Virus record (IMG/VR): IMGVR_UViG_3300047566_000150
Location: 1-38,493 of that record
Reading direction: 5' to 3' (one strand)
From: a virus
Length of the DNA: 38,493 nucleotides
Shown here: positions 1 through 38,493 of the stretch, piece by piece
How positions within the stretch are numbered: the first letter of the stretch is position 1
Layout: every line of letters starts with the position of its first letter
Made by a program: the position numbers and the translations under genes
The notes under the pieces: model-generated
Databases searched by the model: none
The model's input: only the letters and a program-made list of their open reading frames with translations
What the model was told of the DNA's origin: nothing

Positions 1-2
1 CT

Positions 3-104
3 GTTGTAATGGAAGAGAATATGGTGTATTATGTGGAAAAAGAAGTGTTTCACAGGATAATAAAAGGTAAAGAAGATTTAATAATCGAAATAGAAGAGGA
101 TTAA
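3..104 (+). CDS. C-terminal end of an unidentified phage protein (partial)
   Basis: An open frame enters from the left edge and ends at TAA 102-104, giving the last 33 residues of a protein rich in Glu, Lys and Ile. The tail of the sequence holds the AGAGGA that serves as ribosome binding site for the next gene, so the two are probably cotranscribed. Too little is visible to name it; in a T4-like structural cluster it may be a virion or head protein. Confidence 0.55.
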   Translation, partial: VVMEENMVYYVEKEVFHRIIKGKEDLIIEIEED

Positions 105-105
105 A

Positions 106-366
106 GTGTTAATAAGAGTTTTGAGTCGAGAGCAAACATTAAATTCAGCATCAAACACAACTGTTAATAATGCTGTCGTTGTTAGACTTGTACATATTGG
201 TTCACAAGAGCATTTGATAACTATCGCCGATGGCTCCGGAACAAATACAGGAACAATTACATTATTAACCAACAGTGAAGTCATTATTGAAAAAGATAGA
301 ACAGAGACATTGCAAGTTGATACGGGTAGTGATGTGAAAGCAGTATCAATTGCATATAAGAATTAA
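106..366 (+). CDS. Small hypothetical protein, probably virion-associated
   Basis: An 86-residue protein starting at GTG 106, five bases after an AGAGGA Shine-Dalgarno; no ATG lies early in this frame. It is rich in Thr, Val and Asn, with alternating beta-strand-like stretches such as HLITIADGSG and EVIIEKDRTETLQV, and has no signal peptide or membrane segment. The sandwich-like composition and the position before larger structural genes suggest a virion or accessory structural role, but I do not recognise the family. Confidence 0.75.
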   Translation: MLIRVLSREQTLNSASNTTVNNAVVVRLVHIGSQEHLITIADGSGTNTGTITLLTNSEVIIEKDRTETLQVDTGSDVKAVSIAYKN

Positions 367-389
367 ATTAATAAGAAAAGGAAATAAAA

Positions 390-1631
390 ATGTTTAATGA
401 TAAACTAACAAAAAATATTGCCGAAGCAGCAGCAAAAATTATGCAAGAGGATCTTAAGGGTATGCAAAAGAAATTAGATATTAATGAAGCTGTAAAACCA
501 AGTTATCAACATTATAAAAGGGAAGTTCTTCCTTTATATCATAAACATGGTTTATCGCCAGAATTTGCTAAAGCTGTTGATGATCATGTTAAAAAATATG
601 GTGATCAGCAAGTTTATAATCATCATGGCGATGCAGGTGGTGGAATGCCACATTGGTTTGATAGCGATAAACAAAAAGTAAAATCTTTAAAACCTCATAA
701 AGGTTATGATGTTAATGAAGGTATTGAAGATCGTTTAGAAGCTGCTCGCGCGAAAGCAAAAGCTGCTGGTAAGCCAGTAAATCCACCCGCAAAACCAGCA
801 GCAACTAATATTCGTAAAGTATCAGGAACAGCATATGGTGGTTCAGCACAAAAAGATGAACCAGAATCAGATGATGACAATAAAAGTGTTGATACACCAA
901 AACGTGGTCGTGGACGTCCAAAAGGTAGTACAAATGTGCGTCGTTATGACACAAAAGTTTATTCAGATGAGCCAGAAGCACCAAAACGTGGTCGTGGACG
1001 TCCAAAAGGTTCGAAAAATAAAGTCAAGCTTCAAGGTGAATCATTTTCAGAAATTATGGAAGATTTAAAAACTGGTGGATTGAAAGCATTATATGATCAT
1101 GTTATATTAGAAGAAATCATTGAAGAAGAGCCAGACAATGAACAATTCACAAAAGAATTGGAAAAACAAAAGAGAAAAGAAGCTGGAACAGCTAAAGATG
1201 ATGAAAAGGCAAAGGTAGCTAAGGCATCAGTGCAAGCTGTTAAGAATGAAGAAGTTGAGAATGAAGAAGTTGAATTAACAGAAGAAGAAAAATCTGAATT
1301 AAAGGTTGGTGATAAGGTTCATGCTGGATATAGATATAAAGGTGGTGCAGGATATAAAGGCATTGTACATAAAGTAGAACCTGATCATGTTTTAATTAAT
1401 GTTGGTAAAGATAGATTTGGTGAAAAGATTGTAAAAGCTTCTCATAAAGTTGTGACGAAAGAGGAAGTTGAAGCGATTGAAGAGCGCGAATTGACTCCAG
1501 CGGAGACAGAAAAGAAAGAAGAAATTGTTAAGTCAATGAAGAAAAATATGGCTGGATTTAAGGAACGCTATGGTAAGAGAGCAAAAGAGGTAATGTACGC
1601 TACAGCTACAAAGTCAGCTAAAGGTGAGTAA
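390..1631 (+). CDS. Virion-associated protein with two AT-hook motifs
   Basis: A 413-residue, highly charged protein. An N-terminal segment (about 1-115) is followed by low-complexity sequence with two copies of GRGRPKGS (about 173-180 and 201-208), which contain the RGRP core of AT-hooks that bind the minor groove of AT-rich DNA. An acidic Glu/Lys stretch follows, then a small KOW/SH3-like beta segment (about 305-350, LKVGDKVHAGYRYKGGAGYKG). The C-terminus (about 369-411) has the pattern LTPAE..EEIVKSMKKN..FKERYG..AKEVMYATATK, which recurs in structural-cluster proteins of T4-like phages from aquatic hosts. The ATG has a GGAAATAAA ribosome site. Role inferred: head or DNA-associated protein; function not established. 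Confidence 0.8.
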   Translation: MFNDKLTKNIAEAAAKIMQEDLKGMQKKLDINEAVKPSYQHYKREVLPLYHKHGLSPEFAKAVDDHVKKYGDQQVYNHHGDAGGGMPHWFDSDKQKVKSLKPHKGYDVNEGIEDRLEAARAKAKAAGKPVNPPAKPAATNIRKVSGTAYGGSAQKDEPESDDDNKSVDTPKRGRGRPKGSTNVRRYDTKVYSDEPEAPKRGRGRPKGSKNKVKLQGESFSEIMEDLKTGGLKALYDHVILEEIIEEEPDNEQFTKELEKQKRKEAGTAKDDEKAKVAKASVQAVKNEEVENEEVELTEEEKSELKVGDKVHAGYRYKGGAGYKGIVHKVEPDHVLINVGKDRFGEKIVKASHKVVTKEEVEAIEERELTPAETEKKEEIVKSMKKNMAGFKERYGKRAKEVMYATATKSAKGE

Positions 1632-1632
1632 T

Positions 1633-2700
1633 ATGGCAAAACCAATCTCTGAAATTAAACAATCGACTGGCAAGCTGAAAGATGCTTGCTGGTCGGGTTA
1701 TACGGCTGTGGGTATGAAAGAGAAGAATGGTAAGAAAGTGCCTAATTGTGTGCCTGTTAAGGAAGCAAAAGATGAAGATGAGTATGATCAAGAAGGAGAT
1801 ATGGCAAAAACACAACTCAGAAGTATAATGCATGATGCGAAAGAACTTCATGATATGCTTGAGGACAATGATAATTTGCCAGAATGGGTACAATCAAAAA
1901 TCACATTAGCACAAGATTATATTTCTACTGTACATGATTATATGGGATCAGTTCAGGAAGGAACAGAACAACAAGGTCGATTTTCATCTGGTGCACCAAA
2001 GAGATTGATTAAAGCTCCTGTTTTGGTACCTTCACAGCATATGGATACACATAAGAAGCCATATAAGACTGCACCCGGTGAAGCGACAAAGATAACACAA
2101 CCTGTATCAAGATTATCTGTTGTAAAGAGTATAGCTAAACAAAGAATGGGTGAAGCAGTAGAAGAGCCTCCATTTAAAGGACCTTATAAGAAAAAGGAAG
2201 AACCTGTAACTGATAAGTCTGGAGCAAAACACTCACAACTTTCAAGAGTTAAGCATTTGGCTAAGAGTGCAATGAAGAAGCAAATGAAGGAGCAATATTC
2301 AAAAGATAACAGGAATGTCGATTTACAGCATGTTAATGAAGCTAAAGAAAAAAATCACAAATCTGGTTTTGTTGCGATAGCAGTAAATCATCCTATGTCT
2401 CCTGAAGGACAAAAAGGAAACAGATACACTGTTTTTTTCAAAGCTGACCGCAGTTCTCCTAGAGGGAGAACTAAAGCGAAAGATATATCCCATCATCAAG
2501 ATGTAGAATCTGCTGAAAAAGCCAAGCAAGATTATGCATCGAAATATTCAAAGTTTGGCGTTACTGCATTGAAAAGATATAATGAATCTGTTGAGACAGA
2601 GCCAAACAAGATGAAAGACAAGAATATTAAATTAACAGGAAAGAAAGATAAGTTTATTAAAGATCCAACATTAACACCATTGATATTGAGACAAGCTTAA
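1633..2700 (+). CDS. Virion-associated hypothetical protein (KNGKKVPNC-type)
   Basis: A 355-residue basic protein. I chose ATG 1633 over the GTG at 1624 because AAAGGTGAG lies at the right distance upstream. The N-terminus carries a DACWSGYTAVGMK...KNGKKVPNCVPVKE segment (about 17-45), then an alpha-helical MAKTQLRSI...LPEWVQSKITLAQDYI segment (about 57-100). Both patterns recur, singly or together, in hypothetical proteins near the head genes of marine and freshwater T4-like phages. The middle is Lys/Pro-rich and low in complexity. No catalytic motif is visible. It overlaps the stop of the preceding gene's region and its own stop overlaps the next ATG (TAATG), so it is translationally coupled on both sides. 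Confidence 0.8.
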   Translation: MAKPISEIKQSTGKLKDACWSGYTAVGMKEKNGKKVPNCVPVKEAKDEDEYDQEGDMAKTQLRSIMHDAKELHDMLEDNDNLPEWVQSKITLAQDYISTVHDYMGSVQEGTEQQGRFSSGAPKRLIKAPVLVPSQHMDTHKKPYKTAPGEATKITQPVSRLSVVKSIAKQRMGEAVEEPPFKGPYKKKEEPVTDKSGAKHSQLSRVKHLAKSAMKKQMKEQYSKDNRNVDLQHVNEAKEKNHKSGFVAIAVNHPMSPEGQKGNRYTVFFKADRSSPRGRTKAKDISHHQDVESAEKAKQDYASKYSKFGVTALKRYNESVETEPNKMKDKNIKLTGKKDKFIKDPTLTPLILRQA

Positions 2701-3203
2701 TGATTAAACATAATTATGGTATCATTTATTGTGATATGGACGGCGTACTAGTAGATTTTCTTGGTGGTGCTGAAAAAGTATTAGGACATGCTTTTGAGGC
2801 ACCATATCAAGATAAGAAAGAGAAATTTGAAAGAAAATACAAGATAGCACAGACAGAAGATTTTTGGGCTAATTTGCCTTTAATGAAAAATTCTATGACA
2901 TTGTGGAATTATATTAATAAATATAATGCACATATTCTTACTGCTTATGCTGATTGGGACGATAATTCGAGAAAAGGAAAACGTGATTGGGTTGAGAAAC
3001 ATCTTCATCTTCCCTTGAATCGATTTCATGCCGTAGCCAGAGATGAAAAGAAAGATTACGCAACATCAGGTAATAAACAGAATATTTTAATTGATGATTA
3101 TGAGAAGAATATAAAGGAATTTAATGCTGCGGGTGGAATTGGTATACATCATGTAAATATCAGAGTAACAATAAGAAAACTTAAAGAATTAGGATTCAAA
3201 TAA
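2700..3203 (+). CDS. HAD-superfamily phosphatase, 5'-deoxynucleotidase-like
   Basis: A 167-residue protein with the haloacid dehalogenase motifs in order: motif I YCDMDGVLVDF with the nucleophile and general acid aspartates at D12 and D14, motif II HILTAY, a Lys region near KKDYA, and motif IV ILIDDYEKN. The cap layout and DMDGVLVDF match the 5'(3')-deoxyribonucleotidase (NT5C-like) branch common in phages. It would dephosphorylate nucleotides or another small phosphate ester in the cytoplasm; the substrate cannot be read from sequence. It begins in a TAATG overlap with the upstream gene. Placement among structural genes is unusual for a nucleotide enzyme, so a different substrate is possible. 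Confidence 0.85.
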   Translation: MIKHNYGIIYCDMDGVLVDFLGGAEKVLGHAFEAPYQDKKEKFERKYKIAQTEDFWANLPLMKNSMTLWNYINKYNAHILTAYADWDDNSRKGKRDWVEKHLHLPLNRFHAVARDEKKDYATSGNKQNILIDDYEKNIKEFNAAGGIGIHHVNIRVTIRKLKELGFK

Positions 3204-3214
3204 AGGAGAAAGAA

Positions 3215-3772
3215 ATGTCCCTATGGTCTAATACAGACGCAAATACAAGCGTACCAAAGTTTGCACCTTCAACTGTAAAATTACAGAATACACAGTCAAA
3301 CGTCGATGTTATCTATGATAATACTCAAATGAGTTTAGTCCAGACTAATAAAGGTGTTGGTATATTTGGTGTAGATGCAACAGAACAAGGAGTTGCTGCA
3401 AATCCAAAAGGTGGTCATGCTGGATGGAATCTAGTTACACTTGGTGCAGGTCCGATTGTTTCAATTACTGCTAATAGTGGTGCTTATAGTCCAGATGGTA
3501 ATGTTTATCTAAGCTTTTCTGGTGGCGGTAAAGGAACATTAGCTGCTAACGCGCAAATTTCTGTAAATGCAACATCGAAATTGATTCTTGCAATCAATGT
3601 TTTAACACCTGGTCTTTACACATCAGCGCCTTCAGCAACAGCGACAAATGCTAATGCATCATTTACCATAACAATGGGTGGTCGTGCTGGTCGTGTTCAT
3701 AGAGAAACATTGGTAGCAATGGGTTCAATGACAAGCGATGGAAATGACGATACAATATTTGCTGATTCGTAA
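3215..3772 (+). CDS. T4-like phage virion structural protein (family without function)
   Basis: A 185-residue protein with a strong AAAGGAGAAAG ribosome site. It is Gly/Ala/Asn/Thr-rich and beta-strand-like with no membrane segment. The start MSLWSNTDAN and the C-terminal GGRAGRVHRETLVAMGSMTSD block resemble a small structural protein that recurs beside head/tail genes in T4-like phages of aquatic bacteria. The strong ribosome site fits an abundant virion component. The exact position in the particle cannot be inferred; mass spectrometry of virions would settle it. Confidence 0.8.
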   Translation: MSLWSNTDANTSVPKFAPSTVKLQNTQSNVDVIYDNTQMSLVQTNKGVGIFGVDATEQGVAANPKGGHAGWNLVTLGAGPIVSITANSGAYSPDGNVYLSFSGGGKGTLAANAQISVNATSKLILAINVLTPGLYTSAPSATATNANASFTITMGGRAGRVHRETLVAMGSMTSDGNDDTIFADS

Positions 3773-3802
3773 TTAACTGAAAGTTGGAGTAGTAATTATA
3801 TA

Positions 3803-4213
3803 ATGTTCTTTGAATCTTTAAATAATGATAATTTTATACTTTATGCTGCAAAAGCTTATGAAAAGCCTAACTGTATAAAAAGTGAATTCAAGGAAGATTT
3901 AAAGAGATTAAATTATATAAAGAAATTGTTTAGGCGTTATTTAAAGAACAATGACTTGAAAGAGAGATTGATACTAAATCATCTTGTAGTAATTTACAAT
4001 GTGTTTGGTATTGAAGCTTCAACAAGGATGTTGTTTTATCATATAGATGTAGAATGTTATTCAGCACTTAAGACTTTTTTAATATTTCTTAATTATATGC
4101 CAAATATAGTTAAAGGAATAAACGATAAGAATATAATATCATCAGATATACCTGTTGATATGAATATAGCAAGTATGCTTAGGAGATTAAATGAAAACGC
4201 TGAGAGAAATTAA
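3803..4213 (+). CDS. Conserved T4-like myovirus protein (DUF7207-like)
   Basis: A 136-residue, mostly helical protein with no signal peptide. The pattern FILYAAKAYEKPNCI...FKEDLKRLNYIKKLFRRY...LKERLILNHLVVIYNVFG...YMPNI is one that I associate with a small conserved protein of T4-like phages, usually next to head completion or neck genes; the DUF7207 label is my recollection, not a search result. A GGAG ribosome site lies 11 bases before the ATG. Its 3' end overlaps the next gene by 23 bases. Function unknown. Confidence 0.8.
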   Translation: MFFESLNNDNFILYAAKAYEKPNCIKSEFKEDLKRLNYIKKLFRRYLKNNDLKERLILNHLVVIYNVFGIEASTRMLFYHIDVECYSALKTFLIFLNYMPNIVKGINDKNIISSDIPVDMNIASMLRRLNENAERN

Positions 4214-4622
4214 AGAACATATAGAAAAAGTATCTGGCGGATATAGATTAGTTTCAAAAAAGACAGGAAAGAATCTAGGCACTTATCCATCAAAGTCTGG
4301 TGCTGAAAAACGTGAAAGACAAGTTCAATACTTTAAACATCTTCACGAAATGGAAAGAAAATCATCACAAGCTAGATTTGAAGCTGGATTGAAACGTGGC
4401 GGATATGATGTAAATGCTCGCGCCAAGTTTTGGGCAGATAAAATGAAAGAATTGAAAAAGCAACAAGCTGATTATGAAAAAGAACGTGGTGAATTAAAGA
4501 AAGAAGATGTTGCAGTTAATTCGGCAGGTGCTGGTAATGTAGCAGGTATAGGTGTGGGAAAACAAGGTGAGCCGGGTATAATGCCAAAGAAGAAAAATCC
4601 ATTTTTAAAGAAACTAAAATGA
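4191..4622 (+). CDS. Basic phage structural-cluster protein
   Basis: A 143-residue Lys/Arg-rich protein whose start lies inside the end of the previous gene, with AGGAG at 4181-4185. The N-terminal part contains RLVSKKTGKNLGTYPSKSG, a motif of small phage DNA- or head-associated proteins in which the following AEKRERQVQYFKH helix is conserved. The C-terminal part contains AVNSAGAGNVAGIGVGKQGE, a Gly-rich signature also found in phage structural-cluster proteins. No enzyme motif is visible. It ends in an ATGA overlap with the spanin gene. Role uncertain; likely a virion or assembly factor. Confidence 0.75.
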   Translation: MKTLREIKEHIEKVSGGYRLVSKKTGKNLGTYPSKSGAEKRERQVQYFKHLHEMERKSSQARFEAGLKRGGYDVNARAKFWADKMKELKKQQADYEKERGELKKEDVAVNSAGAGNVAGIGVGKQGEPGIMPKKKNPFLKKLK

Positions 4623-5209
4623 TTTCTTGGATTTCGTTTATACCTGAATCAAGTATAATAATGATAGTACATACGCTATTGGTAATAGGTATAGTTGCGT
4701 ATTTTGCATCTAGATATTCAGGAATATATAAGTTTATTTTATCTCCAATAGCTATAATTATCATTATTTCTACCATATTTGCAGAAGGTATATATTATAA
4801 TCAGAAAAAATATCAAGAGCAAATGCAAGAATATCAAAACAAGATACATGATGCGGAAGAAGAAGCTAAGAAAGCTAGTGATAATATACGAATTAAGTAT
4901 ATTGATAAAGTAAAAGTCATAAAGGAAACTAGTGATGAGAATGTTAAATACATTGAAAAAGTTGTTACACAATATGATAGTAGCTGTACTTTGTCTAACG
5001 CTGCAATCATGCTCCACAATAGTTCCAGTCAAAATGTCGTGGCCAGAAGTTCCGGAGGAATTGATGAAGGAACCTCCGATGTTAAAGCAAGTGAACTCCT
5101 TAAAGTCATCACAGACAACTATTCAACCTATTACCAAGTAAGAGAACAATTACTTGGATGGCAAGATTGGTATAAGGAACAAAAGAAAATATATGAAAGT
5201 GTGAAATGA
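4619..5209 (+). CDS. Rz-like inner-membrane spanin (i-spanin)
   Basis: A 196-residue protein with two hydrophobic segments near the N-terminus (about 12-30 and 38-56), followed by a long charged coiled coil (about 60-120) and a C-terminal helical region. This is the layout of an i-spanin: anchored in the inner membrane with a periplasmic coiled coil that binds an outer-membrane lipoprotein and fuses the two membranes at the last step of lysis. The decisive evidence is the lipoprotein gene embedded in another frame (4935-5141). Two hydrophobic segments instead of one are a little unusual; the first may be part of a signal-anchor. Coupled by ATGA overlaps to both neighbours. Confidence 0.8.
   Translation: MISWISFIPESSIIMIVHTLLVIGIVAYFASRYSGIYKFILSPIAIIIIISTIFAEGIYYNQKKYQEQMQEYQNKIHDAEEEAKKASDNIRIKYIDKVKVIKETSDENVKYIEKVVTQYDSSCTLSNAAIMLHNSSSQNVVARSSGGIDEGTSDVKASELLKVITDNYSTYYQVREQLLGWQDWYKEQKKIYESVK
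4935..5141 (+). CDS. Rz1-like outer-membrane spanin lipoprotein (embedded gene)
   Basis: A 68-residue ORF lying wholly inside the i-spanin gene in the +1 frame. It has a short basic N-terminus, a hydrophobic stretch and a lipobox LQSC (lipidated Cys about residue 26). A short Pro-containing mature part follows (VPVKMSWPEVPEELMKEPP...SSQTTIQPITK). A small Cys-lipidated, Pro-rich product encoded inside Rz is the hallmark of o-spanins. ATG 4935 is preferred over GTG 4932 because AAAGGAAA at 4921-4928 is well spaced. After signal peptidase II cleavage it would be lipidated, sorted to the outer membrane, and pair with the i-spanin. Confidence 0.85.
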   Translation: MRMLNTLKKLLHNMIVAVLCLTLQSCSTIVPVKMSWPEVPEELMKEPPMLKQVNSLKSSQTTIQPITK

Positions 5210-7068
5210 AAAAATTTAGTGAATATGATGAAAAACAGAATAAAGAACCTGAACACAAATCTCTTTTTGAAGAAATTTTATTCAAAACAAGAAAAAATAA
5301 AAAGTATTCAGAAAAAAATGAAATTCAAGAAGAATTCATTCAAGAGTCTGAACTTGTAATTGAATCCGAACCTGAACCTGAACCTGAACCAATAAAACAA
5401 ATAGTAACAGAAGTTACTGCTACTGATAATGATGGTATTTTACTTAAATTAAACAAAGGTGAAAAGGGTGATAAAGGAGATCCTGGTCCAGAAGGTCCTA
5501 TTGGTCCTATGGGTCCACAAGGTGAGCGTGGTGAAACAGGATTAAGAGGAATTCAAGGATATCCGGGAATACAAGGACCTGTAGGTCCAGAAGGTCCTAT
5601 TGGTCCAGAAGGTCCTATTGGTCCAAAAGGTAATAAAGGTGATCCAGGTTCACAAGGTAAACCCGGACCTAAAGGAGAAAAAGGATCAAAAGGTGATAAG
5701 GGTGACACTGGCCCTATTGGTCCTATAGGTCCAAGTGGAGGTCCAATAGGACCTCAAGGTCCAGCTGGCCCGCAAGGCGAAAAAGGTGAGAGGGGTGAAA
5801 AAGGTGAAAAAGGTGATCCTGGTGATATCACAAAGATTAGTGAGTCTATTACAAAATTAAATGAAGATGTTAGCAGAAGAATTAATAAAGTTGTTTCGGA
5901 TTTTGGTGTACTATCTGCATCAGGTGGTTCAGGTTCATATTGGTTATATGATTTAGGTGATACGGATCATAGTATAAAAAATGCGACAAATGGTCAAGTA
6001 TTAACATATAATTCATCAACAAGCAAATGGATCGCACAAGATCCTACTGGTGGCTCAGGTGGCTCAGGCATCGATCAATTTGCAAGAGATACAGCAAATT
6101 CAGCTAATGTATTGTCACAATCAGCCTATGCATTCGCTAATACTGTTAATGTAAAGACTGATTCAGCTTATGCATTCGCTAATACTGTTAATGTAAAGAC
6201 TGATTCAGCTTATGCATTCGCTAATACTGTTAATGTAAAGACTGATTCAGCTTATGCATTTGCTAATACTGTTAATGTAAAGACTGATGCTGCTTATGCA
6301 TTCGCTAATACTGTTAATGTAAAGACTGATTCAGCTTATGCGTTTGCTAATACTGTTAATGTAAAGACTGATTCAGCTTATGCATTTGCTAATACTGTTA
6401 ATGTAAAGACTGATGCTGCTTATGCATTCGCTAATACTGTTAATGTAAAGACTGATGCTGCTTATGCATTTGCTAATACTGTTAATGTAAAGACTGATGC
6501 TGCTTATGCATTCGCTAATACTGTTAATGTAAAGACTGATTCAGCTTATGCGTTTGCTAATACTGTTAATGTAAAGACTGATGCTGCTTATGCATTCGCT
6601 AATACTGTTAATGTAAAGACTGATTCAGCTTATGCGTTTGCTAATACTGTTAATGTGTTTGCACAAGCCGCATTTAATTACGCGAATACTGCTTTAACTG
6701 CAAATAGTGTATTATCGCCGGCATCTAATAGTAGTGTAGCGAATAGTGTTGGTTATTTAGGAATTCCTCAAAATAGTCAATCAAGCAATTATACATTAAC
6801 TATTGCTGATCAGAGTAAACATATATACGTTACTGCTAATTCTACTATTACTATTCCAGCAAATTCATCTGTGTCATTTCCACTTGGTTCAACATTTTCT
6901 GTTATTACTGCTGGAGGTGTTACTGCAAACGTAGCAATAACAACGGATAATTTATATCTTGGTGGTATTGGTAGCACAGGAACTAGAACTATATCGCCAT
7001 ATGGTATGGCAACTGCTATTAAGGTAACGGCTAATACTTGGTTTATTTCGGGTGCTGGTGTTGCATAA
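5206..7068 (+). CDS. Collagen-like tail fibre / adhesin with tandem repeats
   Basis: A 620-residue fibre protein. Residues 1-84 are charged, with an (EP)n stretch. Residues about 85-206 are Gly-X-Y collagen repeats with one phase slip (GPSGGPIG). A spacer leads to 13 copies of a 14-residue unit AYAFANTVNV(KTD) at about 306-485. The C-terminal domain (about 510-620) has the IADQSKHIYVTANSTITIP...LYLGGIGSTGTRTI...WFISGAG pattern seen at tips of phage and prophage tail fibres. Collagen repeats trimerise; the whole protein is inferred to form an elongated receptor-binding trimer. It is coupled to the spanin gene upstream (ATGA) and to a lectin-like gene downstream (TAATG). Confidence 0.85.
   Translation: MKKFSEYDEKQNKEPEHKSLFEEILFKTRKNKKYSEKNEIQEEFIQESELVIESEPEPEPEPIKQIVTEVTATDNDGILLKLNKGEKGDKGDPGPEGPIGPMGPQGERGETGLRGIQGYPGIQGPVGPEGPIGPEGPIGPKGNKGDPGSQGKPGPKGEKGSKGDKGDTGPIGPIGPSGGPIGPQGPAGPQGEKGERGEKGEKGDPGDITKISESITKLNEDVSRRINKVVSDFGVLSASGGSGSYWLYDLGDTDHSIKNATNGQVLTYNSSTSKWIAQDPTGGSGGSGIDQFARDTANSANVLSQSAYAFANTVNVKTDSAYAFANTVNVKTDSAYAFANTVNVKTDSAYAFANTVNVKTDAAYAFANTVNVKTDSAYAFANTVNVKTDSAYAFANTVNVKTDAAYAFANTVNVKTDAAYAFANTVNVKTDAAYAFANTVNVKTDSAYAFANTVNVKTDAAYAFANTVNVKTDSAYAFANTVNVFAQAAFNYANTALTANSVLSPASNSSVANSVGYLGIPQNSQSSNYTLTIADQSKHIYVTANSTITIPANSSVSFPLGSTFSVITAGGVTANVAITTDNLYLGGIGSTGTRTISPYGMATAIKVTANTWFISGAGVA
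5458..5826 (+). repeat. Collagen Gly-X-Y coding repeat
   Basis: About 40 Gly-X-Y triplets, many GPI, GPE, GEK, GDK and GDP. One extra Gly interrupts the register (GPSGGPIG). Nucleotide copies such as GGTCCTATTGGTCCAGAA recur, which favours length change by slippage. Confidence 0.9.
6121..6657 (+). repeat. 13-copy 42-bp tandem repeat in the tail-fibre gene
   Basis: Twelve full 42-bp units and a thirteenth that loses its last three codons encode (S/A)AYAFANTVNVKTD. Units differ mainly at the first codon (TCA or GCT) and at silent sites (TTC/TTT, GCA/GCG). The sequence is almost invariant at the nucleotide level, which points to recent expansion or continuing homogenisation. Confidence 0.95.
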
Positions 7069-7826
7069 TGGCTAGTATTTCAACAACACAATTTTGGTGG
7101 CAATATACTTCGCCTAATGCATTACCATCTTTACAAGTATGGTATTATGCTAATGATGGATTACAATTTAATAAAACATCAACACCTCTTGCTAACAATA
7201 CTAATATAACTTCATGGCAAAATGCTGGTGGATTAACATCACATGATTGGAATTCTACTGGTGGAAAAAGACCCACTTTTTTCACACCCGTTAAAAATGG
7301 ATTAGGTGCTGCAAGATTTTCTCCGGCGGCAACATCATCATTGACAATTAATCCTGTTGCTTATATGCAAAGTTTATCCGCTGTGACGATGGCAATTTTA
7401 TTTCGTTCATCAAACACAAGTGCAGGTACAAGAATACTTTCTACGACAAATACAAATGGATTTAGATGGGGTCAAAACGGTACACAATGGATTGGAGGAT
7501 TTTCTGGTGCTACTTTTACAGTAGATACTAAAGTTGTTGATACAAATTGGCATAATATTATAATAAAATTTGATGGTTCACAGTCTAATAATTCCACTAG
7601 ATTAACATCCAAATTAGATGGTAATGATCTTTCATTAACATTTACAGGCACGGTAGCAAATACAACATCTGCTTCAGAATCAACTTTCTATGGTGGTGTT
7701 GATTCTACTGGTAATTCAAATTATTGGGATGGAGATATAGGTGAATTAATGTTCTGGACCCGCGCGCTAACTTCAGGTGAAATTACTACAGTTAAAAATT
7801 ATCTATCAACTAAGTGGGCACTATAA
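7068..7826 (+). CDS. LamG/concanavalin A-like tail adhesin
   Basis: A 252-residue protein starting at ATG 7068 in a TAATG overlap with the fibre gene; the longer in-frame start at 7038 would sit inside the fibre gene and is not supported. The body (about 60-252) has the beta-sandwich pattern of concanavalin A-like lectin/glucanase domains: TVDTKVVDTNWHNIIIKFDG, LTSKLDGNDLSL, and the closing YWDGDIGELMFWTRALTSGEI. Such domains occur in phage tail proteins that bind surface sugars. Direct coupling to the collagen-like fibre suggests a second adsorption component or fibre tip. No enzymatic residue can be assigned. Confidence 0.8.
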   Translation: MASISTTQFWWQYTSPNALPSLQVWYYANDGLQFNKTSTPLANNTNITSWQNAGGLTSHDWNSTGGKRPTFFTPVKNGLGAARFSPAATSSLTINPVAYMQSLSAVTMAILFRSSNTSAGTRILSTTNTNGFRWGQNGTQWIGGFSGATFTVDTKVVDTNWHNIIIKFDGSQSNNSTRLTSKLDGNDLSLTFTGTVANTTSASESTFYGGVDSTGNSNYWDGDIGELMFWTRALTSGEITTVKNYLSTKWAL

Positions 7827-7837
7827 TAAATACACAT

Positions 7838-8257
7838 ATGAAAAAAATAATAATTCTATTTGCTTTTATATTGCTTTCGGGATGTAGTACCGTAACGAGT
7901 TTATATGAAAGATATACTATAGCGCCATTTGATTCATATGAATATACACAAGTTACACAAATAAGAACGGCATCAATTGTTGCAATTACCGCTTGTTATG
8001 ATTTAAATACCTCGACGGAAAATGCACAATCTTTATATAATGCTGCATATGGTTTAAAACATTATTCACAATATATACCTGATAATGAGCAGACATATCA
8101 ATTAGTAGAAAAATTGTTTATTATGGCTGATGATTTTAATAATAGATATTTAAAGAATGAACCTGTAAATAAGACATATTGTGAATTGAAACTAAAATCG
8201 ATATCATCGGCAGCCGAATCTATTCAAAGAGTAATAGGAAAGAGACCTAGAAAATGA
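7838..8257 (+). CDS. Small phage lipoprotein
   Basis: A 139-residue protein with a lysine start, a hydrophobic core and lipobox LSGC (Cys about 16), so it should be exported and lipidated. ATG 7838 is chosen because the upstream in-frame starts spoil the signal peptide. The mature part is helical, with YTQVTQIRTASIVAITACYD and a Lys/Arg C-terminus. Similar lipoproteins sit just before endolysin genes in T4-like phages of aquatic bacteria. Role unknown; a part in lysis, the periplasm or superinfection exclusion is possible. Its stop overlaps the next ATG. Confidence 0.75.
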   Translation: MKKIIILFAFILLSGCSTVTSLYERYTIAPFDSYEYTQVTQIRTASIVAITACYDLNTSTENAQSLYNAAYGLKHYSQYIPDNEQTYQLVEKLFIMADDFNNRYLKNEPVNKTYCELKLKSISSAAESIQRVIGKRPRK

Positions 8258-8469
8258 CACCACAAGAATTAGCACAAAAAGCGCAAGAACTTAAAGATTT
8301 ATATGAAGCACAACAAATTTCTGAAAGTGAATTTAAAGAACTTGTTGAAACATTAATTCTTCAAGAATCTATAGATAATCAAGCTTTACAATTCGAAGAG
8401 AACATACATTTTAGAAATATGATTGTTAATGTAGTTAATATAGCTTCTACTATTGCGGGGAAAGTATAA
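8254..8469 (+). CDS. Small helical protein upstream of endolysin
   Basis: A 71-residue protein starting MTPQELAQKAQELKDLYEAQ, with ISESEFKELVETLI resembling the short SHOCT-type helical hairpin. The C-terminal 25 residues (HFRNMIVNVVNIASTIAGKV) are amphipathic to hydrophobic. It overlaps the lipoprotein gene by four bases and the endolysin ATG by one base (TAATG). Position suggests a lysis-related or membrane-associated helper; I cannot assign a function. Confidence 0.7.
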   Translation: MTPQELAQKAQELKDLYEAQQISESEFKELVETLILQESIDNQALQFEENIHFRNMIVNVVNIASTIAGKV

Positions 8470-9092
8470 TGGAACTAACACTTGATCAATTAAAACAATT
8501 ACTTCCTAAAAATCCATATGTTGATCATTGGCATCGTGCATTAGCTCAGTTATTACCAGATTATGATATAAACACGCCACAAAGAATAGCAGCGTTTATA
8601 GCACAATGTGCCCATGAATCGGGTGAATTTGTATTTCTTAAAGAAAATCTTAACTATAAATGGCAGTCATTAAGAAAAGTATTTCCAAAATATTTTCCGA
8701 CAGATGAACTCGCGCAAGAATATGCAAGTAAGTCAAATAAACAAGAAGCTATAGCAAATAGGGTATATGCCAGTCGAATGGGTAATGGTGATGAGTCAAC
8801 TGGAGATGGTTATAGATTTTGTGGTAGAGGATTGATTCAATTGACGGGTAGAGATAATTATACATGGTTTGCTGCATCAATAAATATAAGTGTTGAGGAA
8901 GCTTCTGAATATCTTCAGACATTTGAAGGTGCTGCTCAATCAGCATGTTGGTTCTGGGAAACAAATAATTTGAATCAATGGGCAGATAAAGGTGATATTC
9001 TTACATTGACAAAAAGAATCAATGGTGGAACAATAGGTTTGGATGATCGAATTAAACATTATAATCATGCATTGCATGTATTAGGAATATAA
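8469..9092 (+). CDS. GH19 chitinase-fold endolysin
   Basis: A 207-residue single-domain enzyme of glycoside hydrolase family 19 type. Visible features: AAFIAQCAHESGEF with the likely catalytic Glu at residue 50, a second Glu in LKENLNYKW (residue 59), and the GDGYRFCGRGLIQLTGRDNY block typical of the family, then AAQSACWFWETN and TKRINGG. In phages, GH19 enzymes without a chitin-binding domain cleave peptidoglycan glycan strands at lysis. No signal peptide is present, so release needs a holin; candidates are the small membrane proteins downstream (9313-10233). It is coupled to its neighbours at both ends. Confidence 0.92.
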   Translation: MELTLDQLKQLLPKNPYVDHWHRALAQLLPDYDINTPQRIAAFIAQCAHESGEFVFLKENLNYKWQSLRKVFPKYFPTDELAQEYASKSNKQEAIANRVYASRMGNGDESTGDGYRFCGRGLIQLTGRDNYTWFAASINISVEEASEYLQTFEGAAQSACWFWETNNLNQWADKGDILTLTKRINGGTIGLDDRIKHYNHALHVLGI

Positions 9093-9094
9093 TA

Positions 9095-9316
9095 ATGAAA
9101 AAGATTATTCTTTTATTCGCTTTAGTTCTTTTAGGATGTGAAGAAAGATATCGTTATCCATGTCAGAATCCAGATAATTGGGAACAGCCATTTTGTAAGA
9201 AACCATATTGTAGTGCAAATGGAACTTGTCCAGAAGATTTATCACATTATGTAAAAGATAAAGAAGAAAAGAAATCTAGTGGAAATAATCTTATTTGTAA
9301 AGGAACTTGTCAATGA
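9095..9316 (+). CDS. Cys-rich small lipoprotein
   Basis: A 73-residue protein with a signal peptide MKKIILLFALVLLGC; the lipobox LLGC puts the lipidated Cys at residue 15. The short mature part has six further cysteines (CQN, FCKK, YCSA, TCPE, ICKG, TCQ), which could form disulphides in the periplasm. It sits two bases after the endolysin. Role unknown. An o-spanin role is unlikely because a better Rz1 candidate exists upstream; envelope modification or endolysin accessory function is possible. Confidence 0.7.
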   Translation: MKKIILLFALVLLGCEERYRYPCQNPDNWEQPFCKKPYCSANGTCPEDLSHYVKDKEEKKSSGNNLICKGTCQ

Positions 9317-9789
9317 TTAATTTTGGCGAAAAATATACGTCAGAAGAATTAAATGCGCGATTGAAGTTTTTTATCGGTTTAATTCTTGGTTTAACATTAT
9401 TTGGAATTGTTTTTGTTGTGTTGTATAGTCTTATCTTTGTAACACAACCAATGAATGGAATGAGTCCTGTTGATAATAAATTCTTTGAACTTATTATTCC
9501 TATTGCAACATTCTTGACAGGTACTCTTTCTGGTATTATGCTTGCTGGTGATGATAAAGAATCTAGAGCAAAAGCATTAGAAGCTGCAAATAGACAACCC
9601 GCAATAGCTTCTACTGTATCAACTCCACGTCCTATGTCACAAACATTGACAGCACCAATTGGTTCTGGATATGTTACAACAACAAATATACCACCTGTTA
9701 GTCCTGTAACACCTGTTTTTAATGCACAAGTAGTAACTGGTTTTGGAGGTAAACCTGCACCTATGCAACCTCCACAGCCTGAAATTTAA
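9313..9789 (+). CDS. Two-helix membrane protein with Pro/Thr-rich tail
   Basis: A 158-residue protein; ATG 9313 overlaps the upstream stop (ATGA) and is preferred to the TTG at 9307. Two transmembrane segments (about 20-43 and 58-79) flank a short loop. The C-terminal 75 residues are low-complexity Pro/Thr/Ala/Gln. Within the lysis block it could be a holin or antiholin-like protein, but long disordered tails are not typical of holins, so this is only a positional guess. Confidence 0.7.
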   Translation: MINFGEKYTSEELNARLKFFIGLILGLTLFGIVFVVLYSLIFVTQPMNGMSPVDNKFFELIIPIATFLTGTLSGIMLAGDDKESRAKALEAANRQPAIASTVSTPRPMSQTLTAPIGSGYVTTTNIPPVSPVTPVFNAQVVTGFGGKPAPMQPPQPEI

Positions 9790-9805
9790 TTAAAGGAAAA
9801 TAATC

Positions 9806-9988
9806 ATGAAAAAACTTTTATTGGCATTAGCATTAACATTAACAACATTCAATTTCTCTTTAGCTGCTGAACAAAAACAAGTTTGTGTTGATCAGCAACA
9901 AAAAAATGGAACTACGAAAAAAGTTTGTAAAACAATCAAAGTTCATAAAAAGCTAGAAGTTGAAAAGAAAGATGAAAGTAAGAAGTAA
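9806..9988 (+). CDS. Small exported basic protein
   Basis: A 60-residue protein with a clear Sec signal peptide (MKKLLLALALTLTTFNFSLA, cleavage after about residue 21) and a Lys-rich mature part of about 40 residues with two cysteines (QVCVDQ, KVCKTI). A good AAAGGAAA ribosome site precedes it. The stop TAA overlaps the next ATG. Likely periplasmic; function unknown. Confidence 0.65.
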   Translation: MKKLLLALALTLTTFNFSLAAEQKQVCVDQQQKNGTTKKVCKTIKVHKKLEVEKKDESKK

Positions 9989-10233
9989 TGAGCCCGATAG
10001 AATCTTTTGACACGAACGAAAGGATAGCTGTGTTAGAAACGGAAGTTAAAAACATAAGTATTAATTTAATTGATCTTCGGCGTGAGCAAAAGGAACAGCA
10101 CCAATGTCTTATGGAAAAATTCGATAAGGTAGAAGAAAGAATATCTGATATCGAAAGATGGAGATGGATTGTTGTTGGTGCTGCTCTAGTAATTGGTTAT
10201 ATTATTGACCAAATTATTCAGAAAATAAGTTAA
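9988..10233 (+). CDS. Coiled-coil, C-terminal membrane-anchor protein (holin/XhlA-like)
   Basis: An 81-residue protein with an N-terminal coiled coil (ERIAVLETEVKNISINLIDL, then charged heptads to about residue 55), a WRW boundary and one transmembrane segment (about 58-77). This is the layout of XhlA-type phage lysis proteins and related single-pass holin partners. It is the last gene before a terminator and follows the endolysin block, so a holin or holin-partner role is the best inference; there is no direct evidence of pore formation. Confidence 0.7.
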   Translation: MSPIESFDTNERIAVLETEVKNISINLIDLRREQKEQHQCLMEKFDKVEERISDIERWRWIVVGAALVIGYIIDQIIQKIS

Positions 10234-10240
10234 ATTGTAG

Positions 10241-10269
10241 TTGACAACAAGCATCGGACTATGTAAAAT
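10241..10269 (+). promoter_or_regulatory. Sigma70-like promoter for primase operon, nested in a terminator
   Basis: TTGACA (10241-10246), 17 bp, TAAAAT (10264-10269). The predicted start of transcription falls near 10276, in the T-run of the terminator hairpin. The -10 box forms part of the hairpin loop. It would drive primase, thyX, nrdA and nrdB. Confidence 0.6.
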
Positions 10270-10288
10270 AGTCTGATGCTTTTTCTTT
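10251..10288 (+). terminator. Rho-independent terminator after the lysis block
   Basis: GCATCGGACTA, a 7-base loop and TAGTCTGATGC form an 11-bp stem with one G-T pair, followed by TTTTTCTTT. It closes the structural/lysis transcription unit just after the holin-like gene. Confidence 0.8.
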
Positions 10289-10299
10289 GGAATTTTACT

Positions 10300-11343
10300 A
10301 TGGCTCTTTTTATTGATCTAAAATATACGCATTTACTCTCTTCTAGACTAGATAAGTTTGTAACAAAGGGAGAATATCTATTCAATTTCCGTTGCCCGCT
10401 CTGTGGTGATTCTCAATCTAATCAGTCTAAAAAACGTGGTTTTATCTTTAGACGTACTACTAGTCTTATTTTTAAATGTCATAATTGTGGACAATCTTTA
10501 TCTCTCGGTAATCTAATCAAAGAAGTTGATAATAATCTTTATAATGAATATGTATTAGAAAAATATAAATCTGGTGAGACACCATCAAAGAATATTAATA
10601 CTCCGATTGAAATACCGGCAATAAAATTCGGTAAAGATGAAAAACGAAAACTATATGAAAATGCTGAATGGTGCGATGTTTTACCTGAACAGCATTTTTG
10701 TAGATTATATCTAAGAAACAGAAAATTACCTGATTTTGTTTATAAACATCTTTTATTTACGACAAATTATAAGAAATTTGTTGATGAGGTATATCCTGAT
10801 CATGATAAAGAATTAGAAGAAGATGCCCGTGTGGTAATACCTTTTTATGACACAAATGATAATCTTATAGCTATTTCTGGTAGAGCATTAGAGAGTGGTT
10901 TAAAGAAACTGAGATATATTACACTTAGAACTAATGAGAGTGAAGATAAGTTGATATATGGATTAGACAGAATTAATTTTAATAAGCCTGTAATGATTGT
11001 TGAAGGACAGTTTGATTCATTCTTTTTGAATAATTGCATTGCAGCATGTAATTCCGATCTTCTTGGTACTTCAGAAAGAATCAAAAAGGATCATAAAATC
11101 AAGACTGTATTGATATATGATAATGAGCCTCGGAATAGAGAGATTATTCGAGCGATGAGAAAAGCTATCAAAAAGCATGAAAATATTGTAATTTGGCCAG
11201 ATAATGTTGATGGTAAAGATATAAATGAAATGATTATAAATGGTATGCCGATTTCAGAAATAAATGAAATTATAGATAAGAATACTGTTTCTGATCTGAA
11301 AGCAATGACAAGATTCACATATTGGAAGAAATCAAACGATTAA
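10300..11343 (+). CDS. DNA primase, T4 gp61-type
   Basis: A 347-residue primase from ATG 10300, which I prefer to 10276 because the latter lies in the terminator T-run and MALFIDLKY is the usual family start. A zinc ribbon is visible near the N-terminus (CPLCG at C32/C35 and CHNCG at C60/C63). A TOPRIM core follows with KPVMIVEGQFDSFFLNN (catalytic-type Glu) and TVLIYDNEPRN (acidic pair), then WPDNVDGKDINEMI. It makes RNA primers for lagging-strand synthesis with a replicative helicase that is not in this window. A dedicated promoter lies just upstream, and thyX follows after 10 bases. Confidence 0.9.
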   Translation: MALFIDLKYTHLLSSRLDKFVTKGEYLFNFRCPLCGDSQSNQSKKRGFIFRRTTSLIFKCHNCGQSLSLGNLIKEVDNNLYNEYVLEKYKSGETPSKNINTPIEIPAIKFGKDEKRKLYENAEWCDVLPEQHFCRLYLRNRKLPDFVYKHLLFTTNYKKFVDEVYPDHDKELEEDARVVIPFYDTNDNLIAISGRALESGLKKLRYITLRTNESEDKLIYGLDRINFNKPVMIVEGQFDSFFLNNCIAACNSDLLGTSERIKKDHKIKTVLIYDNEPRNREIIRAMRKAIKKHENIVIWPDNVDGKDINEMIINGMPISEINEIIDKNTVSDLKAMTRFTYWKKSND

Positions 11344-11353
11344 GGAGTATATT

Positions 11354-12007
11354 ATGAGTGTAAAATTAATTGGAGTTACTGCACCAACTGAAGATAATAT
11401 GACGGCCGAAGAAATGATTGTATATATGGCTAGAATATCAAATCCCACAAATCAGAAAACTAATGAAGCTGGTTTTAAATTGATTAATTATTTAATCAAG
11501 AATTCTCATTGGAGTCCTTTTGAGATGGTATCTATTGTTGTAGAAATAAATACGACACGCGATATTGCAAGACAGATATTACGTCATCGTTCATTTTCAT
11601 TTCAAGAATTCTCACAAAGGTATGCGGATCCTACAAAATCTATGGAATTTCATACAAGAGAAGCAAGATTACAAGATACCAAAAACAGACAAAATAGTAT
11701 TGAAGTAGATAATGCTGATTTACAAAGTGCATGGTCCCTATATCAAAATGAAATGGTAATGTATGCAGAAAAAGCATATCGTTGGGCTATTGATAATGGT
11801 ATTGCAAAAGAACAAGCAAGAGTAGTATTACCGGAAGGACTGACAGGATCCAGACTGTATATGGCAGGAACATTGAGAAGTTGGATTCATTACTGTCAAT
11901 TAAGAATGGGAAATGGAACACAGAAAGAACACGCACAGATAGCAAAACAATGTTGGGACATTATAGGAGATGAGTTTCCGAATGTAGCAAAAGCATTAGA
12001 ACAATAA
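11354..12007 (+). CDS. thyX: Flavin-dependent thymidylate synthase ThyX
   Basis: A 217-residue enzyme of normal family length. The ThyX signature RHRxxSxxxxSxRY is intact as RHRSFSFQEFSQRY (residues 77-90), and the C-terminal EQARVVLPEG...YMAGTLRSWIHYCQLR block that forms the dUMP/FAD site is present. It methylates dUMP to dTMP using FAD and methylene-tetrahydrofolate, supplying thymidylate for phage DNA. It sits between primase and ribonucleotide reductase in one apparent operon with a GGAG ribosome site. Confidence 0.97.
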   Translation: MSVKLIGVTAPTEDNMTAEEMIVYMARISNPTNQKTNEAGFKLINYLIKNSHWSPFEMVSIVVEINTTRDIARQILRHRSFSFQEFSQRYADPTKSMEFHTREARLQDTKNRQNSIEVDNADLQSAWSLYQNEMVMYAEKAYRWAIDNGIAKEQARVVLPEGLTGSRLYMAGTLRSWIHYCQLRMGNGTQKEHAQIAKQCWDIIGDEFPNVAKALEQ

Positions 12008-12023
12008 TAAAAATGGAGAAGGC

Positions 12024-13814
12024 ATGAAAAAAGAAATGCATGGTATTGAGATAGATTTAAATAGGGATCAATTATTTGATGAATTAGGAATTAAAAGATT
12101 AAAAGAATCTTATATGAAAGATGATGAAGTTTCACCACAAGAAAGATTTGCATATGTTTCAAAAATGTTTTCTAGCAATACTGAACACGCTCAAAGACTT
12201 TATGAATATTCTAGTAGGCATTGGTTATCTTATTCTACTCCTATTCTTTCTTTTGGTAGGAGCAAGCGTGGTTTGCCTATTTCTTGTTTTCTCCCCTACT
12301 TGGATGATTCTGCGGAAGGTTTGGTTGACTGTTTGTCGGAAGTAAATTGGCTATCAATGTTAGGGGGAGGTATTGGAATTGGAGTGGGTATTAGAAGTGC
12401 AGATGATAAATCTGTTGGCGTTATGCCTCATTTGCGGACCTATGATGCTAGTTCTCTTGCATATAGGCAAGGAAGGACTAGACGCGGTTCGTATGCTGCT
12501 TATCTCGATATATCGCATCCTGATATCTTAATGTTTCTTGAAATGAGAAAGCCAACAGGCGATCAAAACATGAAAGCATTAAATCTTCATCATGGTATCA
12601 ATATCACTGATAATTTCATGGAAATCATCGAAAAAAGCATGATCGATCCAAATTATGATGATACCTGGGAACTTAAAGATCCTCACGGCGATGAAGTAAA
12701 AGAAAAGATATCAGCAAAAGAATTATGGCAAAGAATCCTTGAAATGCGTATGCATACAGGAGAACCATATCTTCATTTCATCGATACAAGTAATAGAATG
12801 ATGCCAGAATTTCAAAAGAAATTGGGTCTATCAATTAAACAATCTAATCTTTGTTCAGAAATTGTACTTTGCTCAGATAAGAATAGAACTGCTGTATGTT
12901 GTCTTTCTTCTGTAAATCTCGAATATTTTGATGAATGGAAGTCCAATAAACTATTTCTTCGTGATGTAGCCGAAATGCTTGATAATGTATTGGAGTATTT
13001 CATTAAACATGCACCAAATACTATCAAAAGAGCTAAATATTCTGCCAGTCGTGAGCGTAGTATTGGTGTCGGTGCATTAGGATTTCATGCATATTTACAG
13101 AAAAATAATATACCATGGGAATCCGTATTAGCGACTTCTGCTAATATGAAAATGTTTAAACATATTCGAAAGAAGCTGGATGAAGCCAACAGAGAACTTG
13201 GAGCAGAAAGAGGAGAAGCACCTGACGCAACGGGTACTGGATTCCGTTTTTGTCATGTAATGTCTGTAGCGCCTAATGCTTCTAGTAGTATTATTATGGG
13301 CAATACGTCACCTTCTATAGAACCATATAGAGCAAATGCTTATAGACAAGATACTTTATCTGGTGCTTATCTAACAAAGAACAAGTTTTTAGATAATGTT
13401 TTAAAGACTAAAGTAAGTGAAGAAGAATTGCCAGAAATCTGGTCATCTATTATTGCAAATGATGGATCTGTACAACATCTTGATATATTGACTGATGAGG
13501 AAAAAGAGATATTCAAGACGGCAATTGAGATAGATCAAAGATGGGTTATTGATCATGCAGCGCATCGCCAAGAGTTTATCGATCAATCGCAGAGTGTTAA
13601 TTTATTTTTTAGACCTGATGTAAATATTAAGTATCTTCATGCCGTTCATTTCCAAGCATGGAAACAGAAAATGAAAACGCTTTATTATTGTCGTTCTGAA
13701 AAGATTGGTAAAGCTGATAAGATATCAAAGAAAATACAAAGACAAGTTATTGAAGAAATTGATTTGAAAAAGCTAGCCGGTGATGATGATATTTGTTTGG
13801 CATGTGAAGGTTAG
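12024..13814 (+). CDS. nrdA: Class I ribonucleotide reductase, alpha subunit
   Basis: A 596-residue catalytic subunit, shorter than the roughly 760 residues of the bacterial enzyme; the N-terminal ATP-cone (overall activity site) is absent, as in many phage versions. Visible active-site elements: redox Cys in ISCFLPYLDDS (C88), the NxCxE triad in QSNLCSEIVL (N275, C277, E279), the second redox Cys in VCCLSSVNL, the substrate loop APNASSSIIMGNTSPSIEPY, and the tyrosine pair in TLYYCRSEK that passes the radical. The C-terminal CLAC would be the re-reducing thiol pair. It reduces ribonucleoside diphosphates with NrdB. Lack of the ATP-cone should make it insensitive to dATP shut-off. Confidence 0.97.
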   Translation: MKKEMHGIEIDLNRDQLFDELGIKRLKESYMKDDEVSPQERFAYVSKMFSSNTEHAQRLYEYSSRHWLSYSTPILSFGRSKRGLPISCFLPYLDDSAEGLVDCLSEVNWLSMLGGGIGIGVGIRSADDKSVGVMPHLRTYDASSLAYRQGRTRRGSYAAYLDISHPDILMFLEMRKPTGDQNMKALNLHHGINITDNFMEIIEKSMIDPNYDDTWELKDPHGDEVKEKISAKELWQRILEMRMHTGEPYLHFIDTSNRMMPEFQKKLGLSIKQSNLCSEIVLCSDKNRTAVCCLSSVNLEYFDEWKSNKLFLRDVAEMLDNVLEYFIKHAPNTIKRAKYSASRERSIGVGALGFHAYLQKNNIPWESVLATSANMKMFKHIRKKLDEANRELGAERGEAPDATGTGFRFCHVMSVAPNASSSIIMGNTSPSIEPYRANAYRQDTLSGAYLTKNKFLDNVLKTKVSEEELPEIWSSIIANDGSVQHLDILTDEEKEIFKTAIEIDQRWVIDHAAHRQEFIDQSQSVNLFFRPDVNIKYLHAVHFQAWKQKMKTLYYCRSEKIGKADKISKKIQRQVIEEIDLKKLAGDDDICLACEG

Positions 13815-13841
13815 CTAACTAAATGAAGAAAGTTTAAATAT

Positions 13842-14825
13842 ATGATTAAAAAAGTTAAGTATAAATTAACAGATGAAAGAAATTATTTTCGTCCATTCAG
13901 TTATGAATTTGCATATGAAGCTTGGTTAAAACATGAACAAAGTCATTGGATTCATCTTGAAGTACCGATGATTGAAGATGTAAAAGATTGGAAAAATAAA
14001 TTAACAAAAGAACAGAAACATTTTCTTACACAGATATTCCGATTCTTTACACAAGGTGATATTGATGTAGCTGGTGGTTATGTCAAGAATTATCTACCAT
14101 ACTTTCCACAACCAGAAATAAGAATGATGTTATGTGGATTTGCAGCAAGAGAAGCTTTGCATGTTGCTGCATATTCTCATTTAATTGAAACATTAGGCAT
14201 GCCAGATTCAATTTATAATGATTTTCTTGAATATGAATCAATGAAAGCTAAACATGAATACTTTATTGATCTTTCCAATAAGAGTGGAACAATAGAATCT
14301 GTAGCAACTAATATAGCGGCATTTTCAGCATTTACGGAAGGTATGCAATTATTTTCTTCATTCATTATGTTGTTGAATTTCCCTCGCCATGGTTTAATGA
14401 AGGGTATGGGTCAAATTATTAGCTGGTCAATTATTGATGAAACAATTCATGCGGAGAGTATGATTAAACTCTTTAGAACTTATATCGAAGAGAATAAAGA
14501 AATCTGGAACGATGAATTGAAAGGAAAGATTTATACCATTGCAACTAAAATGGTTGATCTTGAAGATAAATTTATTGACCTAGCATTCTCACAAGGCGCA
14601 ATGGAAAATTTATCAGAACACGATGTAAAACAATATATCAGATATATTGCAGATAGAAGATTAATATCTCTTGGCCTGAAAGGCATATTTAAAGTAAAAA
14701 AGAATCCATTACCGTGGGTAGAATCTATGGTAAATGCACCAATACATACAAACTTTTTTGAAAACAAATCAACAGATTATGCAAAAGGAGCACTATCCGG
14801 TTCTTGGGCAGATGTTTGGGCATGA
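13842..14825 (+). CDS. nrdB: Class Ia ribonucleotide reductase, beta subunit
   Basis: A 327-residue ferritin-fold radical subunit. The six metal ligands can be assigned by spacing: D73 (FTQGDIDV), E104 and H107 (REALH), E166 (FTEGMQ), E200 and H203 (DETIH). The radical tyrosine is Y111, seven residues after E104, matching class Ia/b. The C-terminal tail KGALSGSWADVWA would dock into NrdA. It generates the tyrosyl radical used by NrdA. It lies 27 bases after nrdA and overlaps the next gene by ATGA. Confidence 0.97.
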   Translation: MIKKVKYKLTDERNYFRPFSYEFAYEAWLKHEQSHWIHLEVPMIEDVKDWKNKLTKEQKHFLTQIFRFFTQGDIDVAGGYVKNYLPYFPQPEIRMMLCGFAAREALHVAAYSHLIETLGMPDSIYNDFLEYESMKAKHEYFIDLSNKSGTIESVATNIAAFSAFTEGMQLFSSFIMLLNFPRHGLMKGMGQIISWSIIDETIHAESMIKLFRTYIEENKEIWNDELKGKIYTIATKMVDLEDKFIDLAFSQGAMENLSEHDVKQYIRYIADRRLISLGLKGIFKVKKNPLPWVESMVNAPIHTNFFENKSTDYAKGALSGSWADVWA

Positions 14826-15433
14826 TAGAAGATGCAGAATGCTGGATTAAATATCCACACTTAAGAAATTACTTTAACAAACTTTGGTTTTCTGATCAAT
14901 TAGATTATAACTGTGGACCTTGTGGTGTTCCTGTGCCACAGGATGGTAAGTATGTTATTCGTCCAATATATAATTTATCGGGTATGGGACGTGGTGCAAA
15001 GATTGTATATCTTAAAAAGAATCAAACTATCATTAAGCCTGGTTATTTCTGGTGTGAATATTTTGAAGGTCCACAATACAGCATAGATTATAAATTTGAT
15101 CAATATTATTTCAAGCCAATATTAGCTGTAGAAGGTATTAGAGATCCAGATAAACTGTATAAATTTTTATCATGGAAAAAGACGAATAAAGAGATATATC
15201 TCCAACATCCTATCTTTTTCAGAATTAAATATGCAGAATATATTAATGTAGAATTTATTGGTGAAAAACCAATAGAGATTCATTTTAGAAGAAATCCAGA
15301 CTTTTTAAATCATGATTATAATGAAATTAAAGTAGTCTGGGCTAGTGATAATATCGATATATCGTCGGAATTAATCTCTTGCAGTCAAGAAGAGATTGAA
15401 GATGATAAAAGATTAGGTTTTATACCAGTTTAA
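14822..15433 (+). CDS. Conserved phage protein following nrdB
   Basis: A 203-residue protein from ATG 14822 (ATGA overlap with nrdB). It has a Cys pair in YNCGPCGVPV, a motif IRPIYNLSGMGRGAKIVYLKK, and GYFWCEYFEGPQYSIDY, followed by a beta-rich region (YINVEFIGEKPIEIHFRRNPD) and a C-terminal RLGFIPV. The order and the INVEFIG/IEIHFR acidic-strand pattern are reminiscent of an ATP-grasp-like fold, but I cannot identify the ligands with confidence. I recognise it as a conserved hypothetical in T4-like phages. Its 3' end overlaps the convergent Dps-like gene by 14 bases. Confidence 0.8.
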   Translation: MIEDAECWIKYPHLRNYFNKLWFSDQLDYNCGPCGVPVPQDGKYVIRPIYNLSGMGRGAKIVYLKKNQTIIKPGYFWCEYFEGPQYSIDYKFDQYYFKPILAVEGIRDPDKLYKFLSWKKTNKEIYLQHPIFFRIKYAEYINVEFIGEKPIEIHFRRNPDFLNHDYNEIKVVWASDNIDISSELISCSQEEIEDDKRLGFIPV

Positions 15434-15863
15434 GAAAACTTCTCAACATCCAGTGGTGTTTATCATGAGCACCTATTCTATCTTGGATGAAATTAGAAAG
15501 TCCCTGTTCATTGGCCGCATTGGCTTGTTTGAATGCATCATAAAGTGATGCACGAACAATATCATTATCTGCAAGAAGAATCGTAATCATATCTCTAGCT
15601 GTAGGAACTGTCAATTCATCTTGAATAGATGAAAGTTCTATATATCTACTTAATGCACCTGGTGCATAAGAATCTAGATAGCGGATATGTTCAGCAATAG
15701 GATCTACCGCTGCCCACAATTCTGAGTAAAGATTGCCGAAGAAGTCGTGCAATTCAGAGAAGAACATGCCTTCAACATTCCAATGAAAATTATGTGATTT
15801 CAAGTACAAAGAAAAGGTATTTGCAAGAACCTTTTTCATTGATTCAGTTAATTCTGTTTGCAT
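15420..15863 (-). CDS. Dps-like ferritin (DNA protection / iron storage)
   Basis: A 147-residue protein on the opposite strand, with a GAGGT ribosome site before its ATG. The Dps signature is clear: NFHWNVEGMFFSELHDFF, D54 and E58 in VDPIAEHI, and a C-terminal DRIGAHDKHHWMLRSFL. Relative to E. coli Dps, H27, H39, D54 and E58 match ferroxidase ligands, but the acidic ligand expected four residues after H39 is Gly43. It has no lysine-rich N-terminal tail for DNA binding. A dodecamer storing iron and removing peroxide is the family role. It may guard phage DNA, or the iron that NrdB needs, against oxidation. It is convergent with the upstream gene and divergent from 15926. Confidence 0.93.
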   Translation of the reverse strand: MQTELTESMKKVLANTFSLYLKSHNFHWNVEGMFFSELHDFFGNLYSELWAAVDPIAEHIRYLDSYAPGALSRYIELSSIQDELTVPTARDMITILLADNDIVRASLYDAFKQANAANEQGLSNFIQDRIGAHDKHHWMLRSFLKLV

Positions 15864-15925
15864 TTTGACCTCGATTTAAGAGAGTATAAGTAGAGTGTAT
15901 TGTATATTTATAAAAGGAAATTTTC

Positions 15926-16087
15926 ATGAAAAAGATACAACACACTTGTGAAGAATGCGAAACAGAGTTTGCAATAGAATATGATGAATTAGAAGCTGAA
16001 GATGGACCTTGTATGTGTCCATTTTGTGGTGGATATATGATCATGGATTTAGATGAAAATGATGATGAATTCGTGGATCTACAATAA
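15926..16087 (+). CDS. Small zinc-ribbon protein
   Basis: A 53-residue acidic protein with a strong AAAAGGAAA ribosome site. Four cysteines in two pairs (CEEC at 8/11 and CMCPFC near 29-34) form a zinc ribbon, followed by an acidic tail DLDENDDEFVDL. Divergent from the Dps-like gene. Similar short zinc-ribbon proteins are common in phages and may bind RNA polymerase or nucleic acid; no specific role can be given. Its end overlaps the next gene by 23 bases. Confidence 0.7.
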   Translation: MKKIQHTCEECETEFAIEYDELEAEDGPCMCPFCGGYMIMDLDENDDEFVDLQ

Positions 16088-16478
16088 TACGATATTCACT
16101 ATAGACGAAAATGATTCATTGTATGGATTTGTTTATTGTATAACAAATCTTTTGAATAACAAAAAGTATATAGGTAGAAAATATCTTACCAGAGCAAAAA
16201 CCAAACAAGTAAAAGGTAAAAAGAAAAAGATTAGAGTCGATTCCAATTGGCAAAATTATTGGGGTTCTAATAAGATTTTACTTGAAGATATAGAAAAATA
16301 CGGTAAAGATAATTTTAAAAGAGAAATAATTCATTTATGTAAATCAAGAGGAGAATGCTCCTATATGGAATCTAAAGAGATTTTCATGAGGGATGCACTC
16401 CTTAAAGATGATTATTATAATCAATGGTGTTCGTGTAAAATTCAAAGAAATCATCTGAAAACCCTATTGACTTCATAG
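16065..16478 (+). CDS. GIY-YIG endonuclease, Seg-like
   Basis: A 137-residue protein with GFVYCITN (the GIY position, about 21-28), NNKKYIGRK (YIG at about 35-37 with the following Arg), a basic DNA-binding stretch KTKQVKGKKKKIRVDSNWQ, and a late Glu in GECSYMESKE expected to bind metal. Free-standing GIY-YIG nucleases of T4-like phages act as homing or segregation endonucleases that cut DNA of related phages. I chose ATG 16065; starts at 16053 or 16059 are also possible because no strong ribosome site decides. No intron is visible next to it. Confidence 0.88.
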   Translation: MNSWIYNNTIFTIDENDSLYGFVYCITNLLNNKKYIGRKYLTRAKTKQVKGKKKKIRVDSNWQNYWGSNKILLEDIEKYGKDNFKREIIHLCKSRGECSYMESKEIFMRDALLKDDYYNQWCSCKIQRNHLKTLLTS

Positions 16479-16495
16479 AAAAATATCATTATAAT
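16467..16495 (+). promoter_or_regulatory. Sigma70-like promoter inside the end of the GIY-YIG gene
   Basis: TTGACT (16467-16472), 17 bp, TATAAT (16490-16495). The endonuclease stop codon lies in the spacer. It would drive the small genes from 16548 and probably the exported-protein block. Confidence 0.75.
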
Positions 16496-16547
16496 GACTG
16501 TGCTGCAATGCAACATAGGTTAATAAATAATAATGAAAGGAGATTTT

Positions 16548-16625
16548 ATGGAAAAGCTTAAGGAATTTTACAATACTGTAATTGAAATAATTGTGATGAT
16601 GAAGAATGCTAGGAGGAAACTATAA
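16548..16625 (+). CDS. 25-residue peptide (microprotein)
   Basis: A 25-codon ORF with an excellent GAAAGGAGA ribosome site, ending in a TAATG overlap with the next gene. The product starts MEKLKEFYNTVIEI, has a hydrophobic middle (TVIEIIVMM) and a basic end (KNARRKL). It might be a real peptide or a leader that couples translation of the next gene. Confidence 0.5.
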   Translation: MEKLKEFYNTVIEIIVMMKNARRKL

Positions 16626-16840
16626 TGGAATTATTTTTTGATTATCAGAAGGAATTTGCTAAGAAGTTGATTGATTTCAAGGTAAAAGAGGTTGATTTTT
16701 ATACCAAATCATTTAATGAAATGACAAATTCTGTTTTCGCTATATATACCAATAAGGCAAATGAAATTGTTGCTGGAATGGGTAAAAATGCGAAAGAATT
16801 TATCGAAACAGGCTGTATCAGTAAAACCAACAAAAAATAA
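16625..16840 (+). CDS. Small helical protein, phasin-like pattern
   Basis: A 71-residue protein with AGGAGGAAAC just before its ATG. It is almost wholly helical and amphipathic (FDYQKEFAKKLIDFKVKEVD, FNEMTNSVFAIYTNKANEIV). The spacing of aromatic and Lys residues recalls phasin-type proteins, but the match is weak and I would not assign the family. No signal peptide. Confidence 0.65.
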   Translation: MELFFDYQKEFAKKLIDFKVKEVDFYTKSFNEMTNSVFAIYTNKANEIVAGMGKNAKEFIETGCISKTNKK

Positions 16841-17039
16841 TATAGTATCATTTGAAACAGCATTGCGCGATGGCTGGTTTATTAAGCTATCGCGCTTTGA
16901 TAAATATATAATGTTATTGTTCGTTTCTCAATTTACTGGTAATACTATTATTAGATATTTTGATGACGAAGATATTGCAGTACAATTTATCAATTATGTA
17001 ATAAATATAGATCCAACATCATTAACAATCCAGAACTAA
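16761..17039 (+). CDS. Hypothetical protein, start uncertain
   Basis: A 92-residue ORF overlapping the previous gene by 80 bases. The conserved-looking part begins near residue 27 (NNIVSFETALRDGWFIKLSR), so the true start may be ATG 16788 or a rare start downstream. It then reads FDKYIMLLFVSQF...IIRYFDDEDIAVQFINYVI, an alpha/beta pattern with no known motif. TAAGG lies four bases before ATG 16761. No function assigned. Confidence 0.5.
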   Translation: MKLLLEWVKMRKNLSKQAVSVKPTKNNIVSFETALRDGWFIKLSRFDKYIMLLFVSQFTGNTIIRYFDDEDIAVQFINYVINIDPTSLTIQN

Positions 17040-17051
17040 AAGGGATTTCTC

Positions 17052-17555
17052 ATGTTCAAAAAGCATTTAATGGTGCTTTTTGTTATGTTTTTGTTATGTT
17101 TCAAATTCGCAGAAGCTCAGAGCGAACCTATTGTAACTGATTCGACTTCTACTTCCACAAGCACCTCAAGCTCATATAATAAATCAGATTCTAATTCGGT
17201 AACAACAATTAGAACACCACCACCTACAGCAGTAGCTCCTGCAATTACATCAATCAATAATGATCTTTGCATTGTAGGTGCTTCTGGTGCAGTTCAAACA
17301 CAGATATTTGGTATGTCATTTGGCGCAACTACCCGTGATATGAACTGTGAAAGAATTAAACTTTCTAAAAACCTCTATGACATGGGAATGAAAGTTGCAG
17401 CCGTTTCATTAATGTGCCAAGATGAAAGAGTATTCAGTGCAATGCTAAATGCTGGCACTCCTTGTCCTATTGATGGTAAAATAGGCGAAGAAGCTAAAGA
17501 TTTGTGGGATAGAAATCCTGATAGAAAACCGAAAGATGTTAAGAGTGACAAATGA
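17052..17555 (+). CDS. Exported Cys-containing protein, first of three-gene block
   Basis: A 167-residue protein with a Sec signal peptide (about 1-22, ending FAEA). A Ser/Thr-rich linker and a Pro stretch precede a folded part with DLCIVGASGAVQTQIFGMSF, RDMNCERIKLSKNLYDMGMKVAAVSLMCQDERVF and AGTPCP. The NCERIKLS...LYDMGMKVAAVSLMCQ core is a pattern that I have seen in exported proteins of T4-like aquatic phages. Conserved cysteines suggest periplasmic disulphides. It overlaps the next gene by ATGA, and the pair plus 19343 form one unit. Role unknown; virion or envelope location is inferred. Confidence 0.8.
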   Translation: MFKKHLMVLFVMFLLCFKFAEAQSEPIVTDSTSTSTSTSSSYNKSDSNSVTTIRTPPPTAVAPAITSINNDLCIVGASGAVQTQIFGMSFGATTRDMNCERIKLSKNLYDMGMKVAAVSLMCQDERVFSAMLNAGTPCPIDGKIGEEAKDLWDRNPDRKPKDVKSDK

Positions 17556-19333
17556 TTCGTTTTCTAATAGGATTGTTGCTGTTTTTCTCAGCAATAACAT
17601 CATCCGCACAAAATACCACAACAACATATTATAATCTAAGTGATGATGGTTGGGCTCAAGTAAACCTACCATTTAGTTTTCCATTCTATAATAGATCGTT
17701 CACTACATCATTTTTCTTTTCAAATGGTGTAGTAGGATTTTTAAATCCAACACATGGATGGTGTTGTGATGGCCAAAATCTCAATAATGTAGGATCAAAC
17801 TCAGCATTCAATTTTGCAATTATGCCTCTCTGGGTAGACCTAATAGGTGATAGCCAAACAAAATTCTTTACCCAAACTGATTCTACATTCATGAGATATA
17901 CATGGCAAAATACCAAAGAATATGGTACCAATAATAGAAATACCTTCAACGTAGAAATACGTCCAACCGGCGCTATAACAATCAATTATAATCAAGTCAA
18001 TGTTACAAATCATAATGTAACAGTAGGAATATCTGGCAATATATCCCAAGGCCAATATAGCCAAATATACAATGGAAGAGGTTTAACAACATCAGGAATT
18101 CCTTCAACAATATCATTTACCGGCACAGAAACATATGCATGTACATCAAATCCATTATCTGATCCTTCATGTCCCGATTATGCCACAGCATACCTAACAC
18201 AACAATGTACCATAAGTGCATTATATAATTCTGCATGCCCAGGTTATGCATCAGCATATTATTCCCAACAATGCACTATAAGCGCATTATATGATTCAGG
18301 TTGCCCAGGATATAGCATCGCCTATTATAATCTCCAGTGTTCATTAAATCCTCTTTATGATTCTGGATGTCCTGGCTATACAACAGCATATCACAATCAA
18401 CAATGTTCATTAAATGCTTTATTCGCAACAGACTGTCCAGATTATGCAACAGCATATCACAATCAACAATGTTCATTAAATGCTTTATTTGCAACAGATT
18501 GCCCAGGTTATGCAACAACATATCATAATCAGCAATGTTCATTAAATGCTTTATTTGCAACAGATTGCCCAGGTTATGCGGCTGCTTATTATTCTCAACA
18601 ATGTAATTTAAATGGACTATATGATAGAAATTGTCCTAATTATTCTGATGCATATGCTAGAAAAATGCTTTTTGAGAATCAAGGAATAGCATCTACAATA
18701 GCAACGGCAGGTGTTATAGCAGCAACAGCACCAAAAGCACAAGAAATTACTACACAAACTACAACAAGTACCCCTAAACTTGTTTCGGATAATAATGTTA
18801 ATAGTGTTATAACAAATAATTCAAATGCAGCCGCACCATCAGCTTCACCCGCTAATGTTGTTTCATCAGTACCTCTTGTTCAACAACAACCACCTCAAGG
18901 CGCACCACAACCTGGACCAGCTCCACAACAAAAACAAACTGGGGGACCAGCGTCAGGTTCAAGTCCTAGTCCTCAAGGATCAGCACCCGATCAGGGCCCA
19001 AAACCGATGACAAGAGGTGAACAATTACAACAAGCAAAAATGAACGCTGCGAGAAAAGAAGCTGCATCTAAAGGTGGTGATGCTATGAAAGAGACAGCTG
19101 GAGCAAAGACATTAGAACAACAAGTTGCAAATCAGAATACTATTATTACCGCAATGGGTTTTAATATGGCTTTTGATGCATATAGTAATATTGTTTTAAA
19201 AGATGTTGTATTTTATAGAAGTGTTGATGTTTATTCAAATCAGAGAAATGTAGATAATGCAAGATTGTTGAGAGGAATGTATGGAGCTAGTGATAGGAGA
19301 TTTGAAGAAATGAAAGACTTACAATACAAATAA
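17552..19333 (+). CDS. Large exported protein with nidogen-like domain and 22-residue Cys repeats
   Basis: A 593-residue protein with a signal peptide (about 1-19). The N-terminal domain (about 25-200) has INLP-like VNLPFSFPFYNRSF...FFFSNGVVGFLNP, the pattern of extracellular nidogen-like beta domains. Residues about 207-370 are seven full 22-residue repeats of the form CPGYATAYHNQQCSLNALFAT plus a partial eighth, each with two cysteines. A Pro/Gln/Ala-rich disordered linker (about 400-500) and a helical C-terminal region follow. It would be extracellular, periplasmic or virion-surface. An adhesin or phage-coat decoration is plausible. Coupled to 17052 by ATGA and followed by a membrane coiled-coil protein. 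Confidence 0.8.
   Translation: MIRFLIGLLLFFSAITSSAQNTTTTYYNLSDDGWAQVNLPFSFPFYNRSFTTSFFFSNGVVGFLNPTHGWCCDGQNLNNVGSNSAFNFAIMPLWVDLIGDSQTKFFTQTDSTFMRYTWQNTKEYGTNNRNTFNVEIRPTGAITINYNQVNVTNHNVTVGISGNISQGQYSQIYNGRGLTTSGIPSTISFTGTETYACTSNPLSDPSCPDYATAYLTQQCTISALYNSACPGYASAYYSQQCTISALYDSGCPGYSIAYYNLQCSLNPLYDSGCPGYTTAYHNQQCSLNALFATDCPDYATAYHNQQCSLNALFATDCPGYATTYHNQQCSLNALFATDCPGYAAAYYSQQCNLNGLYDRNCPNYSDAYARKMLFENQGIASTIATAGVIAATAPKAQEITTQTTTSTPKLVSDNNVNSVITNNSNAAAPSASPANVVSSVPLVQQQPPQGAPQPGPAPQQKQTGGPASGSSPSPQGSAPDQGPKPMTRGEQLQQAKMNAARKEAASKGGDAMKETAGAKTLEQQVANQNTIITAMGFNMAFDAYSNIVLKDVVFYRSVDVYSNQRNVDNARLLRGMYGASDRRFEEMKDLQYK
18170..18660 (+). repeat. 66-bp tandem repeat encoding Cys-rich 22-residue units
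   Basis: Seven full 66-bp units and one partial. Units 4-6 are nearly identical in DNA sequence (AATGCTTTATTTGCAACAGA recurs), while the outer units have diverged, the usual sign of recent internal duplication. Confidence 0.9.
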
Positions 19334-19342
19334 GGAAAAGAA

Positions 19343-19924
19343 ATGTCAGACGACAAGAATATAAACAAAAAAGTAGATGAACTAGAAGCGGCCGCAAAAA
19401 AGTATGCGAGTAAAGATACCGTCATAAGCATTGGCGGATATGAATTCACACCAGCCAAATTAATGGTAGCATTCACATTAGCTTCATCTTTACTAGGTGG
19501 ATTATATGGATGTTTTGAAGTATATAAAGATTATCAAGGAATGAAGAAAAAAATTGCTGAATATGTTTCGCCTGATCTAACTGAAATCGAAAAGAAATTG
19601 GAATTAGTTCAACAAAATTCTGATAAATCTGTTCAATACACACAAGATATCAAGAATGATTTAAAAACAGATATCAGAAGATTGGAAGGTGTTGTTGATG
19701 GATTGGAACGTAATGGACGTCAAAATCAAAGAGAAATGAATGAATCTCTTGAAAATGCCAATAAAGAAATGAAGATTGTTCAGCGTGAAATAGATAGAAG
19801 CATTCAGACGGTTAGAAAAGAACTACAAGATGCTAATAAGAGTCAGGATGTGGAATTAAGAGCTATTCGTCGTGAAGTAGATGAAAAAATCAAAAAGGCA
19901 TTAGATAATCCATTAGCTAAGTAA
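19343..19924 (+). CDS. Membrane-anchored coiled-coil protein, third of three-gene block
   Basis: A 193-residue protein with an AAGGAAAAG ribosome site. A charged N-terminus (1-38) leads to one Ala/Leu/Gly-rich membrane segment (about 39-58), then a long coiled coil (about 80-185) of Glu/Lys/Arg/Asn heptads. With one anchor and a long stalk it may reach across the periplasm or stay cytoplasmic. Its tight linkage to two exported proteins suggests one complex. No homologous function recognised. Confidence 0.78.
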   Translation: MSDDKNINKKVDELEAAAKKYASKDTVISIGGYEFTPAKLMVAFTLASSLLGGLYGCFEVYKDYQGMKKKIAEYVSPDLTEIEKKLELVQQNSDKSVQYTQDIKNDLKTDIRRLEGVVDGLERNGRQNQREMNESLENANKEMKIVQREIDRSIQTVRKELQDANKSQDVELRAIRREVDEKIKKALDNPLAK

Positions 19925-19928
19925 GTAG

Positions 19929-19957
19929 TTGACAAAATTATTTAATTATGTTATTAT
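19929..19957 (+). promoter_or_regulatory. Sigma70-like promoter for RNA ligase unit
   Basis: TTGACA (19929-19934), 17 bp, TATTAT (19952-19957). Only 20 bases separate the -10 from ATG 19978, so the leader is very short. Confidence 0.75.
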
Positions 19958-19977
19958 GAGTGAAACTGGAGTATATT

Positions 19978-20988
19978 ATGAGAAAACTTGCGACTATTCG
20001 GAAAATTAATGATATCAAGTCTATTCCTAATGCGGATGCTATTGAGGTAGCTACTGTTGATGGATGGCAGGTTGTTGTTAAGAGGGGTGAATATAAGATT
20101 GGTGATTTGGCTATCTACTGTGAGATTGATAGTTGGATTCCCAATTCTATTGCATCGTTTCTTTCTAAAGGAAAAGAACCCAGAGTATATCAGAATATTG
20201 CGGGTGAAAGACTGAGGACTGTTAAACTGCGTGGGCAAATCAGTCAAGGTTTATTGCTTCCTTGCAATATTATTCCGAGACAAGTAGAATTGGGTGAGGA
20301 TGTTTCAGAAGAATTAAACATTAACAAATGGGAAATGGAAATTCCTGCTCAGTTGAGAGGAACTGTGAGAGGATCATTTCCTTCATTTATTCCGAAAACC
20401 GATCAAGAAAGAATTCAGAATCTGGTTCATGAATTGGAACAATGGAAAGGTTCTAATGAACTATGGGAAATCACTGAAAAATTGGATGGTTCTTCAATGA
20501 CAGTTTATGTAAATCAAGGTTATGATGGTGTATGTTCGAGAAATCTTGATTTGAAGCGGGATGATAACAATTCATTTTGGAAAGTAGCTATTCAAGAGAG
20601 AATTCATGATAGAATTCGTGAAGTGTTTGGATCAAGAAATATTGCTTTACAAGGTGAATTGATTGGTCTAGGTGTTCAGGGAAACAAGTACAATCTGCAA
20701 GAATTGAAGTTTTATCTGTTTGATATCTTTGATATTGATCGGCAGATATATATTTCTGCAAGAGAGAGACATGATTTTTGTTTTTATATGGCTCTTAATC
20801 ATGTGCCTGTGATGACTGTTAGAAGTTTGGATAAAGATGTTACTGTTGCAAGTCTATTGAAGCTTGCGGAAGGACCTTCTTTCCTTAATCTTAGAGTAGA
20901 AAAAGAAGGATATGTTTATAAGAATATTCGTGATTCGAAGATTTCTTTTAAAACTATATCTAACAAGTTTCTTTTAGGGGAAAAATAA
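19978..20988 (+). CDS. RNA ligase, DraRnl (DRB0094)-type
   Basis: A 336-residue ligase from ATG 19978 with GGAG at 19968-19971; an upstream GTG at 19960 lies too close to the promoter. An N-terminal OB-fold-like domain (MRKLATIRKINDIKSIPNAD, about 1-120) precedes the nucleotidyltransferase domain, the order found in Deinococcus RNA ligase. Motifs: I EKLDG with the AMP-accepting Lys at about 168, Ia SRNLDL, III/IIIa ALQGELIG and FYLFDIFDI, IV EGYVYKN, V SFKTISNKFL. It seals RNA ends, probably repairing host or phage RNA cut by anti-phage nucleases. It is first in a long run of small genes. Confidence 0.92.
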   Translation: MRKLATIRKINDIKSIPNADAIEVATVDGWQVVVKRGEYKIGDLAIYCEIDSWIPNSIASFLSKGKEPRVYQNIAGERLRTVKLRGQISQGLLLPCNIIPRQVELGEDVSEELNINKWEMEIPAQLRGTVRGSFPSFIPKTDQERIQNLVHELEQWKGSNELWEITEKLDGSSMTVYVNQGYDGVCSRNLDLKRDDNNSFWKVAIQERIHDRIREVFGSRNIALQGELIGLGVQGNKYNLQELKFYLFDIFDIDRQIYISARERHDFCFYMALNHVPVMTVRSLDKDVTVASLLKLAEGPSFLNLRVEKEGYVYKNIRDSKISFKTISNKFLLGEK

Positions 20989-21191
20989 TGGATAGATTTG
21001 ATCTAGAAGAGGAAATAATGCGATGCTGGCATGTTACTGATGATCTTAAAACTTTAAGTTCATTATGTGATAAAATGAATGTAGAAACAATCCAAAAAAA
21101 GATTGATGCAATTGAACATTTATATGATATGAAATTTAATAAGTTATTTGATACTTTTGAGAAACTTATTAATGATGGAATAATAAAATGA
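20988..21191 (+). CDS. Small acidic helical protein
   Basis: A 67-residue protein beginning in a TAATG overlap with the ligase. It opens DRFDLEEEIMRCWHVTDDLK and ends in a helix, MKFNKLFDTFEKLINDGI. The FDLEEEIM.CW start is a pattern I know from small T4-like phage proteins of unknown function. Overlaps the next gene by four bases. Confidence 0.75.
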   Translation: MDRFDLEEEIMRCWHVTDDLKTLSSLCDKMNVETIQKKIDAIEHLYDMKFNKLFDTFEKLINDGIIK

Positions 21192-21529
21192 AAATTGTAA
21201 TTAATACCTGTTATGGTGGTTTTGGTCTTTCTGAACGCGCAATGGAATTGTATGCGAAAAAGAAAGATTGGAATCTTATCATTGATGATGATCAAGGATT
21301 CATTAAACATTACTATATCAATGAAAAGAACGATAATAATTATTTTTATGATCGTGAAATCGCTCGAAATGATTCTACTTTAATTGAAGTCATTGAAGAA
21401 TTGGGTAGTACAGCGAATGGTTCGTTTGCTAAATTAAAAATTATTGATATTCCTGATGATGTGGAATGGGATATTGAAGAATATGATGGTATGGAATGGG
21501 TAGCCGAAAAACATAGAACTTGGTCATGA
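21188..21529 (+). CDS. Conserved phage protein (INTCYGGFGLS family)
   Basis: A 113-residue protein. The opening MKIVINTCYGGFGLSERAMEL, the middle IARNDSTLIEVIEELGSTAN and the end VEWDIEEYDGMEWVAEKHRT are signatures of a widely distributed phage protein of unknown function that also occurs in bacterial genomes. No catalytic motif is assigned. Linked by ATGA-type overlaps to both neighbours. Confidence 0.82.
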   Translation: MKIVINTCYGGFGLSERAMELYAKKKDWNLIIDDDQGFIKHYYINEKNDNNYFYDREIARNDSTLIEVIEELGSTANGSFAKLKIIDIPDDVEWDIEEYDGMEWVAEKHRTWS

Positions 21530-21744
21530 TGAAAAAGATAAATCCAAATTGTGTAAATGATAGTTGTAGATTTGTAGAAGAATCTATTTTTGTTCCAATG
21601 TTCAATTCCTATGACATTTATGATAATTATGGTAAGTTGATATCTAAGCGAACAAACATTATAAGTAAAAAATATAAATGTTTAGAATGTAAAGAAACTT
21701 TCATAAAAGAAAGTATTGAAGAAAAAGGTCCAATAAATGAATGA
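21526..21744 (+). CDS. Small zinc-ribbon-like protein
   Basis: A 72-residue protein. ATG 21526 overlaps the previous stop; ATG 21529 is equally possible. Cysteine pairs CVNDSC near the start and CLEC near residue 57 could bind zinc. Linked by overlap to 21737. Function unknown. Confidence 0.65.
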   Translation: MMKKINPNCVNDSCRFVEESIFVPMFNSYDIYDNYGKLISKRTNIISKKYKCLECKETFIKESIEEKGPINE

Positions 21745-21955
21745 TAAATTTTTAAAGATTTATAATGTTGTTAAGATTAAAAATGCAAGATCATATATTA
21801 GTGATTGTGATTTTTATGTTCTTTCTAGTGAAGAATTAGACGAATTTTCTAATGCTATCGTTAATAAATGTTGTAATATTGTACAAGATTCTGTAGATCA
21901 AAGAGAACCAGCATCAACATATGTTGATAAGATTAAAAATTATTTTAAGAATTAG
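21737..21955 (+). CDS. Small conserved phage protein
   Basis: A 72-residue acidic protein starting MNDKFLKIYNVVKIKNARSY and ending VDQREPASTYVDKIKNYF; the C-terminal pattern (a short acidic stretch, then a TYVDKIKNYF helix) recurs in small proteins of T4-like phages. Overlaps the preceding gene by eight bases. No known function. Confidence 0.72.
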   Translation: MNDKFLKIYNVVKIKNARSYISDCDFYVLSSEELDEFSNAIVNKCCNIVQDSVDQREPASTYVDKIKNYFKN

Positions 21956-21964
21956 GGAATATTA

Positions 21965-22153
21965 ATGATTTGTCCAAAAACTGGTTTAAATTGTTATGAT
22001 TATGAATGTATATGGAATGGTTCATGTACAAAAAGAGGAATAACAATTCCTATAGGATGGAAATGTCCTAATTGTGGTGCAGGTGTTTCTCCTCAAGAAA
22101 AAACTTGTCCAAATTGTAAACCGCCCCTTGAACCAACTTGCGAGACACCATGA
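21965..22153 (+). CDS. Small zinc-ribbon protein
   Basis: A 62-residue protein with cysteine groups CPKTGLNC, CIWNGSC and a classic zinc ribbon KCPNCGAGVS..KTCPNCK, so two zinc sites are likely. The final residues PPLEPTCETP are Pro-rich. It overlaps the next gene by ATGA. A nucleic-acid or protein-binding role is inferred from the fold only. Confidence 0.75.
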   Translation: MICPKTGLNCYDYECIWNGSCTKRGITIPIGWKCPNCGAGVSPQEKTCPNCKPPLEPTCETP

Positions 22154-22377
22154 GATATTATTCCTATCACGAATATGATCCCGATGAAAAAGATAAAATA
22201 GTTACTCTTTCAGAAGAAGAAATTCTAAAAGAGTATTATGATTATTGGTATGGTGCCATGTGTAATAAATTTGGTAAGGAATATGTTGAGGCTAATTATT
22301 CAAAAGAAGATTGTATAATGGATTGGATTATTGTTAATTGGGCATGGTCAGATGAAGAGGGACAAAAATGCGATTAA
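22150..22377 (+). CDS. Small conserved phage protein (YYSYHEYDP family)
   Basis: A 75-residue protein from ATG 22150, chosen over the upstream TTG because of the ATGA overlap. It reads MRYYSYHEYDPDEKDKIV, then LSEEEILKEYYDYWYGAMC and EDCIMDWIIVNWAW, a pattern common in phage early or middle genes. Aromatic and acidic; no known motif. Confidence 0.78.
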   Translation: MRYYSYHEYDPDEKDKIVTLSEEEILKEYYDYWYGAMCNKFGKEYVEANYSKEDCIMDWIIVNWAWSDEEGQKCD

Positions 22378-23090
22378 AATATCTTGAAGCTTCTTTATCC
22401 CGTTATAAAATTTTTACATTCTATTTGGGATTTCCTAGTGATCAATATGAATCTCCTTTTGATCAATATAAAGATCGGTTATTTTTTAGAATTGGAATAT
22501 GGAAATTTTACATTACTTTTTATCTATGGAAAGTAACTCCTTATAAAGAGACTTTTGAGGATTACGATATTAAAAGATATGGCATTACTTATTTTGAAAG
22601 AGAAATTCATTTTCATTGGAATCATACAAAAGTAGTGAGTTTGCCTTGGGACTGGAATATTGTAAGACATGATTTACTTTTGCCGAATGGTGATTTATAT
22701 TGGCGTAATAATTATACTAAGAAAAATAGTCAAGAATTCTATTGGCATGAATTAATCGAAAACACAAAATCTCCATATAGGGATATGGATGGTATAGGAG
22801 TTCAAACTATTAACTATATTGATTTTGTTCATTATACTGAGGATGGTAAAATACAAACTGCAAAAATTAGTTTAGCTGGTGAAGAAAGAGAATGGCGTTG
22901 GAAATGGTTCAAATGGTTGCCCTGGCCTAGGAAGATTCAAAGAACTGTTAATTGTAATTCTGATACTCCGATAGGTGAAAAAGTGAATACTTGGAAGGGT
23001 GGATTGATGGGTTGGAGTTGTGAATGGCGAAAAAATGAAACCCTAGAAGAAGCATTTTATCGGTGGTATGTTCAATGGAACGGAAGATAA
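22368..23090 (+). CDS. Trp/Tyr-rich hypothetical protein
   Basis: A 240-residue protein unusually rich in Trp and Tyr (for example FHWNHTKVVSLPWDW, EREWRWKWFKWLPWPR, GGLMGWSCEWRKNETLEEAF). The last segment ETLEEAFYRWYVQWNGR forms a terminal helix. The beta-rich pattern and WRWKWF...WPR...C block recur in phage proteins annotated as hypothetical. No signal peptide or membrane helix. Coupled by overlap to 22150 and 23075. Confidence 0.75.
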   Translation: MRLKYLEASLSRYKIFTFYLGFPSDQYESPFDQYKDRLFFRIGIWKFYITFYLWKVTPYKETFEDYDIKRYGITYFEREIHFHWNHTKVVSLPWDWNIVRHDLLLPNGDLYWRNNYTKKNSQEFYWHELIENTKSPYRDMDGIGVQTINYIDFVHYTEDGKIQTAKISLAGEEREWRWKWFKWLPWPRKIQRTVNCNSDTPIGEKVNTWKGGLMGWSCEWRKNETLEEAFYRWYVQWNGR

Positions 23091-23422
23091 GAGAAAAGGG
23101 ATACTGGAGACAGTATAAGGAGAAAGAATGTCCTGTATGTTTTATCAAGCATAAAGGACGCGCTCTTATATGTTCTCGGAAATGTAGTGAGATTGCTTCA
23201 CCGAGAAAAGGTGCTCGCGCATTAGGTAATTATACACAGGAAGAATGGAGTCAGAAGAATAAAGAATCGCATAAGCATTGGAAGAATAATCCCGAGGTAT
23301 CATCCCATCTTAATATAATAAGAAACACGAAAAAGGGTGAGATAACAAGAGAGGATTTCTCTATTCAGATACCGGATATACATGAATTTCCTGAGGGTTA
23401 TGATAAGGCGGAAGATTGGTAG
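23075..23422 (+). CDS. Zinc-finger hypothetical protein
   Basis: A 115-residue basic protein; ATG 23075 is preferred over GTG 23063 because the conserved part begins at MERKI. A Cys4 cluster CPVCFIKHKGRALICSRKC (about 20-38) resembles the zinc knuckle seen beside HNH endonucleases, followed by basic, Lys/Arg/Ser helices (WSQKNKESHKHWKNNPEVS) like NUMOD-type DNA-binding segments. No HNH core is present, so it is at most a DNA-binding or decayed homing-endonuclease relative. It ends right before a promoter. Confidence 0.7.
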   Translation: MERKIREKGYWRQYKEKECPVCFIKHKGRALICSRKCSEIASPRKGARALGNYTQEEWSQKNKESHKHWKNNPEVSSHLNIIRNTKKGEITREDFSIQIPDIHEFPEGYDKAEDW

Positions 23423-23451
23423 TTGACAAAAATCTAATTATTTGATATAAT
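23423..23451 (+). promoter_or_regulatory. Sigma70-like promoter
   Basis: TTGACA (23423-23428), 17 bp, TATAAT (23446-23451), immediately after the TAG of the upstream gene. The spacer ends TTTGA, like the 27-38 kb array, but the downstream block differs. Confidence 0.85.
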
Positions 23452-23482
23452 GATCCTGTGATTATTACAATGTGAGATTAAA

Positions 23483-23869
23483 TTGATTAAACATTTTGTC
23501 GAGTTTCTGAGTCCCGGCACTTTCTTTAGTGAAAGCACTATCAAGGAAATCGAGTCATGGGATGTTAATACTGCCATTAAAATGAGTAAAAAGATCACTG
23601 AACGATACAATGCGAAACCTTATGGATTTAGGTTTTTTACGCGCTATCGAGGTCCTGAAGATTTGGACAGTGAGATTATCAAGAAAAGTGGTATTTATTT
23701 CCTTGGCGGCAAGATTGAAACTTATGATGAAGTTGTAAAGCGTAATGATCCTAAAGAAAGTACACTTCGGAGTAATATGCGAATCAATAATATTGATCGT
23801 GTGATTGTCAACACTAATAGTTTCAAAATCATACTGCCATTTGGAAAAAACGATGTTTTGGTGAAATAA
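23483..23869 (+). CDS. Conserved phage protein (VEFLSPGTFF family)
   Basis: A 128-residue protein starting at TTG 23483, 31 bases after a promoter. The opening HFVEFLSPGTFFSESTIKEI, the central YGFRFFTRYRGPEDLDSEI, and INNIDRVIVNTNSFKIILPF are signatures of a conserved family that I recognise from phages and some bacteria, function unknown. No earlier ATG fits, and the family start matches this TTG. Confidence 0.8.
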   Translation: MIKHFVEFLSPGTFFSESTIKEIESWDVNTAIKMSKKITERYNAKPYGFRFFTRYRGPEDLDSEIIKKSGIYFLGGKIETYDEVVKRNDPKESTLRSNMRINNIDRVIVNTNSFKIILPFGKNDVLVK

Positions 23870-23870
23870 A

Positions 23871-24050
23871 ATGAATTATTTGGTAATTGTCTGTTATAGT
23901 ACCTTTTTAGGATTTTGTTCAAATTATCCTGTTTTAGCACGGAATGTATCTTTGAGTGAGTGTGAGAGAATTATTCAACAGGCTACTCAACATCAAAAAC
24001 CCGCTTATGCTTATTGCCGACCCGATAATGAGAAAGAAAAAGACAAATGA
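23871..24050 (+). CDS. Small secreted or membrane protein
   Basis: A 59-residue ORF right after the previous stop. The first 23 residues are hydrophobic (YLVIVCYSTFLGF), followed by a short SLSECERIIQQATQ helix, then AYAYCRPDN and a Lys tail. The Ser-Leu-x-Glu-Cys...Cys pattern resembles small exported phage proteins with one disulphide. Ends in ATGA overlap with the next gene. Confidence 0.6.
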   Translation: MNYLVIVCYSTFLGFCSNYPVLARNVSLSECERIIQQATQHQKPAYAYCRPDNEKEKDK

Positions 24051-24394
24051 AACCTCTAATTCATGCTAAGATTTCTGTGAAACAACATGGTGGCAAGCTT
24101 GATGATTATATGCCCATTCATGAATTCATTGATTTTTCCAAGTCTAATGTAGCTGATGTTAGACACCGTTCAATGTTGCATAGTGCATGGGGTATCTATG
24201 TAGTTGAAAAAGTGTTTGGTTCTGTTTTAATTAATTCAGAAGGAAAAGAATTATCTGTCCGAGATATCGCAGAAGAACATATAATTCAGGATTTGGGATT
24301 TATTCCCACAATGCAAGATTGGCTAGATAAAATGCCCATTGAAGGTTGGATGAGCGGTACTGTTAAACGTAGAAATGTTTTTAATTTTGATTAA
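24047..24394 (+). CDS. Conserved phage protein (DUF6915-like)
   Basis: A 115-residue protein beginning MKPLIHAKISVKQHGGKLDD and containing DVRHRSMLHSAWGIYVVEKVFG, then VRDIAEEHIIQDLGFIPTMQDWL. This combination of HxxxS-KxxGG, a conserved RHR.LHS and AEEH..DLGFIPT is a family I recall as DUF6915 from phages and bacteria. The His-rich helices could bind metal, but no activity is known to me. Confidence 0.8.
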   Translation: MKPLIHAKISVKQHGGKLDDYMPIHEFIDFSKSNVADVRHRSMLHSAWGIYVVEKVFGSVLINSEGKELSVRDIAEEHIIQDLGFIPTMQDWLDKMPIEGWMSGTVKRRNVFNFD

Positions 24395-24405
24395 GGGATA
24401 ATATC

Positions 24406-24831
24406 ATGCTTAAAATTCTCAAGGATCTTAGTAATGAGTTTGAAGAACAACAACGAAAGTTTATGGAAATGGCACAAAAACAGATCGAACCTGTTTTGAA
24501 GAATTTCATGAAGGAACATCCAAACATTAAAGCTATTGGATGGCAACAATATACACCATATTTCAATGATGGTGATGAGTGTGTTTTTAGATATAATGGA
24601 CTTTTTGCATCTAATGTTGAAGATTTTTCTGATTCTTTTTATGGTGACGGATGGTTCGAAGTTTATGGAACCGTTGAAGAAGGATATGATCCAAAAGATT
24701 GGGCTGATCTTCGAGAACTTGATGAAACACTTTCATCGTTGGAAAATTGTTTGCAAGTTGTTTTTGGTGATCATGTTCGAGTTATTGTTACACAAAAAGG
24801 TGTAGATGTAGAAGAGTGCGAACATGATTAG
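24406..24831 (+). CDS. Hypothetical acidic phage protein
   Basis: A 141-residue protein with an N-terminal coiled-coil-like helix (NEFEEQQRKFMEMAQKQIE) and an acidic alpha/beta C-terminal part (IGWQQYTPYFNDGDECVFR, then DETLSSLENCLQVVFGDHV and a Val-rich strand). I recognise this as a small phage protein layout without known activity. Its end overlaps the next, membrane-protein gene. Confidence 0.75.
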   Translation: MLKILKDLSNEFEEQQRKFMEMAQKQIEPVLKNFMKEHPNIKAIGWQQYTPYFNDGDECVFRYNGLFASNVEDFSDSFYGDGWFEVYGTVEEGYDPKDWADLRELDETLSSLENCLQVVFGDHVRVIVTQKGVDVEECEHD

Positions 24832-25000
24832 AATGTTCTTGGTCTTTTTAGTTGTTTTTGGTTTTTTCTATTTTGGTATAGATGCTTTTTTAAAACTTAC
24901 TGGAATGGAAAAATTTAAACTAGCAAAGAGATTGACGTATAGTGCTTTGTGTGCTATACTCGCTGTAAGTATTCTTACGTTGATCGTTGTATTTTTTTAA
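24824..25000 (+). CDS. Small two-helix membrane protein
   Basis: A 58-residue ORF overlapping the previous gene by eight bases. It has two hydrophobic segments (about 4-23 and 38-58) separated by a basic loop (TGMEKFKLAKRLTYS). Its size resembles phage inner-membrane proteins such as holins or exclusion factors, but there is no evidence to choose. Confidence 0.6.
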   Translation: MIRMFLVFLVVFGFFYFGIDAFLKLTGMEKFKLAKRLTYSALCAILAVSILTLIVVFF

Positions 25001-25007
25001 GGAATAA

Positions 25008-25217
25008 ATGATGCGAATGAAATATCTTGGTGATGAAACAGCAAGCCAAACTGTAGTAAATTGGGGCGGTAATGATGACCCTAAGGGATTATTGGTTGAA
25101 GGTCAATATTATGAAGTTGAGAAAGTTGATGTTCATTCGTGGCATACAAAAGTAATTCTCAAAGATTTTCCCAATAAACGATTTAATAGTGTTTCTTTTG
25201 AAGAAGAGGATATTTAA
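25008..25217 (+). CDS. Small SH3-like conserved phage protein
   Basis: A 69-residue protein with AAGGAATAA before its ATG (ATG 25011 is also possible). It reads MKYLGDETASQTVVNWGGND, GLLVEGQYYEVEKVDVHSWH and TKVILKDFPNKRFNSVSFEE, an all-beta SH3-like pattern that I know from small phage and bacterial proteins. No function known. Directly abuts the SPFH gene. Confidence 0.78.
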   Translation: MMRMKYLGDETASQTVVNWGGNDDPKGLLVEGQYYEVEKVDVHSWHTKVILKDFPNKRFNSVSFEEEDI

Positions 25218-26009
25218 ATGAAAAAGCTTATCATGAGTGTTATGGTTGCTTCTGTTTTTGCAACTGGTTGTACACGAATTGAGACAGGTGAAGTTGGTGT
25301 TCGTGTTGGATTTGATAAACAGATTCAACAAGGCGAACTAATGCCTGGTAGTTTTAATCAGGTGTTGATCGGTGATGTTCTCAAGTTTCCAGTCAAGGAC
25401 GTTAATGTTGTTATTGAAAACATGACTCCTATCGCTAAAGACAACAGTACCATGAAAGATTTTGATATGGTAGTTGTTTATAGTATTAATCCACAACAAG
25501 TTAGTGAGATTTATGGTACCAAGAATCGTGGATTCCATTCAGTTGATCATGGTGAAATTTACCTGATGTATAACTATATTCTTCAGGTTGCTCGAAATGC
25601 CGCATATAAGAGTGCCCGAGATTATGAAGCGTTGACTATGAATGATTCAAGGCAAGAGATTGAAAGTCATATTAAGAATCATATTCAACAAAGTTTGACA
25701 GAAGAAAAGCTTGGTGGAACTATTATGGTATCACAGGTTTTGATTAAGAATATTCTTCCTGCTGATAGTATTGTAGCTAGTGCCAATGAATTGGTTAAGT
25801 CAAAGAATGAACTAGCACGAAAAGAGGTTGAGGTTCAAACTGCTAGGAAGGAAGCTGAACGTATGAATGCATTGGCTAATCAAAGTTCCCAAAGCATTGC
25901 ATATATGAATGCACAAGCATCTTTAAATATCAGTGAAGGTATCAAAAATGGCAAGGTCCAGACTATTGTGGTACCGGCTAATTTTAATAGTCTGATGCTG
26001 GGTAAATAA
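25218..26009 (+). CDS. SPFH/prohibitin-domain lipoprotein
   Basis: A 263-residue protein with a signal peptide and lipobox ATGC (Cys about 18), then a stomatin/prohibitin/flotillin (SPFH) domain: IETGEVGVRVGFDKQIQQGE, LKFPVKDVNVVIENM, DFDMVVVYSINPQQVSEIYG, and a long Ala/Glu/Lys coiled coil (ELVKSKNELARKEVEVQTAR). SPFH proteins form ring or raft-like assemblies on membranes and regulate membrane proteases such as FtsH (HflK/HflC). As a lipoprotein it would face the periplasm. Phage versions are inferred to alter host membrane proteolysis or stabilise the envelope; it follows a small SH3-like gene without a gap. Confidence 0.9.
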   Translation: MKKLIMSVMVASVFATGCTRIETGEVGVRVGFDKQIQQGELMPGSFNQVLIGDVLKFPVKDVNVVIENMTPIAKDNSTMKDFDMVVVYSINPQQVSEIYGTKNRGFHSVDHGEIYLMYNYILQVARNAAYKSARDYEALTMNDSRQEIESHIKNHIQQSLTEEKLGGTIMVSQVLIKNILPADSIVASANELVKSKNELARKEVEVQTARKEAERMNALANQSSQSIAYMNAQASLNISEGIKNGKVQTIVVPANFNSLMLGK

Positions 26010-26012
26010 TAT

Positions 26013-26225
26013 ATGTCTAACGGATGGGTCAATTGCCGTATTAGCGATAATGAGTATGTATTTCCAGTTAAACCATCTTGGTTAATTTTGCGCGATCAAA
26101 ATAATTTATCTCAATGGATAGTATATTGGGATGGAATTAGACCGTGGTCTAATTCAACTGGAACTAGAGTAATTGCTTTTTACGAATTGACCTGTCCAGA
26201 AATACCTGATTGGGCTAAATTGTAA
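26013..26225 (+). CDS. Small Trp-rich hypothetical protein
   Basis: A 70-residue protein three bases after the SPFH gene, with MSNGWVNCRISDNEYVFP and a beta-rich body (KPSWLILRDQNNLSQWIVYW). It has many Trp and aromatic residues, two Cys and no signal peptide. A weak ribosome site precedes ATG 26013. No family recognised. Confidence 0.6.
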   Translation: MSNGWVNCRISDNEYVFPVKPSWLILRDQNNLSQWIVYWDGIRPWSNSTGTRVIAFYELTCPEIPDWAKL

Positions 26226-26226
26226 A

Positions 26227-26298
26227 ATGAAAAATGTTAAATTTATTCCGCGTAGAGAAGTTTCGGACTTTTTAGATTTTCAACACAACAAAGGATGA
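26227..26298 (+). CDS. Possible 23-residue microprotein
   Basis: A short ORF (MKNVKFIPRREVSDFLDFQH, then NKG) fills the gap between 26013 and 26303, and its stop overlaps the AAAGGATGATG ribosome region of the next gene. It may be a real peptide or a translational relay. There is no independent support beyond position. Confidence 0.3.
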   Translation: MKNVKFIPRREVSDFLDFQHNKG

Positions 26299-26302
26299 TG
26301 AA

Positions 26303-26686
26303 ATGAATTTTCATAAAGCTAACTTGCTTTTTGTTTTCTTATTTTTTTGTTTTATTCAAAATTCATATGCACTTGACTGCAAAGATGGTGGTGCGGGAAT
26401 GTTTGAGATGAAGCAATGTGCCAATAAAGAGCTTGAAGAAGTCACAAAAAAATTAAATGCAACCTATAACTCATACAGAAAATTACTTACACCAAAACAA
26501 CAACAGGATTTGAAAGCAGTGCAACTTGCTTGGATTAAATATAAAGACCTTCGTTGTAATTTAGAGAATTCCTTTTATGAAGGTGGCACTATGGCAGGAT
26601 TAGCTGGAACATCTTGCTTAACTAATATTACAAAGCAACGCTTAGAAGAATTTGAAGATGCATTGAAAGAACAGACTGATCGCTAA
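26303..26686 (+). CDS. Exported LprI-like protein (lysozyme inhibitor family)
   Basis: A 127-residue protein with a Sec signal peptide (about 1-23, ...IQNSYA) and a mature part matching the LprI/DUF1311 helical pattern: MKQCANKELEEVTKKLNATY, LLTPKQQQDLKAVQLAWIKY with the characteristic W-x-K-Y, then DLRCNLENSF and a final Cys in GTSCLTNITK. The four mature Cys (in DCKD, QCAN, RCNL and SCLT) would form disulphides. LprI of Mycobacterium inhibits lysozyme; many relatives have unknown roles. In a phage it could protect the infected cell wall from host or competing-phage muramidases. This is inference. Confidence 0.88.
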   Translation: MNFHKANLLFVFLFFCFIQNSYALDCKDGGAGMFEMKQCANKELEEVTKKLNATYNSYRKLLTPKQQQDLKAVQLAWIKYKDLRCNLENSFYEGGTMAGLAGTSCLTNITKQRLEEFEDALKEQTDR

Positions 26687-26722
26687 ATCAAGCAATTATC
26701 TCAAAGATAAAAAATAAATCAA

Positions 26723-27046
26723 ATGAATAAAACACGATATGAAGTTGATCCTTATCGCAGGATGATAATTGATCTAAAAGAAGGAATGGCTGTTTGTGAT
26801 GTTTCTGATGCTGCTCGATATTTTGGAAAAAAGTCTACCGCTATTAAAAAACAAGTGGATGCTCTCGAAAAACAAATCAATATATTAGAGAACAAAAAAG
26901 AAAAGCTAATGAATAAATGCAAGCATAATAATGCCGTTCGTGAATATAAAGGTAATACGGGCAATTATGATCCTTCAAGAGATAGTTATTGGATCGAATA
27001 CAGATGTTATGATTGTGGTAAGTTTTGGACAACAGATCAATCATGA
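26723..27046 (+). CDS. Small zinc-ribbon protein with central coiled coil
   Basis: A 107-residue protein. Residues 1-35 form a short alpha/beta start, about 40-70 a coiled coil (IKKQVDALEKQINILENKKE), and the end holds two Cys pairs (KCKHN near 65; CYDCGKFW near 95-102) that would make a zinc ribbon. Similar to small phage regulators by shape only. Overlaps the next gene by ATGA. Confidence 0.7.
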   Translation: MNKTRYEVDPYRRMIIDLKEGMAVCDVSDAARYFGKKSTAIKKQVDALEKQINILENKKEKLMNKCKHNNAVREYKGNTGNYDPSRDSYWIEYRCYDCGKFWTTDQS

Positions 27047-27243
27047 TGAACAAAAAACCTAATCTTGGTGATAAAATATACTGGCGCTGGATTAATGATC
27101 CTAATCGAACATGGTCTTTAGATACTGTTATAGCATATCCCGCTGATGGGTTGGTAAAATTAGCAGCACCACGTTTTTCTGCCACTTTTTCTGTTGTATC
27201 GATTAATGAAATTGAATGGAAATTAGCTTATGAAGCTGTTTGA
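27043..27243 (+). CDS. Small SH3-like hypothetical protein
   Basis: A 66-residue protein from ATG 27043 (27046 also possible), reading NKKPNLGDKIYWRWINDPNR, WSLDTVIAYPADGLVKL and SVVSINEIEWKLAYEAV. The GDKIYWRWI...V.L strand pattern is SH3/KOW-like. No function known. Confidence 0.65.
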   Translation: MMNKKPNLGDKIYWRWINDPNRTWSLDTVIAYPADGLVKLAAPRFSATFSVVSINEIEWKLAYEAV

Positions 27244-27328
27244 TATCCTTCTATTTGCAACAATTATTTTAGTTGATATATTGCGTTTTTTGCTTATTTT
27301 ATTGGTGCTATATGCGGTATTTTGTTAA
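27230..27328 (+). CDS. 32-residue hydrophobic peptide
   Basis: A short ORF overlapping the preceding gene by 14 bases and ending ten bases before a strong promoter. The product is almost entirely hydrophobic (KLFDILLFATIILVDILRF, then LLILLVLYAVFC), so it would be a single-span membrane peptide. Similar short hydrophobic ORFs are common in phages but often unproven. Confidence 0.4.
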   Translation: MKLFDILLFATIILVDILRFLLILLVLYAVFC

Positions 27329-27337
27329 TTTATTCGT

Positions 27338-27366
27338 TTGACAAAATACCTATTATTTGATATAAT
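27338..27366 (+). promoter_or_regulatory. Array promoter 1
   Basis: TTGACA, 17 bp, TATAAT, the first unit of the 27-38 kb array. The spacer is AAATACCTATTATTTGA. The -10 is 30 bases before ATG 27397, and the leader contains GAATAAACAAGGA. Confidence 0.92.
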
Positions 27367-27396
27367 ATCTCTATATTGAATAAACAAGGAATCGAA

Positions 27397-27846
27397 ATGG
27401 CTACCCGTTCAACTATCGCTCTTGAATATCCTGATGGTACTGTTAAACAAGTCTATTGTCATTGGGATGGTTATCCCTCGCATAATGGTAAGCTTCTCCT
27501 TGAAAATTGGTCAGATTTCGAGAAACTGGACAATCTGATGAAAGAGGGCGATCTTAGTTTTCTTGGTGAATCGATTGGTTATAAGCGGAGTTTTAGTGCG
27601 CCTCCTTTTGATACTCCGGAATATGAAGCGCATTCAAAAATGTGTCTCTTTTATGGACGTGATCGTGGAGAAGAAGGCTGTGCAGCACGTTCTTTCTGGA
27701 ATTTTGAAATGTATGCAATGAGTGGTCAAAAGGAAGAATATAATTATGTCTTCCGTCCTAATAACGGTGGTTGGTTCTATCGGACTTATAGAAGCAAGTT
27801 TTTTGCCGAATTGACCTGGCCAGCGGAACAATGTGTGATGGAGTAA
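27397..27846 (+). CDS. Conserved phage protein (MATRSTIALEY family)
   Basis: A 149-residue protein from ATG 27397 with CAAGGA just upstream; an in-frame TTG in the promoter leader is not credible. The start MATRSTIALEYPDGTVKQVY and the WDGYPSHNGKLLLENW block are widely shared by phage and bacterial hypothetical proteins. It continues with FWNFEMYAMSGQKEEYNYVF and GGWFYRTYRSKFFAELTW. Cytoplasmic; function unknown. Cotranscribed with 27849. Confidence 0.82.
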   Translation: MATRSTIALEYPDGTVKQVYCHWDGYPSHNGKLLLENWSDFEKLDNLMKEGDLSFLGESIGYKRSFSAPPFDTPEYEAHSKMCLFYGRDRGEEGCAARSFWNFEMYAMSGQKEEYNYVFRPNNGGWFYRTYRSKFFAELTWPAEQCVME

Positions 27847-27848
27847 TA

Positions 27849-28061
27849 ATGACCGTCAGCAAAAAAAATATTGTTGATAATGTTTCTTCTCTTAAACAGC
27901 AATGGACTGCTGGAAGTATAGAGGAATTGAATGAGGAATTCCGACTTGAGTGTTTGAGTTTTCATCCTATGGGATATGGAACGCGCATGTATAATATTAT
28001 GAAAGATGAATTCACGATGATGTATTCAGCCACATTTTATCGATTTAAGTCGTGTGATTAG
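27849..28061 (+). CDS. Small hypothetical protein
   Basis: A 70-residue protein two bases after the previous stop, starting MTVSKKNIVDNVSSLKQQW. It is helical with a mixed C-terminal half (LSFHPMGYGTRMYNIMKDEF). The upstream GTG at 27831 would overlap the previous gene and is less likely. A terminator follows. No family recognised. Confidence 0.65.
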   Translation: MTVSKKNIVDNVSSLKQQWTAGSIEELNEEFRLECLSFHPMGYGTRMYNIMKDEFTMMYSATFYRFKSCD

Positions 28062-28080
28062 TAAAAGATTAAATTGTTCT

Positions 28081-28124
28081 AATGGCTTTCATCTATGGAG
28101 AGTAGATGGAAAGCCATTTTCTTT
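28081..28124 (+). terminator. Rho-independent terminator
   Basis: AATGGCTTTCATCTA, a 7-base loop and TAGATGGAAAGCCATT form a stem of about 15 bp with one bulged base, followed by TTTTCTTT. It ends the unit started at promoter 27338. Confidence 0.8.
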
Positions 28125-28172
28125 GTACTTGATATGTGGTGTTTGTGGAGCGAGAAAGTTTAGAGGTTAATT

Positions 28173-28466
28173 ATGATAGCATTATGTCCATTTTGTGGTA
28201 GTAAAGCTGAACAAAAAGAATATGATGAACGTGGTGGATATGGTGAATATGAGCGAACCATAAAATATCATTTGGTTGTATGTGGAGGATGTGGTGCTGA
28301 AGGACCAAAAAAGCATCAAAAATGGTTAATTGATTTCACAAAATATACTGTTAATGATTTCAGGAATAATCCTATTCTTCGTGCCAGGGTTGAGGAAGAA
28401 TATGAAGAATATTGTAGAAATGTTAAACAAGCTGCACTTGTCGCGGCCATTCTCCGTAAATTTTGA
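28173..28466 (+). CDS. Lar-like restriction-alleviation zinc protein
   Basis: A 97-residue protein with the Lar-family zinc pattern: MIALCPFCGSKAE (C5, C8) and HLVVCGGCGAEGPKK (C37, C40), followed by helices. E. coli Rac-prophage Lar alleviates type I restriction by affecting the modification balance; many phage relatives are untested. The stop TGA lies inside the -35 box of the next promoter. Its own promoter is not obvious, and it follows a terminator, so read-through or a weak promoter between 28125 and 28172 is expected. Role as anti-restriction is inference. Confidence 0.78.
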   Translation: MIALCPFCGSKAEQKEYDERGGYGEYERTIKYHLVVCGGCGAEGPKKHQKWLIDFTKYTVNDFRNNPILRARVEEEYEEYCRNVKQAALVAAILRKF

Positions 28467-28491
28467 CAAAATAATCAATTTATCGTATAAT
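28463..28491 (+). promoter_or_regulatory. Array promoter 2
   Basis: TTGACA, 17 bp, TATAAT. The upstream stop TGA (28464-28466) is in the -35 hexamer. The -10 is 29 bases before ATG 28521. Confidence 0.92.
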
Positions 28492-28520
28492 ACATTCATA
28501 ATGAATAAACGGAAAAACAA

Positions 28521-28670
28521 ATGAATCATACTATGACTTACATTAACGTATTATGCGTGGCTCTAACTGCCTATGTCGCTGGTATAAGTGAGCACCCTTT
28601 ACCTAAAATCGTCAATATGTTTGCAATGTTTTTTAACCTAGCTGTTATCGCATGGAGATTCTTCGGATGA
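28521..28670 (+). CDS. Small two-helix membrane protein
   Basis: A 49-residue protein first behind its promoter. Two hydrophobic segments (about 7-23 and 31-48) flank a short GISEHPLPK loop. The ATGA overlap with 28667 couples it to a second membrane protein, so the two may work together. Function unknown. Confidence 0.65.
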   Translation: MNHTMTYINVLCVALTAYVAGISEHPLPKIVNMFAMFFNLAVIAWRFFG

Positions 28671-29230
28671 AAAAACTTTTTATTATTGCCCTAATGATGG
28701 GCTTTTATGGACTTGCATTTGGTGGCACTACAGCCATCGATACCCGAGGACTAAGTCAAGAACAAATCAATTCCCTTGTTGCACAAAGGGACAAGATGAA
28801 AAGTCCTGAGAATCTAAGTGCAACGGTTCGCAATGAAGCCGCCGCTTGGGCTGATCTTGGTTCAAACATCGGAACAGCATTGGTATCCGCTGCAAAGGAA
28901 GTTGGTGTAGCAGCCAATGAATTCTCTGGTACCCAACTAGGCAAGATTGTAACGGTTATCGTTGTTTATAAAGTCATGGGCAAGGATATCTTGGGCGTCC
29001 TTGTAGGTAGCTTTATTCTTGTCTTTGGTTTTGGCATGGCAGTGTGGTTGTTGATTACTAAACGGTTTCATGATTGTAAGTATGAAACACGACCGGTGCT
29101 TAAAGGACTGTTCAATCGTCGGTATCTTACAGCGAGTGAAATTTCAAGCAACTTGGCTGAGATTAAGATTTTTACGGCTGGGGCATTTATTGTTCTTAGC
29201 ACCATCGTTGGTCTAAACTGTATCTTTTAA
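28667..29230 (+). CDS. Exported multi-span membrane protein
   Basis: A 187-residue protein from ATG 28667 with a signal-like start (MKKLFIIALMMGFYGLAFG). An extracytoplasmic helical segment TAIDTRGLSQEQINSLVAQR...ADLGSNIGTALVSAAKEVG precedes two or three hydrophobic helices (VTVIVVYKVMGKDILGVLVG; SFILVFGFGMAVWLLITKRF; FTAGAFIVLSTIVGLNCIF). The signal, the DTRGLS..Q start and the W..LG..IG...AKE.GVA.NEF motif recur in small membrane proteins of diverse phages. A role in superinfection exclusion or membrane change is possible. Confidence 0.8.
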   Translation: MKKLFIIALMMGFYGLAFGGTTAIDTRGLSQEQINSLVAQRDKMKSPENLSATVRNEAAAWADLGSNIGTALVSAAKEVGVAANEFSGTQLGKIVTVIVVYKVMGKDILGVLVGSFILVFGFGMAVWLLITKRFHDCKYETRPVLKGLFNRRYLTASEISSNLAEIKIFTAGAFIVLSTIVGLNCIF

Positions 29231-29234
29231 TAGA

Positions 29235-29263
29235 TTGACAAAATAACCAATTTATCGTATAAT
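29235..29263 (+). promoter_or_regulatory. Array promoter 3
   Basis: TTGACA, 17 bp, TATAAT, 23 bases before ATG 29287. The spacer (AAATAACCAATTTATCG) is close to that of the 28463 promoter, so these two form a subgroup. Confidence 0.92.
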
Positions 29264-29286
29264 GCATTCATTGATAGAACATAATC

Positions 29287-29742
29287 ATGAATGTATTCCT
29301 CGATCTAGAAGAAACTGTAATCACTTCCTGGGCAGATGGCATGTTATTGCATACCACTCCTGTCCGGGAGTTTCTTCAACAAAATAACGTCAAAAAAGTC
29401 CATATCTTTTCATTCGCAATCTGGAATAAAAAAGATCAAGATGATTTTGATCGCCGATTCAAATCTACACTAGAAAAAGTCCTTAAAGTCAATATCGCCG
29501 CTCGCCCCTCCGTTGAAGATATGATGCGAGCCGATACACTAATGACAGGATTGCAATTTGATAGCATTACGGATTTTGTTTCAATCCGTGGCAAAACAGG
29601 AGCATTTCAAAACTTTTGCCGATTTCATTTTGACCACCAAGTTAATGTCCTAATCGATGATGTTGTACCTAATGCATCATTTACCAATGATGATACAGGA
29701 TTAGTCTGTGAATTTATTAATGTCAATAGTTTATTGACATAA
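29287..29742 (+). CDS. HAD-like protein with DxE motif
   Basis: A 151-residue protein. HAD motif I is FLDLEETVI, with the nucleophile D6 but Glu instead of Asp at the general acid position. Motif II is IFSFAIW (Ser) and motif IV is VLIDDVVPN. The DxE form occurs in a branch of phage HAD-like proteins and could still be a slow phosphatase or phosphotransferase. It has no cap domain. Substrate unknown. Its stop lies in the spacer of the next promoter. Confidence 0.8.
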   Translation: MNVFLDLEETVITSWADGMLLHTTPVREFLQQNNVKKVHIFSFAIWNKKDQDDFDRRFKSTLEKVLKVNIAARPSVEDMMRADTLMTGLQFDSITDFVSIRGKTGAFQNFCRFHFDHQVNVLIDDVVPNASFTNDDTGLVCEFINVNSLLT

Positions 29743-29762
29743 TATCCATTATTTGATATAAT
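29734..29762 (+). promoter_or_regulatory. Array promoter 4
   Basis: TTGACA, 17 bp, TATAAT. The upstream gene's TAA stop (29740-29742) is in the spacer. The -10 is 32 bases before ATG 29795; the leader is ACTTCTACACTGATTAAACA. Confidence 0.92.
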
Positions 29763-29794
29763 ACTTCTACACTGATTAAACAAAGGCATAACAA

Positions 29795-30199
29795 ATGATC
29801 CAAATCAAATCCATTACCGGTCAAGTATTGTTTGAATCTAAAACAGCTAAAACAATCAAACAAGCCGTCGAGGAAGCCGTTAAATTAAAGGTAAACCTGT
29901 TCAGGGCTGATCTGTCCAGGGTTGATCTGTCCGGGACTAATCTGGCCGGGGCTTATCTGTACAAAGCTAATCTGTCCAAAGCCTACCTGTCCGACGCCGA
30001 CCTGTCCTACGCCGACCTGTCCTACGCCAACCTGTCCTACGCCAACCTGTCCTTCGCCGACCTGTCCGGCGCCAACCTGTCCGACGCCTACCTGTCCTTC
30101 GCCGACCTGTCCGACGCCGACCTGATCAACGCCAACCTGTCCGGCGCCTTGGACCTGTCCAAAGCCAATCTGTCCAACGCCAATCTGTCCAACGCCTAG
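29795..30199 (+). CDS. Pentapeptide-repeat protein A
   Basis: A 134-residue protein. Residues 1-32 form a cap ([20 protein letters not shown], then [12 protein letters not shown]), followed by about 20 pentapeptides of the form A(D/N)LSx, including LSYAN and LSDAD. Pentapeptide repeats fold as a right-handed quadrilateral beta-helix. In MfpA/Qnr proteins this fold mimics DNA and binds gyrase, and in others it has unknown roles. It shares its 5' 90 bases with gene 34040 and its middle with gene 36923. It ends at TAG, and a tail in another frame follows (30202-30258), suggesting a frameshift. Cytoplasmic. Confidence 0.88.
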
Positions 30200-30201
30200 C
30201 C

Positions 30202-30258
30202 TTGTATGAATTGCTGGATCGTGCTAAAGAATCTGTTGGTATGTTGGTTAAAAAATAA
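30202..30258 (+). pseudogene. Out-of-frame C-terminal remnant after pentapeptide gene A
   Basis: After the TAG of 29795-30199, a different frame reads LYELLDRAKESVGMLVKK then TAA. It has no start of its own and looks like a protein C-terminus. It may be the former tail of gene A, now cut off by a frameshift, or the end of another gene left by recombination at the cassette edge. Confidence 0.45.
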
Positions 30259-30259
30259 T

Positions 30260-30288
30260 TTGACAAAATACCGAATATTCACTATAAT
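30260..30288 (+). promoter_or_regulatory. Array promoter 5
   Basis: TTGACA, 17 bp (AAATACCGAATATTCAC), TATAAT, 30 bases before ATG 30319. Leader ACTTCCATACTGATAAAGAA. It is nearly identical to the 31299 and 36365 promoters. Confidence 0.93.
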
Positions 30289-30318
30289 ACTTCCATACTG
30301 ATAAAGAAAGTTTGGAAA

Positions 30319-30489
30319 ATGACCGTTCAAGAACTTATCGATTGCCTTAAAGAATTTGATCCTAATTTGGAAGTTACGGTCAACGATGAATGCAACGGTA
30401 TATTCCATAATGAAAGTTTTGAGCCCTATGTGTTCAATGACCGAGTGGACAATACCAAACAAGTAATCATTCCTGTGAATCCTTTTTAA
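30319..30489 (+). CDS. Small acidic phage protein (TVQELIDCLKEFDP family)
   Basis: A 56-residue protein directly behind a promoter. The start MTVQELIDCLKEFDPNLEV resembles a frequent small phage domain (T..ELI..L..FDP...V.V), followed by a short beta region ending VIIPVNPF. Usually annotated as hypothetical; no function known. Confidence 0.72.
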   Translation: MTVQELIDCLKEFDPNLEVTVNDECNGIFHNESFEPYVFNDRVDNTKQVIIPVNPF

Positions 30490-30500
30490 GGATTAATATC

Positions 30501-30671
30501 ATGCAAACTGTGGCTAATTATGTTTTTGTTGTTTTTGGTATCTATTTTACCATTATTGCCTTTCTTATGAATACCAAAAATTTCATATCAGCCTTTATTT
30601 TTCAGGTGATGCCCGGGCTCGCTGGTGTATTCATGTTGATCTATTCTTTTAAAAGTTTTGGAATACTTTAG
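30501..30671 (+). CDS. Small two-helix membrane protein
   Basis: A 56-residue protein with AAGGA before its ATG. Two hydrophobic segments (about 5-23 and 29-50) are joined by MNTKNF. Second in the unit driven by the 30260 promoter. Function unknown. Confidence 0.6.
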   Translation: MQTVANYVFVVFGIYFTIIAFLMNTKNFISAFIFQVMPGLAGVFMLIYSFKSFGIL

Positions 30672-30672
30672 C

Positions 30673-30876
30673 ATGGGCTACTCAAAAAATTCGCGTGGTA
30701 TTACTCAGTTTCGTCCTGATGATACCGACAACACTTTATATATTCCTTCTTCACAGATTTTGTCACTTAGCGATCTGTTAGAAGCCATTAACAACAAATG
30801 GCCTAATACCGATCCTAGTGATATTCTGATTGATTCAGAACATATCCAAATCGATTGTATTGGATATGACCAGTGA
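30673..30876 (+). CDS. Small hypothetical protein
   Basis: A 67-residue protein from ATG 30673, one base after the previous stop; the upstream TTG in this frame overlaps the membrane gene. It reads MGYSKNSRGITQFRPDDTD, then LSLSDLLEAINNKWP and ILIDSEHIQIDCIGYDQ, an alpha/beta pattern. Not recognised. Confidence 0.6.
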   Translation: MGYSKNSRGITQFRPDDTDNTLYIPSSQILSLSDLLEAINNKWPNTDPSDILIDSEHIQIDCIGYDQ

Positions 30877-30925
30877 TTACACAAACTTTATCGTTATCAC
30901 TAAAGTAAAGACCCCTCTATAAAGT

Positions 30926-31171
30926 ATGGCTTATACTAAAACAGTTAATTTTTCTTCAAGTGGTAACTATGGCTCTGGTCCAGAAACAGAGGATGATGTT
31001 TATACTATCGAAGAATTTAAAAGATTTTGTAAAAATGGGGGATTCTTGGATTGCGATGGGTTCGGACATCCAGTAAGGGATAATAAATGCGATCCTGATA
31101 TTTTTATCAAACCTTCACGATTAAAAGAAATTCCCAATAACGCTACTCATATTATATGGTATAATAGGTAA
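30926..31171 (+). CDS. Small hypothetical protein
   Basis: An 81-residue protein starting MAYTKTVNFSSSGNYGSGPE. It has VYTIEEFKRFCKNGGFLDCD and a C-terminal NNATHIIWYNR strand. The EEFKRFC..GGFLD.DGFG pattern occurs in small phage proteins with unknown function. It is 49 bases from the previous gene, with no close ribosome site of canonical form. Confidence 0.65.
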   Translation: MAYTKTVNFSSSGNYGSGPETEDDVYTIEEFKRFCKNGGFLDCDGFGHPVRDNKCDPDIFIKPSRLKEIPNNATHIIWYNR

Positions 31172-31178
31172 TCAATGT

Positions 31179-31292
31179 ATGGAAGAGACCTTTTCTGATC
31201 CAAAAGACAGGGTGTGTGTAAACTGTAAAAATTTGACTTTAAAATGGAATCCAATTGCATTGTTTAGTATTGAAGAAATCGAAGTAAAATAA
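31179..31292 (+). CDS. Chimeric small ORF ending in a duplicated tail
   Basis: A 37-residue ORF (MEETFSDPKDRVCVNCKN, then a Lys/Trp stretch) whose last codons FSIEEIEVK and stop are identical in DNA to the end of gene 31355-31546. The N-terminal CVNC suggests a lost zinc-binding protein. The join lies in a perfect 49-bp direct repeat, so this looks like a recombination product joining one gene's start to another's end. Confidence 0.45.
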   Translation: MEETFSDPKDRVCVNCKNLTLKWNPIALFSIEEIEVK

Positions 31293-31311
31293 TATTGATT
31301 GACAAAATACC
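31263..31311 (+). repeat. 49-bp direct repeat, copy 1
   Basis: This stretch spans the codons for FSIEEIEVK, the stop and the first part of the next promoter. It is identical to 31517-31565. Confidence 0.95.
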
Positions 31312-31327
31312 GAATATTCACTATAAT
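31299..31327 (+). promoter_or_regulatory. Array promoter 6
   Basis: TTGACA, 17 bp, TATAAT, 27 bases before ATG 31355. The -35 half lies in the 49-bp direct repeat. Confidence 0.92.
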
Positions 31328-31354
31328 ACTTCCATACTACTTTGGAATGAAGCG

Positions 31355-31546
31355 ATGAAAGTCTATCAGCTAATTGGCACAAGCATTGACGGTGGTGAGG
31401 ATTGGTCCTTCAAACCCATATACTCTACCCTCGAGGCAGCCGAAAAACAAAAGCAAATTGAAATCGATGCATATACTAAGGTAAATGGTATCGTGGAATT
31501 TGAATGTCCTTATATTTTTAGTATTGAAGAAATCGAAGTAAAATAA
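31355..31546 (+). CDS. Small hypothetical protein
   Basis: A 63-residue protein from ATG 31355; the longer in-frame ORF starts inside the promoter and cannot be transcribed whole. It reads MKVYQLIGTSIDGGEDWSFK, then YSTLEAAEKQKQIEID and FECPYIFSIEEIEVK, typical of small phage proteins with a KVY.L.G..DGG start. Its end is the source or copy of the 49-bp repeat. Confidence 0.7.
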   Translation: MKVYQLIGTSIDGGEDWSFKPIYSTLEAAEKQKQIEIDAYTKVNGIVEFECPYIFSIEEIEVK

Positions 31547-31565
31547 TATTGATTGACAAAATACC
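31517..31565 (+). repeat. 49-bp direct repeat, copy 2
   Basis: It is identical to 31263-31311 and lies 254 bp downstream. Recombination between the copies would delete one promoter-gene unit exactly. Confidence 0.95.
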
Positions 31566-31581
31566 TATTATTCGATATAAT
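31553..31581 (+). promoter_or_regulatory. Array promoter 7
   Basis: TTGACA, 17 bp (AAATACCTATTATTCGA), TATAAT, 32 bases before ATG 31614. The leader is diverged (ATTTTCACACTTAATTAAAA) but keeps AAAAGGA. Confidence 0.93.
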
Positions 31582-31613
31582 ATTTTCACACTTAATTAAA
31601 AGGAATTACCAAA

Positions 31614-31952
31614 ATGACTACTGTTAATGATCTTCGCAAGACCGTGAAACTTATTCAGCAAGAGAATGGCCAGATTCGGCAAACCGTCAAGGACAATCTC
31701 GCGCGAATTAATATTATTCAAGATCAGATTAAAAAGGCTCGACAGGAAGCCAAGGAAGCCCTGCAAAAAAGCAAGGCCGAAAAGGCTAAAGCGCGAAAAG
31801 AAAAGCGCGAAGCCAAGATTAAGGAACTTCAAGCTCGCATTAAAAAGCTTCAAGAACCTAAGATCGGTATTGCAGCTAAGAAAGCTTCACGCAAACCTGG
31901 TCCTGTTACCGTCACCGTGCGCGCCGGTATCGGTGCTACCGCGGAAGTTTAA
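31614..31952 (+). CDS. Lys/Ala-rich coiled-coil protein with basic tail
   Basis: A 112-residue protein. Residues about 5-80 are one long coiled coil (LRKTVKLIQQENGQIRQTVK, then Lys/Ala/Glu heptads KAKARKEKREAKIKELQARI). The tail IAAKKASRKPGPVTVTVRAG is basic with Pro. Composition is histone H1-like and could bind nucleic acid, but the heptads may equally mediate oligomerisation. Behind a strong promoter, so probably abundant early in infection. Confidence 0.75.
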   Translation: MTTVNDLRKTVKLIQQENGQIRQTVKDNLARINIIQDQIKKARQEAKEALQKSKAEKAKARKEKREAKIKELQARIKKLQEPKIGIAAKKASRKPGPVTVTVRAGIGATAEV

Positions 31953-31954
31953 TC

Positions 31955-32083
31955 ATGCTCGAAGCAATCCTTAGTGTCGGTCTATTTTGTATCATCCTAG
32001 CCGCACTAGGATTGCTGGCCGACTATCTAGAATCCCAAGAAAATCCTATTAGGAATCGATATAAACAACATGGAAATTATTAA
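31955..32083 (+). CDS. Small single-span membrane protein
   Basis: A 42-residue protein two bases after the previous stop, with one hydrophobic segment (ILSVGLFCIILAALGLLADY) and a polar C-terminus (LESQENPIRNRYKQHGNY). Overlaps the next gene by 14 bases. Function unknown. Confidence 0.6.
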   Translation: MLEAILSVGLFCIILAALGLLADYLESQENPIRNRYKQHGNY

Positions 32084-32435
32084 TACCTATAAAAAGGTAA
32101 TCGATATCCTAGCACAAGAGGATTTGGATTATAAAAGTATTGTTATTAAATTGGCCAAAAGATATCCAGAAACTTTTGTGGAACTTGTCGATCCACATAA
32201 ATCTTATGCCGATGAAGTTTGCGACATGATCGCAAACCGTAAATTATATGAATCAGTTAAATTGATTCGGGCTAAAGAAGGTTTGGGTTTGTATGACGCC
32301 AAACAAATTATGGATAATCTTGTCATGCGAATGTATGTATTAAATAAGCTATCATGGACTCCCGGTCCTGAAAGATTGAAAGTTAAAAAACTCGAAGGAC
32401 TTAATAGAGATATCTATAATAAACTAATCGGTTGA
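32070..32435 (+). CDS. bL12 C-terminal-domain-like protein, paralogue 1
   Basis: A 121-residue protein. An N-terminal helical part (YKKVIDILAQEDLDYKSIV, LAKRYPETFVELV) is shared with 33122. Residues about 62-85, SVKLIRAKEGLGLYDAKQIM, match the bL12 (L7/L12) C-terminal core I..IR..TGLGL.EAK..V, which on the ribosome recruits translation GTPases. It lacks the bL12 N-terminal dimerisation domain. Some phages are known to encode ribosomal proteins including bL12. A role in steering translation is possible but unproven. Its TGA stop lies in the next -35 box. Confidence 0.75.
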   Translation: MEIINTYKKVIDILAQEDLDYKSIVIKLAKRYPETFVELVDPHKSYADEVCDMIANRKLYESVKLIRAKEGLGLYDAKQIMDNLVMRMYVLNKLSWTPGPERLKVKKLEGLNRDIYNKLIG

Positions 32436-32460
32436 CAAAATTCCTATTATTTGGTATACT
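32432..32460 (+). promoter_or_regulatory. Array promoter 8
   Basis: TTGACA, 17 bp (AAATTCCTATTATTTGG), TATACT. The stop TGA of 32070-32435 is inside the -35. ATG 32487 lies 26 bases after the -10. Confidence 0.88.
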
Positions 32461-32486
32461 GTTTCCATATTGATTAGGAAATAACA

Positions 32487-32798
32487 ATGAAACATTCCTA
32501 TACCTTACGACTGTATAAGAAAGATAAACGTCTTACCCGTGGGGCTAAGTATGGCAGTCCGAATAAGATCGGTAAACGGTTTATCTGTTCATTTCAGTAT
32601 GATAAACATGATAAAACCGATATGAAACGGGAAGTCCGAAAGCTCAGACGGCATTATAAGTCTGTGGATGGTTATTCTTTTGAATACTTTCCAACTTATA
32701 AGACTGTCACCAACTTAATGTCAGGCAAAAAGATTCAAATTGCAACGGATACTCCTATTTGCTGCGATCCGTCATCCGAGACCTATTGGTCTATGTAA
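32487..32798 (+). CDS. Basic hypothetical protein
   Basis: A 103-residue Lys/Arg-rich protein: MKHSYTLRLYKKDKRLTRG, KIGKRFICSFQYDKHDKTDM, KREVRKLRRHYKSVDGYSF. The end CCDPSSETYWSM is acidic to neutral, and the CC pair could bind metal. A small nucleic-acid-binding or ribosome-associated protein is possible; no family recognised. Confidence 0.68.
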   Translation: MKHSYTLRLYKKDKRLTRGAKYGSPNKIGKRFICSFQYDKHDKTDMKREVRKLRRHYKSVDGYSFEYFPTYKTVTNLMSGKKIQIATDTPICCDPSSETYWSM

Positions 32799-32803
32799 AT
32801 TAG

Positions 32804-32832
32804 TTGACAAAATACCTATTATTCACTATAAT
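32804..32832 (+). promoter_or_regulatory. Array promoter 9
   Basis: TTGACA, 17 bp (AAATACCTATTATTCAC), TATAAT, 31 bases before ATG 32864. The leader differs and contains a small hairpin (32836-32852). Confidence 0.92.
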
Positions 32833-32835
32833 TAA

Positions 32836-32852
32836 CTGCTACTGAATAGCAG
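32836..32852 (+). promoter_or_regulatory. Leader hairpin CTGCTA-TAGCAG
   Basis: CTGCTA, a CTGAA loop and TAGCAG form a 6-bp stem at the very 5' end of the mRNA. It may protect the transcript end or be a remodelled TACTGAATA block; there is no T-run, so it is not a terminator. Confidence 0.4.
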
Positions 32853-32863
32853 GATAATAAAAC

Positions 32864-33055
32864 ATGAAATGCCCAAATTGTAATCGTATTGCAAAAGTGC
32901 CTGAGGTGGCTCTAATTAATACCGATACATATGATCGCACTGTCAAAGTCCGTGTAAGTTGTTGTAATAAAATAGTTTTTCTGTCGCCAGTTCGCTCATA
33001 TCGCCTTGATTTATACCGCGAAAAAGATGGCGAAAAGGATGATTGGGGCGAATAA
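32864..33055 (+). CDS. Small zinc-finger protein
   Basis: A 63-residue protein with CPNC (3/6) near the start and VSCCNK (33/34), likely one zinc site, and an acidic end DGEKDDWGE. The IAKVPEVALINTDTYDRTV strand part resembles the small zinc proteins of phages related to DNA-sensing or regulatory roles only by shape. Function unknown. Confidence 0.7.
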   Translation: MKCPNCNRIAKVPEVALINTDTYDRTVKVRVSCCNKIVFLSPVRSYRLDLYREKDGEKDDWGE

Positions 33056-33061
33056 TACCGC

Positions 33062-33090
33062 TTGACATAATATCCATTATTCGATATAAT
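33062..33090 (+). promoter_or_regulatory. Array promoter 10
   Basis: TTGACA, 17 bp (TAATATCCATTATTCGA), TATAAT, 31 bases before ATG 33122. The leader is the standard ACTTCCATACTGAATAAACA followed by AGGA. Confidence 0.94.
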
Positions 33091-33121
33091 ACTTCCATAC
33101 TGAATAAACAAGGATTTTCAA

Positions 33122-33502
33122 ATGACCAAAGATATGTATTATAAACAAGCCATCGATCTGCTCATGAATTCCGACCTGGACTTTCGAGCGATGATTGTTC
33201 GCCTGGCCAAAGAAGATCCAGAAACTTTTATCAATCTGACCAATAAACCGAAAAAGTCAGAAGAATATCTTTACAGGGTTGTTAGCGAAATCAAGAATGG
33301 TAATAAGGTTAGTGCCATTAAGATTCTTCGTGAAAATACCGGCTTTATGATCAAAGAAAGTAAAGATATTGTGGATAACCTGTATGTATATATCCGGTCT
33401 CGGTATTCTTATCTTGATCTTCCTGCAGCGCCCGGGCCAGTCCCGATGCTGAGTGGTTCTCAGCTTGAAGTATTGGATGCCCTTTTAAAGGTTGCAGGTT
33501 AA
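33122..33502 (+). CDS. bL12 C-terminal-domain-like protein, paralogue 2
   Basis: A 126-residue paralogue of 32070 with the same layout: helices AIDLLMNSDLDFRAMIVRLA and DPETFINLT, then the bL12-like core SAIKILRENTGFMIKESKDI (about 64-83) with VDNL. A Pro-rich linker PAAPGPVPM precedes a final helix (SGSQLEVLDALLKVAG); paralogue 1 has WTPGPERL at the same place. Identity to paralogue 1 is moderate, so the duplication is old. Ribosome or GTPase-centre interaction is inferred from the fold only. Confidence 0.76.
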   Translation: MTKDMYYKQAIDLLMNSDLDFRAMIVRLAKEDPETFINLTNKPKKSEEYLYRVVSEIKNGNKVSAIKILRENTGFMIKESKDIVDNLYVYIRSRYSYLDLPAAPGPVPMLSGSQLEVLDALLKVAG

Positions 33503-33504
33503 TC

Positions 33505-33684
33505 ATGAAATTCTTTAGTGTGGATAATCTTGAAGGCTTGGCCATTGCCCTTGTGGTAAGCTATTTGATGACGTTGGATGTTACGTTATACAAGATTTTG
33601 GGCTACAGTACCATTATATATGGACTCTCTGTCATCAATACCAGGCTTATCATTCTTCAAAAAACGCTTGACGAAAAATCCTAA
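33505..33684 (+). CDS. Small membrane protein
   Basis: A 59-residue protein two bases after 33502 with two hydrophobic segments (LAIALVVSYLMTLDVTLY; LGYSTIIYGLSVINTRLI) and a charged end QKTLDEKS. Its stop lies in the spacer of the next promoter. Function unknown. Confidence 0.6.
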   Translation: MKFFSVDNLEGLAIALVVSYLMTLDVTLYKILGYSTIIYGLSVINTRLIILQKTLDEKS

Positions 33685-33696
33685 TCCTAATATAAT
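33668..33696 (+). promoter_or_regulatory. Array promoter 11
   Basis: TTGACG, 17 bp, TATAAT, lying in the last codons and stop of 33505-33684. It is 35 bases before ATG 33732. The leader keeps ATACTGAACAA. The -35 last base differs, so it may be weaker. Confidence 0.85.
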
Positions 33697-33731
33697 ATTC
33701 TTATACTGAACAACAGAAGCGTGAACAAGTC

Positions 33732-33980
33732 ATGTCTTATCGTAGCAAGTATGTCATTTTGGACCAAACTGTAACGGTTGGTATCGTATTCAGCGATTAT
33801 ATCAATCATTCAGAAATGGCCCAAGTGATTGGTGGCAAAGTAATTGGCGCTGGATTCTGTTTCATTGAAGATAACCGTTATGTTTGCTACGGTGAAAGCA
33901 CTTCATTGAAAGTCAAGAGCCGCCCCGAAGAAGATGCACAGATCCTCAACAAATACCTCGGGACTGTTCACGAAAATTGA
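33732..33980 (+). CDS. Small conserved phage protein (SKYVIL family)
   Basis: An 82-residue protein reading MSYRSKYVILDQTVTVGIVF, YINHSEMAQVIGGKVIGAGF and ENRYVCYGESTSL-like sequence (DNRYVCYGES). The S.H..MA...G..VI.AGFC.I pattern occurs in small phage proteins of unknown role. Behind its own promoter; the stop is directly adjacent to the next -35. Confidence 0.75.
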   Translation: MSYRSKYVILDQTVTVGIVFSDYINHSEMAQVIGGKVIGAGFCFIEDNRYVCYGESTSLKVKSRPEEDAQILNKYLGTVHEN

Positions 33981-34009
33981 TTGACAAAATACCTATTATT
34001 CGATATAAT
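33981..34009 (+). promoter_or_regulatory. Array promoter 12
   Basis: TTGACA, 17 bp (AAATACCTATTATTCGA), TATAAT. The -35 begins on the base after the upstream stop TGA. ATG 34040 lies 30 bases after the -10. Confidence 0.94.
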
Positions 34010-34039
34010 ACTTCCATACTGATAAAGAAAGTATAACAA

Positions 34040-34420
34040 ATGATCCAAATCAAATCCATTACCGGTCAAGTATTGTTTGAATCTAAAACAGCTAAAACAA
34101 TCAAACAAGCCGTCGAGGAAGCCGTTAAACTGAATATTAATTTGGCAGAAATCGATTTGGGCGGGGCTGATCTAGCTGGCGCTAATCTCCAAGATGGTCT
34201 ATTCTATTGTGCATACATGAAAGGTGCCAATCTCAAAGGCGCCGATCTTAAATATGCATATCTTAAGGGTGCTACCCTTTGGCGCGCTAATCTAGCATTT
34301 TCCAGTCTATCTTTTGCGAATTTGTGTCAAGCCGACCTGAAAGAGGCAAACCTGTTAGAAGCAAATCTCTGGGGTGCCGATCTAACCGATGCTGATTTAT
34401 CTGGTACTAACATACCGTAA
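34040..34420 (+). CDS. Pentapeptide-repeat protein B
   Basis: A 126-residue protein with the same cap as protein A ([20 protein letters not shown]), then a diverged helix: ADLAGANLQDGLFYCAYMKG, ANLKGADLKYAYLKGATLWR and ADLKEANLLEANLWGADL. Unlike A, C, D and E the pentapeptides are varied and the codons are mixed, so this copy is older or under stronger selection. The first 90 bases are nearly identical to gene 29795. A DNA-mimic or protein-binding beta-helix is inferred. Confidence 0.88.
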   Translation: MIQIKSITGQVLFESKTAKTIKQAVEEAVKLNINLAEIDLGGADLAGANLQDGLFYCAYMKGANLKGADLKYAYLKGATLWRANLAFSSLSFANLCQADLKEANLLEANLWGADLTDADLSGTNIP

Positions 34421-34426
34421 TATCAT

Positions 34427-34455
34427 TTGACAAAATACCGATTATTCGATATAAT
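34427..34455 (+). promoter_or_regulatory. Array promoter 13
   Basis: TTGACA, 17 bp (AAATACCGATTATTCGA), TATAAT, 32 bases before ATG 34488. The leader is GACCCTATATTGAATATATA followed by AAGGA. Confidence 0.93.
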
Positions 34456-34487
34456 GACCCTATATTGAATATATAAAGGACTTCCTA

Positions 34488-34661
34488 ATGATCTTCCAAA
34501 TCATTTCATCCACCAATAAAGTCCTCTTCCAATCCACCACCGCCAAATCCTGTAAAGAAACCCTCATCCAAGCCAAACAAGCCAATATCGACCTCTCCAA
34601 TTTAGACTTCATCGCACCTAATATCTCCCTCCTCCGCACCACCCACCAATCAAACACTTGA
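34488..34661 (+). CDS. Cap-only mini-paralogue of the pentapeptide proteins
   Basis: A 57-residue protein. MIFQIISSTNKVLFQSTTAK followed by SCKETLIQAKQANIDLSNLD aligns with the cap of the pentapeptide proteins (I.I.S....VLF.S.TAK..K....A). Only two pentapeptides follow (ANIDL, SNLDF) before an unrelated end. It may be a natural cap that binds the larger family members or their target, or a decayed copy. Its TGA stop lies in the next -35. The ribosome site AAAGGA is good, so it is probably made. Confidence 0.7.
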   Translation: MIFQIISSTNKVLFQSTTAKSCKETLIQAKQANIDLSNLDFIAPNISLLRTTHQSNT

Positions 34662-34686
34662 CTAAATTCCGATTATTCGATATAAT
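34658..34686 (+). promoter_or_regulatory. Array promoter 14
   Basis: TTGACT, 17 bp, TATAAT. The upstream stop TGA is in the -35. The leader is the standard ACTTCCATACTGAATAAACA; ATG 34720 lies 33 bases after the -10. Confidence 0.92.
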
Positions 34687-34719
34687 ACTTCCATACTGAA
34701 TAAACAAGGAAAGCCAAAT

Positions 34720-34935
34720 ATGACCGCCAAACTCTCGAAAAAAGTCCAACGCGATCTGGCTAGCCGTATCAATTCAATCATGGTCTCATGCGAAATGATC
34801 GACGCAATGTTTAAAAAGAACGATATTAAAACCGCCAAACTTTTTCAAGATCAATATTTCAAGGAAATTGTTTCCTTGTTTGATAATTACGGCATTAAAC
34901 TTCCTGCATATGATATCGCCGTAAACTACCTTTGA
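34720..34935 (+). CDS. Small helical protein
   Basis: A 71-residue protein: MTAKLSKKVQRDLASRINSI, MIDAMFKKNDIKTAKLFQDQ, YFKEIVSLFDNYGIKLP. All helical, with alternating charge. Single gene in its promoter unit; the stop TGA lies in the next -35. Function unknown. Confidence 0.68.
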   Translation: MTAKLSKKVQRDLASRINSIMVSCEMIDAMFKKNDIKTAKLFQDQYFKEIVSLFDNYGIKLPAYDIAVNYL

Positions 34936-34960
34936 CAAAATACCGATTATTCGATATAAT
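34932..34960 (+). promoter_or_regulatory. Array promoter 15
   Basis: TTGACA, 17 bp (AAATACCGATTATTCGA), TATAAT. The stop of 34720-34935 is inside the -35. It drives the AAA+ gene at 34993 (32 bases after the -10). Confidence 0.94.
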
Positions 34961-34992
34961 ACTTCCATACTGATTGATTAACGGAGTAATCC

Positions 34993-35826
34993 ATGCCCCG
35001 CGGCGTACCCAAGAACGGCTTTCGCAAAACCAAAAACTACATGAACCGCGTTACTAACCAAACGCCTGCGCTTGAAACCGTTCCCTCCTCCAGATTCACC
35101 ATCAATGAACGATTCGGCTTTGTCCAAGATATGGTCCAACTCCTCTGTAAAGGCGACCAATCCTCAGTCGTAATCACCGGCCCGGGCGGCCTCGGCAAAA
35201 CCTTTAACGTCTTAAAAGCCCTCCAATCCTGTGGCATGCAAGATTATTCCGACCTCGCATCCTTTGAAGTCGGATCTTCCCTGAGTACAAAAAAGTCCTT
35301 CATCGTAGTTAAAGGCTATTCTACGCCTAAAGGTCTCTACAGGACCTTGTATGAGAATCAAAATGGCGTCATCGTTTTCGATGATTGCGATTCCGTTCTG
35401 AAGGATCCAGTGTCCCTTAATCTACTTAAAGCCGCGCTGGATTCTTACAGTCGCCGTATTATCTCCTGGAGAGCCGATATCCGCGATGAGGATTTGCCGA
35501 CTAGCTTTGAATTCCGTGGTCGTGTAATCTTCATTTCCAATCTTTCATCCATTCAAATGGATCAAGCCATCATCTCCCGCTCCATGGCCGTTGATCTTTC
35601 TATGACGCGCCAACAGAAAATCGATAGAATGCGATTCCTGCTCTCCCAAGATGATTTTATGCAAGAATATAAACAACAATATAAACAAGATGCTATCGAC
35701 CTGATCGAATCCTTAGCAGACAAAGTAAAGGAATTAACACTACGGACTCTCATTCAGGTTACTATCATCCGTAAGGGTGGTGGTAGCAACTGGAAAAACC
35801 TGGCTGAATATACAATTTGCGGTTGA
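34993..35826 (+). CDS. AAA+ family ATPase
   Basis: A 277-residue P-loop ATPase. Walker A is GPGGLGKT (63-70), Walker B is VIVFDDCD (126-133), sensor 1 is VIFISNLSS, and SRSMAVDL carries candidate Arg-finger residues. A basic N-terminus (MPRGVPKNGFRKTKN) may contact nucleic acid, and a C-terminal helical domain (TLRTLIQVTIIRKGGGSNWK) resembles the lid region. AAA+ proteins of this size in phages include helicase loaders and remodelling factors; no partner is evident here. It is the only enzyme-like gene in the early promoter array apart from the HAD-like protein. Confidence 0.87.
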   Translation: MPRGVPKNGFRKTKNYMNRVTNQTPALETVPSSRFTINERFGFVQDMVQLLCKGDQSSVVITGPGGLGKTFNVLKALQSCGMQDYSDLASFEVGSSLSTKKSFIVVKGYSTPKGLYRTLYENQNGVIVFDDCDSVLKDPVSLNLLKAALDSYSRRIISWRADIRDEDLPTSFEFRGRVIFISNLSSIQMDQAIISRSMAVDLSMTRQQKIDRMRFLLSQDDFMQEYKQQYKQDAIDLIESLADKVKELTLRTLIQVTIIRKGGGSNWKNLAEYTICG

Positions 35827-35881
35827 TAAAATGACACTAGCCACCTTTAGAACTCGTCCCTAATCCACCTGAAAATCCTAA

Positions 35882-35910
35882 CCCCTACCCGCCAGGGGGC
35901 TAAACCCTCC
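35882..35910 (+). terminator. Possible weak terminator or GC-rich hairpin
   Basis: In the 167-bp gap after the AAA+ gene, CCCCT pairs with AGGGG, or alternatively AGGG with CCCT, followed by a short CTCTTTCT. The stem is short and the T-run imperfect. The gap holds no credible ORF. Confidence 0.35.
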
Positions 35911-35931
35911 TCTTTCTGTATAATATACCAT

Positions 35932-35960
35932 TTGACAAAATACCGAATATTCGATATAAT
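35932..35960 (+). promoter_or_regulatory. Array promoter 16
   Basis: TTGACA, 17 bp (AAATACCGAATATTCGA), TATAAT, with the standard leader; ATG 35994 lies 33 bases after the -10. Confidence 0.94.
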
Positions 35961-35993
35961 ACTTCCATACTGAATAAACAAGAATATATCCAA

Positions 35994-36368
35994 ATGATCT
36001 ATACCTATTGCAATGATACGGTCTCCGATCTCCACAAAGATGCATATGGAATTCGTCCGTCTATCGACTTCTGGACCTTCTGGTCCACAGCCACGGACGA
36101 TCAAAAACAATCCACTTGGAATGATCTAATGAAGGCCGCTGATGCTTCCTGGAATGAAGAGCAGAGCCGTCAGATTCTGGCCGAAGATGATTTTGAGCGC
36201 CGAATCCTTCAGCTTATGTCCTGTGGAGCCAAAAGCCGTGAAATGGCTATAGAATGGCTCCATCAAGCGTATGATACCAAGGGCGACAATAATTATTTGG
36301 AATACTGTCTGGGAATCTCTTACGGCTATATCGCCGGCGAATTTCCTGGGGTTCTTCCAGCCGCTTGA
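35994..36368 (+). CDS. Conserved phage protein (DAYGIRPS family)
   Basis: A 124-residue protein. The start has [20 protein letters not shown], followed by [20 protein letters not shown] and [12 protein letters not shown] and a final GYIAGEFPG. The DAYGFRP...FE..I...GA..R..A..WL pattern is very common in small proteins of phages of Gram-negative bacteria and has no proven function. The stop TGA lies in the next -35. Confidence 0.82.
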
Positions 36369-36393
36369 CAAAATACCGAATATTCACTATAAT
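36365..36393 (+). promoter_or_regulatory. Array promoter 17
   Basis: TTGACA, 17 bp (AAATACCGAATATTCAC), TATAAT. The upstream stop is in the -35. The sequence CCAGCCGCTTGACAAAAT at 36357-36374 recurs at 36855-36872. ATG 36427 lies 33 bases after the -10. Confidence 0.94.
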
Positions 36394-36426
36394 ATCTCCA
36401 TACTGAATAAACAAAGGCGCTGGAAG

Positions 36427-36819
36427 ATGATTCAAATTAAATCCATCAACGATCAAGTCCTGTTTGAATTAGAAACGGCTAAAACGATCAAGGAAGCCGT
36501 TGAGGAAGCTATTGCAAAGATGGTCGGCCTGTCCTACGCCAACCTGTACGGCGCTAACCTGTCCAAAGCCTACCTGATCAACGCCGACCTGATCAACGCC
36601 AACCTGTCCGACGCCAACCTGACCAACGCCGATCTGACCTACGCCGACCTGACCGACGCCGATCTGTCCTACGCCAACCTGTCCAAAGCAAACCTGTCCT
36701 ACGCCAACCTGTCCAAAGCCAACCTGTACAAAGCGACCCTGACCGGAGCCGACCTGTACGGCGCTAACCTGACCGGCGCTGATCTGTCCGAAGCCAACCT
36801 GTCCGAAGCCTACCGGTAG
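36427..36819 (+). CDS. Pentapeptide-repeat protein C
   Basis: A 130-residue protein from ATG 36427; the longer in-frame ORF runs through the promoter. The cap is [20 protein letters not shown] plus [13 protein letters not shown], followed by about 19 pentapeptides, mostly [20 protein letters not shown]. Codons are nearly fixed (GCC AAC CTG TCC), unlike the AT-rich rest of the genome. It ends YR-TAG inside a 16-bp palindrome. Cap and DNA are almost identical to 37602. Confidence 0.88.
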
Positions 36820-36822
36820 GCT
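36807..36822 (+). repeat. 16-bp perfect palindrome at the end of pentapeptide gene C
   Basis: AGCCTACCGGTAGGCT is its own reverse complement and contains the TAG stop. It overlaps a second palindrome, TAGGCTAGCCTA (36817-36828). It may be a recombination scar or an RNA/protein site. Confidence 0.85.
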
Positions 36823-36835
36823 AGCCTAGATTAAA

Positions 36836-36849
36836 GCCGCTTCGGCGGC
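36836..36849 (+). promoter_or_regulatory. GCCGC-UUCG-GCGGC hairpin
   Basis: A 5-bp GC stem closed by a TTCG tetraloop, an exceptionally stable RNA hairpin. There is no T-run, so it is not a classic terminator. It could protect or process the 3' end of the pentapeptide C mRNA. Confidence 0.6.
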
Positions 36850-36862
36850 GTGAACCAGCCGC

Positions 36863-36891
36863 TTGACAAAATTCTGATTATTCGATATAAT
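36863..36891 (+). promoter_or_regulatory. Array promoter 18
   Basis: TTGACA, 17 bp (AAATTCTGATTATTCGA), TATAAT, 31 bases before ATG 36923. The leader is ACTTCCATACTGATTAAACA. Confidence 0.94.
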
Positions 36892-36922
36892 ACTTCCATA
36901 CTGATTAAACAAAGTATAACAA

Positions 36923-37555
36923 ATGATTCAAATTAAATCCATCAACGATCAAGTCCTGTTTGAATCAGAAACGGCTAAAACGATCAAGAAAGCCGTCGAG
37001 GAAGCCGTTAAATTAAAGGTAAACCTGTTCAGGGCTGATCTGTCCAGGGTTGATCTTTCTAAAGCTAATCTGGCCGGGGCTTATCTGTACAAAGCTAATC
37101 TATCCAAAGCTAATCTGTCCGGGACTAATCTGGCCGGGGCTGATCTGTCCAAAGTTAATCTGTATAAAGCCGATCTATCCGACGCCAACCTGTCCGAAGC
37201 CGACCTGTCCGAAGCCGACCTGTCCGACGCCAACCTGTCCAAAGCCGATCTATCCGACGCCAACCTGTCCGAAGCCGACCTGACCGAAGCCGACCTGTCC
37301 GACGCCAACCTGTCCAAAGCCGACCTGTCCGAAGCCGACCTGACCGGAGCGTTCCTGTCCGAAGCCAACCTGTCCAACGCCTACCTGTACAAAGCCAACC
37401 TGTCCAAAGCCGACCTGTCCGAAGCCGACCTGACCGGAGCCAACCTGTCCAACGCCTACCTGTACAAAGCCAACCTGTCCAAAGCCGACCTGTCCAAAGC
37501 CGACCTGTCCAAAGCCGACCTGTCCAACGCTTCAATGCTCTTGACTAAATTCTGA
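36923..37555 (+). CDS. Pentapeptide-repeat protein D
   Basis: A 210-residue protein and a mosaic. The first 15 codons match the C/E type ([15 protein letters not shown]), while [17 protein letters not shown] and the GTNLAGA stretch match protein A almost base for base. About 35 pentapeptides follow, [15 protein letters not shown] and LYKAN in blocks; a 75-bp block (about 37321-37395) is closely repeated at 37405-37470. The longer helix would be about twice the length of A and C. The last codons LLTKF and the stop lie in the next promoter. Function inferred as for the family. Confidence 0.88.
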
Positions 37556-37569
37556 TTATTCGATATAAT
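37541..37569 (+). promoter_or_regulatory. Array promoter 19
   Basis: TTGACT, 17 bp, TATAAT. It encodes the last codons of gene D (LTKF) and its stop. ATG 37602 lies 32 bases after the -10. Confidence 0.92.
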
Positions 37570-37601
37570 ACTTCCATACTGATTAAACAAAGGCGCCGCC
37601 G

Positions 37602-38279
37602 ATGATTCAAATTAAATCCATCAACGATCAAGTCCTGTTTGAATCAGAAACGGCTAAAACGATCAAGGAAGCCGTTGAGGAAGCTGTTGCAAAGATGGTC
37701 GACCTGTCCAAAGCCGACCTGTCCAAAGCCAACCTGTCCAACGCCGACCTGTACAAAGCCGACCTGTCCAACGCCAACCTGTCCAACGCCGACCTGTCCT
37801 TCGCCGACCTGTCCGGCGCCAACCTGTTCTACGCCAACCTGTCCAAAGCCAACCTGTCCTACGCCGACCTGTCCGGCGCCAACCTGTCCAACGCCAACCT
37901 GTCCAAAGCCAACCTGTCCGACGCCGACCTGTCCTTCGCTAACCTGTCCGGCGCCAACCTGTGCGACGCCAACCTGTCCGACGCCTACCTGTCCGGCGCC
38001 AACCTGTCCAACGCCAACCTGTTCAAAGCCAACCTGTCCGGAGCCAACCTGTCCAACGCCAACCTGTCCAACGCCAACCTGTTCAAAGCCGACATGTCCG
38101 ACGCCTACCTGTCCGACGCCAACCTGTCCTACGCCAACCTGTACGGCGCCGATCTGTTCGAAGCCAACCTGACCAAAGCCAACCTGACCGGGGCTAATCT
38201 GTCCGAAGCCAACCTGTCCGGCGCCGACCTGACGGGTGCATCAATTCTTCTTGGTAATCGTTTTATTAAAGTCGCTTGA
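37602..38279 (+). CDS. Pentapeptide-repeat protein E
   Basis: A 225-residue protein, the longest of the family. The cap [20 protein letters not shown] plus [14 protein letters not shown] is followed by about 36 pentapeptides, dominated by [15 protein letters not shown] and ANLFK, and a short non-repeat end ([13 protein letters not shown]) that would close the helix. DNA is built from repeated 15-bp units around GCCAACCTGTCC. The stop TGA lies in the next -35. A DNA-mimic or scaffold role is inferred; A/N/D-rich faces give a mixed rather than strongly acidic surface. Confidence 0.88.
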
Positions 38280-38304
38280 CTAAATTCTGATTATTCGATA
38301 TAAT
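38276..38304 (+). promoter_or_regulatory. Array promoter 20
   Basis: TTGACT, 17 bp, TATAAT. The stop of gene E is inside the -35. Standard leader; ATG 38335 lies 30 bases after the -10. Confidence 0.93.
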
Positions 38305-38334
38305 ACTTCCATACTGAATAAACAAGGTACTGTC

Positions 38335-38493
38335 ATGCTGAATCTTTCGAAAACCTTGAAGCTTGGTACTAAATCCTGGTCGCTTCAAGCTTTGGAAACT
38401 TGTCCGGGTTCGGTAGGATCGGATGGTAAGCTTGTTTCGGCCTGTTCGGGTTGCTATGCGACCACTGGAATGTATCATTTTGGGGCTGTTAAA
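38335..38493 (+). CDS. GP88-like phage protein (N-terminal part)
   Basis: The first 53 residues of a protein running off the right edge: MLNLSKTLKLGTKSWSLQAL, ETCPGSVGSDGKLVSACSGC and YATTGMYHFGAVK. The CPGS...CSGCYAT.G.Y pattern is the start of the GP88-type family found in phages and mobile elements, which has a Cys-rich, possibly metal-binding N-terminus and no settled function. It has its own array promoter. Confidence 0.8.
   Translation, partial: MLNLSKTLKLGTKSWSLQALETCPGSVGSDGKLVSACSGCYATTGMYHFGAVK

Follow-up and report, generated by a model that had tools for sequence, protein, structure and literature searches.

Two small genes on a phage contig, whose products recall ribosomal protein bL12, raise the question of which part of bL12 they have kept and what a phage might do with it. 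The window, that is, the whole stretch analyzed here, is the virus record IMGVR_UViG_3300047566_000150 (38,493 bases), which we read as a fragment of a phage genome. It encodes both ribonucleotide reductase subunits, a DNA primase, an RNA ligase and a collagen-like tail fibre, a gene content that fits a large T4-like phage. The two genes (ORF1 and ORF2, table 1) lie where the original prediction had placed a pair of paralogues resembling the bL12 C-terminal domain (CTD). With 36 of 102 residues identical (E 4e-18 in a single pairwise comparison), sequence comparison identifies them as paralogues; two unrelated small ORFs (32487-32798 and 32864-33055) lie between them.

Table 1. Features of the ORF1/ORF2 locus (positions in the window)
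Feature	Position	Strand	Remarks
Perfect promoter of the ORF1 operon	31553..31581	+	Heads 31614-31952, 31955-32083 and, last, ORF1
ORF1	32070..32435	+	121 aa; diverged paralogue; ATG overlaps the stop of the preceding ORF (31955-32083)
ORF1 N-terminal helical module, YKKVIDILAQEDLDYKSIVIKLAKRYPETFVELV	32088..32192	+	Common to ORF2, L159, L134 and L172
ORF1 bL12-type alpha4-alpha5 hairpin	32238..32321	+	Pfam match, alignment, shuffle test
Perfect sigma-70-type promoter (TTGACA-17-TATAAT) of ORF2	33062..33090	+	About 30 bases upstream of the ATG at 33122
ORF2	33122..33502	+	126 aa; predicted all-helical (AlphaFold2); AAGGA ribosome-binding-site-like sequence just upstream
ORF2 N-terminal helical module, YKQAIDLLMNSDLDFRAMIVRLAKEDPETFINLT	33140..33241	+	Alignment and shuffle test with relatives
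ORF2 three-helix segment	33254..33403	+	Helices 45-58, 62-73 and 77-94; pLDDT about 91-95; last two correspond to the bL12 alpha4-alpha5 hairpin

The Pfam model of the bL12 CTD (PF00542, curated cut-off 25.9 bits) matched ORF2 over profile positions 9-42 of 67 (E 3.9e-5, 24.3 bits) and ORF1 over positions 16-36 (E 0.033, 15 bits), and the L12 model of NCBIfam matched the same stretch. bL12 entries also ranked at the top, weakly, in phmmer and profile searches of PDB sequences. Against a CTD model built from genuine bL12s, ORF2 scored 34.4 bits and ORF1 18.8 bits, while the best of about 2,500 composition shuffles per ORF reached 9.7 and 8.2 bits, respectively. Profile-profile comparison with bL12 aligned 29 columns at 96% probability for the ORF1/ORF2 pair and 32 columns at 98% when relatives were added. 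All these alignments span alpha4 and alpha5 and end near the end of alpha5. Because the shuffles were beaten and only 29-32 columns align, the similarity is, as judged from sequence, real but limited to the alpha4-alpha5 hairpin of about 30 residues, and these comparisons establish homology of this hairpin to bL12. The strand-helix-strand that completes the bL12 CTD was unrecognizable in both proteins in the profile alignments. As originally proposed, the ribosome-anchoring part is missing: neither ORF gave a Pfam match to the bL12 N-terminal dimerisation/uL10-binding domain at E up to 10. We also asked whether the hairpin might derive from the EF-Ts N-terminal/UBA-like domain and discarded this idea, with no Pfam match at E up to 10.

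Two AlphaFold2 predictions were made, one from the two window proteins (mean pLDDT 76) and one from five homologues (mean pLDDT 80; 70-80 over five models). Both models, of moderate quality and built from shallow alignments, have one layout, with helices at 3-16, 21-31, 33-40, 45-58, 62-73, 77-94 and 113-125, and the hairpin together with the preceding helix is the part predicted with high confidence. Neither model contains a beta strand anywhere, so that a complete CTD, with its beta-alpha-alpha-beta-alpha-beta fold, is predicted to be absent. A helix occupies the position of the bL12 strand beta1, and alpha5 continues straight at the point where that of bL12 breaks. A Foldseek search of the PDB gave nothing below E 1; among the BFVD viral models, unnamed phage proteins came on top and two phage proteins annotated as bL12 CTD-containing came lower. 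A different predicted fold had been set beforehand as the refutation of a CTD, and the all-helical models with no fold match in the PDB do remove the CTD as a fold; the hairpin, which rests on shuffles and profiles, stands.

To search for relatives, a DNA pattern for the hairpin was used, which matched at least 120 viral stretches. Among the matches listed, proteins of three unrelated IMG/VR viral contigs resembled ORF2 beyond the hairpin in a set of 80 proteins: L159 (E 4.7e-13), L134 (E 2.8e-11) and L172 (E 3.9e-11). Their N-terminal parts scored 15.8-21.3 bits against a profile of the two window N-termini, were beaten by none of 2,000 shuffles each and were conspicuous when 2.7 Mb of loci were scanned. 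ORF1, ORF2, L159, L134 and L172 all have the two modules in the same order, a helical module with the signature 'LA[KN]-x2-PE-x-[FI]' followed by the hairpin. The whole-length matches and the N-terminal shuffle test point to a recurrent two-part architecture, and the helical N-terminal part that had been noted as shared by the two paralogues thus extends beyond the window. The three relatives differ from the window proteins in that a single copy was found in each and in that L172 has a long extra N-terminus. L159 (38.6 bits) and L172 (33.8 bits) exceed the Pfam cut-off for bL12 and therefore form a bridge from the weaker window proteins to bL12. L172 ends 12 residues past the equivalent of K84 (E. 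coli bL12 numbering, used throughout for contact residues), so that the rest of the CTD cannot fit; bL12 itself has 36 more residues past K84. Among the matches listed, 101 distinct non-ribosomal viral proteins could be compared; 19 of them terminate no more than 27 residues past this position, and the hairpin occurs in many differing protein contexts in phages. The similar proteins L219 and L232 also exceed the Pfam cut-off. These two, L202 and a Curvibacter phage protein have a similar architecture and were not accepted as family members, their N-terminal parts failing the strict shuffle test.

IMG/VR searches with ORF1, ORF2 and their alignment gave no close relative, and the nearest phage relatives, identified through NrdA and the gene at 34993-35826, lack ORF1 and ORF2 genes, indicating that these genes are accessory. 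The peptide pattern AK-x2-PETF matched only unrelated proteins, and a plasmid search gave one weak match.

Phage proteins with bL12 domains are already known, as the original prediction correctly stated, for example, from Salmonella phage FSL SP-076 and Sulfitobacter phage phiCB2047-B; one such protein was found in 70S ribosome preparations (PMC6375957). Like them, ORF1 and ORF2 carry bL12 sequence in an otherwise unrelated protein that has no ribosome anchor; unlike them, they have the hairpin only, are duplicated and are fused to the 'LAK-x2-PE-x-F' module. The phiCB2047-B protein (126 aa, 25% coverage in Table 1 of PMC6375957) may also be hairpin-only, though it was not singled out there. 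A small protein with a non-ribosomal front part and a hairpin-only bL12 motif is likewise encoded by Curvibacter phage P26059A (ASJ79253, annotated as 'ribosomal protein L7/L12') and by Streptomyces Samistivirus phages (gp3/gp4). Their N-terminal parts, in contrast to those of the three viral relatives, are not demonstrably homologous to the window module (for ASJ79253, 943 of 2000 shuffles score as well). We found no paper on hairpin-only phage proteins in the literature; what is new here is the recognition that only the hairpin is retained, the N-terminal module that recurs beside it and the arrangement as duplicated early genes.

The retained residues differ between the paralogues. ORF2 keeps K65, V66, I69, K70, R73, G77, K81, E82, K84 and D85 of bL12 (apart from G77, these are its own K62, V63, I66, K67, R70, K78, E79, K81 and D82), and every checkable EF-Tu-contact residue is thus retained. 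In ORF1, K64, R67, G71 and K78 correspond to K70, R73, G77 and K84, whereas K65, V66, K81 and D85 are replaced; the GTPase-contacting surface once proposed for both proteins is therefore kept in ORF2 and partly lost in ORF1. K70, R73, G77 and K84 are invariant in an eight-protein alignment, of which the six non-window members came from a pattern requiring or favouring those residues. We also surveyed 97 distinct non-ribosomal viral hairpins among the matches listed, again selected by the pattern, so that several conserved residues are imposed there. At positions left free by the pattern, residue 65 is basic in 74%, 66 is Ile or Val in 95%, 79 is Gly in 87%, and 85 and 88 are acidic (D/E) in 85% and 97%, respectively. 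At the loosely constrained position 73, Arg is found in 100% although serine was allowed, and position 81 is basic in 97% although N/S/Q/H were allowed. Positions 63, 64, 67, 71, 74, 75 and 89 vary freely. When K65 or K70 is mutated, bL12 binds EF-Tu less well (PMC10602876), and helix D is the site on EF-Tu to which a set of biochemical studies assigns the bL12 CTD (PMC5770553). Taken with these data, the residue conservation speaks more for a factor-binding role that has been kept than for a mere scaffold.

The 27-37 kb region contains 15 perfect TTGACA-17-TATAAT promoters, most of them belonging to a 50-nt repeat that has a conserved stretch downstream. Over 27338-38304 (+), the array comprises these 15 perfect (12/12) and five near-perfect (11/12) sigma-70 promoters, each preceding one or a few small ORFs, and the downstream stretch 'ACTTCCATACTGAATAAACAA' is present in many copies. 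The array looks like an immediate-early region, and its layout suggests immediate-early genes read by host polymerase. The perfect promoters before ORF2 and the ORF1 operon belong to this array, and they agree with the early production suggested originally. In Streptomyces phage NootNoot, the gene for the hairpin protein is located at both genome ends, near the first gene, and related phages have the hairpin at two places per record, near the first genes, again an early position.

In bL12, the alpha4-alpha5 hairpin is what the ribosomal stalk uses to recruit translational GTPases. ORF1 and ORF2 may thus represent phage interference with, or borrowing of, the host protein-making machinery. Our preferred reading, to which we give an even chance, is that they are stand-alone mimics of the factor-binding hairpin that capture translational GTPases of the host away from the stalk, through competition or tethering. 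Both would be made as immediate-early proteins consisting of a helical N-terminal module and a stand-alone hairpin. Most likely in ORF2 at least, the hairpin would bind the G domain of one or more of EF-Tu, EF-G, IF2 and RF3. Since neither the anchor to the stalk nor the remainder of the CTD is present, such action would take place off the stalk, where the hairpin could either compete with bL12 for factors or tether a factor to whatever the N-terminal module binds. Either way, host translation might be reshaped early in infection, with ORF1 as a diverged copy of altered specificity. Competition for EF-Tu, EF-G or IF2, as first put forward, is a reasonable hypothesis, and early phage proteins that target ribosomes are known (PMC10914614). 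Several points count against factor capture. The bL12 hairpin packs on strands that are absent here, and a hairpin alone may be insufficient; the contact residues lost in ORF1, the accessory status of the genes, the moderate AlphaFold2 models and the pattern-selected survey weigh in the same direction, as does the finding that a tagged phage bL12 protein was not recovered with ribosomes by affinity (PMC6375957).

The main rival to factor capture holds that a helix-turn-helix module descended from bL12 now serves as a scaffold for another host or phage partner, with no relation to translation factors. The many phage protein contexts of the hairpin, the 19 of 101 chains that stop right after it, the stand-alone hairpin proteins that Mycolicibacterium chromosomes encode besides normal bL12 and the losses in ORF1 would all suit such reuse. 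However, few residues are as well conserved as the charged contact residues, even where the search pattern left them free, which a mere scaffold would not need, and we consider this explanation possible but doubtful. An origin of the bL12 likeness by convergence or chance in a helical protein might be suspected from the score of ORF2, just under the Pfam cut-off, and from the weakness of ORF1 alone. It was already disfavoured by observed scores far above all shuffles and by L159 and L172, which pass the cut-off and are similar to ORF1 and ORF2 over the whole protein, and it appears very improbable.

The two proteins might instead take the place of host bL12 in the stalk, a role of the kind suggested for other viral ribosomal proteins, and the phage bL12-domain protein in 70S preparations would offer a precedent. 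Replacement by a bona fide bL12 was rejected, as both the N-terminal domain (Pfam) and, with no beta strand predicted, the CTD fold are absent; we regard it as scarcely credible. The same hairpin evidence would also suit a protective role for ORF1 and ORF2: bound to EF-Tu or some other factor, they would act as decoys for, or shield it from, a host abortive-infection system by which that factor is attacked or sensed, with translation itself unchanged. Accessory, duplicated and variable early genes are typical of counter-defence, and the early ribosome-binding phage protein PHIKZ014 is of consequence in particular host strains, in a way that hints at a defence system (PMC10914614). As this decoy function would be entirely inferential, we judge it unlikely.

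Whole bL12 domains are known from phages; the version found here is duplicated, is reduced to little more than the factor-contact surface and lies behind strong early promoters, which suggests that it targets translational GTPases. If factor capture is true, these proteins would be minimal natural ligands of EF-Tu, EF-G or IF2 from which one could learn how the stalk chooses between factors, and they would represent a phage route of translation control that does not involve ribosome binding. The question can already be put to the test in those cultivated Streptomyces phages that encode a hairpin-only protein near both ends of the genome.

Other bL12-like proteins were observed during the searches. 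The Mycolicibacterium proteins (L250, 269-607 on the minus strand, and L248) are chromosomal and have an unrelated N-terminal part; like the window proteins they carry the bL12 hairpin (profile positions 8-37), here at the very C-terminus, with L250 ending at VDNL. In this order, 16 of 101 genomes gave related matches, and bL12 itself may account for some of these. A large separate phage protein family (L158, L122, L126, L196 and others), with the sequence 'MIPEEHK..I...GI.FMRSITE.YG...GM.LWD.I...LDP..KG.IFFAML.G', has a bL12-like hairpin followed by about 35 residues and probably possesses a complete CTD behind a non-ribosomal N-terminal domain.

Within the window, at least five pentapeptide-repeat proteins (29795-30199, 34040-34420, 36427-36819, 36923-37555 and 37602-38279) have a near-identical 30-residue N-terminus (MIQIKSI...VLFE..TAKTIK.AVEEA), and 34488-34661 is a possible shortened copy; we read them as an expanding family in the early region. 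The tail fibre gene at 5206-7068 (+) encodes collagen-like Gly-X-Y repeats and then a tandem run of 'AYAFANTVNVKTD[SA]'. An SPFH/Band 7 protein with a lipoprotein-like signal is encoded in this phage at 25218-26009 (+). Among the few likely minus-strand genes, that at 15420-15863 reads, by eye, like a Dps/ferritin-like protein.
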